A DNA stretch of 40,305 bases from Alcaligenaceae bacterium. GTDB taxonomy: Bacteria > Pseudomonadota > Gammaproteobacteria > Burkholderiales > Burkholderiaceae_B. Of this stretch, positions 1 to 40,305 are shown in pieces. Location: assembly GCA_012735395.1 (NCBI GenBank), contig JAAYHN010000039.1, forward strand, positions 1 through 40,305. The letters are read 5' to 3'. The position numbers were made by a program, and so were the translations under genes. Within the stretch, counting starts at the first letter, position 1; the number at the start of each line of letters is the position of its first letter. The notes below the pieces were generated by a model, which was given only the letters and a program-made list of their open reading frames with translations, made no database searches and was not told the origin of the DNA.

Positions 1-2
1 AT

Positions 3-248
3 TCAACAGGAAAAAACGTTAGAGGCGGCATGACTCACGTTCCAACTACCTTGACAAACACCGCCCCAGATTTTGCCCAGCTCCTGGCTAAGTATGCGCA
101 AGACGACATCCGGGCCGCTACCTACTGAAAATGCGCTGTACAGGGTAACCGTTTTTTGTGGAAAGTCGGTGTTGGCCTGGGCGGCATTGCCAAGGCAGGC
201 AAAAGATAACGCAGCGGCAATTAGCGTGGTTTTCTTGAAAAATAACAT
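3..248 (-). pseudogene. Truncated Bug/TctC-family periplasmic solute-binding protein (5' part only)
   Basis: The reading frame begins with a typical Sec signal peptide (MLFFKKTTLIAAALSFACLG...AQA) followed by FPQKTVTLYSAFSVGSGPDVVLRILSQELGKIWG, the start of a tripartite tricarboxylate transporter (TctC/Bug) binding protein. I chose the ATG at 248-246 because AGGAG lies just upstream; the ORF-track start at 266 is six codons earlier. Family members are about 320 residues; here similarity stops after about 60 residues, around position 66, and the frame ends at an unrelated TGA at 3-5. The gene is therefore a 5' remnant cut by a rearrangement at or just inside the window edge. It would have delivered a small carboxylate or similar solute to a membrane transporter. 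Confidence is high for family, moderate for the pseudogene call because the sequence beyond the left edge is unseen. Confidence 0.75.
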
Positions 249-494
249 GGGGTCTCCTGATGCCAAAATGTATAAATGCTTGTCTTTAAAGTGGATTTTT
301 GTAATGTGACAACATATTTTTGTTTTTTTATGAGCCGCTTTATAGCAATATGGGGTTGCTTGGGCGGTTATCTTGGTGTGGCATTTGTTTGTCTATTGGT
401 TTAAGCCAACTTTTATAAAGCGCTATTATGAATGAATGGCGATTCAATTTGAAATGAAATTTCATTGTCTTTCATAACAAAAAGTATATGACAG
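249..494. other. Intergenic stretch upstream of the Bug remnant
   Basis: About 250 AT-rich bases between the Bug start codon and the terminator hairpin at 501. It should hold the promoter of the minus-strand Bug remnant, but I could not identify convincing -35/-10 boxes, an operator or a small gene. No ORF here has coding character. Confidence 0.4.
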
Positions 495-532
495 AAAAAA
501 GTCGCCAGTGGCGGATATCAACCACTGGCGAC
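495..532 (-). terminator. Rho-independent terminator, minus strand
   Basis: A perfect 10-bp stem, GTCGCCAGTG (501-510) pairing with CACTGGCGAC (523-532), is followed on the minus strand by six T residues (A495-500 on the plus strand). It lies about 50 bases after the stop of the cytochrome-like tail at 582, so it most likely terminated that lost cytochrome gene. Confidence 0.8.
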
Positions 533-581
533 GTTGGTTTTGCGGATAGGGCACCGCACTGCCTAAGCGTTGGGTGCGGTG

Positions 582-699
582 TCAGTCAACAGCGCGTAAA
601 ATTTTCTGTACTTCCTCTACATTGACAACAGTGGCCTGGCCACCCCATTCGGCACGCATCCAGGTAGCTAAGTCCGCAATTTCTTCATCATCCAACGCA
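582..699 (-). pseudogene. C-terminal remnant of a c-type cytochrome
   Basis: The last ~38 residues of the 143-aa [21 protein letters not shown]...[14 protein letters not shown], do not belong to the transposase that precedes them. They match the C-terminal helix pattern of class I cytochrome c domains (LSDEEIAALATYVRxxWGN type), such as those in membrane dehydrogenase cytochrome subunits. No CxxCH haem motif remains. The stop is followed by a good terminator, consistent with the genuine 3' end of a former gene. The rest was removed when the IS701-type element arrived or recombined. Family assignment rests on a short pattern, so confidence is moderate. Confidence 0.55.
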
Positions 700-1258
700 C
701 GCTCAATCATGCGTTGGGCCAGTTGGGGCTTGGTCTCAAATCCCACCGATGCAGGGATGCCTGCGCTGCGGCAGCGTGCCTCGTCCTCGATCCACTCTTT
801 GGGCAGGTAGAGTTGACGATCAATGAAGGCAGCACCCCCACAGCCGGCGTAGCATAAAAAGACACCCACCTGGCTGTTCTCAATGCGACCCGCCGTGCCG
901 CTGTACTGGCACTTGACGCCTGCCGAATGCCGTCCCTTCTTGAGAAAGCCGGTTTCATCGACAATCAGCACGGCATCTTCATCACCCAGGTGCTCGATCA
1001 CGTACTCACGCAAAATGTCTCGCGCCTGGTCGGCATCCCAGTGGAGTGGGCTCGTTCGAGCAAATGCTGGACTCCGTCAGGGGTGGCATCCCGAATGAAC
1101 TCGGCCAACTGCCAGCTATTTTTACGTTCAATGTTGCTCAACAGCCCCTGCAGATAACCCAATGCCCGTGTTCTGGGCTTAGATCGCCTGAACAGGTTTG
1201 CTAGGCGACTATGGAGATTCAACAGCTCTTGCAACCAGGGTTGCACCGATACCATCAT
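697..1258 (-). pseudogene. IS701-family transposase remnant, frameshifted and 3'-truncated
   Basis: Two minus-strand frames together give the N-terminal half of an IS701-family DDE transposase: WLQELLNLHSRLANLF...ERKNSWQLAE, then [17 protein letters not shown] with the first catalytic Asp region, [18 protein letters not shown], and LYLPKEW. The frame is broken at 1040-1049 by a five-base tandem duplication (AGTGG AGTGG on the plus strand); removing one copy restores ...[18 protein letters not shown]. The C-terminal half, including the remaining catalytic residues, is absent: similarity ends at IERALD near 697 and runs directly into the cytochrome tail. The element cannot encode a working transposase. 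Confidence 0.8.
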
Positions 1259-1320
1259 CGGGATTTGCTACGTTGTCCTTGATCGGGGTAGTTTGCCATA
1301 AATTCTACGGCTGTAGTACT
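697..1320 (-). mobile_element. Remnant of an IS701-family insertion sequence
   Basis: This spans the broken transposase plus its presumed 5' terminus. An imperfect palindrome CTACGGCTGTAG at 1307-1318 lies about 50 bases upstream of the transposase start and directly before the RecQ fragment, and is a candidate terminal inverted repeat. The opposite end is missing because the element is truncated into the cytochrome tail near 697. The terminus is inferred, not proven. Confidence 0.5.
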
Positions 1321-1582
1321 ATGTGACCTAAAACGAGCGCTGGAACTGCTCCAGATCGGCTCCGGATGCGCTGATGCCGCTTTCCGTGACGGCCAAGAAG
1401 ATGCCATTCGTCACATCGTCAAGGGCAAAGGCCGCTTGCTGGTCGTGCACAAGGCAGGGTGGGGCAAGAGCTTTGTCTACTTCATCGCGACTAAGTTGCA
1501 GCGGCTAGTCGAGGAAGGCGTAGTAGAAAAGCAGAAAAGGCCTACGGGCTATGTTGTTAAGGGAAAGCAGCTGTTTGATTAA
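1292..1582 (+). pseudogene. Internally deleted RecQ-type helicase fragment
   Basis: A frame open from 1292 to the TAA at 1580-1582 has no convincing start codon. It reads ALELLQIGSGCADAAFRDGQ, DAIRHIVKGKGRLLVVHKAG and WGKSFVYFIATK, the N-terminal Walker-A region of a RecQ-family ATP-dependent DNA helicase. It then jumps straight to LQRLVEEGVVEKQKRP and TGYVVKGKQLFD, which looks like the extreme C-terminus of the same kind of protein. Hundreds of codons between are missing. The IS remnant abuts the 5' end. The high GC matches the downstream operon rather than the host, so this is probably a former first gene of the defence island. Confidence 0.65.
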
Positions 1583-1635
1583 CGTATATCGCCAGTGAGT
1601 ATTTGATTTGCTTGATGTACCTGTCTGGCGCAGAA

Positions 1636-4600
1636 ATGAATATGAAAGAAGAAAAAAATAATCTAGGCTTGGATAAGGGCAGTCTCCCACGTGTCGGCAT
1701 GCTCGCCACCGTCCGCAACCGCCGTGGTGTTATCTCCGCCGTCGAACCTTTCAGTGACAGCAAAAGCTCAGCCCTTCTGCATTTGGTCACTATCGAGTTC
1801 AGTGATGCCGATGGTGATGCCGAAGAGTCGCTGTTGTGGGAGCGTGAACGTTCCCCGGTGGTGCTGGAACCCAACGCACTGCCCAGACTAGATCGCGAAG
1901 CCCCCATGCAGCAGGACGAGTTTCTGGCCCTGCAGCGCGCCGCTCGCTGGAGTGCGCTCACTCCCTTCTTGTCAGCCAGTAATCCGGCTGAGCGCTCCGA
2001 TCCGGTCCCGACTGCTCCTGTTTACGGTGCCGTAAGTGTTGATGATTTCCAGTTAGTGCCGCTGGCTCGAGCCATGCGCATGCCACGCGTATCGCTGTTA
2101 CTGGCTGATGACGTGGGCTTGGGTAAAACCATTGAAGCCGGGCTAATCCTTGCCGAGCTGATTCGCAAGCGTCGCATTCGGCGCGTGCTGATCATTACCC
2201 CGGCATCGCTGCGCACCCAGTGGCAGCAGGAGATGGAAGAGAAGTTCTCTCTCGGCTTCGACATTGTCGACAAGGCTGCCACCCACAAGCTGCAAAAGGA
2301 AATGGGGCTGGACGCCAACCCCTGGCGGGCACTGCCGCGGATCATCACATCCTACCACTATCTGCGTCAGCCGGATGTGCTGGAACAATTCATTGCCAAC
2401 TGTGAATCGATCAAGCAGCAGGGCGGGGCACAGCTGCCCTGGGATTTGCTGATTGTCGATGAAGCGCACAACCTGATGCCGTCCAACTTTGGTGAAGACA
2501 GCGACCTGGCCAAGATGCTGCGGCTGCTGACGCCGTATTTCGAGCACCGACTGTTCCTCACAGCGACCCCGCATAACGGACATACCCGGTGCTTCTCCGG
2601 GCTGTTGGAGCAACTGGACCCGGTACGATTCACCCAAACCCCGGACTTCACCGACAAAGAACGCAAGATGATCGGCGATGTGCTGATCCGTCGACTGAAA
2701 AGTGAGATCAACGATCAGGACCGTCAGGCAGGCCGCGCGCCGCGATTTGCCAAGCGTTACCTTGAACCGCTGCCGCTGTATATGTTTAGGCCGGAGCAGG
2801 AGCTGGCGGTTGCCGTGCGTCAGTTCTGTACGCAGCTGAAAGGCATCATCCGTACAGCGCCAGAAGCACGCATGGTGCTCAATTTTGCCATTGAGATTCT
2901 GCGCAAACGGTTGCTGTCGTGCCCGGTGGCCTTTGCCGACAGCTGGCTGCGCTTCAAGGAGGGCTTGGCCACGAAGGAGGCACTGCAGGCCGCCGAAGTC
3001 GCAGCAGCCCGCCGCGCCAGTGAGGAAGACATCGACGATGACCAGGAGCGCGAGAGCCGCAGCCGGCATGCCGCTCAGGTGGTCGGCGCCTGGATGCATC
3101 CCTATGTCGAGCTACTGCAGCCAGAAATTGAGGCAATTGATGCCGCACTCAAGTCACTGGGGCTGGACAAGCAGCCTGTTATCACAGCCAAGCCGAAATC
3201 GGATGCACGCTTCGAGCGTTTGCGTGAACTGATTGGCAAGGAACTGCGTAATGCCGAGCAGTGGAAAGGTGATGAGCGCCTGATCATCTTCACCGAGTAC
3301 AAAACCACCCTCGATTACCTGGTCAATCGCCTCAATGCCGAATACAGCGCCGAGCCCGGCAGCATCTGTCAACTCTACGGTGGCATGCATGAGGATGAGC
3401 GCGAGGCCGTCAAGCGCGCCTTTAACGACCCGGATTCCCCGGTGCGTATTCTGGTGGCCACCGATGCAGCCTCCGAAGGTCTCAACCTGCAGCACACTGC
3501 CCGCCTGCTGATGCACTACGAGATACCCTGGAACCCGTCGCGTCTTGAACAGCGCAATGGTCGTATCGACCGCCACGGCCAGTCACGCGACGTCACCATT
3601 TTCCACTTCACCAGCGAAGACGACAGCGACCTGCAGTTTGTTGCCCGCGTACTGGGCAAAGTCAACGATATCCGCGAGGATCTAGGATCGGTCGGTGAAC
3701 TCTTTGATGCAGCCTTCCAGCGCCGCATGATGGAGATGAATGAAGACCAGGATGTGCTGGGTGATCTGGACCTGCAGATCAATAACCGACGCAGCGCCAC
3801 GGAAGATGCACAGGTGCATACCGACGAGCGTGGCGAAGAGGAAAAGCAGCGTCTGCAACAACTGATGGACGATCTGGATTTAAGCCCCGACACCCTCAAG
3901 GCAACCCTGACTATCGCCATGGGACTGGGTGCGACCCGCGAGGTACTGGAGGGGCCGGATACGCTGGGTCGGATGCGGCTTCGCACACCGCTACCCAGCC
4001 GCTGGCAGGCCGTGGTCGATGATAGTCTGCGACTGCCCTCACAAAAGGGTGTCAGCGGCGCCATGCCTTGGCTGGTGTTCGATAACCGTTTTTTCATTCA
4101 CAACGTTAATGGGCGGCCGGTATTTCGCCCCTCACCCGACACGGTATTGCTGCATCTGGGGCATCCGTTGTTGCGTCAGTCGCTCAATGCCTTTGCGCGT
4201 CTGCGCTTCCCCGGTGGCCAGGCTGACTTCCAGCCGCCCAGCCGCTGGTTGGTGAGTCGGGGAGAGGTCCCCGCCGGCGCCCAGGCGCTGGTGCTGTTCA
4301 CGGTTGAGGAAATGGCCGTCAACGATCTGCGTGAAACCTTTCACCACTGGACGCGAACTCTGGCACTTCCAGTGCAAAACAGCGCACTGGGTCAGCCATT
4401 ACCCTACAACGGGCCTCACTGTGGCCAACTTGGCAGACAAAGCGCAGGTGATATGGCCGCTGCCCGTGATCTTTGGGATGACATCGAAGACGACATCAGA
4501 ACCTTGCTGGCCTGCTATCGCCGCGAGTTGACTCAGACCCTGCGCACCCAGCTGAAATCTGCCTATGACCAGGCCAAGAGCCATGAAAAAGAGGCCTTTG

Positions 4601-4920
4601 AGCAACGCATTCGTGAAGTGGCAGCCCTGCAGAAGGTCCAGAGCATCGACAAGCTGAAGCGGGAAATCGAGGAGCAGCGCAAGACCCATATTCAGTTCAG
4701 CCTGCTCGACGACGCCGACGCCCTGGCTGAAAAGCGCCTGCGCGATCTGGAGGATGAACTCAAACGTCGGCAGAACCAGTTTGGCGACCTGCAGGAGCGC
4801 TTGAGTCAAGAGAAGATCCGCATTCTTGAACAGGTGCTGCCACGCCGCTTTGCCCTGCGTGGCGAAGCCCAGGTATTCCCGGTCACCATTGAAATTCGCT
4901 TTCCGGAGGTGAGTGTATGA
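1636..4920 (+). CDS. drmD-like: SNF2/SWI2-family helicase, DrmD-like (DISARM class 1)
   Basis: This is a large superfamily 2 ATPase predicted to remodel or translocate on DNA in an antiphage system. Residues are counted from the ORF-track TTG at 1603: Walker A DVGLGKT near 170, Walker B DEAH near 285, motif III TATPHNG near 318, then the second RecA lobe with IIFTEYKTTLDYL near 564, VATDAASEGLNLQ near 618 and QRNGRIDRHGQ near 648, the signature of SNF2-type enzymes. The last ~150 residues form a charged coiled coil (KLKREIEEQRK...KRLRDLEDELKRRQ). Possible starts are TTG 1603, ATG 1615, ATG 1636 and ATG 1642; none has a good Shine-Dalgarno, and I list 1636. The stop overlaps the next gene by four bases (ATGA), indicating translational coupling. 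Helicase family is certain; the DrmD relationship rests on architecture and the neighbouring methylase. Confidence 0.85.
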   Translation: MNMKEEKNNLGLDKGSLPRVGMLATVRNRRGVISAVEPFSDSKSSALLHLVTIEFSDADGDAEESLLWERERSPVVLEPNALPRLDREAPMQQDEFLALQRAARWSALTPFLSASNPAERSDPVPTAPVYGAVSVDDFQLVPLARAMRMPRVSLLLADDVGLGKTIEAGLILAELIRKRRIRRVLIITPASLRTQWQQEMEEKFSLGFDIVDKAATHKLQKEMGLDANPWRALPRIITSYHYLRQPDVLEQFIANCESIKQQGGAQLPWDLLIVDEAHNLMPSNFGEDSDLAKMLRLLTPYFEHRLFLTATPHNGHTRCFSGLLEQLDPVRFTQTPDFTDKERKMIGDVLIRRLKSEINDQDRQAGRAPRFAKRYLEPLPLYMFRPEQELAVAVRQFCTQLKGIIRTAPEARMVLNFAIEILRKRLLSCPVAFADSWLRFKEGLATKEALQAAEVAAARRASEEDIDDDQERESRSRHAAQVVGAWMHPYVELLQPEIEAIDAALKSLGLDKQPVITAKPKSDARFERLRELIGKELRNAEQWKGDERLIIFTEYKTTLDYLVNRLNAEYSAEPGSICQLYGGMHEDEREAVKRAFNDPDSPVRILVATDAASEGLNLQHTARLLMHYEIPWNPSRLEQRNGRIDRHGQSRDVTIFHFTSEDDSDLQFVARVLGKVNDIREDLGSVGELFDAAFQRRMMEMNEDQDVLGDLDLQINNRRSATEDAQVHTDERGEEEKQRLQQLMDDLDLSPDTLKATLTIAMGLGATREVLEGPDTLGRMRLRTPLPSRWQAVVDDSLRLPSQKGVSGAMPWLVFDNRFFIHNVNGRPVFRPSPDTVLLHLGHPLLRQSLNAFARLRFPGGQADFQPPSRWLVSRGEVPAGAQALVLFTVEEMAVNDLRETFHHWTRTLALPVQNSALGQPLPYNGPHCGQLGRQSAGDMAAARDLWDDIEDDIRTLLACYRRELTQTLRTQLKSAYDQAKSHEKEAFEQRIREVAALQKVQSIDKLKREIEEQRKTHIQFSLLDDADALAEKRLRDLEDELKRRQNQFGDLQERLSQEKIRILEQVLPRRFALRGEAQVFPVTIEIRFPEVSV

Positions 4921-7900
4921 GTCTGCATGCAGAAGGATGGGCACAGCTGCGGCATGGCGGCCTGTTGATATCTCCGGCCAAACTGGATGAGTTCTTTCCA
5001 GATCCGGCCGCGGCCATGTCCGATTACCAGGCTGACAAGCTCCGCCGCGCCCTCACGGCCTTTGATGGCAGCAGCGAGACGCTGGGCAACCTGCTAGATT
5101 ACATCCTGCAGGACCTTTCGGGTCTGCCTGCCGAAGAGTGGCAAAAAGCCCAGGCTGTCGACAGCCGCTGGGCGGTACGCAGCTTCACTGGTGTTCTGAT
5201 CAAACCCCGCCGCCTGTGGCTGGGGCCAAACGGGGAAACCCTGGCCGTGTTCACCCCCGACGATAGCGGTTCGCGGCAGTTTGCCAGCCGTCTGGGTGTC
5301 GGGCGTTCAAAACAGTTGCTTGGCCGGGTGGTGGAATGGCTGCGTCGTACCGGGCAGGCACTGGCACTGGTCACTAATGGCCGGCAATGGCGGTTGGTGT
5401 ACGCCGGTGCCGATTACGAGGCCTGGTGTGAATGGGATATCGAACTTTGGTTCAGTGAGGGGCAGCCGGCAGCGCAAACGCTGATCTGGCGCACGCTGCT
5501 CAACCGCAGCACCCTGCTGGCAGAGCAAGGTCAGAACCGCTTGTTGCAGGCGATCAGCGCCTCACGCAAGGGCCAGGCTGAACTGTCCAATGTGCTGGGC
5601 GAGCGTGTTCGTCAGGGCGTCGAGGAGCTGATCACTGCCTCCCACGTCGCTATCGAGCAGGCCCAGCAGCAAGGGCAGGCTCACGATTACAAGGACCTGT
5701 ATGTGGCTGGCTCGCGCATCATCATGCGCTGCATCATTACCCTGTTTGCCGAAGCCCGCGGCCTGATGCCGGTCGACAACTCGATTTACCAGCAGGCCTA
5801 CAGTCTGGAAGGGCTGCGCCATCAGCTGGATCGGCGTGCCGGTGGCCGCGGCAACGAACGCTTGAGTCAGGGCCGTAGTGCTTGGCCGCGCCTGATTGGC
5901 TTGTTCAATCTGATCCACGAAGGCTCCGCCCATGAGCGCCTGAGTGTCCCGCAATACGGTGGCGCGCTGTTTGAGCCGGGCAGCCCTGCCAGTGACGACG
6001 GTATTTCGCGCGCGCTGGCGCTGCTGGAAAGCAGTCAGAACCTGGTCAGCGACCTGCAGGTACACAAGCTGCTGCGCCTGCTGACCCGCACCAAGATGAA
6101 AGTGCGTCAGGGCCGCAGCAGCCGCTGGGTGGATGCGCCGGTGGATTTCTCCACCCTGTCCTCGGAATACATCGGCATTCTCTATGAGGGCCTGCTTGAT
6201 TTTGAATTGAAGCAAGCCGCTGATAACGACCCGGTCATCTTCCTGGCGGTCGGCAACCAGCCGGCGCTGACCCTGTCACAGCTGGAAGCCATGGATGACA
6301 AGGCGATCAAGCAGCTGTTTGAGGCGCTGAAGAAAAAAGACTCCACCGGTGACGACAGTGAGGAGGAGGCGGATGAGGGCGTCGAAGAATCCGCTGACCT
6401 CGATGACAGCAGCGATGACGAGGCGGACGCCGTCGAAGACGACTCAGAGGAAGACACCAACACCAGTGACGACAGCGAAGAGCTGACCCTCAGCGAAGAT
6501 CATCTGCTGCGCGCCAACACCTGGCTACAGCATGCCGCGCAGATTGCCGGGCTGGTGAAAAAGCCCCGTGGCCGCAAAGCCAATACCGCTGCCGACGAAG
6601 CCCAGCAGGCGCTGGAAAAGGCCGCCAAGCAGCTCTGCGCCCGCATTGTGGCGCCCGGCCAGTTTTTTCTGGTGCGCTGGGGTGGGACCCGCAAGGGCGC
6701 GGGCACCTTCTATACCCGTCCGCAACTGGCCGCACCCACCGTGCGCCGTACCCTGCAGCCGCTGGCCTATGACGCCGTGCAAACCGAGACCGACCCGCGC
6801 ACCGGCCTGGACAGCGTGGTGGAGTGGGCACCGAAAACCCCGGAACAGATACTGGCCCTGAAAGTGTGCGATCCGGCCATGGGCTCTGGCTCCTTCCTCG
6901 CTGGCGCCCTGCGCTACCTCACCGAAGCGCTCACCCAGTCGCTGTTCCATCACAAACTGATCGAGCGCAGCGAAGACGGCGGTGTGCCGCGCATGGCCGA
7001 CGGCAAGCTGGCTGAACTGCTCAGCGACGAGATGACCAAGCTCAACCCCAAGGATGATGGTTTTGAAGAGGCCCTGCGCGCCCAGCTCAAGCGTCACATT
7101 GTGGAGCGATGCCTGTACGGTGTGGACCTTGATCCGCTGGCGGTGGAACTGGGGCGTATGGCGCTGTGGGTCGAAACCATGGATCGCGACCTGCCCTTTG
7201 GTTTCCTCGACCACAAGCTCAAGGTCGGTAACGCCCTGGTCGGTACCTGGTTCGATACCTACCGTGATTACCCGGCCATGGCCTGGCAGCGCGAGGGCGG
7301 TGACAAGGATTACCAGAAGAACAAGCCGGACAACCTGATCAACCACTGGTACGAGGACGCTAAAGGAAAGCGCAAGGGCGACGTCTTTACCGATGCGATC
7401 AAGGCGCGAGCCAAAGCCGTGCCTGAACAACTGCAGGCGCTGCTCAGCGGCCAGCTGACACTGGAAGGCGGGCTGGACGCGGCCAATGTGCACGACGAGC
7501 TGCTCAAGGTGTTCCGCAAACTGCATCGCCTGCCGGTGCATGAAAGTGAAAAGCGCGCCGAGATATACCAGCAGGAGGTGCTGAACAACCCGCACTACCA
7601 CGCCCTGAAAGCACGTATGGATCTGTGGTGTGCACTATGGTTCTGGCCGGGTGAGCAGATCGAGCTGGCCCCCTTGCCACGCGAGTTTGCCAACCCCACA
7701 GAGCAGGCACTGGCCATTGTCGCCGAGGTGGCGCGCCGCCAGCGCTTCTTCCACTGGGAGCTGGAGTTCCCGGATGTGTTCACCGCCAGCCAGGACGGTT
7801 TTGATGCGCTGTTGGGCAACCCGCCGTGGGAAATCCAGAAGCCCAACTCCAAGGAATTTTTCTCCAACCACGACCCGCTCTACCGCGCCTACGGCAAGCA

Positions 7901-9974
7901 GGATGCCTTGGCTAAACAACTGGAGTATTTCCGCGACTGGCCACAACTGGAGCACGGCTGGATTGCCTACAACGCCAACCTTAAGGGTATGTCCAACTGG
8001 GCGAAGTACGTGGGCAAGCCCTTTGGTGATTGGGTTACTGAAGACAAGGATGGCAAAAAGAGGCACGACCTGAATCTGGGGGGGCGCGGTAGGAACAGCT
8101 TCGAGGCCTCTGCAGCCGCACACAAAAAATGGCTGCAGCAGCGAAACAAGCACAAGGGCTTTGCCGATACTGCACACCCCTTCCTGTATCAGGGCTCGGC
8201 CGACCTGAACACCTATAAGCTGTTTCTGGAACTGAGTCACGCCTTGCTACGCAAGCAGGGACGGCTGGGCATGATCGTGCCCAGCGGTATCTATACCGAC
8301 AAGGGCACCACCGACCTGCGTGAGCTGTTCCTGGCCCAGTGCGACTGGCAATGGCTGTTTGGCTTCGAGAACCGTGAAGGTATTTTCGATATTCACCGTT
8401 CTTTTAAATTCTGCCCGCTGATTGTGCAGAAGGGCGGGCAAACCCAGGCCATCCGCGCCGCCTTTATGCACCGCAACGTGGATGACTGGGAGCAAGCCGA
8501 GCGCCATGTGCTGGCCTATCCGCGGGCGCGGGTGGAGGAGTTCTCGCCTTACTCCAAGGCCATTCTGGAAATCCGCAGCGAGCAGGACCTACGCGTGTTG
8601 CAGAAGATCTACGCCAACGGTGTGCTGCTGGGCGACCAGAGTGAAAACGGCTGGGGCATCAAGTACGCCCGCGAGTTCGATATGACGAACGACTCCAAGC
8701 TGTTCCCGCCGCGGCCCAAATGGGAGGAAAAGGGCTACCGCCCCGACGAATACGGCCACTGGCTAAAAGGCCCCTGGCAGGATTACCACGGCCCGCAGCA
8801 CATTCTGGATCGCGAGCCAGGGCTGGTGCTGTCGCGGGACGGGCAGCAGGCGCTGCGGGTGGATGAGATTGAGGATGTGGCGTTGCCGCTACTCGAAGGC
8901 AACATAATCGACCAGTTTCAGGTTTCCTCAAAAGGGTGGGTTTCCGGGAAAGGCCGCTCTGCTGTTTGGCGAGAAATCACCTCAGATAGTGAGGAGCTTG
9001 ATCCTCAGTATTTGATAAGCCTTGAAGATGCCGCCTCAAAAAAATACAAATCTGGAGAGATGGCTGGTCAGCCAAAATGGAGCCCCGTTCCAAAGGTAAC
9101 TTTTATTGACGTTACGTCCGCGACCAACGCACGGACTGCCCGAGCTACCTGTACTCCATTTTTCCCCTGTGGCAACACGTCAGCCGTGCTTGTTTCTCAG
9201 CAAAATGTATTTGCACTCGCAACCGCTATGAACTCCTTCGTTTATGACTTCGTTTCGAGAGCACGATGTGGTGGCTTGCACCTGAATTGGTTTGTGGTTG
9301 AGGAGTCTGTACTCCCTGATAAAGCAGTGGCGCCTTTTTTGGCCAGAATTGGCCAGGCCTTGATCGGCCACCTCAAGATTTTCAGCTTTACCCTTGAAGA
9401 CCATATCAAGGCTTTTGCTTTAATGCCGACGGAGCGCATTCGCCAGCGGTGCATATCGGAAGCCTTGATTGCGAACGCGTTGGCCCTTTCCAATGACGAG
9501 ATTGTTTATATCTTGGCTGATTGCGACCATCCCAGAAGGTCGCTTACGGACGCTTTCACTACTCAGCTTAACCCCAAAGGCTTCTGGCGTATCGACAAGG
9601 ACAAAGACCCGGAATTGCGCCATACCGTCCTGTCACTGATCGCCTTCCACGACCTGCAGGAGAAAGGTCTCGACGCCTTCCTCGCTCAGAATGACGGCGA
9701 AGGCTGGATGATTCCCGAGCAGCTGCGCCTGGCCGATTATGGTCTGGGCCATGATGACCGTGCGCAGGAATACCAGCCGGTGGCCTCGCGCCTTGGACCG
9801 CGCTTCTACGATTGGCAACTCAACGAGGATGTGGAGCGCTCCTGGCAGGAATGCGCCGCCCATGCCGAGCTGATCCGCCGCATTGTGCCGCTGCCCGACC
9901 CCGAACCCGCAGATGGCGCTCCCGAAGTGCGCGCCACCAATAAAAACGAATCACCGCAGGGAGCACTATTCTGA
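4917..9974 (+). CDS. drmMI-like: Large N6-adenine DNA methyltransferase, DrmMI-like / type IIG-like
   Basis: This 1685-residue protein carries SAM-binding motif I DPAMGSGSFL at about 652 and the catalytic NPPW motif at 968-971, as in Eco57I/PglX/DrmMI-type adenine methylases, plus GVDLDPLAVELGRMALWVE. The first ~450 residues are a large helical domain of unknown role, separated by a strikingly acidic low-complexity linker (residues ~475-525, mostly D, E and S). The C-terminal third should hold target recognition; the DNA at about 8880-9560 drops to 38-48% GC in sampled rows against about 62% just before it, suggesting an exchanged recognition segment. I see no restriction-nuclease motif with confidence. 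In DISARM the methylase marks host DNA so that partner proteins spare it. The gene overlaps the next one as TGATG. Confidence 0.85.
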   Translation: MSLHAEGWAQLRHGGLLISPAKLDEFFPDPAAAMSDYQADKLRRALTAFDGSSETLGNLLDYILQDLSGLPAEEWQKAQAVDSRWAVRSFTGVLIKPRRLWLGPNGETLAVFTPDDSGSRQFASRLGVGRSKQLLGRVVEWLRRTGQALALVTNGRQWRLVYAGADYEAWCEWDIELWFSEGQPAAQTLIWRTLLNRSTLLAEQGQNRLLQAISASRKGQAELSNVLGERVRQGVEELITASHVAIEQAQQQGQAHDYKDLYVAGSRIIMRCIITLFAEARGLMPVDNSIYQQAYSLEGLRHQLDRRAGGRGNERLSQGRSAWPRLIGLFNLIHEGSAHERLSVPQYGGALFEPGSPASDDGISRALALLESSQNLVSDLQVHKLLRLLTRTKMKVRQGRSSRWVDAPVDFSTLSSEYIGILYEGLLDFELKQAADNDPVIFLAVGNQPALTLSQLEAMDDKAIKQLFEALKKKDSTGDDSEEEADEGVEESADLDDSSDDEADAVEDDSEEDTNTSDDSEELTLSEDHLLRANTWLQHAAQIAGLVKKPRGRKANTAADEAQQALEKAAKQLCARIVAPGQFFLVRWGGTRKGAGTFYTRPQLAAPTVRRTLQPLAYDAVQTETDPRTGLDSVVEWAPKTPEQILALKVCDPAMGSGSFLAGALRYLTEALTQSLFHHKLIERSEDGGVPRMADGKLAELLSDEMTKLNPKDDGFEEALRAQLKRHIVERCLYGVDLDPLAVELGRMALWVETMDRDLPFGFLDHKLKVGNALVGTWFDTYRDYPAMAWQREGGDKDYQKNKPDNLINHWYEDAKGKRKGDVFTDAIKARAKAVPEQLQALLSGQLTLEGGLDAANVHDELLKVFRKLHRLPVHESEKRAEIYQQEVLNNPHYHALKARMDLWCALWFWPGEQIELAPLPREFANPTEQALAIVAEVARRQRFFHWELEFPDVFTASQDGFDALLGNPPWEIQKPNSKEFFSNHDPLYRAYGKQDALAKQLEYFRDWPQLEHGWIAYNANLKGMSNWAKYVGKPFGDWVTEDKDGKKRHDLNLGGRGRNSFEASAAAHKKWLQQRNKHKGFADTAHPFLYQGSADLNTYKLFLELSHALLRKQGRLGMIVPSGIYTDKGTTDLRELFLAQCDWQWLFGFENREGIFDIHRSFKFCPLIVQKGGQTQAIRAAFMHRNVDDWEQAERHVLAYPRARVEEFSPYSKAILEIRSEQDLRVLQKIYANGVLLGDQSENGWGIKYAREFDMTNDSKLFPPRPKWEEKGYRPDEYGHWLKGPWQDYHGPQHILDREPGLVLSRDGQQALRVDEIEDVALPLLEGNIIDQFQVSSKGWVSGKGRSAVWREITSDSEELDPQYLISLEDAASKKYKSGEMAGQPKWSPVPKVTFIDVTSATNARTARATCTPFFPCGNTSAVLVSQQNVFALATAMNSFVYDFVSRARCGGLHLNWFVVEESVLPDKAVAPFLARIGQALIGHLKIFSFTLEDHIKAFALMPTERIRQRCISEALIANALALSNDEIVYILADCDHPRRSLTDAFTTQLNPKGFWRIDKDKDPELRHTVLSLIAFHDLQEKGLDAFLAQNDGEGWMIPEQLRLADYGLGHDDRAQEYQPVASRLGPRFYDWQLNEDVERSWQECAAHAELIRRIVPLPDPEPADGAPEVRATNKNESPQGALF

Positions 9975-12900
9975 TGCTGAACCCCATTACCTACACCGAA
10001 GAGGTCGTCAGCGATTTTCTGCGCTACCAGCTCAGCACCTATGCCTTTGCCGATGAAAACCTCTATCGGCAGATGCGTGACCTGCTCAACCTGGAGCACA
10101 CCCGCAATACGCCGCTGCTGAAGGGGCCGTTTATCTCGCTGTCTCGCACCTTTATGAAAGGCGCCAGCCTGGAACAACTGGTCAAGGAAGGCGTGCTGCA
10201 TCCGCATATTCGCCAGCTGTCCCCGTACCCTGGAGCCTACCTGCACCAGGAGAAAGCCTTCCGTTCCATCAAGGATGGTCGTACCACCCTGGTAGCGACC
10301 GGTACCGGTTCGGGCAAGACAGAATCTTTCCTGCTGCCGATCATCAGCCGCTGCCTGCAGTTGCGTGATGAGGGCGCCGAGGCGGGTGTCACAGCGGTGA
10401 TTGTTTACCCGATGAACGCCCTGGCCGAAGACCAGTTGCAGCGCATGCGCGAGCTGCTGGTGGGCACCGGCGTCACCTTCGGCATGTATGTGGGCAAGAC
10501 CCCGCGTACCGAAGCGGACGTGAATGGTGTACGACTCGATCCTGGCAGCACGGTGGTGGATTACCGCAGCAAGTTGCAGCAGATGCAGCAGCAGAAGATC
10601 GACGTCGCCCTGCATCCCGCGGAGGAGCGGGTAAGCCGCGAAGCCATGCGCACCAACGGCCAGCAGCCGCGCATTCTGCTGACCAACGTCAAACAGCTGG
10701 AATTGCTGCTGACCCGCCAGCAGGATCTGGAGTTGTTCGATAGCGCCCGTCTGGAATTTATGGTGTTCGACGAGGCGCATACCTTTACCGGCGCCGGTGG
10801 TGCCGAAACCGCCTGCCTGATCCGACGATTGCGCTCCTACTGCGGCAAGGACGAGAGCAGCACGACCTGCATCGCCACCTCGGCCACCATTGCCGATCCG
10901 CGTCGCGGCATCGAGGCTGGCCGCGAGTTTGCCAGCCGATTTTTTGGCATTGATGGCCAAAATGTCGAGCTGATTGGCGAGGCCTACGAAGAGGACATCT
11001 GGGGCGAGCCGCGCAGCGTCAGTGCACCCTTCAATGGCGATCAGGCCATGCAGCTGAAAACCGTGCTGGAAATGCTTGGCACCCTGGACAAAGCCGAGGT
11101 TGATGCTGCTGACCTGCAAGCCTTCCGCATCTGGTTCCAGACCACCAGCGGCATGCGCATGGCCGGCGATAACTGGCGTGAAGCGCTGAACCAATGGCTC
11201 AGCCACAACGAGGTGGTCTACCAGATTGCCGAGGCCCTGCGCCGGCCGCGGGCCGTCGCCAGTCTGTTGGATGATTTGAACGCAGCCCTGGGTCGCCCGA
11301 TTACCGAAGAGGAAATTTTGATCTGGCTGGCGCTGGGCGCTGCGGCACGAAATGGCGACCGCCCCCTGCTACGCCCTGTGGTGCATGGCTTTGTGCGCGG
11401 GGTTAGCGGTGCGGTGGTGACTTTCGAGGAAGGCCAGGGTCAGCCTGCCAAGTTGTGGCTGTCTGCCGAAGATGCCATCAGCGACGATGCAGGCCGTGAT
11501 ACAGAGTTGAAGCCCTTCCCGCTATCCAGTTGCACCACCTGCGGCCAGCATTATTTCGAGCACGGATTGGAAGACTTCAACTTCACCGGCAGCGAACCGG
11601 GTGGCGGCTCCGCTGAAGGCAAGAACCGCGCTTGGCGGGCAACCGACATTACCCTGGGTGGGGTGCGTGCGGTTTCGTTGGACCACCAGGTGGGTTCGGA
11701 TGGGGAGGAGGAGCCTTCGCGCACCGAAGTGCTGTTTGTCTGCCGCTACTGCGGCACCACCCACGACCGGCAGTTGCCGGAGTGCGTCGGCTGCGGCCGT
11801 AACAAGGTGCTGAAGGCGCTGCATTTCGTTCAGCAGAAAGAAGACCAGATTGGCCGATTGACTCGTTGTGTGTCCTGCGGTGCCCAGGGCCGCCGAGTAA
11901 CCGGCAATTACCGAGAGCCTGCCCGTCCAGTGCGTGCTACCGGTGTGGCCGACGTGCATGTACTAGCGCAAAGTATGATCCACCGAGCCGAACGTAAGCG
12001 CTTACTGGTATTTGCTGATAATCGCCAAGATGCTGCCTTTCAGGCTGGCTGGATGCAGGATCGCTCGCGCCGCTATCGTCTGCGGGAGTTGATCTACAAG
12101 AAACTGAGTGCCGGTGCGGTGTCGGTCAGTGATCTGGTGCTGTGGCTGGATCAGTACCTGGATGCCGACGACGAGTTGTCGCGCGCCTTGATACCTGAAG
12201 TCTGGCGGGTGGAGAGCAAGTCGGAAACCAGTCTGGCGCATGCCGAGGAGCGCAAATGGTTCCTGCGTGCTCAGTTGCTGCGCGAGCTGACGTTAGGGGC
12301 ACGGCAAAGTACTGGTTTGGAGCCGCTGGGCCGACTGAAGATTCGTTACCGGGGACTGGATGAGGCACACCCGATGATTCAGAAATGGGCCGCAAGCCTG
12401 GGGTGCTCGGCGCACGATCTGCGTGAAGGCGTTGCCTCGTTGCTAGATGCCGCCCGTTCCCGGCGTATGCTGTTCGATCCCATTACCCGCATGTATTCCA
12501 AGTACTGGTTGGATGGCGAGAAAGAGGTGCTACGGGGTTATTTACCTAACATGCGCGGTGTGCCTGAGGCGCTGGTATTCGAACGTGATGGCCAGCACGA
12601 CAAGGGCCGCATCAAGCAATGGTTCAGCAACTACGACAGTGCAGCCAAGCAGGCAGCTGGCGCCTGGGGTGTGCCGCATGATCAGATTCAAGCATTTTTG
12701 CAGGACGTATGGCGCTTGTGTAGTGATGAACTGGAGTTACTCACCCAGGTTCAGCTAAAAGGTGCCCGTGGCAAGAACCTGCCGGGCTGTCACGGCGCCA
12801 CCCAGGTGCACGTGGATAATCTGATGCTGGTGCCCGCCACCGGCATGTACCGCTGCCAGACCTGCCGTCGGCTGCATGCTCGGGTCAACCCGGGGATGAC

Positions 12901-15900
12901 CTGTATGGCCTGGCGTTGTAACGGCAAGATGGTGTTTGAGGAGGAAAACTCGGACAACTACGATTTGCTGCTGCTGGACCAGGAGTTTTCCATGCTGCGT
13001 GCCCGCGAGCATTCGGCACAGATTCCAGGCCCTGAACGTGAGCGCATCGAGAATGCCTTCAAGGGCGAAAGTGAGCGTATCAATACGCTGGTGTGTACAC
13101 CCACCCTGGAAATGGGCGTCAACATCGGTGCCCTGGACGCCGTGCTGATGCGCAACGTACCGCCATTGCCGGCCAACTACTGGCAGCGTGCCGGCCGGGC
13201 TGGGCGCCAGTTCCGCATGGCGCTGGATCTGACCTACGCCCGAACGACCAGCCATGACCGTGCCTACTTCAACGAGCCATTGAAAATGCTCGAAGGGTTG
13301 GTGGAGCCCCCCAGCTTCAACCTACGCAACCCGGTTATGGTGGCCAAGCATGTCAACGCGACGGTGCTGACCACGCTGCTGCAGATGTTGCGCTCCAACA
13401 GCTTGCCAGACACACAGGCAAGGAATCTGGAGCAGGCGCTGGGTACTTGTTTGCCAGGCCAGATCCGGCCTTATCTGTTTACTGCCGAAGGCATGGTGCG
13501 TGAGGCACCTTTGTCGGTTACGCCACTGGCTCAACAAATTGCTGCGCACCAACCCAGCCTGTTAAGTGCGGTATTGAAGGCCTTCCAGCAGGGTTGGCCT
13601 GCAGGCGATAGCGAAGTGGTCAGCCGTGAACAGCTGGAATCGGTCATCGGAGGTTTTGCCGATCAGTTGCAAGGGGTGATCGATCGCCTGTTCCAGCGCT
13701 TGCAGTGGGCGCTCGCCCAGCTGGAGCGACTGCGTAAGGTCGCCGCAGGCAAGGGTGCGCTGGATGCCGACGAAGAGGCGCTGCGTGCCCGTTGCGAGCG
13801 TCTGGTGAAAAAACTCAAGGGTGAGGCGCGCCGCAACCGCAATCAGGCTGAAGGCATCGACGATACCAACACCTACGGCGTGCTGGCGGCTGAAGGCTTC
13901 CTGCCGGGTTATGGCCTGGATACCGGTGCGGTGACTCTGACCCATGTGGCGCCGCGCCACAGCAGCGATATCAGCGATTGGGAGCTGCGCCGCAACACGG
14001 CGCTGGCCGTGCGCGAGTACGTGCCCGGCAACTTGATCTATGCCAACGCTCACAAGTTCGTGCCGCGGCATTTTCATCTGATTCCGGAAGAACCGCTGAC
14101 CTTTGCCGTGGATGTCGCCAGCGAATCCGTTCAAGAGACAGGACCATCTTCCAAAGCTGGCAGTGAAGTCAGCTCAATGTCGATCTCGCAGATTCCCGGT
14201 GTTGCTATCTGCGATGTGGACGCGCCGCACCATTCCTACATATCGGATGACGAGGACTACCGCTTTCAGATGTCCGTGGCTGTTTTTGCCCAGGATCAGG
14301 GGCGGCATTCCGGCGGCAGTCTTTACGAGTGGGGTAAATCCCAGCTGCAACTCAAACACGGTATGCACATGCGTCTGGTCAATGTCGGCGCTGCCTCCCA
14401 GGTACGCTCTGGCACCTTGTTGGGCTATCCCTTATGTCTGGTCTGCGGCGCCAGCCGCTCGGCCATGAGCAGTCAGCAGGAACTCGACAAGTTTAACGAG
14501 CACCATGTCGAACGATGCGGGCGGCCGATTCAGAACATTGCTTTTTACGCTGAGGTGGTGGCTGATGCACTGGTGCTGCAGGACTGTGCCTCCCAGGAAA
14601 CAGCCTACAGCGTCATGGAGTCGCTGCGACAGGGTGCGGCCGATGTGCTGGATATGGAAATTTCCGACCTGCAGGTACAGGTGATTGGCAAGCCGGGCAG
14701 TGAAACGGTCGATGCCTTGCTGTATGACCCTATGCCGGGAGGTTCTGGCCTACTGGAGCAGTTGCTGGCTCACTGGGCAGATGTGGTGGCCGCAGCCCGC
14801 CGACTGGCCGAAGAGTGCCCATCGGCCTGCGAGGCATCCTGTGTGGATTGTCTGCAGCATTTCCGTAACTCCTTCTATCACGACAAGCTGAACCGCCATA
14901 CGGCACTGGAAGCATTCAATGACTGGGGCGATACCCTGAGTTTCAGCCACGAGCTGGCGCCAGTTTTGCCGGATGAAACCCTGACCCAGCAACCGGGTAA
15001 TCCCCCTGAACAGCAATTGGTGGCGCTGCTCAAAGCCGCCGGTATGCCGACATTCGAAACAGAGAGCCCGATAGCGCTTTCTGGGGGTATCACCACCCGC
15101 CCGGATGTGTATTTCCACGAACCCAACGACCAGTACGAAGGTGTCTGCATTTATCTGGATGGTATGAGTGAGCACTTGCATGGCAACGCCCAGACAGCCG
15201 CCAAGGACCGCCAGATCCGTCAGGAGCTGCTGAACACTGACTACGAAGTCATCGAGATCCAGTTCCAGGAGCTGTACGACAAAACGGTGATGCGTGAGCA
15301 TATGCGCCGGATTGCTCGCGCCGTGGTTGGCAGGGCCAGAGCCAAGGAGCTGGCTGACGATGATGCATGGTTTGATCAAGCCGGGAGGGTAACTACTGAG
15401 CCTAATGCGGTAAAAAGCAATGTGCTGCCCTTCAGAACGGTCAGCCCCTCTGATTCTGCCTTTGAGCCCTACGCTAATTGCGTACCTCTGATAGGGCTGC
15501 AGGCTGCCGCAGGCGCCTGGAGTCATGAGCAGGACAGCCTGGTGGCACTGGCTGACTATGCTGAGGAGTGGGTGAGCATTGATAACCACAAGCTGGAGCC
15601 AGGGATGTTCTTGGCTCAGGTCGTGGGGCATTCCATGGAGCCACTGGTACCTGATGGTAGCTACTGCCTGTTCCGGCCAGTCCCCGCCGGCAGCCGGCAG
15701 GGGCGAAAGTTATTGGTTTGGCACGCAGGGGTAACCGATGCCGACACTGGGGGCGAGTACACGTTGAAGGTGTACAGCAGTGAAAAAGTTGCCCACGCTG
15801 ACGGAGAATGGCAGCACGACCGCATTACGCTGAAACCCTTGAATCCTGTTTATCAGCCACTGTTCCTGGAGCCTAAAGATGAAGGATCTGTTCGAGTGAT

Positions 15901-15928
15901 TGCTGAGTTTGTAAAGGTGGTGGGATGA
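9974..15928 (+). CDS. Giant YprA/DUF1998-family helicase with C-terminal Vsr-like nuclease and LexA/S24-like autoprotease segments
   Basis: This 1984-residue protein has, in order: Walker A GTGSGKTE (110-117), DEAH (266-269), TSATI near 302, several Cys-pair zinc-ribbon segments between ~520 and 640 and near 960, motif IV LVFADNRQDAAF near 676, CTPTLEMGVN near 1040, QRAGRAGR near 1072, then the DUF1998/MZB region with CLVCGAS (~1486) and CEASCVDCLQHFRNSFYH (~1620). Two further modules follow. Residues ~1691-1792 fit a Vsr/DUF559-type nuclease pattern (RPDVYF with D1711, CIYLDG with D1729, KDRQIRQELL, YEVIEIQ). Residues ~1835-1984 fit an S24 peptidase (PLIGLQAAAGAW, GHSMEP with S1887, YTLKVY with K1932). 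YprA/MrfA, DrmA/DrmB and DruE are relatives. It is coupled to its neighbours by one- and four-base overlaps. The helicase/DUF1998 call is firm; the nuclease call is moderate; the S24 call is strong by motif. Confidence 0.85.
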   Translation: MLNPITYTEEVVSDFLRYQLSTYAFADENLYRQMRDLLNLEHTRNTPLLKGPFISLSRTFMKGASLEQLVKEGVLHPHIRQLSPYPGAYLHQEKAFRSIKDGRTTLVATGTGSGKTESFLLPIISRCLQLRDEGAEAGVTAVIVYPMNALAEDQLQRMRELLVGTGVTFGMYVGKTPRTEADVNGVRLDPGSTVVDYRSKLQQMQQQKIDVALHPAEERVSREAMRTNGQQPRILLTNVKQLELLLTRQQDLELFDSARLEFMVFDEAHTFTGAGGAETACLIRRLRSYCGKDESSTTCIATSATIADPRRGIEAGREFASRFFGIDGQNVELIGEAYEEDIWGEPRSVSAPFNGDQAMQLKTVLEMLGTLDKAEVDAADLQAFRIWFQTTSGMRMAGDNWREALNQWLSHNEVVYQIAEALRRPRAVASLLDDLNAALGRPITEEEILIWLALGAAARNGDRPLLRPVVHGFVRGVSGAVVTFEEGQGQPAKLWLSAEDAISDDAGRDTELKPFPLSSCTTCGQHYFEHGLEDFNFTGSEPGGGSAEGKNRAWRATDITLGGVRAVSLDHQVGSDGEEEPSRTEVLFVCRYCGTTHDRQLPECVGCGRNKVLKALHFVQQKEDQIGRLTRCVSCGAQGRRVTGNYREPARPVRATGVADVHVLAQSMIHRAERKRLLVFADNRQDAAFQAGWMQDRSRRYRLRELIYKKLSAGAVSVSDLVLWLDQYLDADDELSRALIPEVWRVESKSETSLAHAEERKWFLRAQLLRELTLGARQSTGLEPLGRLKIRYRGLDEAHPMIQKWAASLGCSAHDLREGVASLLDAARSRRMLFDPITRMYSKYWLDGEKEVLRGYLPNMRGVPEALVFERDGQHDKGRIKQWFSNYDSAAKQAAGAWGVPHDQIQAFLQDVWRLCSDELELLTQVQLKGARGKNLPGCHGATQVHVDNLMLVPATGMYRCQTCRRLHARVNPGMTCMAWRCNGKMVFEEENSDNYDLLLLDQEFSMLRAREHSAQIPGPERERIENAFKGESERINTLVCTPTLEMGVNIGALDAVLMRNVPPLPANYWQRAGRAGRQFRMALDLTYARTTSHDRAYFNEPLKMLEGLVEPPSFNLRNPVMVAKHVNATVLTTLLQMLRSNSLPDTQARNLEQALGTCLPGQIRPYLFTAEGMVREAPLSVTPLAQQIAAHQPSLLSAVLKAFQQGWPAGDSEVVSREQLESVIGGFADQLQGVIDRLFQRLQWALAQLERLRKVAAGKGALDADEEALRARCERLVKKLKGEARRNRNQAEGIDDTNTYGVLAAEGFLPGYGLDTGAVTLTHVAPRHSSDISDWELRRNTALAVREYVPGNLIYANAHKFVPRHFHLIPEEPLTFAVDVASESVQETGPSSKAGSEVSSMSISQIPGVAICDVDAPHHSYISDDEDYRFQMSVAVFAQDQGRHSGGSLYEWGKSQLQLKHGMHMRLVNVGAASQVRSGTLLGYPLCLVCGASRSAMSSQQELDKFNEHHVERCGRPIQNIAFYAEVVADALVLQDCASQETAYSVMESLRQGAADVLDMEISDLQVQVIGKPGSETVDALLYDPMPGGSGLLEQLLAHWADVVAAARRLAEECPSACEASCVDCLQHFRNSFYHDKLNRHTALEAFNDWGDTLSFSHELAPVLPDETLTQQPGNPPEQQLVALLKAAGMPTFETESPIALSGGITTRPDVYFHEPNDQYEGVCIYLDGMSEHLHGNAQTAAKDRQIRQELLNTDYEVIEIQFQELYDKTVMREHMRRIARAVVGRARAKELADDDAWFDQAGRVTTEPNAVKSNVLPFRTVSPSDSAFEPYANCVPLIGLQAAAGAWSHEQDSLVALADYAEEWVSIDNHKLEPGMFLAQVVGHSMEPLVPDGSYCLFRPVPAGSRQGRKLLVWHAGVTDADTGGEYTLKVYSSEKVAHADGEWQHDRITLKPLNPVYQPLFLEPKDEGSVRVIAEFVKVVG

Positions 15929-18132
15929 GTGTGGCGCACCGTGCAACCTGGTTCGTCGGGGCCAGTTACGGCGGTACTGATGACCAGAGGCCGCGATTTC
16001 TTGCAGATGGAATTTGGGAGAATGGCTATGACGACAAACTCCTCGATGTAGTGCGTTCCATGCGCCCGGGAGAGCGGATCGCCATCAAGTCGTCTTATAC
16101 GCGAAAACACGGTCTGCCTTTCGATAGCCGAGGTCGAGCGGTTTCGGTTATGGGCATCAAGGCGGTCGGCACCATCACTGAAAATCTGAACGACGGGAAG
16201 AGGGTGAAGGTGGACTGGGCCAAGGTCGAGCCGGTACGAGAATGGTACTTCTACACTCACCGAGGGACCGTCTGGCGTGTGCTTCCCGGCGAATGGATGA
16301 ATGATGCGCTGATTGCATTTGCGTTTGACGGCCAGCCGCAGGATGTGGATCGCTTTCGAAACCAGCCCTTTTGGCGTGAGCGTTATGGCACGACTTCGCC
16401 AGAAAAGCAGCGCTTCGAGTGGACGGACTTCTACGAGGCAGTGGCCGAAAAGCTGCTGGCCCACGCAGACGATCGAACTCCGCTCATCGAGGGCATCCAC
16501 GAGATCGCGTCCCGGGTGCCGGGGCTGACCTATCTCCAGGATAAGTTTCCCGATGGAACCAGTGGTCCGCTGCGGGACATTTGCCCATTCACCACGATGG
16601 GCACCTTTAACCGGTCCATGACCGATGCCAACCGCAAGACCATCGCGGGTGAACTTGCCAAGTTGCTGGGTGTGACGGTGCCGGTCCCGCCTTCATTCGA
16701 AGGCATTCCCGTTCTTAACAACCAACGTTCCTGGTTTTTTGCCTATGCCGACAAGCGTGGTGCGGGCGACATCGACGCGCTATGGAAGGTATTCGTTGCC
16801 GCGAGCAAGATGGTCGATGGCGACCAGTTGGACACTCGCGATGCCTTCATCCGGGCTTATGACGAGGCAACCCAAGTATGGGGTGTCGCATGGAACCTTT
16901 CGACAGGTCTCTACTGGGCGCATCCGTGGGAATTCCTGACCTTGGATAGCCAGTCGCGCCACTACATCAACAAGCGGCTCGGCCTGAATGTCGCCATGAG
17001 TGGTCAGCAGGGCCCATGTGATGGTCAGGCCTATTTGAAGCTGCTGGACGATTTGCGTTCGCGCTTCGGCGAAGACGGCTATCCGGTCCACAGTTTCCCG
17101 GACTTGTCGCTTGCGTCCTGGATGTACAAAGACACGGTTGACGAGCCTGTGCCGGCTGGCGATATTGGTACCAATGCCGGAGCAGAACAGGAAACTGAAG
17201 GTGAAGTTCGCGAAGCCTTTCAGGTTGCAGCGCCAATCGTTCCCTACTCGGTGGAGGATATCCTCAAGGACGGCTGTTTCCTGGAGCGGACCGAGATTGA
17301 CCGCTTGCTCGATCGTCTGCGCACAAAAAAGAACCTCATCCTTCAGGGGCCTCCGGGCACGGGCAAGACCTGGCTAGCCAAACGGCTCGCGTTCGCGCTC
17401 ATGGGCCAGAAGGACGACAGCAAGGTCCGTGCAGTGCAGTTCCACCCCAACCTGTCTTACGAGGACTTTGTTCGAGGGTGGCGCCCCACTGGCGAAGGCA
17501 AGTTGTCGCTGGCGGACGGTGTCTTCATGGAAGCTATCAAGGCCGCTTCGAAGGACCCTTCGTCGAAGTTTGTCGTGGTGATCGAGGAGATCAACCGTGG
17601 AAACCCAGCGCAGATCTTCGGTGAGTTGCTGACGCTGCTTGAGGCCGGCAAGCGGACACCCAACGAAGCGCTGGAACTCTGCTATCCCGATGCAGACGGC
17701 AAACGACGTCCCGTCCATATTCCCGAGAATCTCTATGTGGTCGGCACCATGAATATCGCCGACCGATCACTTGCACTGGTCGATCTGGCATTGCGTCGCC
17801 GCTTTGCTTTCGTTGGGCTGGAGCCAAGACTGGGCCAGGTTTGGCGGGAGTGGGTGGTCAAGGAGTGTGCTGTCGATCCGGGCTTGGTCGCGGATATCGA
17901 GCGCCGTATCGCCGAGCTGAACGACCAGATCGCGGCGGACGCGCGCCTTGGCAAGCAATTCCGAATTGGTCACAGCTATGTGACCCCTGCACATCGACTG
18001 GAAGCCGGAGACACGAAGAAGTGGTTCCTGCAGGTCGTGGAAACGGAGATCGGCCCGTTGCTGGATGAATACTGGTTCGACGCGCCCGACGAAGCACAAA
18101 AGGCGATTGCACGGCTGACGCAGGGCTGGTGA
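15925..18132 (+). CDS. mcrB-like: McrB-like AAA+ GTPase with an N-terminal EVE/PUA-like domain
   Basis: The C-terminal half is an McrB-type AAA+ motor: Walker A GPPGTGKT at 475-482, Walker B VVVIEEINRGN near 551-561, and the McrB hallmark GTMNIADRSLALVDLALRRRF near 607-627. In McrBC this motor hydrolyses GTP and drives the McrC nuclease. The first ~130 residues (ATWFVGASYGG...RFLADGIWENGY...KSSYTRKHGLPF...VMGIKAVGTI) resemble an EVE/PUA-like fold of the kind used by many McrB relatives to read a modified base. A helical middle domain follows (~270-360). Its specificity is unknown and may be something other than 5-methylcytosine. The four-base overlap upstream (ATGA) and the overlap with mcrC downstream place it in the defence operon. 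Confidence 0.85.
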   Translation: MSVAHRATWFVGASYGGTDDQRPRFLADGIWENGYDDKLLDVVRSMRPGERIAIKSSYTRKHGLPFDSRGRAVSVMGIKAVGTITENLNDGKRVKVDWAKVEPVREWYFYTHRGTVWRVLPGEWMNDALIAFAFDGQPQDVDRFRNQPFWRERYGTTSPEKQRFEWTDFYEAVAEKLLAHADDRTPLIEGIHEIASRVPGLTYLQDKFPDGTSGPLRDICPFTTMGTFNRSMTDANRKTIAGELAKLLGVTVPVPPSFEGIPVLNNQRSWFFAYADKRGAGDIDALWKVFVAASKMVDGDQLDTRDAFIRAYDEATQVWGVAWNLSTGLYWAHPWEFLTLDSQSRHYINKRLGLNVAMSGQQGPCDGQAYLKLLDDLRSRFGEDGYPVHSFPDLSLASWMYKDTVDEPVPAGDIGTNAGAEQETEGEVREAFQVAAPIVPYSVEDILKDGCFLERTEIDRLLDRLRTKKNLILQGPPGTGKTWLAKRLAFALMGQKDDSKVRAVQFHPNLSYEDFVRGWRPTGEGKLSLADGVFMEAIKAASKDPSSKFVVVIEEINRGNPAQIFGELLTLLEAGKRTPNEALELCYPDADGKRRPVHIPENLYVVGTMNIADRSLALVDLALRRRFAFVGLEPRLGQVWREWVVKECAVDPGLVADIERRIAELNDQIAADARLGKQFRIGHSYVTPAHRLEAGDTKKWFLQVVETEIGPLLDEYWFDAPDEAQKAIARLTQGW

Positions 18133-19298
18133 TGACCGCCGTCGCAGAGCAGGTGGAAAGTGCATCCATGAGCGCTGAGGGGTTCATCGGACGCATTCCG
18201 GTGCGCAACCTCTGGCTGCTGATGCTCTACGCCTCTGACCTGTTCCGCACTCGCGGCATCGGCAAGATCGGCTTGGAAGACAGCCCGGACGATCTACCGG
18301 ATCTAGTCGCGGAGATCCTTGCCCACGCGGTTGAGGTGCGACAGCGTCGCCGCTTGAGTCTTGGATATCGATCTCGTGATGCAGTCATCAATCGCGTGCG
18401 TGGCCGGATCGACGTCTTGACCACCGAACGCCATCAGTTGATGGATAGAGGCCTGGTGGCGTGCCGGTTCGACGAACTCACCATCGACACCCCACGCAAT
18501 CGTTTTGTCCGAGCAGCCTTGGAGTCCATCTCCAGAATTGTTCAGAGGAAGGACATTGTCCATCGGTGCCGCGCACTTGCGAGTGACATGAAGGCAATGG
18601 GTGTATCAGGGGCCGCGCCAACCCGCACCCAGATGAGTACCGACCGTTTCGGCCGTAACGATGCGGACGACAGATTCATGGTGGCAGCCGCAAAGCTGGC
18701 GCTCGATCTGGCGCTGCCTACGGAGGCGTCTGGTGCGAATGTGCTTTCTCTGCCAGACCGAGAGGCGACTTGGGTGCGCCGTTTATTCGAGCGAGCTGTC
18801 GGCGGCTTCTACGAAGTCGTATTGAGCCCGCAGGGCTGGCGTGTGTGTTGCGGCGGGACACTGTCCTGGCAAATCGAGCAGAAGACGGCGGGAATCGACA
18901 AGATTCTGCCGACGATGCGAACGGATATCGTGCTCGAAAACCCGTCGACCGGGCGGCGGATTGTCATCGATACCAAGTTCACCTCGATCGTGACGAGTGG
19001 TTGGTACCGTGAGGAAACCCTGCGCAGCGGATACGTGTACCAGATCTATGCCTATCTGCGCTCCCAGGTTGGGTGCGGCGATGCGCTTGCAGATCGCGCG
19101 AGCGGATTAATGTTGCATCCTGCGATCGGCCAGATGGTGGACGAGACAGTGCTGATCCAGGGGCACGCCATTCGGTTCGCCACTGTGGATTTGACGGCAA
19201 CTCCTGCGGTCATTCGAGCGCAGCTGCTGCGACTCTGCGCGCCAGACCGCGCGATGCAGATCATGGATTCTCCCTTCGAGAAAGCTCGTACGGACTAA
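18132..19298 (+). CDS. mcrC-like: McrC-like nuclease subunit
   Basis: The protein starts with the family hallmark GRIPVRNLWLLMLYASDLF and has ~388 residues, close to usual McrC length. A PD-(D/E)XK-type centre is visible in the C-terminal half: MRTDIVLEN followed by GRRIVIDTKFTS, giving an Asp and a D-x-K about a dozen residues apart (K near 282). McrC supplies DNA cleavage when bound to the McrB ring. The ORF track begins at GTG 18129, but ATG 18132, which overlaps the mcrB stop as TGATG, is equally plausible; ATG 18168 is a third option. The 3' end runs directly into the tail of a decayed integrase lying on the other strand, so the last residues could have been altered by that junction. Confidence 0.85.
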   Translation: MTAVAEQVESASMSAEGFIGRIPVRNLWLLMLYASDLFRTRGIGKIGLEDSPDDLPDLVAEILAHAVEVRQRRRLSLGYRSRDAVINRVRGRIDVLTTERHQLMDRGLVACRFDELTIDTPRNRFVRAALESISRIVQRKDIVHRCRALASDMKAMGVSGAAPTRTQMSTDRFGRNDADDRFMVAAAKLALDLALPTEASGANVLSLPDREATWVRRLFERAVGGFYEVVLSPQGWRVCCGGTLSWQIEQKTAGIDKILPTMRTDIVLENPSTGRRIVIDTKFTSIVTSGWYREETLRSGYVYQIYAYLRSQVGCGDALADRASGLMLHPAIGQMVDETVLIQGHAIRFATVDLTATPAVIRAQLLRLCAPDRAMQIMDSPFEKARTD

Positions 19299-19650
19299 CC
19301 GCCTTCTCCCTGTTCGCATCCAGAAAATCCGCCCACCCCCACCACAGCATCATCAGCCGCCTTTCCTCCAAGTGCTCGGCCTTATGAATATACGCAGCCC
19401 GGACGGAGTTCCGTTCCTGGTGGCTCATTTGCCGTTCAACTGCATCTCTCGATCACAAGGCCGATTCGATCAGAGCGCTACATGCCACGGTTCGAAAACC
19501 ATAGCCGCACACCTCAGACTTGGTGTCATAGACCATGGTCCGAAGCGCCTTGTTGATGGTGTTCTCACTCATGGCTGTTTGGGAATTATTGTCGCTCGTA
19601 AAAATCAGTTCTTTATCACCCGACCAATTATAAATGCGTCTCATTAATAT
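19262..19650 (-). pseudogene. C-terminal remnant of a second P4-type tyrosine integrase
   Basis: Minus-strand reading gives MSENTINKALRTMVYD, GYGFRTVACSALIESAL, then an in-frame TGA where the family usually has Trp, then SRDAVERQMSHQERNSVRAAYIHKAEHLEERRLM and LWW. A four-base insertion in the GGTGGGG run near 19330-19340 shifts the frame, after which ADFLDANREKAVSPYELS resumes. This is the C-terminal third of a DUF4102/P4-type integrase carrying one nonsense and one frameshift mutation, with the catalytic His position read as Tyr. Its last codons overlap the mcrC 3' end on the opposite strand. It has the same orientation as the intact integrase just upstream, so this was probably the integrase of an earlier or nested island. 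Confidence 0.75.
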
Positions 19651-19709
19651 TTTTGCTTTTATACCCGACGGGGCGGCAGGGGACATGCACTTCTTGGCGT
19701 ACATAAGCC

Positions 19710-20918
19710 TCACATCAACGGCGCCAGTTTTCTGGCCAGTAGTTCCAACGCCTCCCTTCGTTCATTGAAGTAGTCGTGACGGTTGTAGATATCCTCCACG
19801 CCCTTCAGTGTGTGGTTAAGGCATCGCTCGGCAACATGGCCAGGCACCCCTAATGAGGCCAACAGGCTGCGGCACGTGCGTCGCAGGTCATGGACGGTGA
19901 AGTGTTCAAGATCACCCATCTTGTTCTCAGGCTGTACTGCTCTTCCTGGCTCTCTCCCAAACAGTTTGGATATCGCCCGATTTAAAGTGTCCGAGCCCAT
20001 GTGGGGCATTTTGCTTGCTCGTCTGTTAGGGAAGACATAAGAGGAACCAAAAGCGCGCACCTTGAGTTCGTTCAGCCATTGGATAGCCAGGTCTGGCAGG
20101 GGGATGTCAATGGCTACACGGGATTTGCTGCGCTCCTGAGGCAGATACCAAACCTTTTCCTCCAGATCGAACTCACTCCACCTTGCTTCAGTTAGCTCGG
20201 CTTTTCTGACTCCGAGCAAGACCAAGAGCGCACAGGCCAAGTAGTTGTCCCGGGTGAAGCTATCTGATTCTTCCCGGAATATCTTGAAGATGAAGGCCAG
20301 CTCTTCGGTGGTGAGCGCTCTGTCTCTGCTTTTTTCTATGCCGCCCGCATCGTCTACGGCGAAGGCGCTGGCCGGGTTGCTGGCAATCAAATCCAGCTTG
20401 ACGGCATGGTTAAACAGTTGCTTGCAGTACATCAACGCATCGTTGGCGGTGCTCGGTCTATTGCTTTCCGCTATGTTTCTCAAGACCTGCCTGATGTCGC
20501 GGCCCGTGACAGCATCTGGCTTCATTTGCCCAATGACAGGTGAAATTTCTTTGGTGTAGACCCGAAAGGGGATGTGGTGGTGCTTCAGACGCTTGACGTT
20601 GCCTTCGTGCCAGTCGTTGAACAGGTCATCAACACATTTGATGTCGCTATAGCTGGCTCTTTTCTTTTCAACAAGAGGGTCCAGACCCTCACGAAGCTGC
20701 TTCATCTGTAAAGCAGCGGCTAGCCGTGCATCAGCAAGAGACAGGTCATCCACGTTACCCAGCGTCATTTGCTTGCGCTTAGCGTTGGTCGTGAAGCGCA
20801 GCGCCCAATAGGAGCGTCCCCGGGCTGGTACTACAAGGTATAGGCCGTTGCCATCAGCAAAATGTCCGGGTGGTCCTTTGAGCTTTGCACTAACTGACTT
20901 GCTTGTAAGTACTGCCAT
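19710..20918 (-). CDS. int: P4-type tyrosine integrase (DUF4102 N-terminal domain)
   Basis: This 402-residue site-specific recombinase presumably inserted the island. The N-terminal DUF4102 domain (FADGNGLYLVVPARGRSYWALRF, GNVDDLSLADARLAA) is followed by the SAM-like core-binding domain and the catalytic domain. Catalytic residues are visible: first Arg in LLGVRKAEL, HDLRRT, a later CLNHT His position, and the nucleophile Tyr in EDIYNRHDY. Nothing appears broken. Genes of this kind normally lie at one end of the island and read inward from the attachment site; here the start faces yicC and the repeats at 20934-21096, so that end is probably the junction. GC is lower than in the defence operon. 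Confidence 0.9.
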   Translation of the reverse strand: MAVLTSKSVSAKLKGPPGHFADGNGLYLVVPARGRSYWALRFTTNAKRKQMTLGNVDDLSLADARLAAALQMKQLREGLDPLVEKKRASYSDIKCVDDLFNDWHEGNVKRLKHHHIPFRVYTKEISPVIGQMKPDAVTGRDIRQVLRNIAESNRPSTANDALMYCKQLFNHAVKLDLIASNPASAFAVDDAGGIEKSRDRALTTEELAFIFKIFREESDSFTRDNYLACALLVLLGVRKAELTEARWSEFDLEEKVWYLPQERSKSRVAIDIPLPDLAIQWLNELKVRAFGSSYVFPNRRASKMPHMGSDTLNRAISKLFGREPGRAVQPENKMGDLEHFTVHDLRRTCRSLLASLGVPGHVAERCLNHTLKGVEDIYNRHDYFNERREALELLARKLAPLM

Positions 20919-20933
20919 AACGTCTTCCTCTAA

Positions 20934-21026
20934 ATGTACTCACCACTGGCCGCAGAGAATTTCTGCTTATTGAGCATTGTACTCACCATTGTACTCACCA
21001 CTTGGTGCTTGATTCTGGTGAGTGCA
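20934..21026. repeat. Cluster of TGTACTCACCA repeats, candidate integrase arm sites
   Basis: ATGTACTCACCA lies at 20934-20945, TTGTACTCACCA is tandemly duplicated without a gap at 20977-20988 and 20989-21000, and an inverted copy TGGTGAGTGCA (one mismatch) lies at 21016-21026. All sit within about 110 bases upstream of the integrase start. Multiple short repeats, some inverted, near an integrase gene fit arm-type integrase or excisionase binding sites. The role is inferred. Confidence 0.6.
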
Positions 21027-21033
21027 GGTAGAC

Positions 21034-21096
21034 CTTGGTTGACTAGGAAATACGTTATCTAATTGATTTTTATAATAAAAATTGAGCTTGGTTGAC
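21034..21096. repeat. Direct repeat CTTGGTTGAC, candidate attachment core
   Basis: CTTGGTTGAC occurs exactly at 21034-21043 and 21087-21096, 53 bases apart, between the integrase-side repeats and the 3' end of yicC. It may mark a duplicated attachment core. The stretch between is AT-rich and includes a self-complementary TTTTTATAATAAAAA. I found no tRNA or tmRNA end here, so the target would be intergenic. Confidence 0.4.
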
Positions 21097-21107
21097 CCCG
21101 GTTTCCA

Positions 21108-22019
21108 TCACTCAATATTCTGCGCCTGTTCGCGCAATTGCTCTATATACAGTTTCAAATCTATCACGGCCTGGGTAATTTCCAGCGAGCTGGATTTTGA
21201 GCCCAGCGTATTTACCTCACGGTTCATTTCCTGGAACAGGAAATCAAGACGCTTGCCGGTACTTTGCTTATTGTTTTTGGTTTTGCCTTCAAGCAATAAT
21301 TGCAATTCTTTCAAATGAGAGTGCAGGCGGGTGATTTCTTCAGCAACGTCTATACGCAAAGAAAACAGGGCAGATTCACTGGCAATACGGGTAGACAGTT
21401 CTTCACCCGATAAATGCTGTAAACCATTGGGGCAGGCCGCCTCCAGGGTTTCCTGCAGCTTTGTGGCCAGCTTTGTACGATATTCGGCATGAATATCAGG
21501 CAGGATCGCTTCAACTTTTTTAACAATATCTGCCATCGCCTTGGCATAGTCTTTCATGGCGCTACCCAGACGTTCACCCTCGCGAAGCCGGGCGGTAATG
21601 AATTCTTCTATGGCCAGGCGGGCGGTTTCAAGGCATTGCACCTGCCATTCGGTACCCGAATCGGGTTTGGCTTTCTGGCTTGGCCAGGTCACCAGATCAA
21701 TTAACTTTGGGGTTTCTGTTTCGGGCAAAACGGCACGGACATCTGCCAGCAGAGTGGCAATGTCTTTTAACAATTCAGGTTCAATGGAAAGGGCCGTACC
21801 AGCCTGGTTTTTAATAAAGGAAACACGGACTTCCAGTTTGCCCCGGTTGATTTTTCCGGTAAGCAATTCACGCAGGCCATTTTCTGTCTGGCGTAGTTCA
21901 TCGGGAATGCGAAAGTTCAAATCCAGGTAACGGCTGTTAACACTTTTTAATTCAACAGTGATGGAGCCAAGCTCCGATTCGGTTTGTGCGCTGCCAAAAG
22001 CGGTCATGCTTTGAATCAT
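21108..22019 (-). CDS. yicC: YicC family protein (YloC/YicC endoribonuclease family)
   Basis: This 303-residue protein starts MIQSMTAFGSAQTESELG, the conserved YicC N-terminus, and ends with the DUF1732 region (RIASESALFSLRIDVAEEITRLHSHL...GKRLDFLFQEMNREVNTLGSKS). YicC and its Bacillus relative YloC are reported to act on RNA, and E. coli YicC is linked to turnover of small RNAs. Length and both conserved ends are normal, so it is intact. In many Burkholderiales yicC is followed by gmk, rpoZ and spoT; here its downstream side is the island end instead. It diverges from rph across about 125 bases that must contain both promoters. Confidence 0.93.
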   Translation of the reverse strand: MIQSMTAFGSAQTESELGSITVELKSVNSRYLDLNFRIPDELRQTENGLRELLTGKINRGKLEVRVSFIKNQAGTALSIEPELLKDIATLLADVRAVLPETETPKLIDLVTWPSQKAKPDSGTEWQVQCLETARLAIEEFITARLREGERLGSAMKDYAKAMADIVKKVEAILPDIHAEYRTKLATKLQETLEAACPNGLQHLSGEELSTRIASESALFSLRIDVAEEITRLHSHLKELQLLLEGKTKNNKQSTGKRLDFLFQEMNREVNTLGSKSSSLEITQAVIDLKLYIEQLREQAQNIE

Positions 22020-22144
22020 AAATTTTTCCGGGTATGTTTGTAAATTTTGTTGCTATGTTAATCCACATTTAATAATTAGGAAACGCCCATTTTCAGGTGA
22101 CTCCATACTACAATATTACCAATTTAAATATAACTGGTGAATGT

Positions 22145-22894
22145 ATGCCTAGCAATGATCTGACTATCGATTTCAAACGCCCCTCTGAAAGGGAACCTAA
22201 CGCTTTGCGTAATGTACAGGTCATTCGCTCCTATACCCCTTATGCCGAAGGTTCTGTTTACATTAAAATGGGTAATACACATGTTTTGTGTAATGCCAGC
22301 GTGCTTGATAAGGTGCCGCCTTTCCTGAAAGGCCAGGGCAAGGGTTGGGTAACGGCAGAATACGGCATGTTGCCCCGCTCAACGCATACACGCAGCGACA
22401 GGGAAGCTGCCCGTGGCAAGCAAAGCGGTCGCACCCAGGAAATCCAGCGTTTAATTGGCCGCAGCCTGCGTGCCATTATTGACCTTGAAAAACTGGGTGA
22501 ACGCACCATTCATCTGGATTGCGACGTGATACAGGCCGATGGTGGTACCCGCTGTGCCAGTATTACTGGTGCTTGGATCGCATTGGCCGATGCCATTTCT
22601 CATCTGCTTAAAACCGGCATCCTTGCCGAAAACCCGCTCAAAGACCGCGTGGCAGCCATTTCCGTAGGCATGTATGGCGGTTATCCGGTTCTTGACCTTG
22701 ATTACGCTGAAGACTCCGCATGTGATGCGGACATGAATATTGTCATGACAGGCAGCGGTCAATTCGTCGAGGTCCAGGGCACCGCTGAAGGGCAGGCATT
22801 CAGCCGCCAAGAGCTGGACAGTCTGTTACAGCTTGCTGAAAAAGGAATTGCAAGCCTGTTGCGGGTCCAGCAAGATGCCTGGCCGGTTGTTTAA
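22145..22894 (+). CDS. rph: Ribonuclease PH
   Basis: A 3'-5' phosphorolytic exoribonuclease that trims tRNA precursors, forming a hexameric ring of RNase PH folds. The 249-residue protein has the full family pattern: [73 protein letters not shown] and [14 protein letters not shown] moved the start from the ORF-track 22097 to ATG 22145, whose product begins [13 protein letters not shown]; the sixteen extra residues upstream are not conserved. It is the first gene of an rph-rdgB-hemW set with very short gaps. Confidence 0.95.
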
Positions 22895-22913
22895 ATTTAA
22901 AGCAGGGAAAATA

Positions 22914-23525
22914 GTGAGTATTAAAACCAAAGTTGTACTGGCATCCAATAACCCGGGCAAGCTCAAAGAGTTCAAGGCTTTGTTTGAACCATTGGGCATC
23001 CAGCTCATACCCCAGGGCGAGTTGGGTGTCCCCGAGGCCGATGAACCGTTTTTTACTTTTGTTGAAAACGCGCTTGCCAAGGCACGTCATGCCAGCAAGC
23101 TGACTGGTTTGCCAGCGATTGCTGATGACTCAGGCTTGACGGTAAAAGCGTTGGATGGCGCCCCGGGTGTTTTGTCTGCCCGTTACGCAACCCTGTTTGG
23201 TGAAGAGAAATCCGATCAGAACAATAATCTGCGTTTGCTTAAAGAGCTTGAAAACAAGACAGACCGTTCCGCAGCCTACATTGCCTTATTGGTTTTTGTA
23301 CGCAGTGAAAATGATCCTTGCCCCATTATTGCGCAGGGTGTCTGGCAAGGCCAGATTGCCAAACAGGCAGCAGGTGACAATGGGTTTGGGTATGATCCCT
23401 ATTTTTATTTGCCTGAACTGGGCTGTACGGCGGCCCAGCTTGAACCGGAAGTTAAAAACAGTCAAAGCCACAGGTCCATTGCCCTGAAAAAACTGCTGCA
23501 TGACTTACAAGAACAACATATTTAA
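22914..23525 (+). CDS. rdgB: dITP/XTP pyrophosphatase (HAM1/RdgB)
   Basis: Hydrolyses non-canonical purine nucleoside triphosphates (dITP, ITP, XTP) to monophosphates, keeping deaminated bases out of DNA and RNA. The family signature is present: VVLASNNPGKLKEFKALF near the N-terminus, ADDSGLTVKALDGAPGVLSARYA, and GDNGFGYDPYF. I chose GTG 22914 rather than the ORF-track ATG 22833, because the extra 27 residues overlap rph and are not family sequence, and an AGGG Shine-Dalgarno lies just upstream of the GTG. Length (203 aa) is normal. The gap to rph is 19 bases and to hemW 3 bases, so the genes are co-transcribed. Confidence 0.93.
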   Translation: MSIKTKVVLASNNPGKLKEFKALFEPLGIQLIPQGELGVPEADEPFFTFVENALAKARHASKLTGLPAIADDSGLTVKALDGAPGVLSARYATLFGEEKSDQNNNLRLLKELENKTDRSAAYIALLVFVRSENDPCPIIAQGVWQGQIAKQAAGDNGFGYDPYFYLPELGCTAAQLEPEVKNSQSHRSIALKKLLHDLQEQHI

Positions 23526-23528
23526 ACC

Positions 23529-24757
23529 ATGAAGCAAGTTATTCCTGTTTTTCCTGAAGTGTCCCGCTCTGTCCGCCAACCGGCAGGGCTGTCAAAACAG
23601 CAAATTTCATTTTCTGCGGGCCTGCCGCCCTTGTCTTTATATATTCATGTCCCTTGGTGCGTCAGGAAGTGTCCTTACTGTGATTTCAATTCGCATGCCC
23701 AAAATGGCGAGATACCCGAAGCGCGTTATCTTGATGCCCTGGCTGCCGATCTTGAGCAAACATTGCCCCTGGTTTGGGGGCGTCAGGTGCATACGGTTTT
23801 TATTGGAGGCGGCACCCCCAGTCTGTTGTCTGAAAAGGCGATAGACCGCATGATGGCCATGCTCAGGAATTACCTGAATATTTGGCCGGACAGTGAAATT
23901 ACCCTTGAAGCCAACCCCGGCACGGCCGAGGCATCCCGTTTCATAAGCTATGCCGCTTCCGGCATTAACCGGATATCCCTGGGCGTCCAAAGTTTCAATG
24001 ATGACGCTTTGCGTAGCCTTGGGCGTATTCACGACAGTGCCCAGGCAAAACGGGCGATTGAAATGGCACAAAAAGCGGTGGGTCGGTTAACCTTGATTTA
24101 ATGTATGCCTTGCCCGGCCAAACCCCCGAGTCCTGTAGAACCGATATAGAAACGGCGCTTTCATTTGGCACAGAGCATTTGTCTTTATATCATTTAACCA
24201 TGGAGCCCAACACGGTATTTGCAAAGTATCCTCCATCGGGCCTGCCCGATGAAGACAGCAGTGCCATGCTGCAGGATATGTTAATTGAATTAACTTCTTT
24301 GCACGGATTTGAGCAATACGAGGTTTCCGCGTATGCCCGTAATGGTGCAAGGGCAAAACATAATGTGAATTACTGGGAGTTTGGTGATTACATTGGCATA
24401 GGCCCGGGCGCACACGGGAAAATCAGTTTTCATGACCGCATTGTACGTACCGCCAAGGCACGCAACCCCGAATCCTGGATGGAAAAGGCGTTGCTTGGTG
24501 ATGGTTCCCATATTGCAGAAGAAACCAGTCTTGGCAGTGATGAATTGCCTTTTGAATTTATGTTGAATGTACTGCGCCTGAAAGAAGGGGTGCCTGTGTC
24601 TTATTTTGAAGAGCGTACCAGCCTGTCACTCGCCGGTATAACACGACAGCTGAATGCCGCACTTGAAAAAGGTTTGCTGGATAGCGATCCATTACGAATC
24701 AAGGCATCACCATTGGGTTGGCGGTTTCTGAATGATTTGCAATCGATGTTCCTGTAA
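23529..24757 (+). pseudogene. hemW: Radical-SAM heme chaperone HemW, split by a one-base frameshift
   Basis: Two abutting ORFs (23529-24101, 190 aa, and 24101-24757, 218 aa) together give one full-length HemW of about 408 residues. The N-terminal part carries the radical-SAM cluster motif CVRKCPYC (C44, C48, C51) after SLYIHVPW, and GGGTPSLL. The first frame ends ...AQKAVGRLTLI; the expected VNLDLMYALPGQTPE is present in another frame beginning GTTAACCTTGAT at 24086. Restoring one G in the GGTCGGTTAACC tract (24081-24092) would fuse the frames. HemW is related to coproporphyrinogen oxidase but functions as a heme-binding chaperone. Either the gene is recently inactivated or this is a base-call error in a G run; everything else looks intact. 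Confidence 0.85.
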
Positions 24758-24759
24758 AC

Positions 24760-24784
24760 AAAACGCATCATTTTGATGCGTTTT
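24760..24784 (+). terminator. Terminator after hemW
   Basis: A perfect 11-bp stem AAAACGCATCA (24760-24770) and TGATGCGTTTT (24774-24784) with a three-base loop begins three bases after the hemW stop codon and is followed by a T-rich stretch. It closes the rph-rdgB-hemW transcript and insulates it from the glnA control region. Confidence 0.85.
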
Positions 24785-24791
24785 GGCTTTT

Positions 24792-24808
24792 TGCACCATA
24801 TTGGTTCA
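24792..24808. promoter_or_regulatory. NtrC binding site 1 upstream of glnA
   Basis: TGCACCATATTGGTTCA matches the NtrC palindrome TGCACC(A)-N3-TGGTGCA at all left-half positions and six of seven in the right half. It lies about 70 bp upstream of the sigma-54 -24 element. Confidence 0.85.
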
Positions 24809-24824
24809 ATTTAATTATTATGAA

Positions 24825-24841
24825 TGCGTCCCGATGGTGCG
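24825..24841. promoter_or_regulatory. NtrC binding site 2 upstream of glnA
   Basis: TGCGTCCCGATGGTGCG matches the NtrC palindrome well in its right half (TGGTGC) and partly in its left half. Its centre is exactly 33 bp, about three helical turns, from site 1, so two NtrC dimers would bind on the same face, as in the classical enterobacterial glnA enhancer. Confidence 0.8.
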
Positions 24842-24879
24842 ATAATAATGAAATCCGCAAATGACGTGCATAAAAATAT

Positions 24880-24894
24880 TGGCACGGTTTTTGC
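24880..24894 (+). promoter_or_regulatory. Sigma-54 (-24/-12) promoter of glnA
   Basis: TGGCACGGTTTTTGC is a full match to TGGCACG-N4-TTGC. It lies 55 bases before the glnA start codon and downstream of two NtrC boxes, so glnA should be transcribed by RpoN polymerase under nitrogen limitation. Confidence 0.93.
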
Positions 24895-24948
24895 TTGTTA
24901 AGTATTGAATGGCCCGTTGGCTGGCGATTATGATTTTCTGGAGAAAAC

Positions 24949-26361
24949 ATGACAACCCCTCAAGATATTCTGAAATTAATGAGTGAGCGTGAAGTCACTT
25001 TTGTTGATTTCCGTTTTACCGATACGCTTGGAAAAGAGCATCACATGACCGTTCCTTCCAAAATGGTCGATGAAGATAAATTTGAATCCGGTCAGGCATT
25101 TGACGGGTCATCCATCGCTGGCTGGAAAGGTATCGAAGCATCAGATATGCTCTTGATCCCCGATGTGAACTCCGCCCGGCTGGATCCCTTCCGCGAAGAG
25201 CCCACTTTGATTCTGACTTGTGATGTGGTGGAGCCGTCCGACCTCAAAGGGTATGACCGTGACCCCCGTTCATTGGCCAAACGTGCCGAGGCCTACCTGA
25301 AATCAAGCGGCTTGGGTGATACCGCCTATTTTGGTCCGGAGCCTGAGTTTTTTGTTTTTGATGGCGTGGCCTGGACAGATGATATGTCTGGCTGCTCATT
25401 CAAAATCAAATCAGATGAGGGTTTCTGGTCGCGGGGGATTGAGTCGGAACATGGCAATCATGGTCATCGCCCACGTGTCAAAGGGGGGTATGTGCCTGTT
25501 TCACCGGTAGATTCTTTTGGCGATATGCGTTCTGAAATGAGCCTGTTGCTTGAACAGCAAGGTGTCCCGGTTGAAATTCATCACCATGAAGTTGCCGGTG
25601 CCGGCCAGCTGGAAATCGGTACCAAGTTCAGTACGTTGGTAGAACGCGCCGACTGGAACCAGATTCTGAAATATACCATTCATAACGTGGCGCATGTGTA
25701 TGGCAAAACAGCCACTTTCATGCCCAAGCCAATTGTGGGTGATAATGGTTCAGGCATGCATGTTCACCAGTCTATCTGGAAAGACGGCCAGAACCTGTTT
25801 GCCGGTAATGGTTATGCCGGTCTGTCCGAGTTCGCCCTGTATTACATTGGTGGCATTATCAAGCATGCACGTGCGCTTAATGCGATTACCAACCCGGGTA
25901 CCAACTCATACAAACGCCTTGTGCCGCATTATGAGGCACCTGTAAAACTGGCCTATTCAGCCCGCAACCGTTCTGCTTCCATTCGTATTCCCTATGTAGG
26001 CAACCCTAAAGGGCGTCGCATTGAAGCCCGTTTCCCCGATCCATTGGCCAACCCGTATCTGGCATTCTCCGCCTTGATGATGGCCGGTCTGGATGGGGTA
26101 CAAAACAAAATTCATCCGGGTGACCCGGCAGATAAAAACCTGTACGATTTACCGCCTGAAGAAGACAAGCAAATTCCAACAGTGGCCGCTTCACTGGAAG
26201 AGGCGCTGGCCGCCCTGGATAGCGACCGCGAGTTCCTGACCCGTGGTGGTGTGTTCAGCAATGATATGCTGGATGCCTACCTTGAGCTGAAAATGCAGGA
26301 AGTGACCCGTTTGCGCATGACAACACATCCGGTTGAGTTTGACCTGTATTATTCGCTTTAA
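24949..26361 (+). CDS. glnA: Glutamine synthetase, type I
   Basis: Makes glutamine from glutamate, ammonia and ATP as a dodecamer in the cytosol. The 470-residue protein has the standard landmarks: [53 protein letters not shown]-site [18 protein letters not shown] and [10 protein letters not shown]. The adenylylation loop NLYDLPPEE is present with Tyr399, so activity is probably tuned by GlnE adenylylation as in enteric bacteria. A GGAG Shine-Dalgarno precedes ATG 24949. The two NtrC sites and sigma-54 promoter upstream, with ntrB and ntrC downstream, make this a classical nitrogen-regulated operon. Confidence 0.97.
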
Positions 26362-26392
26362 TTTTAAAATGTAACTGTCCAGGAGAAAATTT

Positions 26393-27490
26393 ATGTTGTC
26401 CAAAGAGTTTTCTCCTGTGTCGGTTCATGATTGCAAGGCACTTGACCTGCTTGCCACTTCCGTTTTCATGCTGGACCAGAACGGATGCATTTGCTGGGTT
26501 AACAATGCGGGCCAGAATTTGCTGGAGCGCTCGGCCCGTTCACTGCAGGGCTTGGCTGCAAGGCACTTGTTTGAAGAATCAGATGTTTTTGCACATGCTT
26601 TCGATGCTATTTTAAATGAGCATTTCAGCTCGCTCGGCTTGCTTGCCGGTATTCAAAAAACGCCGGGACAAAACCCCGAAAAACTGCTGGTTAATGTTAC
26701 CTTGCAGCGCCTTTCTTATACACCCTGGAGCGTGATTCTTGAACTCAGGGAAATAGAACAGCATACACTGGCCGAACGCAACGAGCGTTTAATTAAAGAG
26801 CTTGAGATTTATCAGGAAACCTTTCGCAATCTGGGACATGAGGTTAAAAACCCGTTGGGCGGGCTCAGAGGGGCAGCACAGTTACTTGAAATGGAGCTGG
26901 GTGACCCTTCCTTGCGTGAATATACACAGGTTATTATTGCCGAGGCAGACCGGCTGCAAGAACTGGTAGACCGTTTAATCAGGCCGGGGCAGGGCAATTT
27001 GAATTTATCGCTTATTAATATCCATGAAATATGCGAACGTGTCTGGGCATTGTTAAAGGCGGAGTATCGTGATGATATTACGCTAGTGCGTGACTACGAT
27101 GCGTCGGTTCCCGAAATGAAGGCCGATATGGCAAAACTGCTGCAGGCCTATCTGAATATCGCGAGAAACGCGGCCCAATCCTTAATGGGCAGCAAGATCA
27201 GGGATAAACCATGCATTACTTTACGAACCCGGATACTGAACAGGCATTTATTATTGAATAAAATACACCGGCTTGTAGTGGTGGTTTCTGTTATTGATAA
27301 TGGTGCCGGCGTGCCGGAGCAGTTGCATGACCGTATATTCCATCCACTGGTTACCGGGCGTCCTGATGGCACCGGTCTGGGATTAAGCCTGGCACAGGAT
27401 TTCGTACGTCAACACGGCGGTTTGATAGAGTTTGATTCCGTACCGGGAAGAACAGAGTTCAGGATGTTATTGCCTCTGGAAAACAGGTAA
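26393..27490 (+). CDS. glnL: Nitrogen regulation sensor kinase NtrB
   Basis: Cytosolic histidine kinase/phosphatase that, under PII control, phosphorylates NtrC when nitrogen is scarce. The 365-residue protein has no membrane segment. A PAS domain occupies about residues 12-120 (LDLLATSVFMLDQNGCICWVNNAG), the H-box is NLGHEVKNPLGGLRGAAQLLE with His149, and the ATPase domain has an N-box (YLNIARNAAQSL) and G-boxes DNGAGVP and GTGLGLSLAQDFV. A strong AGGAG lies before ATG 26393. The gap after glnA is 31 bases with no terminator, so it is co-transcribed; the gap to glnG is 39 bases. Confidence 0.95.
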   Translation: MLSKEFSPVSVHDCKALDLLATSVFMLDQNGCICWVNNAGQNLLERSARSLQGLAARHLFEESDVFAHAFDAILNEHFSSLGLLAGIQKTPGQNPEKLLVNVTLQRLSYTPWSVILELREIEQHTLAERNERLIKELEIYQETFRNLGHEVKNPLGGLRGAAQLLEMELGDPSLREYTQVIIAEADRLQELVDRLIRPGQGNLNLSLINIHEICERVWALLKAEYRDDITLVRDYDASVPEMKADMAKLLQAYLNIARNAAQSLMGSKIRDKPCITLRTRILNRHLLLNKIHRLVVVVSVIDNGAGVPEQLHDRIFHPLVTGRPDGTGLGLSLAQDFVRQHGGLIEFDSVPGRTEFRMLLPLENR

Positions 27491-27529
27491 GGTTCCAGGT
27501 TTGAGAATGCTATGTCACGGAGTATGTAA

Positions 27530-29062
27530 ATGAATAAGGTATGGATCATTGATGATGACCAGGCTATTCGATGGGTTCTGGACAAAGCTTTGCAAAAAGC
27601 CCAAATGCTGCCTCGTTGCTTTAGCCGGGTAAATGAATTATTAAAAGCACTTGAAACAGACAAACCCGATGTTTTAGTGACAGATATCCGGATGCCGGAA
27701 ATGTCCGGTCTTGATTTATTGAAAAAAGTCAGGCAAAAATATGCTGATTTAAACGTGATCGTTATGACAGCCTATACCGATCTTGATAGCACGGTGACTG
27801 CTTTTCAGGAAGGTGCTTTTGACTATCTGGTGAAGCCGTTTGATATCAATGAGGCGCTTGCCCTGATCCAGCGTGCCTGTGAGCAGGCAAGCGCGATTGT
27901 GACAGACACTTCTGCAAATCATGGTGTCAATGATCCAGACTTTGACAAAATGATGACGCAATCTTCCTCCAAGGCGATGCAGGAAATTTTTCGTGCAATA
28001 GGCCGTTTGGCCCCCTCAAAGGTAACGGTACTAATTACAGGCGAATCAGGGACCGGTAAAGAGTTGATTGCCCTTGCGGTTCATAAGCATGGTAATCGTG
28101 CAAACAAGCCCTTTGTCGCGCTTAACGCTGCCGCTATTCCCAGGGATTTGCTGGAAGCGGAGTTGTTCGGCCATGAGCGGGGGTCGTTTACGGGGGCTAG
28201 TAATTTACGCCGGGGCCGATTTGAAGAGGCCAATGGTGGCACGCTGTTTCTTGATGAAATCGGTGATATGCCCCTGGAGTTGCAAACCCGTTTATTGCGA
28301 GTGCTGGCGGAAGGCAGTTTTTACCGGATAGGGGGAACCCAGCCGGTCAATGTAGATGTACGGATTATTGCCGCAACCCATCAACCGCTGGAAACCCGGG
28401 TAGAGCAGGGGACATTCAGGGAAGATTTATTTCATCGGCTGAACGTAATACGTTTGCGTATTCCCCCTTTAAGAGAGCGTAAAGAAGATATTCCACGTTT
28501 GGCACGACACTTCCTGAAGCTTTCATCGGCCAGCCTTGGGGTTCCAGCCAAACAGTTAAGCCAGGAAGCGATGGACATCCTGCAAGGTTTTGATTTTCCG
28601 GGCAATGTCAGGCAGCTGGAAAATTTTTGCCATTGGTTAACAGTCATGTCACCGGCTAAAATAATTGAAAAAACAGACTTGCCGCCTGAGCTGCTAAGTA
28701 GCTTGAGTATGCATGGTGGTTTAGCGGATAGTGTAGATAGCCCAAGGCCGTTACAGGTGGCCAGTTTTAACCGGCAAGCAGGTAAACCATCTGATGCCGG
28801 GAACGCTTCTGCCGGAATACAATTTGAACATCAGGCAATATCAGATAACTGGTTATCATTGCTGGAAAAAGAAGTTGAAATGCGGCTTGCTCATGGCAAT
28901 ACAGAAATTATGCTTGAGTTAACCCGTGCATTTGAAAAAACGGTATTGGAAACCACCCTTAAAAACTGTCGGGGAAGACGGGTTGATGCCGCCGCCCGGC
29001 TGGGCATTGGCCGCAATACAGTTACCCGAAAGCTTAAAGAGCTGGGGCTGGAAGATAATTGA
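27530..29062 (+). CDS. glnG: Nitrogen regulator NtrC, sigma-54 activator
   Basis: This 510-residue protein has three domains: an N-terminal receiver with phospho-acceptor Asp52 ([13 protein letters not shown]), a central AAA+ domain with Walker A GESGTGKE near 170 and Walker [14 protein letters not shown], and a C-terminal Fis-type helix-turn-helix ([22 protein letters not shown]). Phosphorylated NtrC hexamers open sigma-54 promoters such as the one upstream of glnA. The sigma-54-contacting loop reads GSFTGA (218-223) rather than the more usual GAFTGA. A proline- and serine-containing stretch of ~100 residues links AAA+ and DNA-binding domains. The gene ends only three bases from the convergent fbpC stop. 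Confidence 0.95.
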
Positions 29063-29065
29063 TTA

Positions 29066-29836
29066 CTAACGTAAAAATGCCTGCTCACGCAAGGCAGACA
29101 GGCTGTCACGCCGGATAAAGTCACTGACTTCCTGGCTATTGGGATTGTTTTTCAGCTCATTGGGCGTTGACCATTGCAACAGCTTGCCATGGCTCATGAT
29201 ACCGATTTTGTCTGCGATGGCAAAAGCCTCGGCCTGGTTATGAGTGACCAGAATGGCACTTAATTTGTTTTCTTTCAGTATTTCCCTTACCTCAAACGCC
29301 AGTTTTTCACGGGTATCGGTATCCAGATTTGAGAAAGGTTCGTCAAGTAATAAAATTTTAGGGGTTGGTGCTATGGCGCGCGCCAGCGCAATGCGCTGCT
29401 GTTGCCCGCCTGACAGTTCATGTGGGTAACGCTTGCGGGTATCTGCCAGATCAATCAGTTCAAGCATTTGCGCGGTGCGTTCTTTTATATAAGATTTGCC
29501 TTTTTTATGCAGCCCGAAAGCAATGTTTTGTTCTATGGTTAAATGGGGAAATAAGGCGTAATCCTGGAACATCATGCCAATGTGGCGGTTTTCAGGTTCC
29601 ACCATTTTTTCAGGCCTGGATAATATAATGTTGGCCAGCCTTATTTCACCCGCATAAACGGGTTCGAACCCGGCTATGGCACGCAATACCGTTGTTTTTC
29701 CACAGCCCGAAGGGCCCAGCAGGCACCCAATTTCACCGTCTTCAAGGCTAAGGGAAAAGTTTTCTACAATCACTTTCAACTGGTTTTGCTGTGGGTAAGC
29801 CAGTTTGATTTTATCCAATACAAGAAGCTGATTCAT
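29066..29836 (-). CDS. fbpC: Ferric iron ABC transporter ATPase (FbpC/AfuC-like), short form
   Basis: ATP-binding subunit that powers ferric iron import through the permease encoded next to it. Visible motifs are Walker A GPSGCGKTT, Q-loop MMFQDYALFPHLT, signature LSGGQQQRIALARA, Walker B ILLLDEPFSNLD and the switch His in ILVTHNQAEA. Its 256 residues are about 100 fewer than FbpC of Neisseria or Haemophilus, lacking the C-terminal regulatory/TOBE-like extension; a few putative iron or thiamine transporters have this short form. It begins five bases after the fbpB stop and is last in the operon. Substrate is inferred from the neighbouring binding protein. Confidence 0.88.
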   Translation of the reverse strand: MNQLLVLDKIKLAYPQQNQLKVIVENFSLSLEDGEIGCLLGPSGCGKTTVLRAIAGFEPVYAGEIRLANIILSRPEKMVEPENRHIGMMFQDYALFPHLTIEQNIAFGLHKKGKSYIKERTAQMLELIDLADTRKRYPHELSGGQQQRIALARAIAPTPKILLLDEPFSNLDTDTREKLAFEVREILKENKLSAILVTHNQAEAFAIADKIGIMSHGKLLQWSTPNELKNNPNSQEVSDFIRRDSLSALREQAFLR

Positions 29837-29841
29837 AATGT

Positions 29842-31515
29842 TTAGTAATTTGATTTGAGCTGGGATTTTGCCAGTATGATGACGGGAAACAGGCCAACCA
29901 GAACAATAATAAGTGCTGCAATCGCACCTTCTTCATAAGTGCCCCGGGCCGCTTCGGCATACAGCCAGGTAGACAGGGTTTCAAAATTCAGCGGGCGCAA
30001 CAACAGGGTGGCGGAAAGCTCTTTCATGGCGTCAACAAAAATTAATAAGGATGCCGCCCCTATGGCGGGTGTTAACAATGGCAGATGGATTTTAAAAAAA
30101 GTTTGCCGTGAAGATTGCCCCAGGATTCTGGATGCCTGTTCCAGTGAGGGCGGAATACGGGAAAGCCCGGCTTCAATGCCGCCAACGGAAATGGCCAGAA
30201 AACGGATAACATAGGCAACGACAATGCCGCTCATGCTGCCCATAATGTATAGCTGGGGTGGCAAACTGAATAAAAAGCTCATGCTGTTGGATATGGAGGT
30301 ATCCAGAATGGCATAGGGGGTAAGCAGGCCAATGGCCAATACCGTACCGGGAATGGCATAACCAAGACTGCTTGTGCGTGAAATTAGCTTACCTGCCCTG
30401 AAGTGCGGATTACGCACAACCCATGCAATAAGAAGGCCAAGCATAACGGTTATAAATGTAGCCACGGCAGCCACACTGATGGTGTTAATGGTGCCACGAA
30501 TAAGGTCGTTTGAAACCGTGCCGGTTTCTTCCAGCCGTTTTACGCTTTCCGATACAAGATAAATGGCGGGAATAATAAAACCGCATATTACAGGAAACCA
30601 GCCCAGGGCCATGGCAATAAGGGCATGGGTGCCATGCAGCTTTTGTGGCTGGATGGGATGCATTTTTTGTGTATTTGAATAACGTTGTTTGCGGCGACCG
30701 TAACGCTCAATCCATATTAAGGAGGTCACCACAATTAACATGAAAATGGCGATTTGTGCCGCACCCGCCAGGTTTGAGCGGGAAATCCAGGTGGTGTAAA
30801 TGGAAACGGTCATGGTTTGGATACCCAGAAACTCTGAGGCACCAATATCATTTAAGGTTTCAAGCAGGGCAAGGCTGATGCCCACTGCAATGGCTGGGCG
30901 TGCCATGGGAATAATAACCCGGTAAAAAGCCTGGCGGCGGGTACATCCCAGTATGCGGGCTGCTTCTATTAAATTGGCCGCCTGTGTCATGAACATGACC
31001 CGGGTACTTAAATAAACATAAGGATACAGGACAAAGCCCAGCAAAATAATGGCGCCTCCCATGGAGCGGATATCCGGGAGCCTGAATTGGCGGGGAGAGC
31101 TATAACCCAATATGTCACGTATGATGGACTGAATGGGGCCCAATGGATGCATGACATCAAGATAGGCAAATGCCATGATATAAGTGGGTACAGCCAATGG
31201 TAACAGCAACGCCCACATTAAAATTGAGCGGGTGGGAAACTGGTAGGCCGTTGTAAGCCATGCGCTTCCGGTACCCAACAGGGCTACAACAATAGCGACC
31301 CCAATAAGCAGGATGAGTGTATTGCTTAAAGAATTGGGAATGACATTTTCAAGTAAACCGGCCCAGTGTTCAAAACTGCCAGACATGGCATGCCATAGCA
31401 GGGTCAGTACCGGAGCAAGCACACAAAAAGCAACAGCTATGGCAATATATGTTGTTGTGCGATTGAAAGAATGTGTTTTTTTTAAGCTTGGCTGTTGCAA
31501 AGTGGTTTGTGGCAT
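29842..31515 (-). CDS. fbpB: Ferric iron ABC transporter permease (FbpB-like, fused double permease)
   Basis: A 557-residue inner-membrane protein with two MetI-like permease halves of about six transmembrane helices each, the architecture of FbpB/SfuB. Coupling (EAA-type) segments are visible in each half: EAARILGCTRRQAFYRVIIPMARPAI in the first and EQASRILGQSSRQTFFKIHLPLLTPAIG in the second. It lies between fbpA and fbpC on the minus strand. Initiation at 31515 gives MPQTTLQQPSLKK, a cytosolic lead before the first helix. A strong hairpin between fbpA and this gene suggests lower expression than the binding protein. Confidence 0.9.
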   Translation of the reverse strand: MPQTTLQQPSLKKTHSFNRTTTYIAIAVAFCVLAPVLTLLWHAMSGSFEHWAGLLENVIPNSLSNTLILLIGVAIVVALLGTGSAWLTTAYQFPTRSILMWALLLPLAVPTYIMAFAYLDVMHPLGPIQSIIRDILGYSSPRQFRLPDIRSMGGAIILLGFVLYPYVYLSTRVMFMTQAANLIEAARILGCTRRQAFYRVIIPMARPAIAVGISLALLETLNDIGASEFLGIQTMTVSIYTTWISRSNLAGAAQIAIFMLIVVTSLIWIERYGRRKQRYSNTQKMHPIQPQKLHGTHALIAMALGWFPVICGFIIPAIYLVSESVKRLEETGTVSNDLIRGTINTISVAAVATFITVMLGLLIAWVVRNPHFRAGKLISRTSSLGYAIPGTVLAIGLLTPYAILDTSISNSMSFLFSLPPQLYIMGSMSGIVVAYVIRFLAISVGGIEAGLSRIPPSLEQASRILGQSSRQTFFKIHLPLLTPAIGAASLLIFVDAMKELSATLLLRPLNFETLSTWLYAEAARGTYEEGAIAALIIVLVGLFPVIILAKSQLKSNY

Positions 31516-31529
31516 TATTTCAAATGATA

Positions 31530-31560
31530 AAAGGCGATACGCTGTTAATGTATCGCCTTT
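31530..31560 (-). terminator. Intercistronic hairpin between fbpA and fbpB (partial terminator/attenuator)
   Basis: A perfect 10-bp stem AAAGGCGATA (31530-31539) and TATCGCCTTT (31551-31560) sits between fbpA and fbpB. On the minus strand the stem is followed by only a short T run, so it probably reduces rather than stops transcription into fbpBC and stabilises the fbpA message. Confidence 0.75.
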
Positions 31561-31581
31561 ATTGTAATGAAAGTTACGGAA

Positions 31582-32616
31582 TTAGTTGTCGAAACCCACC
31601 TTGTCGACTAATTCGCTGGCCTGTTTGCGGTATTTTGCAATTTCGGTTACTGGCAGGCTGTCTACCTTGAGTTCACCAAAAGAAGCAACAACCGGGTCCA
31701 GTTCCACACCTTTACGGATAGGGTATTCATAATTGGTTTTTGAATACATGGATTGTGCTTTTTCTGAAACCAGGAACTCTAGCAGCTTGATGGCATTTTC
31801 TTTGTTGGGTGAATGTTTGGCCAGTGCAGCGCCGGTAATGTTGACGTGCGTACCGCCATCTTTGACGCTGGCAAAGGTTGGGCGAATAACTTTAATAGCT
31901 TCACCCCATTTGTATTGTTCGTTGTCGGGTTTGGCGTTTTTCATGCGGCCCACGTAATAGGCATTGCCAATGCCAATATCACAAATGCCCCCTAAAATAT
32001 CGCGGGCTACTTCACGGTCACCGCCTGCAGCCTTGCGAGCCAGGTTATTTTTGACGCCTTTAAGCCACGCTTCGGTTTTTTCAGGGCCATCGTGGGCAAT
32101 CATGGCGGCAATCAGGCTGGTATTGTAAGGGTGCTGGCCTGAACGGATACAAATTTTGTTTTTCCATTTGGGGTCTGCCAGTTCTTCATAGGTAATTTCT
32201 TTCAGGTCCAAATCATTGGCCACATATAAAACACGGTCACGCAATGAAAAAGCAAACCATTTGTTATCGGGTGCACGCAGGTTGGCGGGAATAATGTCAA
32301 GCAATGCCTGGGACTGGACTGGCTGGGTCAGGTCCTGGTCAACCACGTCAAGCAGTTTGCCAATATCAACTGTCATCAGGACATCGGCTGGTGATTTATC
32401 GCCTTCTGATTTGATACGCTCGGGCAGGCCGTCTTTAATAAAGACCGTATTGGCCTTGATACCGGTGTCCTGTGTAAAAGCGTCCAACAGGGGTTGGATT
32501 AATCGCGGTTCGCGGGTAGTGTAAAGGTTGACTTCTTCTGCGGCAAAAGCGGAAGAAATGCCTGTTAATGTACTGATCGCGAAAAAACCACCAAGTAGTG
32601 CTTGTTTATGTTTCAT
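31582..32616 (-). CDS. fbpA: Periplasmic ferric iron-binding protein (FbpA/FutA-like)
   Basis: Binds Fe(III) in the periplasm and hands it to FbpBC. The start is ATG at 32616, giving the signal peptide MKHKQALLGGFFAISTLTGISSAFA with cleavage before AEEVNLYTTREP; the ORF-track start at 32637 is a TTG seven codons earlier. NLYTTRE is typical of the family's first strand, and GIGNAYYVGRM contains the adjacent tyrosines that ligate iron in FbpA-type proteins. At 344 residues it is full length. It is first in the fbpABC operon. I searched the upstream region for a Fur box and did not see a convincing one. Confidence 0.92.
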   Translation of the reverse strand: MKHKQALLGGFFAISTLTGISSAFAAEEVNLYTTREPRLIQPLLDAFTQDTGIKANTVFIKDGLPERIKSEGDKSPADVLMTVDIGKLLDVVDQDLTQPVQSQALLDIIPANLRAPDNKWFAFSLRDRVLYVANDLDLKEITYEELADPKWKNKICIRSGQHPYNTSLIAAMIAHDGPEKTEAWLKGVKNNLARKAAGGDREVARDILGGICDIGIGNAYYVGRMKNAKPDNEQYKWGEAIKVIRPTFASVKDGGTHVNITGAALAKHSPNKENAIKLLEFLVSEKAQSMYSKTNYEYPIRKGVELDPVVASFGELKVDSLPVTEIAKYRKQASELVDKVGFDN

Positions 32617-32797
32617 GAGTTTAGGCCCAATTTGCAAATGAGAACTATTATAAGAAATAATAAAATTAGAATTAAATAGTAAAATCTATTATTCTTCAAG
32701 TAAAGAAAATCTATCTTTGTGTATATATTTACAGTATTATTTAATGGAATCTACTCAGTAACAAATGTATTATCAGTACAGAATGCGAGGTTTTTCC
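32617..32797. promoter_or_regulatory. Divergent control region fbpA / ridA
   Basis: About 180 very AT-rich bases separate the divergent fbpA and ridA starts and must contain both promoters. AAAATCTAT occurs twice (32681-32689 and 32706-32714), the first within ATAG-N6-CTAT. The same AAAATCTATTATTC string occurs upstream of oxyR. A LysR-type regulator site is possible but the spacing differs from the OxyR box. Confidence 0.4.
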
Positions 32798-33187
32798 ATG
32801 ACAACGAAACAAATAATTCAAACAGACAAGGCCCCGGCAGCCATTGGCCCTTATTCCCAGGGTGTGATTGCACCTGTTGGCAGCACCGTTTATTTATCAG
32901 GCCAAATCGGGCTTGATCCATCAAATGGTGAACTGGTTTCAGAAAACTTTGAAGAACAGGTCAGGCAGGCTTTTGCCAATATGACGGCCATTATTCATGC
33001 TTCTGGCGGTTCATTGAACAGTATTGTCAAGTTAACGCTTTTTGTAACCGACATCGGCAATTTCGGCATTGTGAACTCTGTTATGTCAGAGCTTATTCCA
33101 CAGCCTTACCCGGCACGTTCTACCGTTGAAGTGAGCGCCTTACCCAAAGGGGCCCAATTTGAGGTTGAAGCCATTATTGTTATTTAA
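32798..33187 (+). CDS. ridA: RidA family enamine/imine deaminase
   Basis: Small trimeric cytosolic enzyme that hydrolyses reactive enamines and imines (for example 2-aminoacrylate from serine/threonine dehydratase), preventing damage to PLP enzymes. The 129-residue protein shows the family signature: APAAIGPYSQGVIA near the N-terminus, YLSGQIGLDP, and PYPARSTVEVSALPKGAQFEVEAI with the catalytic Arg. The start is ATG 32798, after GAGG at proper distance; the ORF-track start at 32765 adds eleven unconserved residues. recG begins 28 bases after the stop, so they are probably co-transcribed. Confidence 0.93.
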   Translation: MTTKQIIQTDKAPAAIGPYSQGVIAPVGSTVYLSGQIGLDPSNGELVSENFEEQVRQAFANMTAIIHASGGSLNSIVKLTLFVTDIGNFGIVNSVMSELIPQPYPARSTVEVSALPKGAQFEVEAIIVI

Positions 33188-33215
33188 ACGGTTCAGGTGG
33201 TAAATTAACAAGGCC

Positions 33216-35276
33216 GTGTCAAGCGTTACTTCACCAACAGCCAAGCCAGGATTAACCGAAAAAAAGCTTAAATCCCTTGGCCTGGAATATGATTTTGATT
33301 TTGTTCTTCATTTGCCATTGCGCTATGAAGACGAAACCGTTATACATAAAATCAGCCAGATTTATCCAGGAATGAGCGTTCAGCTGGAAGGGGTGGTAAC
33401 GCAGGTCAATGCCAGCCTCAAACCCCGAAAACAGTTAATTGCCACTTTCAAGGATGATACCGGGCAGGTTTCCCTGCGCTGGCTTCATTTTTACCCCAGT
33501 CAGCAAAAAATGCTTGAAAAGGGGGGCTTGATTCGAATCAGGGGTGAGGTCAGGGGCAGTTCTTTATGGGGGTTCGAGCTGATTCACCCCAAATTGAGCC
33601 GTGCCGGTGAAGCTTTGCCACAAACACTCACACCGGTTTATCCCACCACAGAAGGCCTTTCACAGCCCAGTATAAGGAAAGCGGTTACTGCGGCATTATC
33701 CCGGGTTCAGCTGGATGATTCTTTACCCGATGCTGTTTTGCAAAAATACAACTTGCCTGATTTTGCCCGCTCGGTTCAGGTTTTGCATAACCCACCGGTA
33801 GGCACTGATGCTTTTGAATTAACGCAAAAATCGCATCCGGCCTGGCTCAGGATCAAATTTGATGAGCTTTTGGCACAACAGTTGGCACTGGCAGCGGCAA
33901 GGGCGGCGAGGCAGGAAAAAAAAGCTTTTTCCATGAGCTTGCAACCTGGACAACTTGCCTTGGCCCTGTTAAAAAGCCTGCCATTTACGTTAACCGGGGC
34001 ACAAAAAAAAGTAATTGATGAAATCAATCATGACCTTGGACAGGCCTACCCCATGCATCGCCTGTTACAGGGTGATGTCGGGAGCGGAAAAACAATTGTG
34101 GCTGCCATGGCCGCTGCAACGGTTCTTGAAAATGGCTATCAGGTTGCTATTATGGCACCCACAGAAATTCTGGCCGAACAGCATTTCCTGAAAATGCGTC
34201 AATGGTTTGAGCCGCTAGGGGTGAAAGTCAGCTGGTTAAGCGGCAGCCTGACGGCAAAGCTTAAACAGGCCACGACAGATGAAATTGCAAATGGTGTGGC
34301 CCGGCTGGTGATTGGCACACAGGCCCTGATTCAGAAAAACATCGAATTTCATAAGCTTGGCCTGATGATTGTTGATGAACAACACCGCTTCGGGGTAGGG
34401 CAACGTTTAAGTTTAAGCCGCAAGGGAGAGCAGCTTCAGCAAAACCGGCACATGGTTCCGCACCAGCTGAACATGAGTGCAACCCCCATTCCCCGCTCTC
34501 TTGCAATGACTTTTCTGGCAGACCTTGAAGTCTCCGTTATTAATGAGCTTCCGCCTGGCCGGACCCCGGTCAAAACCAAGCTTTTTTCTGACAGTCGCAG
34601 AGATGAGCTTTTACAGCATGTACGTAAAGAAATACAAAACGGCAGGCAGGTTTACTGGGTATGTCCTTTGGTGGAAGAAAGCGAGGCCCTGCAATTACAA
34701 ACGGTGGTTGATACCCATGCCCGTTTGCAGGAAGAGCTAAACGATGTGCGTTGCAGCTTCTTGCATGGCCGAATGAATGCGCAGGAAAAAGCAGAGGTCA
34801 TGGCTGCTTTTGTTAAGCATGAGCTTGATCTCCTGGTTGCCACAACCGTTATTGAGGTTGGGGTGGATGTACCCAACGCTTCTTTAATGATTATTGAACA
34901 TGCCGAGCGTTTTGGGCTGGCACAGCTACACCAGTTACGCGGCAGGGTGGGCAGGGGGCAGGCCGCTTCATTATGTGTGCTGCTTTACCAGAAACCACTG
35001 TCGCAGCTTGCCTCCCAACGTCTGAAGGCTATGTACGAAACCAATGACGGTTTTGAAATTTCCCGTCGTGATCTTGAGCAAAGGGGGCCTGGCGAATTTT
35101 TGGGGGTGCGCCAGTCAGGGCTGGCCATGCTTCGTTTCGCCGATATAGAAAAAGATGTGCAGATTGTTGATCAGGCCAGGGCGGTTGCCCAGGAATTACG
35201 CATTCATTACCCGGACTCTGTTGCAAAACATTTACATCGCTGGATGAGAGGAAAAGAAGATTACATTCGTACCTGA
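33216..35276 (+). CDS. recG: ATP-dependent DNA helicase RecG
   Basis: Double-strand translocase that reverses stalled forks and processes branched DNA. The 686-residue protein begins at GTG 33216. It has the N-terminal wedge/OB domain (VLHLPLRYEDET, GVVTQVNASLKPRKQLIATFKDDTGQVSLRW), Walker A GDVGSGKT near 288, the DEQH box (IVDEQHRFGVGQR), TATPIPRS, and the second lobe with ATTVIEVGVDVPNASLMIIEHAERFGLAQLHQLRGRVGRG. The C-terminus ISRRDLEQRGPGEFLGVRQSG is the conserved TRG-type motif. Everything is intact. It follows ridA and precedes oxyR; the recG-oxyR order is familiar in Burkholderiales. Confidence 0.96.
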   Translation: MSSVTSPTAKPGLTEKKLKSLGLEYDFDFVLHLPLRYEDETVIHKISQIYPGMSVQLEGVVTQVNASLKPRKQLIATFKDDTGQVSLRWLHFYPSQQKMLEKGGLIRIRGEVRGSSLWGFELIHPKLSRAGEALPQTLTPVYPTTEGLSQPSIRKAVTAALSRVQLDDSLPDAVLQKYNLPDFARSVQVLHNPPVGTDAFELTQKSHPAWLRIKFDELLAQQLALAAARAARQEKKAFSMSLQPGQLALALLKSLPFTLTGAQKKVIDEINHDLGQAYPMHRLLQGDVGSGKTIVAAMAAATVLENGYQVAIMAPTEILAEQHFLKMRQWFEPLGVKVSWLSGSLTAKLKQATTDEIANGVARLVIGTQALIQKNIEFHKLGLMIVDEQHRFGVGQRLSLSRKGEQLQQNRHMVPHQLNMSATPIPRSLAMTFLADLEVSVINELPPGRTPVKTKLFSDSRRDELLQHVRKEIQNGRQVYWVCPLVEESEALQLQTVVDTHARLQEELNDVRCSFLHGRMNAQEKAEVMAAFVKHELDLLVATTVIEVGVDVPNASLMIIEHAERFGLAQLHQLRGRVGRGQAASLCVLLYQKPLSQLASQRLKAMYETNDGFEISRRDLEQRGPGEFLGVRQSGLAMLRFADIEKDVQIVDQARAVAQELRIHYPDSVAKHLHRWMRGKEDYIRT

Positions 35277-35353
35277 ACATGAGCTCATGATCTTGTTGAT
35301 TTAACGAAATTTAATGTTGATATTCAGTAAATTACAGTTTTATGTAGATGTTG

Positions 35354-35390
35354 ATAGCTTTTTTTAGTTACAATGATAGAGAAAATCTAT
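35354..35390 (+). promoter_or_regulatory. OxyR binding site upstream of oxyR
   Basis: The OxyR consensus is four half-elements, ATAG-N7-CTAT-N7-ATAG-N7-CTAT. Here ATAG is at 35354-35357, ATAG again exactly 22 bp on at 35376-35379, and CTAT at 35387-35390 after seven bases (ATAGAGAAAATCTAT). Only the second element (TAGT at 35365) is poor. The site ends 22 bases before the oxyR start, fitting autoregulation. Confidence 0.75.
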
Positions 35391-35412
35391 TATTCAAGAA
35401 CTGGAAACGATA

Positions 35413-36378
35413 GTGACATTAACTGAATTGAAATATATTATTGCTGTTGCCCGCGAACGGCATTTTGGTCGTGCGGCCGAGGCATGTTTTGTAAGCCAGC
35501 CAACGCTTTCCGTTGCAATCAAGAAACTGGAAGAAGAATTGGGCGTCTCCATATTTGAACGGGGCGGCAGTGAGGTTGGTGTTACGCCTATTGGCATGAG
35601 AATCATTTCCCAGGCACAGAAAGTACTTGAAGAAAGTGCAAACCTGAAAGAAATTGCCCGCCAGGGGCATGACCCGCTTGCCGGTGCTTTAAAAGTGGGC
35701 ATTATTCACACCATTGGCCCCTATCTTTTACCCAAGCTTATTCCTGTCCAGCTTCAGTTAACGCCTCACATGCCGCTCATTCTGCAAGAAAATTTTACGG
35801 TGCGTTTACTTGAATTACTGCGTCAGGGCGAGCTTGATTGCGCTATTATGGCATTGCCTTTACCCGATGCCGGGCTTGAAATGCGACCCCTGTACGATGA
35901 AGATTTTGTTGTTGCGGTTCCTGCCAAACATGAATGGAGCAACGAAAAATCCATCAGCACCGATCAGCTTAAACAGGAAACCATGCTTTTATTGGGTTCA
36001 GGTCACTGTTTCCGTGATCAGGTGCTTGAAGTATGTCCGGAAATGTCACGTTTCTCAGCGGCCGATGACGGTATCCAGCGTTCATTTGAAGGGTCTTCGC
36101 TGGAAACCATAAGGCATATGGTTGCTGCGGGTTTAGGGGTCACCTTATTGCCAGTCAGTGCGGTATTGGATAAAAAAGTATCCAACCAGGATCTGGTTAA
36201 ATATATTCCCATTAAAAAACCGGTTCCCAACCGGCGTGTCGTCTTGGCATGGCGCCGCAGCTTTACCCGAACCGCTGCGATTGAAGCGCTGGCTGAGGCG
36301 GTTTTCAAGTGTGGCCTTGAAAGTGTCAATATGCTGCCTAATGAAAAACTGCATTCCGTTTCAACATTCCTGAATTGA
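35413..36378 (+). CDS. oxyR: Hydrogen peroxide-responsive LysR-type regulator OxyR
   Basis: Senses H2O2 through a disulfide and activates peroxide-defence genes. The 321-residue protein has an N-terminal winged helix-turn-helix (MTLTELKYIIAVARERHFGRAAEACFVSQPTLSVAIKKLEEELG) and a LysR substrate-binding domain. The redox pair is exactly in place: GHCFRDQVLEVC with Cys199 and Cys208, the same numbers as in E. coli OxyR. The start is GTG 35413. An OxyR box immediately upstream suggests it controls its own expression. About 115 bases separate it from phoX. Confidence 0.95.
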   Translation: MTLTELKYIIAVARERHFGRAAEACFVSQPTLSVAIKKLEEELGVSIFERGGSEVGVTPIGMRIISQAQKVLEESANLKEIARQGHDPLAGALKVGIIHTIGPYLLPKLIPVQLQLTPHMPLILQENFTVRLLELLRQGELDCAIMALPLPDAGLEMRPLYDEDFVVAVPAKHEWSNEKSISTDQLKQETMLLLGSGHCFRDQVLEVCPEMSRFSAADDGIQRSFEGSSLETIRHMVAAGLGVTLLPVSAVLDKKVSNQDLVKYIPIKKPVPNRRVVLAWRRSFTRTAAIEALAEAVFKCGLESVNMLPNEKLHSVSTFLN

Positions 36379-36419
36379 GTTTTTACCGGTTTTTTCCTGG
36401 CCTGTTTGCTTTTATGTGT

Positions 36420-36437
36420 CTGTCAAATGCCTGACAC
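36420..36437 (+). promoter_or_regulatory. Pho box (PhoB site) upstream of phoX
   Basis: CTGTCAA-ATGC-CTGACAC is two seven-base direct repeats separated by four bases, the layout of the PhoB box (CTGTCAT-N4-CTGTCAT type), with one or two mismatches per repeat. It lies 57 bases upstream of the phoX start, consistent with induction under phosphate starvation. Confidence 0.75.
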
Positions 36438-36453
36438 AGTCCTTTATTATCAT

Positions 36454-36477
36454 ATTGGTTATCGCTATGTAACCAAT
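36454..36477. repeat. Inverted repeat between the Pho box and phoX start
   Basis: ATTGGTTA (36454-36461) and TAACCAAT (36470-36477) form a perfect eight-base inverted repeat with an eight-base spacer, ending just before the Shine-Dalgarno AAGGA. It could be an operator or a leader hairpin affecting phoX translation; the role is unknown. Confidence 0.55.
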
Positions 36478-36493
36478 TTATGAAGGACTTTCC

Positions 36494-38572
36494 ATGAGCA
36501 ATCTGGACCGGGATGATATTCCAAGCAACAACAGCAATAACGAATCTTTTGATGCATTACTTGGCAAACAGCAGGCACGTCGTGGTTTTTTAAAAGCCAG
36601 TGCCGGTGTCAGTACCATGGCATTTTTTGGCGCTTCGTTAAGCACCAAGGCCGCAACGGCACAAACAACCACAAGCAAAGCGGCACCCGCCTTGCCAAGT
36701 ATGGGTTTCAAGGCTGTCGAAGCCAGCCTTGGCGATAAAATTGTTGTTCCCGAAGGGTACCGTTATGCGGTGATCAACCGTTGGGGAGATCCTTTATTTA
36801 CAGACTCACCCAAATGGAAAGGTGACGCCAGCGATGATGCTGCCGCACAGGCCAAACAAATTGGTGACAACCACGATGGTATGCACTATTTCCCCATTAA
36901 TGGCAGCAGCACCGAAGGTGTGATTGCCCGTAACCAGGAATATATCAATCCCGATTTCTTTTTTCCGGCCAACGTTCGTGTAGCGGGCGATAACTGGAAT
37001 GGAGACTGGGTAAAGAAATCCCAGCGCGCGCAAGGTGTCAGCGTTGTGCATATCCGTTACGACGGCCAGAACTGGAAAACCGTGCTGGATTCAAAATACA
37101 ACCGCAGTATTAACGCACATGATACCGAAATGGTTGTGGTTGGCCCGGCAGCCGGCCATGAACTCATGAAAACCAATGCCGATCCAAGTGGCACCAAGGT
37201 TTTTGGTACTTTCGGCAACTGTGGTAACGGTTATACCTTATGGGATACTTATTTAACCTGTGAGGAAAACGTAACCGATTACTTTGGCAGCCTGCAAGAG
37301 GGTGTTGAAAGCAATACACTCATGGCGCGTTACGGTGTAACCACAAAAGAATCAGATGAAAGCTATCGCTGGGAAACACATGACAAACGCTTTGATGTGG
37401 CCAATGAGCCCAATGAATGGCACCGTCATGGCTGGATCGTCGAAATTGATCCATTTGACCCGGAATCAAAACCACGCAAATTAACGGCATTAGGTCACTT
37501 TAAACATGAAAATGCCGCAATGACACTGGCTGCCGACAAGCGTGTTGTGGTTTATATGGGTGATGACCAGCGTAGTGAATACATTTATAAATTTGTATCT
37601 GATGGCAAGTTTGATGCTTCCAATAAAGAGGCAAACCGCAAGTTGCTGGAAAATGGTACTTTGTATGTAGCCCAATTTCTTGACGGCAGTCAGCAAGGTG
37701 ACCTGCAAGGCAAAGGGAAATGGATTGCACTTACCCTGGATACTGTTGGTAAAAATGGTAAAAAATTGGGCGAACTGTTTAAAGACCAGGGCGAACTGCT
37801 GGTTAAAACCCGTCTTGCCGCCGATGCCGTGGGTGCCACACCTATGGACCGCCCCGAGTGGATCACTGTTCACCCCCAAACCGGTGAAGTTTATGTCACA
37901 TTAACAAACAACTCTGACCGTGGTACAGATAAAGAGCGTAAAGGTACTGGTGGTGTCAAGCATCCCGGCATTGATGACGCCAACCCACGTGCCAAAAACC
38001 CGTATGGCCAGATTGTTCGCTGGAATGAAAACAGCGCTGATGCAGCTGCCCCAGAGTTTGAATGGAACGTTTTTGTGCTGGCTGGCAACCCTGAGGTTCA
38101 TAAAGAGCCGGGTAACTTAATGGCGGGTACGTCAAACGTTAACGCCAACAACCTGTTCAATAGCCCGGATGGCCTGGCCTATGACAAGGATGGGCGTTTA
38201 TGGATCCAGACCGATGGCAACTATTCTGATGCAGGCAATTTTGCGGGTAATGGCAATAACCAGATGCTGGTGGCCATACCTGAGACCGGTGCCGGCAAAG
38301 GGGAAATCCGTCGTTTCCTGGTAGGTCCTTCAGGCTGTGAAATTACAGGTATTACCTGGACACCGGATTACAAAAACGTTTTTGTAAACGTACAGCACCC
38401 GGGTGAATACGGCAAACATCCCAATGCACCTAAAGTGACTCCCCAGGAAGACGCGCTGGCCTTTTCAAAATGGCCTATGGGTGATAACGAAGACAAGGAA
38501 GGCAGCGGTGGCCGTCCACGTGCGGCAACTGTTGTTATCTGGCGTGAAGACGGTGGCATAGTCGGCGCATAA
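36494..38572 (+). CDS. phoX: PhoX-family alkaline phosphatase, Tat-exported
   Basis: Releases phosphate from organic phosphomonoesters outside the cytosol; PhoX enzymes use calcium and iron. The 692-residue protein begins with a twin-arginine signal, ARRGFLKASAGVSTMAFFGAS (RR at 29-30), and the rest is the DUF839/PhoX beta-propeller: GDNHDGMHYFPINGS, GTFGNCGNGYTLWDTYLTCEEN, NEWHRHGWIVEIDPFDP, RPEWITVHPQTGEVYVTLTNNS, SPDGLAYDKDGRLWIQTDGN and GCEITGITWTPD. All are typical conserved segments. ATG 36494 follows AAGGA. The Pho box upstream and the UgpC-like ATPase downstream point to phosphate-starvation control. Confidence 0.93.
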   Translation: MSNLDRDDIPSNNSNNESFDALLGKQQARRGFLKASAGVSTMAFFGASLSTKAATAQTTTSKAAPALPSMGFKAVEASLGDKIVVPEGYRYAVINRWGDPLFTDSPKWKGDASDDAAAQAKQIGDNHDGMHYFPINGSSTEGVIARNQEYINPDFFFPANVRVAGDNWNGDWVKKSQRAQGVSVVHIRYDGQNWKTVLDSKYNRSINAHDTEMVVVGPAAGHELMKTNADPSGTKVFGTFGNCGNGYTLWDTYLTCEENVTDYFGSLQEGVESNTLMARYGVTTKESDESYRWETHDKRFDVANEPNEWHRHGWIVEIDPFDPESKPRKLTALGHFKHENAAMTLAADKRVVVYMGDDQRSEYIYKFVSDGKFDASNKEANRKLLENGTLYVAQFLDGSQQGDLQGKGKWIALTLDTVGKNGKKLGELFKDQGELLVKTRLAADAVGATPMDRPEWITVHPQTGEVYVTLTNNSDRGTDKERKGTGGVKHPGIDDANPRAKNPYGQIVRWNENSADAAAPEFEWNVFVLAGNPEVHKEPGNLMAGTSNVNANNLFNSPDGLAYDKDGRLWIQTDGNYSDAGNFAGNGNNQMLVAIPETGAGKGEIRRFLVGPSGCEITGITWTPDYKNVFVNVQHPGEYGKHPNAPKVTPQEDALAFSKWPMGDNEDKEGSGGRPRAATVVIWREDGGIVGA

Positions 38573-38596
38573 TCTTTTTGCAAGTGCTTTAAAGCT

Positions 38597-38637
38597 AAAG
38601 CTCATCTCCTGATTAAAATCAGGGATGGGCTTTTTTG
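38597..38637 (+). terminator. Terminator after phoX
   Basis: AAAGCTCATCTCCTGATT pairs with AATCAGGGATGGGCTTTT with one bulge and a short A-rich loop, followed by a run of T. It begins about 25 bases after the phoX stop. Confidence 0.8.
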
Positions 38638-38729
38638 CTGCGCCCTTGAGGGTAAATGCCATATACAAAACAGGCTGGTTCAGTGTATCCTTAGCAAGTG
38701 ATTATTCTACTAATTGGAGATTGAAGAAA

Positions 38730-39848
38730 ATGAATAAATCATTCAGTTTGTCCATGCTTGCCGCAGCATTGGGAATGTCAATGAGCATCGGGATGGCTCA
38801 GGCAGAAACAATTAAAATTGCCGTTGTCGGCCCGTTAACCGGGCCCGTGACCCAGTATGGCGATATGGTGCGTGATGGCGTTAAAACAGCGGTTGAAGTA
38901 GCCAATGCGGCTGGTGGGGTCAATGGCAAACAGCTGGAACTGGTTGAGGTTGACGACGCATGTGAGCCTAAACAAGGCCCAATCGCGGCCAACAGCGTGG
39001 TTAACCAGAAAATCGGTTTTGTGGTTGGCCCGGTTTGCTCTGGCGCAACCGTTGGTGGTGCGGCGGTATACGATGAACAGGGTGTGGTAATGGTTACCCC
39101 GTCAGCCACGGCACCCAACGTAACCGATGGCAAAAATTTCCATTTCATTTTCCGTACAATCGGGCGTGACGACCAACAAGGCCCGGCTGCGGCCAAATAT
39201 ATCATTGATTCTGTCAAACCTGAAAAAGTGGCCATTTTGCATGACAAGCAATCGTATGGCCAGGGTATTGCCAGTTCGGTCCAGGATAACCTGAAAGCAG
39301 CCAATGTCAATGTGACCCTGTTTGAAGGCATTAATGCGGGCGAATCCGATTACTCTTCCGTGATTACCAAAATGAAATCACAGGGCGTTGATTTTGTTTA
39401 TTATGGCGGTTACCACCCCGAAATGGGGCTATTAATGCGTCAGGCGGCCGAGCAAGGCCTGAAAGTCAAATTCATGGGGCCTGAAGGGGCCGGTAACCCG
39501 GAAATCAATGCGATTGCCGGTGATGCCGTAGAAGGCATGTTGTTAACATTGCCTGCCGATTACTCCAGCCTGCCCGAAAACCAGGAAATTGTTAAGGTTT
39601 TCAAGGAAAAGAACCGTGATGCATCCGGTGCATTCCAGCTCACTTCCTATGCCGCAACCCAGGTCATTATCAAGGGCATGACTGAAACAAAAAGCACCGA
39701 CCCTGAAAAAGTGGCCGATTACCTACACGCCAATACTGTTCCAACCGTTATTGGCGACCTGGGCTGGAATGAGCAGGGTGACTTAAAAGATTTCAAATTT
39801 GATATTTATACCTGGCATAAAGATGGCAGTAAAACTGCGGTTAAATAA
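38730..39848 (+). CDS. livK: Branched-chain amino acid-type ABC transporter substrate-binding protein
   Basis: Periplasmic binding protein of the LivJ/LivK/BraC family (type I fold). I start at ATG 38730, after GGAG and AAGAA, giving the signal peptide MNKSFSLSMLAAALGMSMSIGMAQA; the ORF-track start 35 codons earlier runs through the phoX terminator. The mature part begins ETIKIAVVGPLTGPVTQYGDMVRDGVKTAVE, followed by VNGKQLELVEVDDACEPKQ, VVGPVCSGATVGGAAVYDEQGVVMVTPSATAP and the late YAATQVIIKGM segment. The Cys pair (DDACEPK / GPVCSG) is typical of Leu/Ile/Val-binding proteins. No permease or ATPase genes follow, so partners must be elsewhere. Ligand specificity cannot be fixed from sequence. 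Confidence 0.9.
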   Translation: MNKSFSLSMLAAALGMSMSIGMAQAETIKIAVVGPLTGPVTQYGDMVRDGVKTAVEVANAAGGVNGKQLELVEVDDACEPKQGPIAANSVVNQKIGFVVGPVCSGATVGGAAVYDEQGVVMVTPSATAPNVTDGKNFHFIFRTIGRDDQQGPAAAKYIIDSVKPEKVAILHDKQSYGQGIASSVQDNLKAANVNVTLFEGINAGESDYSSVITKMKSQGVDFVYYGGYHPEMGLLMRQAAEQGLKVKFMGPEGAGNPEINAIAGDAVEGMLLTLPADYSSLPENQEIVKVFKEKNRDASGAFQLTSYAATQVIIKGMTETKSTDPEKVADYLHANTVPTVIGDLGWNEQGDLKDFKFDIYTWHKDGSKTAVK

Positions 39849-39905
39849 TTTATTATTAAACCAGGCTGGGTTTTTAAGTTAAAAAACAGCTGGCTAATTG
39901 CCAAA

Positions 39906-39946
39906 TAAAGACTGAATCCGGTATTGCACCGGATTCAATCTTTTTG
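39906..39946. terminator. Bidirectional terminator between livK and the ugpC-like gene
   Basis: GAATCCGGT (39914-39922) and ACCGGATTC (39928-39936) form a nine-base perfect stem with a five-base loop, flanked by an A-rich stretch on the left and five T on the right. It can terminate livK transcripts and the converging minus-strand gene that stops at 39955. Confidence 0.85.
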
Positions 39947-39954
39947 TTTGAGAT

Positions 39955-40305
39955 TTAATTGATTCGACGGCCTGTTTTGGCATCAAACCAATGTAATGAA
40001 TGATGTTCTTCGGGAATAATATGTATTGTAGTGCCAGCCTGAAGCAATGCCGGGTCGCAGGCATAAATATTTTGCCGAATGATAATGGCGGTGCTGTCTA
40101 TCAGGCCATGAATCAGCCGTTCTGACCCCAGAATTTCAACCATTTCTATTTTTACCGGGATACCGTTTTCATCCAGTCGGGCGTGTTCCGGCCTGAACCC
40201 CAGAACCACCTGGTTTTTTCCTTTTGCCACCTCAGGAATTTGTGTCGTATTTATTGCGAGTGGGGTGCCGATCAGGGTTGTAATCTGGCCCAATTCATTA
40301 ACTTG
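39955..40305 (-). CDS. ugpC: C-terminal part of an ABC transporter ATPase, UgpC/MalK-type (runs off the window)
   Basis: Only the C-terminal ~116 codons are visible and the frame is open to the right edge, so the gene is partial, not broken. It reads LGQITTLIGTPLAI, VVLGFRPEHARLDENG, VEMVEILGSERLIHG and the final HSLHWFDAKTGRRIN, the TOBE/MalK-like regulatory domain of the UgpC/MalK/MsmX group. UgpC powers sn-glycerol-3-phosphate uptake and is a Pho-regulon member in many Proteobacteria, which fits phoX nearby. Other sugar-type ATPases share this tail, so the symbol is tentative. The Walker motifs lie beyond the window. Confidence 0.75.
   Translation of the reverse strand, partial: QVNELGQITTLIGTPLAINTTQIPEVAKGKNQVVLGFRPEHARLDENGIPVKIEMVEILGSERLIHGLIDSTAIIIRQNIYACDPALLQAGTTIHIIPEEHHSLHWFDAKTGRRIN

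What the first reader, a model, noticed from the sequence alone, without database searches (positions are those of the whole stretch)
15469..15928. LexA/UmuD-type autoprotease module at the C-terminus of a defence helicase
Residues ~1835-1984 carry all three expected S24 features: an Ala1846-Gly1847 pair within PLIGLQAAAGAW, the nucleophile Ser1887 in GHSMEP 40 residues later, and Lys1932 in YTLKVY 45 residues after the Ser. In LexA, UmuD and CI, RecA-ssDNA filaments trigger cleavage of the Ala-Gly (or Cys-Gly) bond. A helicase that can cut off its own C-terminus could be a DNA-damage- or phage-sensing switch. I know of no well-characterised DUF1998 helicase controlled this way.
Basis: partly seen in the sequence, partly recalled or inferred. 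Interest (0 to 1): 0.92.

Follow-up and report, generated by a model that had tools for sequence, protein, structure and literature searches.

The report
LexA-type self-cutting tail on restriction enzymes
A bacterial anti-phage helicase ends in the same kind of self-cutting domain that DNA damage triggers in LexA; the domain is intact, is found on at least ten unrelated kinds of restriction enzyme across many bacterial phyla, and may be a built-in safety switch that destroys the enzyme when the cell's own DNA is damaged.

Summary
Residues 1838-1978 of the 1984-aa helicase (window 9974-15928) are a Peptidase_S24 domain above Pfam's cut-off, with Ala1846-Gly1847, Ser1887 and Lys1932 as stated. 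The predicted fold matches lambda CI, LexA and UmuD before anything else. The helicase is the YprA/DruE-like protein (ArmC) of an ARMADA-type operon: ArmA, ArmB, ArmC, McrB, McrC.

The main result goes beyond the finding. The same S24 module, one clade apart from LexA, is fused to at least ten kinds of restriction or defence enzyme: Type I HsdR, Type III Res, Type ISP, Type IIG/ArmB, Type IV-like and Schlafen-type helicases, among others. In 87 modules from at least 14 phyla, Ser and Lys never vary, Ala-Gly varies once, and the residue before is Ala in 86. In EcoEI-type HsdR the module sits inside the nuclease domain.

Best explanation: RecA-ssDNA-triggered self-cleavage switches the enzyme off after DNA damage, exposing a LexA-like '-AA' end that ClpXP could degrade (hard-wired restriction alleviation). 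Cleavage competence is well supported. The RecA trigger and the off direction are inferred. No paper found in the library searched describes such fusions.

The parts
15485..15907 (+). Peptidase_S24 (LexA/CI/UmuD-type) autoprotease domain, residues 1838-1978 of ArmC
   Evidence: Pfam PF00717 over cut-off; AF2 model pLDDT 81, pTM 0.80; Foldseek best 22 PDB hits all lambda CI, LexA, UmuD
15509..15514 (+). Ala1846-Gly1847, predicted self-cleavage bond (P3-P1 = A-A-A)
   Evidence: A 87/87, G 86/87, P2 Ala 86/87 in related modules
15632..15634 (+). Ser1887, predicted nucleophile
   Evidence: 87/87
15767..15769 (+). Lys1932, predicted general base
   Evidence: 87/87
15359..15475 (+). Variable linker between nuclease-like domain and S24 (residues 1796-1834)
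   Evidence: 33-64% identity among close relatives other than L024, against 63-100% for the other domains
14996..15358 (+). Vsr-like PD-(D/E)xK nuclease-fold domain (residues about 1675-1795)
   Evidence: no Pfam match; Foldseek to homing endonuclease 3r3p, prob 1.00, TMt 0.79, but E 0.05; Vsr described at the C-terminus of ARMADA YprA helicases (PMC12458937)
14618..14854 (+). MZB/DUF1998 zinc-binding domain (residues 1549-1627)
   Evidence: PF09369 E 7.8e-11
9974..15928 (+). ArmC: YprA/DruE-like SF2 helicase with C-terminal S24 module, 1984 aa
   Evidence: PADLOC DruE3 E 2.3e-118, DruE1 8.2e-109; PF00270, PF00271
1603..4920 (+). ArmA: DrmD/BrxHII-like SNF2 helicase
   Evidence: NCBIfam DISARM_DrmD 645 bits over cut-off 610; PADLOC DrmD, BrxHII
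4917..9974 (+). ArmB: PglX/DrmMI-like adenine methyltransferase (PADLOC Type IIG)
   Evidence: PADLOC REase_MTase_IIG 2703 bits, DrmMI 430 bits; PF07669
15925..18132 (+). McrB-like GTPase
   Evidence: PF07728, NF008457 E 6.6e-74
18129..19298 (+). McrC
   Evidence: NF007277 453 bits over cut-off 338

Best explanation
The tail is a working LexA/CI-type self-cleaving protease domain that acts as an off switch for the enzyme that carries it. Filaments of RecA on single-stranded DNA, formed when host DNA is damaged or when the helicase-nuclease attacks the host chromosome, would bind the S24 domain and make Ser1887/Lys1932 cut Ala1846-Gly1847. This separates helicase plus nuclease from the S24 domain and leaves them with a C-terminal '-AAA' end. 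Like the '-VAA' end of cleaved LexA, that end could be recognised by ClpXP, so the enzyme is removed while unmodified, repair-synthesised host DNA is at risk. This would be restriction alleviation built into the enzyme itself. The same mobile module would do the same job on Type I, III, ISP, IIG and IV-like restriction enzymes and Schlafen-type helicases. Shown here: domain, fold, intact catalytic and cleavage residues, many independent fusions, attachment to the DNA-attacking subunit in most operons. Inferred: that cleavage occurs, that RecA triggers it, that the result is off, and that ClpXP finishes the job.
For: Fold and family: Pfam over cut-off; all 18 PDB sequence hits of the module profile are LexA, CI or UmuD, though weak (best E 0.015); Foldseek's best 22 hits are CI, LexA and UmuD, including RecA-filament complexes 8gmt and 8gms. 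Cleavage competence: A1846 87/87, G1847 86/87, S1887 87/87, K1932 87/87, with most modules 42-56% identical to the window's; Ala-Gly and Lys lie outside the DNA-scan patterns. Generality: at least ten host architectures; on the tree the modules form one clade apart from LexA (100*) and host type changes 28 times at minimum over all groups, against 72.8 for shuffled labels. Direction: in EcoEI-type HsdR the module is inserted in the N-terminal PD-(D/E)xK nuclease just before the RADYVL motif, while a plasmid homologue has the two flanks joined, so the cut would sever the nuclease domain. In Type I loci it is on HsdR, not on HsdM or HsdS (11 of 20 loci have hsdM within the DNA held), and on Res beside Mod; ClpXP-mediated alleviation of EcoKI also degrades HsdR only (PMC4231737). 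Degron: P2 Ala 86/87 in modules and 29/30 in LexA, but variable in the few UmuD-like proteins (VAA, VRA, VIA, VHA); LexA-like IrvR is described with an embedded ClpXP C-degron at its Ala-Gly site (PMC7101444). The window's genome has RecA, ClpX and LexA.
Against: No cleavage, RecA or ClpXP experiment was found for any of these proteins. Plasmid-induced EcoKI alleviation was independent of LexA cleavage (PMC11109961), so alleviation of a classical enzyme does not require such a tail. In two ISP loci (L053, L054) and two ArmB-like loci (L070, L078) the module sits on the methylase/specificity protein rather than on the separate helicase. Type IV-like and Schlafen-type hosts are not known to rely on host methylation, which weakens the alleviation rationale. 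The '-AA' end may simply be inherited from a CI/LexA ancestor. The UmuD comparison rests on about five sequences.
Confidence: 0.5

Rival explanations
1. On switch: the S24 domain holds the helicase-nuclease inactive, and RecA-ssDNA filaments made during phage infection or damage trigger cleavage that releases the active enzyme.
For: S24 lies next to the nuclease domain in ArmC and interrupts it in EcoEI-type HsdR, a position suited to autoinhibition. Druantia III DruE acts late and on ssDNA-containing intermediates (PMC13192584).
Against: Most hosts are classical restriction enzymes that must act at once on incoming DNA; waiting for RecA filaments would be too late. Damage-triggered activation of a nuclease that reads methylation would endanger the host. 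The freed end is the -AA type that marks cleaved LexA for destruction.
Confidence: 0.2
2. The domain cleaves itself, but the trigger is not RecA: it may be the enzyme's own conformational change on DNA, a phage protein, or slow constitutive maturation.
For: IrvR of Streptococcus mutans is a LexA-like protein that cleaves itself without RecA (PMC7101444). The module has a longer spacing (Ser to Lys 45 residues; 37 in E. coli LexA, from memory) and is a clade of its own.
Against: That RecA-independent case is called an exception by its authors. The fold search matches S24 domains solved in complex with RecA filaments.
Confidence: 0.2
3. The domain no longer cleaves and serves only as a dimerisation or docking surface, like the C-terminal domains of LexA and UmuD'.
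For: S24 C-terminal domains of LexA, CI and UmuD dimerise (established knowledge). One module (L044) has Ala-Ser in place of Ala-Gly.
Against: Near-perfect retention of Ala-Gly, Ser and Lys across phyla and hosts is not expected of a binding surface.
Confidence: 0.08
4. Chance similarity, mis-assembly or a frame error.
For: None found.
Against: Pfam, PHROG, profile and fold results agree; the same fusion is in Alcaligenes faecalis AU14 (98% in the domain), Paenalcaligenes hominis, Pseudomonas aestuarii and Marinobacter aromaticivorans.
Confidence: 0.01

Closest known systems
S24 autoproteases: lambda CI, LexA, UmuD
   Same: Fold, Ser-Lys dyad, Ala-Gly bond just before the catalytic core
   Different: No HTH DNA-binding domain, and not a transcription regulator or polymerase subunit; attached to the C-terminus of, or inside, large DNA-processing enzymes; own clade with a longer Ser-Lys spacing
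ARMADA (ArmA-ArmB-ArmC; Bell et al. 2025, PMC12458937)
   Same: BrxHII/DrmD-like helicase, PglX-like methylase, YprA/DruE-like helicase with MZB and a Vsr-like C-terminal domain; a DISARM-like cassette beside McrBC was noted earlier
   Different: ArmC carries an S24 tail, which that paper does not mention (the words S24, LexA, peptidase and protease do not occur in its main text)
EcoKI restriction alleviation by ClpXP (PMC4231737, PMC11109961)
   Same: Proposed outcome: removal of the restriction subunit when host DNA is at risk
   Different: EcoKI's degron is unidentified and simple terminal degrons were ruled out; here the degron would be made by self-cleavage
Druantia type III DruE
   Same: Nearest named helicase family in PADLOC
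   Different: No DruH among the five operon proteins; DruE has two PLD domains (PMC13192584), here a Vsr-like domain plus S24

Membership tests
S24 autoprotease (LexA/CI/UmuD type) | Peptidase_S24 profile match over curated cut-off | tested here: met
   31.6 bits against 23.3; 40 bits on the domain alone
S24 autoprotease (LexA/CI/UmuD type) | Ser-Lys catalytic dyad | tested here: met
   S1887 and K1932, each 87/87
S24 autoprotease (LexA/CI/UmuD type) | Ala-Gly (or Cys-Gly) bond upstream of Ser | tested here: met
   A1846-G1847; 86/87
S24 autoprotease (LexA/CI/UmuD type) | LexA-like fold | tested here: met
   AF2 pTM 0.80; Foldseek best 22 hits CI, LexA, UmuD
S24 autoprotease (LexA/CI/UmuD type) | Ser and Lys side chains in contact in the model | not testable with these tools
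   model coordinates are not released; only confidence and fold matches are
S24 autoprotease (LexA/CI/UmuD type) | Self-cleavage stimulated by RecA-ssDNA | not testable with these tools
   needs biochemistry
LexA repressor | N-terminal winged HTH and short (about 200 aa) protein | tested here: not met
   1984-aa helicase; the genome has its own LexA elsewhere
ARMADA | YprA-like helicase with MZB/DUF1998 | tested here: met
   DruE-like, PF09369
[quoted passage not shown]
   ArmA, ArmB directly upstream
ARMADA | Vsr-type nuclease at ArmC C-terminus | tested here: inconclusive
   fold match to 3r3p, TMt 0.79, E 0.05; no Pfam match
ARMADA | Place in the ARMADA clade of the YprA tree | not tested
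   that tree was not rebuilt here
Druantia type III | DruH partner | tested here: not met
   none of the five operon proteins shows DruH among its listed PADLOC matches
DISARM class 1 | separate DrmA, DrmB and DrmC with DrmD and DrmMI | tested here: not met
   DrmD- and DrmMI-like present, but the helicase is DruE-like (DrmA only 53 bits) and no DrmB or DrmC is in the operon

The most novel reading that the evidence does not exclude
Bacteria use a single mobile LexA/CI-type autoprotease cassette, swapped among at least ten unrelated families of restriction and defence enzymes, as a general damage-triggered self-destruct that links RecA filaments directly to the enzymes, without transcription.
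Probability: 0.45. Interest if true: 0.94.

Novelty: new variant of a known kind. Interest (0 to 1): 0.87.

Why it matters
Known S24 autoproteases control transcription (LexA, CI) or a polymerase (UmuD). A version carried by the restriction enzymes themselves would be a direct wire from RecA filaments to immunity. It would suggest how enzymes outside the EcoKI type avoid killing the host after DNA damage, and would offer a model in which the degron (unidentified for EcoKI HsdR, PMC4231737) is made by self-cleavage. It is easily tested: one point mutant (S1887A), mitomycin C and a Western blot. It also predicts that SOS-inducing drugs or conjugation transiently lower these defences.

Tried and rejected
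LexA box upstream of the operon: exact CTGT-N8-ACAG gives 0 matches in the window, so there is no sign of transcriptional SOS control, though only the perfect consensus was scanned. Single-sequence phmmer of the domain against PDB: no hits; the profile was needed. IMG/VR viral contigs and 50,697 phage records: no relative of the module, so it does not appear to be phage-borne, although its profile ranks CI first. P2 Ala as a mark separating modules from LexA: fails, LexA has it too; it separates both only from UmuD-like proteins, on few sequences. Tree: many branches are unsupported and L010 is a long branch, so exact numbers of fusions are not claimed. One genome search repeated known results and added nothing. 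Literature: ten searches found no description of S24 fused to restriction enzymes or YprA helicases; the library lacks most subscription journals, and automatic domain-architecture lists may already contain such proteins.
Full report
Observation. The open frame at 9974-15928 (+) is 1984 aa long. Pfam places Peptidase_S24 at residues 1838-1978 (E 1.4e-7, over the curated cut-off) and PHROGs a phage 'transcriptional repressor' profile at 1837-1982. The gene overlaps its neighbours (at 9974 and 15925), as in a translationally coupled operon, so the tail is not a frame error.

The operon. ArmA (DrmD/BrxHII-like helicase, 1603-4920), ArmB (PglX/DrmMI-like methylase, 4917-9974), ArmC (YprA/DruE-like helicase with MZB domain), McrB (15925-18132) and McrC (18129-19298). 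This is the ARMADA cassette of Bell et al. 2025 (PMC12458937), in the A-B-C order which that paper reports for Type II and for some Type I systems, without ArmD and next to McrBC. That paper gives ARMADA YprA helicases a C-terminal Vsr-like nuclease; residues 1675-1795 fit (Foldseek to 3r3p, TMt 0.79, although E is 0.05). The words S24, LexA, peptidase and protease do not occur in that paper's main text, and the CoCoNuT paper that first noted the McrBC-linked cassette does not mention S24 or LexA. A Synechocystis plasmid homologue, 49.5% identical over residues 1-1800 but broken into several frames, ends just after the Vsr-like domain with no S24, so the tail is an optional addition.

The module is widespread. 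A profile search of one genome for each of 84,980 species found at least 557 places encoding relatives; the best 80 were kept. With the window and six further sequences this gives 87 modules from at least 14 phyla. The modules sit on ArmC/DruE helicases (17), Type I HsdR (20), Schlafen-group-3 (DUF2075) helicases with or without an N-terminal GIY-YIG-like region (17), HIT/PLD helicases resembling Type IV enzymes (7), EcoEI-type HsdR (4), Type ISP (4), ArmB/Type IIG-like methylases (2), Res-like proteins beside Mod (2), methyltransferase-HNH proteins (2), a Type III Res and others. In an even sample of 399 Pseudomonadota genomes 5 have one, the window's included; the other four are on Schlafen-type helicases.

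Catalytic residues. Across the 87 modules: A1846 87/87, G1847 86/87 (Ser in L044), A1845 86/87 (Val in L049), S1887 87/87, K1932 87/87; the median column keeps its commonest letter in 59%. The scan patterns covered the Ser region but not Ala-Gly or Lys, so those two are not selected for directly; the choice of the best 80 by similarity remains a mild bias. The sample of 399 genomes was chosen without the patterns and its five modules are intact too.

Structure. AF2 on the 79-row alignment: pLDDT 81, pTM 0.80. Foldseek's first 22 PDB hits are lambda CI, LexA and UmuD, with the RecA-filament complexes of UmuD (8gmt, TMt 0.76) and LexA (8gms) among them; signal peptidases follow.

One mobile cassette. 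On the tree the modules form one clade apart from 20 LexA domains (100*). Host type changes 28 times at minimum over all groups (shuffled mean 72.8); starred branches alone force several (HsdR 4, ArmC 3, Schlafen helicase 2). The module has therefore moved between unrelated enzymes.

Which way the switch works. (1) In EcoEI-type HsdR the module is inserted in the N-terminal nuclease between the first helix-strand unit and the catalytic RADYVL...EAKK segment; a cyanobacterial plasmid homologue has these flanks joined (MTEVSAQMADGGRGRADYVL). Cutting there severs the nuclease domain. (2) In Type I loci the tail is on HsdR and not on the HsdM or HsdS genes found beside it, and next to Mod it is on Res. 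(3) The cut would leave mostly a [A/V/I]-A-A end, as in LexA (29/30), while UmuD-like proteins, whose removed peptide is dispensable, vary at P2. Latent ClpX signals in cleaved LexA are established (Neher 2003, cited in PMC4231737), and LexA-like IrvR is described with an embedded ClpXP C-degron beside its Ala-Gly site (PMC7101444). (4) Constitutive restriction enzymes need an off switch after damage more than an on switch. Point 1 does not exclude an on switch, and four methylase-borne modules (L053, L054, L070, L078) and the Type IV-like and Schlafen hosts fit the alleviation story less well.

Confidence by step (my judgement). Real S24 domain: 0.99. Self-cleaving: about 0.85. RecA as trigger: about 0.65. 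Off rather than on: about 0.65. ClpXP as the executor: about 0.5.

Novelty. The parts are known; the combination (LexA/CI-type autoprotease carried by restriction and defence enzymes, as an exchangeable regulatory cassette) was not found in ten full-text searches of 5.39 million open papers. That library is incomplete, so this is absence from what was searched.

Noticed in passing
window 19710-20918 (-) and 582-1013 (-): A tyrosine integrase follows McrC and a DDE_5 transposase fragment precedes ArmA; the operon ends at ordinary chromosomal genes (yicC, rph, hemN), so it looks like a mobile island. No tRNA was found in the window.
   Followed up: partly
L025 against window ArmC: The helicase is 98% identical but the linker is 64% and the S24 domain 83%: the tail evolves faster or has been exchanged by recombination.
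   Followed up: no
L049:293-3073, L050:8815-11583, L061, L072: S24 inserted inside the N-terminal PD-(D/E)xK nuclease of EcoEI-type HsdR rather than fused at an end.
   Followed up: yes
L021:3945-6128, L022:9874-12069: Schlafen-group-3 helicase with S24 tail and, in L022, an N-terminal region resembling GIY-YIG (below cut-off); no PADLOC match for L021. Possibly an undescribed defence protein.
   Followed up: partly
L094:1483-5478, L073, L092, L102: In L094 a HIT domain, a weak PLD-like match and a ResIII helicase are fused to S24; the helicase part resembles PADLOC Type IV methyl-directed enzymes. A HIT domain here is unusual.
   Followed up: no
L070:4837-9471, L078:4729-9456: Here the S24 tail is on the ArmB-like methylase, with an ArmA-like helicase adjacent, so the tail can sit on different subunits of related systems.
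   Followed up: partly
L074:364-1410: HTH_3 plus S24 protein (349 aa) whose S24 belongs to this module clade: a regulator-type relative, perhaps near the origin of the module.
   Followed up: no
L008:12977-15447: In Halomonas sp. PA16-9 the Schlafen-type helicase and its S24 tail are in two overlapping frames; a single-frame homologue exists (L019), so this is a frameshift or an assembly error.
   Followed up: partly
L009 (CP101713.1 14339-49775): Synechocystis sp. B12 plasmid ARMADA-like genes are split into many frames, with IS elements nearby.
   Followed up: no

Follow-up and report, generated by a model that had tools for sequence, protein, structure and literature searches.

This locus of an Alcaligenaceae bacterium raises the question of what the short repeats crowded between an integrase gene and yicC are for, and where the adjacent island was inserted. 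The window, that is the whole stretch of DNA analysed, is 40,305 nucleotides long. A preliminary description of it had taken the repeats, which lie within 163 bp (20934-21096), for arm and core sites of an integrase that targets an intergenic position rather than a tRNA gene. We arrived at a related reading with another core and another target, to which we give a probability of roughly 0.92: the region would be attL together with the integrase-side P' arm of a yicC-end island, with a 9-bp core, arm-type sites and IHF-like sites, in a decayed copy. The features of the window are listed below.

63 to 694: chromosomal flank (start of a TctC-type gene, intergenic DNA, 3' end of a cytochrome c gene), matching G002, G004 and G008
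695 to 1258, minus strand: truncated DDE_5 transposase debris at the putative deletion junction
1613 to 21119: surviving part of the island; from ~1613 to the core, 95-96% identical in DNA to an Alcaligenes faecalis element
19710 to 20918, minus strand: tyrosine integrase gene (int; Arm-DNA-bind_3, central and catalytic domains in Pfam)
20935 to 20945, minus strand: int-proximal putative arm-type site TGGTGAGTACA, 9-11 of 11 bases conserved in ten relatives
20978 to 20988, minus strand: second putative arm-type site in the tandem pair; the 12-bp period is conserved, and the pair recurs at attR in the elements of five relatives
20990 to 21000, minus strand: putative arm-type site, first of the tandem pair; 12-bp period, +127/128 from the first core base in the attP of four relatives
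21016 to 21026, plus strand: inverted putative arm-type site TGGTGAGTGCA, ACYCACCA kept in 10 of 10 aligned relatives
21034 to 21043, plus strand: CTTGGTTGAC copy 1, not core; 3-10 of 10 bases kept in relatives
21056 to 21068, minus strand: predicted IHF-like site AATCAATTAGATA, 12 of 13 to consensus
21087 to 21096, plus strand: CTTGGTTGAC copy 2, not core; 3-10 of 10 bases kept, no longer intact even in the A. faecalis relative with a 99% identical integrase
21108 to 21119, minus strand: element-supplied last yicC codons AAT ATT GAG TGA, same in related elements
21108 to 22019, minus strand: yicC, the target gene (Pfam YicC-like N and C domains)
21120 to 21128, minus strand: att core CAGGCGCAG, the block that attL and attR have in common in three yicC insertions and in the secondary insertion of A. 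faecalis
21121 to 21127, minus strand: predicted 7-bp overlap AGGCGCA, inside the att core

The repeats themselves were present as described. TGTACTCACCA occurs exactly three times (20935-20945, 20978-20988 and 20990-21000), the last two copies in tandem with a 12-bp period, and the whole window holds no further copy on that strand. Its inverted relative is TGGTGAGTGCA, and the 10-bp direct repeat CTTGGTTGAC occupies 21034-21043 and 21087-21096, so that the cluster lies between int and the yicC stop codon (21108-21110). When the 163 bp were resampled with a first-order Markov model, an 11-mer occurring three times was seen in 0.05% of trials and a repeated 10-mer in 2%; a repeated 10-mer was also found in 57 of 2008 segments of 163 bp taken across the window. 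The TGTACTCACCA set is therefore far above chance, whereas CTTGGTTGAC alone is not. Among ten aligned relatives the TGGTGRGTA sites were conserved (6-11 of 11 bases), and CTTGGTTGAC as a 10-mer was not (3-10 of 10). No sigma-70 promoter for int was found in the repeat cluster on the int strand.

A separate observation concerns a degenerate TCNA register under the CTTGGTTGAC copies, in which TCNA recurs 10 bp on and the pair recurs 53 bp away. In the aligned relatives (20980-21110) it falls at offsets 0, 10, 53, 63 and 83 on the minus strand from 21095, between the core and the arm sites, and eight diverged elements show little variation at its T, C and A positions. It may be a site for an accessory factor; having been noticed post hoc, it is only a lead.

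The integrase is a tyrosine recombinase with the R-K-H-R-H-Y catalytic set, and R238, K265, H343, R346, H369 and Y378 were invariant in nine homologs. A search of 269 same-family genomes found it in ten other Alcaligenaceae genomes, the carriers including Alcaligenes faecalis AU14, Pusillimonas minor, Pusillimonas sp. T2 and Neopusillimonas maritima. In eight of the ten, int directly follows the yicC end, oriented as yicC is and with the same repeat layout; one of these eight (G185) has an in-frame stop in int. G195 keeps an int fragment only, again after the yicC end, and the A. faecalis element, whose integrase is 99% identical, sits in a helicase gene and not at yicC. The same layout was seen in Thiopseudomonas and another gammaproteobacterium; phages and plasmids yielded only homologs below 60% identity. 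Across the phylum (399 genomes sampled), ten further int loci with 38-67% identity adjoin a yicC-type 3' end, one of them (L105) with only a yicC-like tail sequence and no whole yicC gene. A 12-bp tandem pair upstream of int is detectable in most of these phylum-wide loci, with letters that differ between lineages (TGGTGAGTA, TGGTTACCA, TGGTGACAA, GTGCACCCA), while the yicC-end target is kept and the 12-bp tandem layout often is. The evolution of arm recognition may be uncoupled from the target and may keep elements with a common landing site insulated from one another, a tentative idea to which we give somewhat less than even odds.

Two further observations were made beside integrase genes. 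In the window, a truncated ORF (19453-19713) overlaps the int stop; its longer version in A. faecalis (148 aa) resembles the C-terminus of a second tyrosine integrase, and the ORF is perhaps the remnant of an earlier element. On contig C8 of G152 (L066/L067, ~18300-19300), an attR end abuts a second, 5'-truncated yicC-type integrase, which suggests that elements inserted at one site in tandem or in succession.

Comparison with relatives placed the att core, CAGGCGCAG, in the final codons of yicC, just beyond the 163-bp interval. The same-genus genomes G002, G004 and G008 provided empty sites. At the core position same-genus empty sites read CAGGCGCAG, CAGTCGCAG or CAATCGCAG; in those three genomes the core is followed by GAATAG or GAATAA, and where the element supplies its own codons, empty sites in the genus have AATATTGAATAG or AATATTGAATAA. 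The empty sites of the three genomes contained neither the arm repeats nor CTTGGTTGAC. The assignment of CTTGGTTGAC as core fails because it is missing from these empty sites, and it is not conserved in relatives either. Repeats without the integrase were not met with: the window's own genome has the tandem pair only here and two empty-site regions that were scanned had none, so the arm reading survives. What stands of the preliminary description is thus an attachment-site region with TGTACTCACCA as arm-type repeats and a target that is not a tRNA gene; the core is not CTTGGTTGAC and the target is not intergenic, since the core lies in yicC.

The extent of the exchanged block was read from elements with both ends. 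Direct attL/attR repeats flank the element in G208, G013, G182 and G091. A second copy of the yicC end lies at the far end of the elements of G208 (24.4 kb), G013 (22.6 kb) and G182 (51.3 kb), and another on a contig of G152. Rejoining the flanks of yicC insertions gave a yicC ending in QAQNIE-stop. The A. faecalis element (28.1 kb) occupies a secondary site inside an SNF2 helicase gene, and its attL and attR have only CAGGCGCAG in common. Joining its flanks at CAGGCGCAG produced an open, continuous helicase frame; a 173-residue query spanning the junction aligned over 99% of its length with a plasmid helicase from Comamonas, at 69% identity. A crossover in AGTGAT was also considered for this insertion and rejected, as the shifted junction breaks the helicase frame. 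By this comparison the secondary insertion pins the putative crossover to the 9 bp of CAGGCGCAG. Because rejoined flanks restore the genes in relatives, the target is the last yicC codons, and the DNA from AATATTGAGTGA onward belongs to the element. At the attL of the window the gene product is preserved, the yicC frame ending in QAQNIE-stop with the core within the 3' coding end; here the core is inferred from relatives, as the window's own attR is missing. G185, G186 and G151 show differences within the core or immediately to its right, and the edge of the exchanged block may therefore vary. The helicase-gene insertion in A. faecalis AU14 adjoins a gene for a single-strand-binding-type protein (L055, attR flank near 10270), and this locus possibly lies inside another mobile element.

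We then rebuilt attP by rejoining the element ends in four relatives, with positions counted from the first core base. Arm sites fell at -93, -81, +127/128, +139/140 and +172 to +183, with the inverted site at +102/103. Far ends were readable in five elements, and each carried a tandem pair spaced by 12 bp; the pair invariably preceded the core by 93 bp, and an IHF-like site lay between the two. Arm-type sites thus flank the core on both sides in the attP of relatives; the window keeps the int-side arm only. An inverted repeat surrounds the predicted 7-bp overlap, matching at 6 of 6 positions in G091 and G013 and at 4 of 6 in G208 and G182; the overlap reads AGGCGCA, or AGGCCCA in G182. At an identical attR position the 13-bp IHF consensus was matched exactly in four of five elements and with one mismatch in the fifth, the chance being ~1% for each. 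On the int side the IHF-like site was perfect in three relatives at the same place, one mismatch short in the window, and poor in others. These IHF-like sites are sequence matches and only predicted. The TGTACTCACCA repeats are most plausibly arm-type sites of the neighbouring tyrosine integrase.

The window lacks the other end of the island. The A. faecalis element runs ~8.6 kb further, to attR, and that part is gone here. No attR was found in the window, and the whole of its own genome (334 contigs, ~91% complete) yielded neither a second tandem arm pair nor a match to the DUF932 backbone gene. The non-cargo part of related elements carries DUF932, YqaJ, RadC, Gp3-like (recombination directionality factor-like), YagK/YfjJ and AlpA genes, none of which occurs in the window; no excision factor of the RdfM/AlpA type was found among the window ORFs. 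In G208 and G013, AlpA (PF05930) lies within the element part missing from the window, with the DUF932 gene as its neighbour. At 694/695 the transposase fragment meets the 3' end of the cytochrome c gene, a gene that lies ~6 kb beyond yicC in G008. The simplest reading of this comparison is that one or more deletions removed the far end of the island and the adjoining chromosome. Because attR and the excision-factor candidates are lost, this copy is probably immobile, as judged from known lambda-type integrases. It is best called a decayed, one-ended remnant and not an intact member of its family, since two of the features looked for, attR and an excision factor, are missing.

Three other candidates around this end were rejected. 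A guanylate kinase gene beside yicC was considered as the missing junction, and the genome gave a single, weak Pfam match, located on a different contig. A stretch at the transposase end (582-600), proposed as a hidden attR, is the 3' end of the chromosomal cytochrome c gene and also occurs in G008. The hairpin at 501-532, considered as the displaced terminator of yicC, falls within sequence that in G008 comes after the cytochrome c gene. Inward of the junction, 1325-1504 is a remnant of the start of a helicase-like gene (FRDGQEDAIRHIVKGKGRLLVV), to which two further genomes of the family have DNA matches of 89-91%. The cargo operon (1603-19298), which is shared with A. faecalis AU14, encodes a DrmD-like SNF2 helicase, a type IIG/DrmMI-like methyltransferase, a DruE-like helicase with MrfA Zn-binding and S24 domains, a McrB-like AAA protein and a McrC-like protein; it matches parts of several defence systems and no single one.

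Other explanations of the locus were weighed against this evidence. An intergenic insertion with CTTGGTTGAC as core, as in the preliminary description, draws on the two copies of CTTGGTTGAC in the junction region, but a repeated 10-mer of this type turned up in 2% of resampled intervals, and CTTGGTTGAC is neither conserved in relatives with the same arm layout nor present in empty sites or in the relatives' attR; we regard this version as hardly credible. It is very unlikely, if less so, that the TGGTGAGTAC repeats are mainly operators controlling int, bound by a repressor or by the integrase as its own repressor, and not arm-type sites. They do sit immediately upstream of int, the closest copy being 16 bases ahead of the start codon, yet the same tandem TGGTGAGTAC pair recurs at the far element end, where int needs no promoter, at a constant distance of 93 bp from the core. 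The two roles are not exclusive, and arm-bound integrase could also repress int. An assembly chimera at the left junction, with the true island intact, is the least improbable of these and still improbable: the genome is fragmented into 334 contigs and IS sequence lies at the junction, but the left flank is the chromosomal neighbourhood expected beyond yicC, and neither a second tandem arm pair nor the DUF932 gene was recovered elsewhere in the genome, the assembly being only ~91% complete.

On the preferred reading, an island at the yicC end, the tyrosine integrase would recombine the 9-bp CAGGCGCAG, with AGGCGCA as overlap, in the fourth- to sixth-last sense codons of yicC. The integrating element would swap the rest of yicC for its own codons N-I-E-stop, and as these are resupplied the YicC protein would be unchanged. 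The N-terminal domain of the integrase would bind the TGGTGAGTACA repeats as arm-type sites, with a tandem pair of 12-bp period on each side of the core and the inverted and third copies on the int side, and bending at the IHF-like sites that separate arms from core would fold the DNA into an intasome. Binding, bending and the exact overlap are modelled on known lambda-type integrases; target, core, layout and decay are shown by the comparison with relatives. A deletion flanked by IS debris would have taken attR, the AlpA and Gp3-like excision-factor candidates and apparently ~6 kb of chromosome. The result would be a restriction/defence-type island apparently frozen in place through loss of its far end. 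More broadly, the complete attP (core, overlap, arm and IHF-like sites) is predicted at base level for yicC-end integrases, which should make yicC-end elements easy to delimit in genomes.

In lambda-type integration, attP is bipartite, with arm-type sites on both sides, IHF sites, and core inverted repeats around a 7-bp overlap. The rebuilt attP resembles it in its two-sided arm-type sites and IHF-like sites, and may do so in core inverted repeats around a predicted 7-bp overlap, which match fully in two of the four relatives; it differs in that the Alcaligenaceae arms are 12-bp tandem pairs and the integrase is of the Arm-DNA-bind_3 type. Among the papers searched, none joined yicC and an integrase with arm-type sites or Alcaligenes, or yicC and genomic islands with Alcaligenaceae. 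Islands at the yicC 3' end are established in Gammaproteobacteria (PMC8409611, PMC5397120, PMC8978831), among them MGIVflInd1, MGIVmi1 and SGI1-like elements with IntyicC (PMC8409611, PMC5397120), and the yicC-specific GI21, GISpuPO1 and GISspANA3 of Shewanella, which have an AlpA-family excisionase (PMC8978831). We file the present family, by description, as a new member among these known islands. New are the family in Alcaligenaceae, the attP anatomy and the evidence of decay in this copy. Like MGIVflInd1, MGIVmi1 and the SGI1-like elements, the family has a tyrosine integrase at the yicC 3' end (PMC8409611, PMC5397120), and an excision-factor gene lies toward attR in published SGI1-like elements and intact Alcaligenaceae relatives alike. 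Unlike them, it has Alcaligenaceae hosts, a DUF932/YqaJ/RadC/Gp3-like/YagK backbone and restriction-type cargo. Shewanella GI21 was found within another island, a secondary site at which its att repeats are only 9 bp long (PMC8978831); the A. faecalis element likewise occupies a secondary site with a 9-bp att, a likeness drawn from the published description. The two differ in that xis lies near int in GI21 (PMC8978831), whereas the AlpA gene lies a few kb from attR in the Alcaligenaceae elements.
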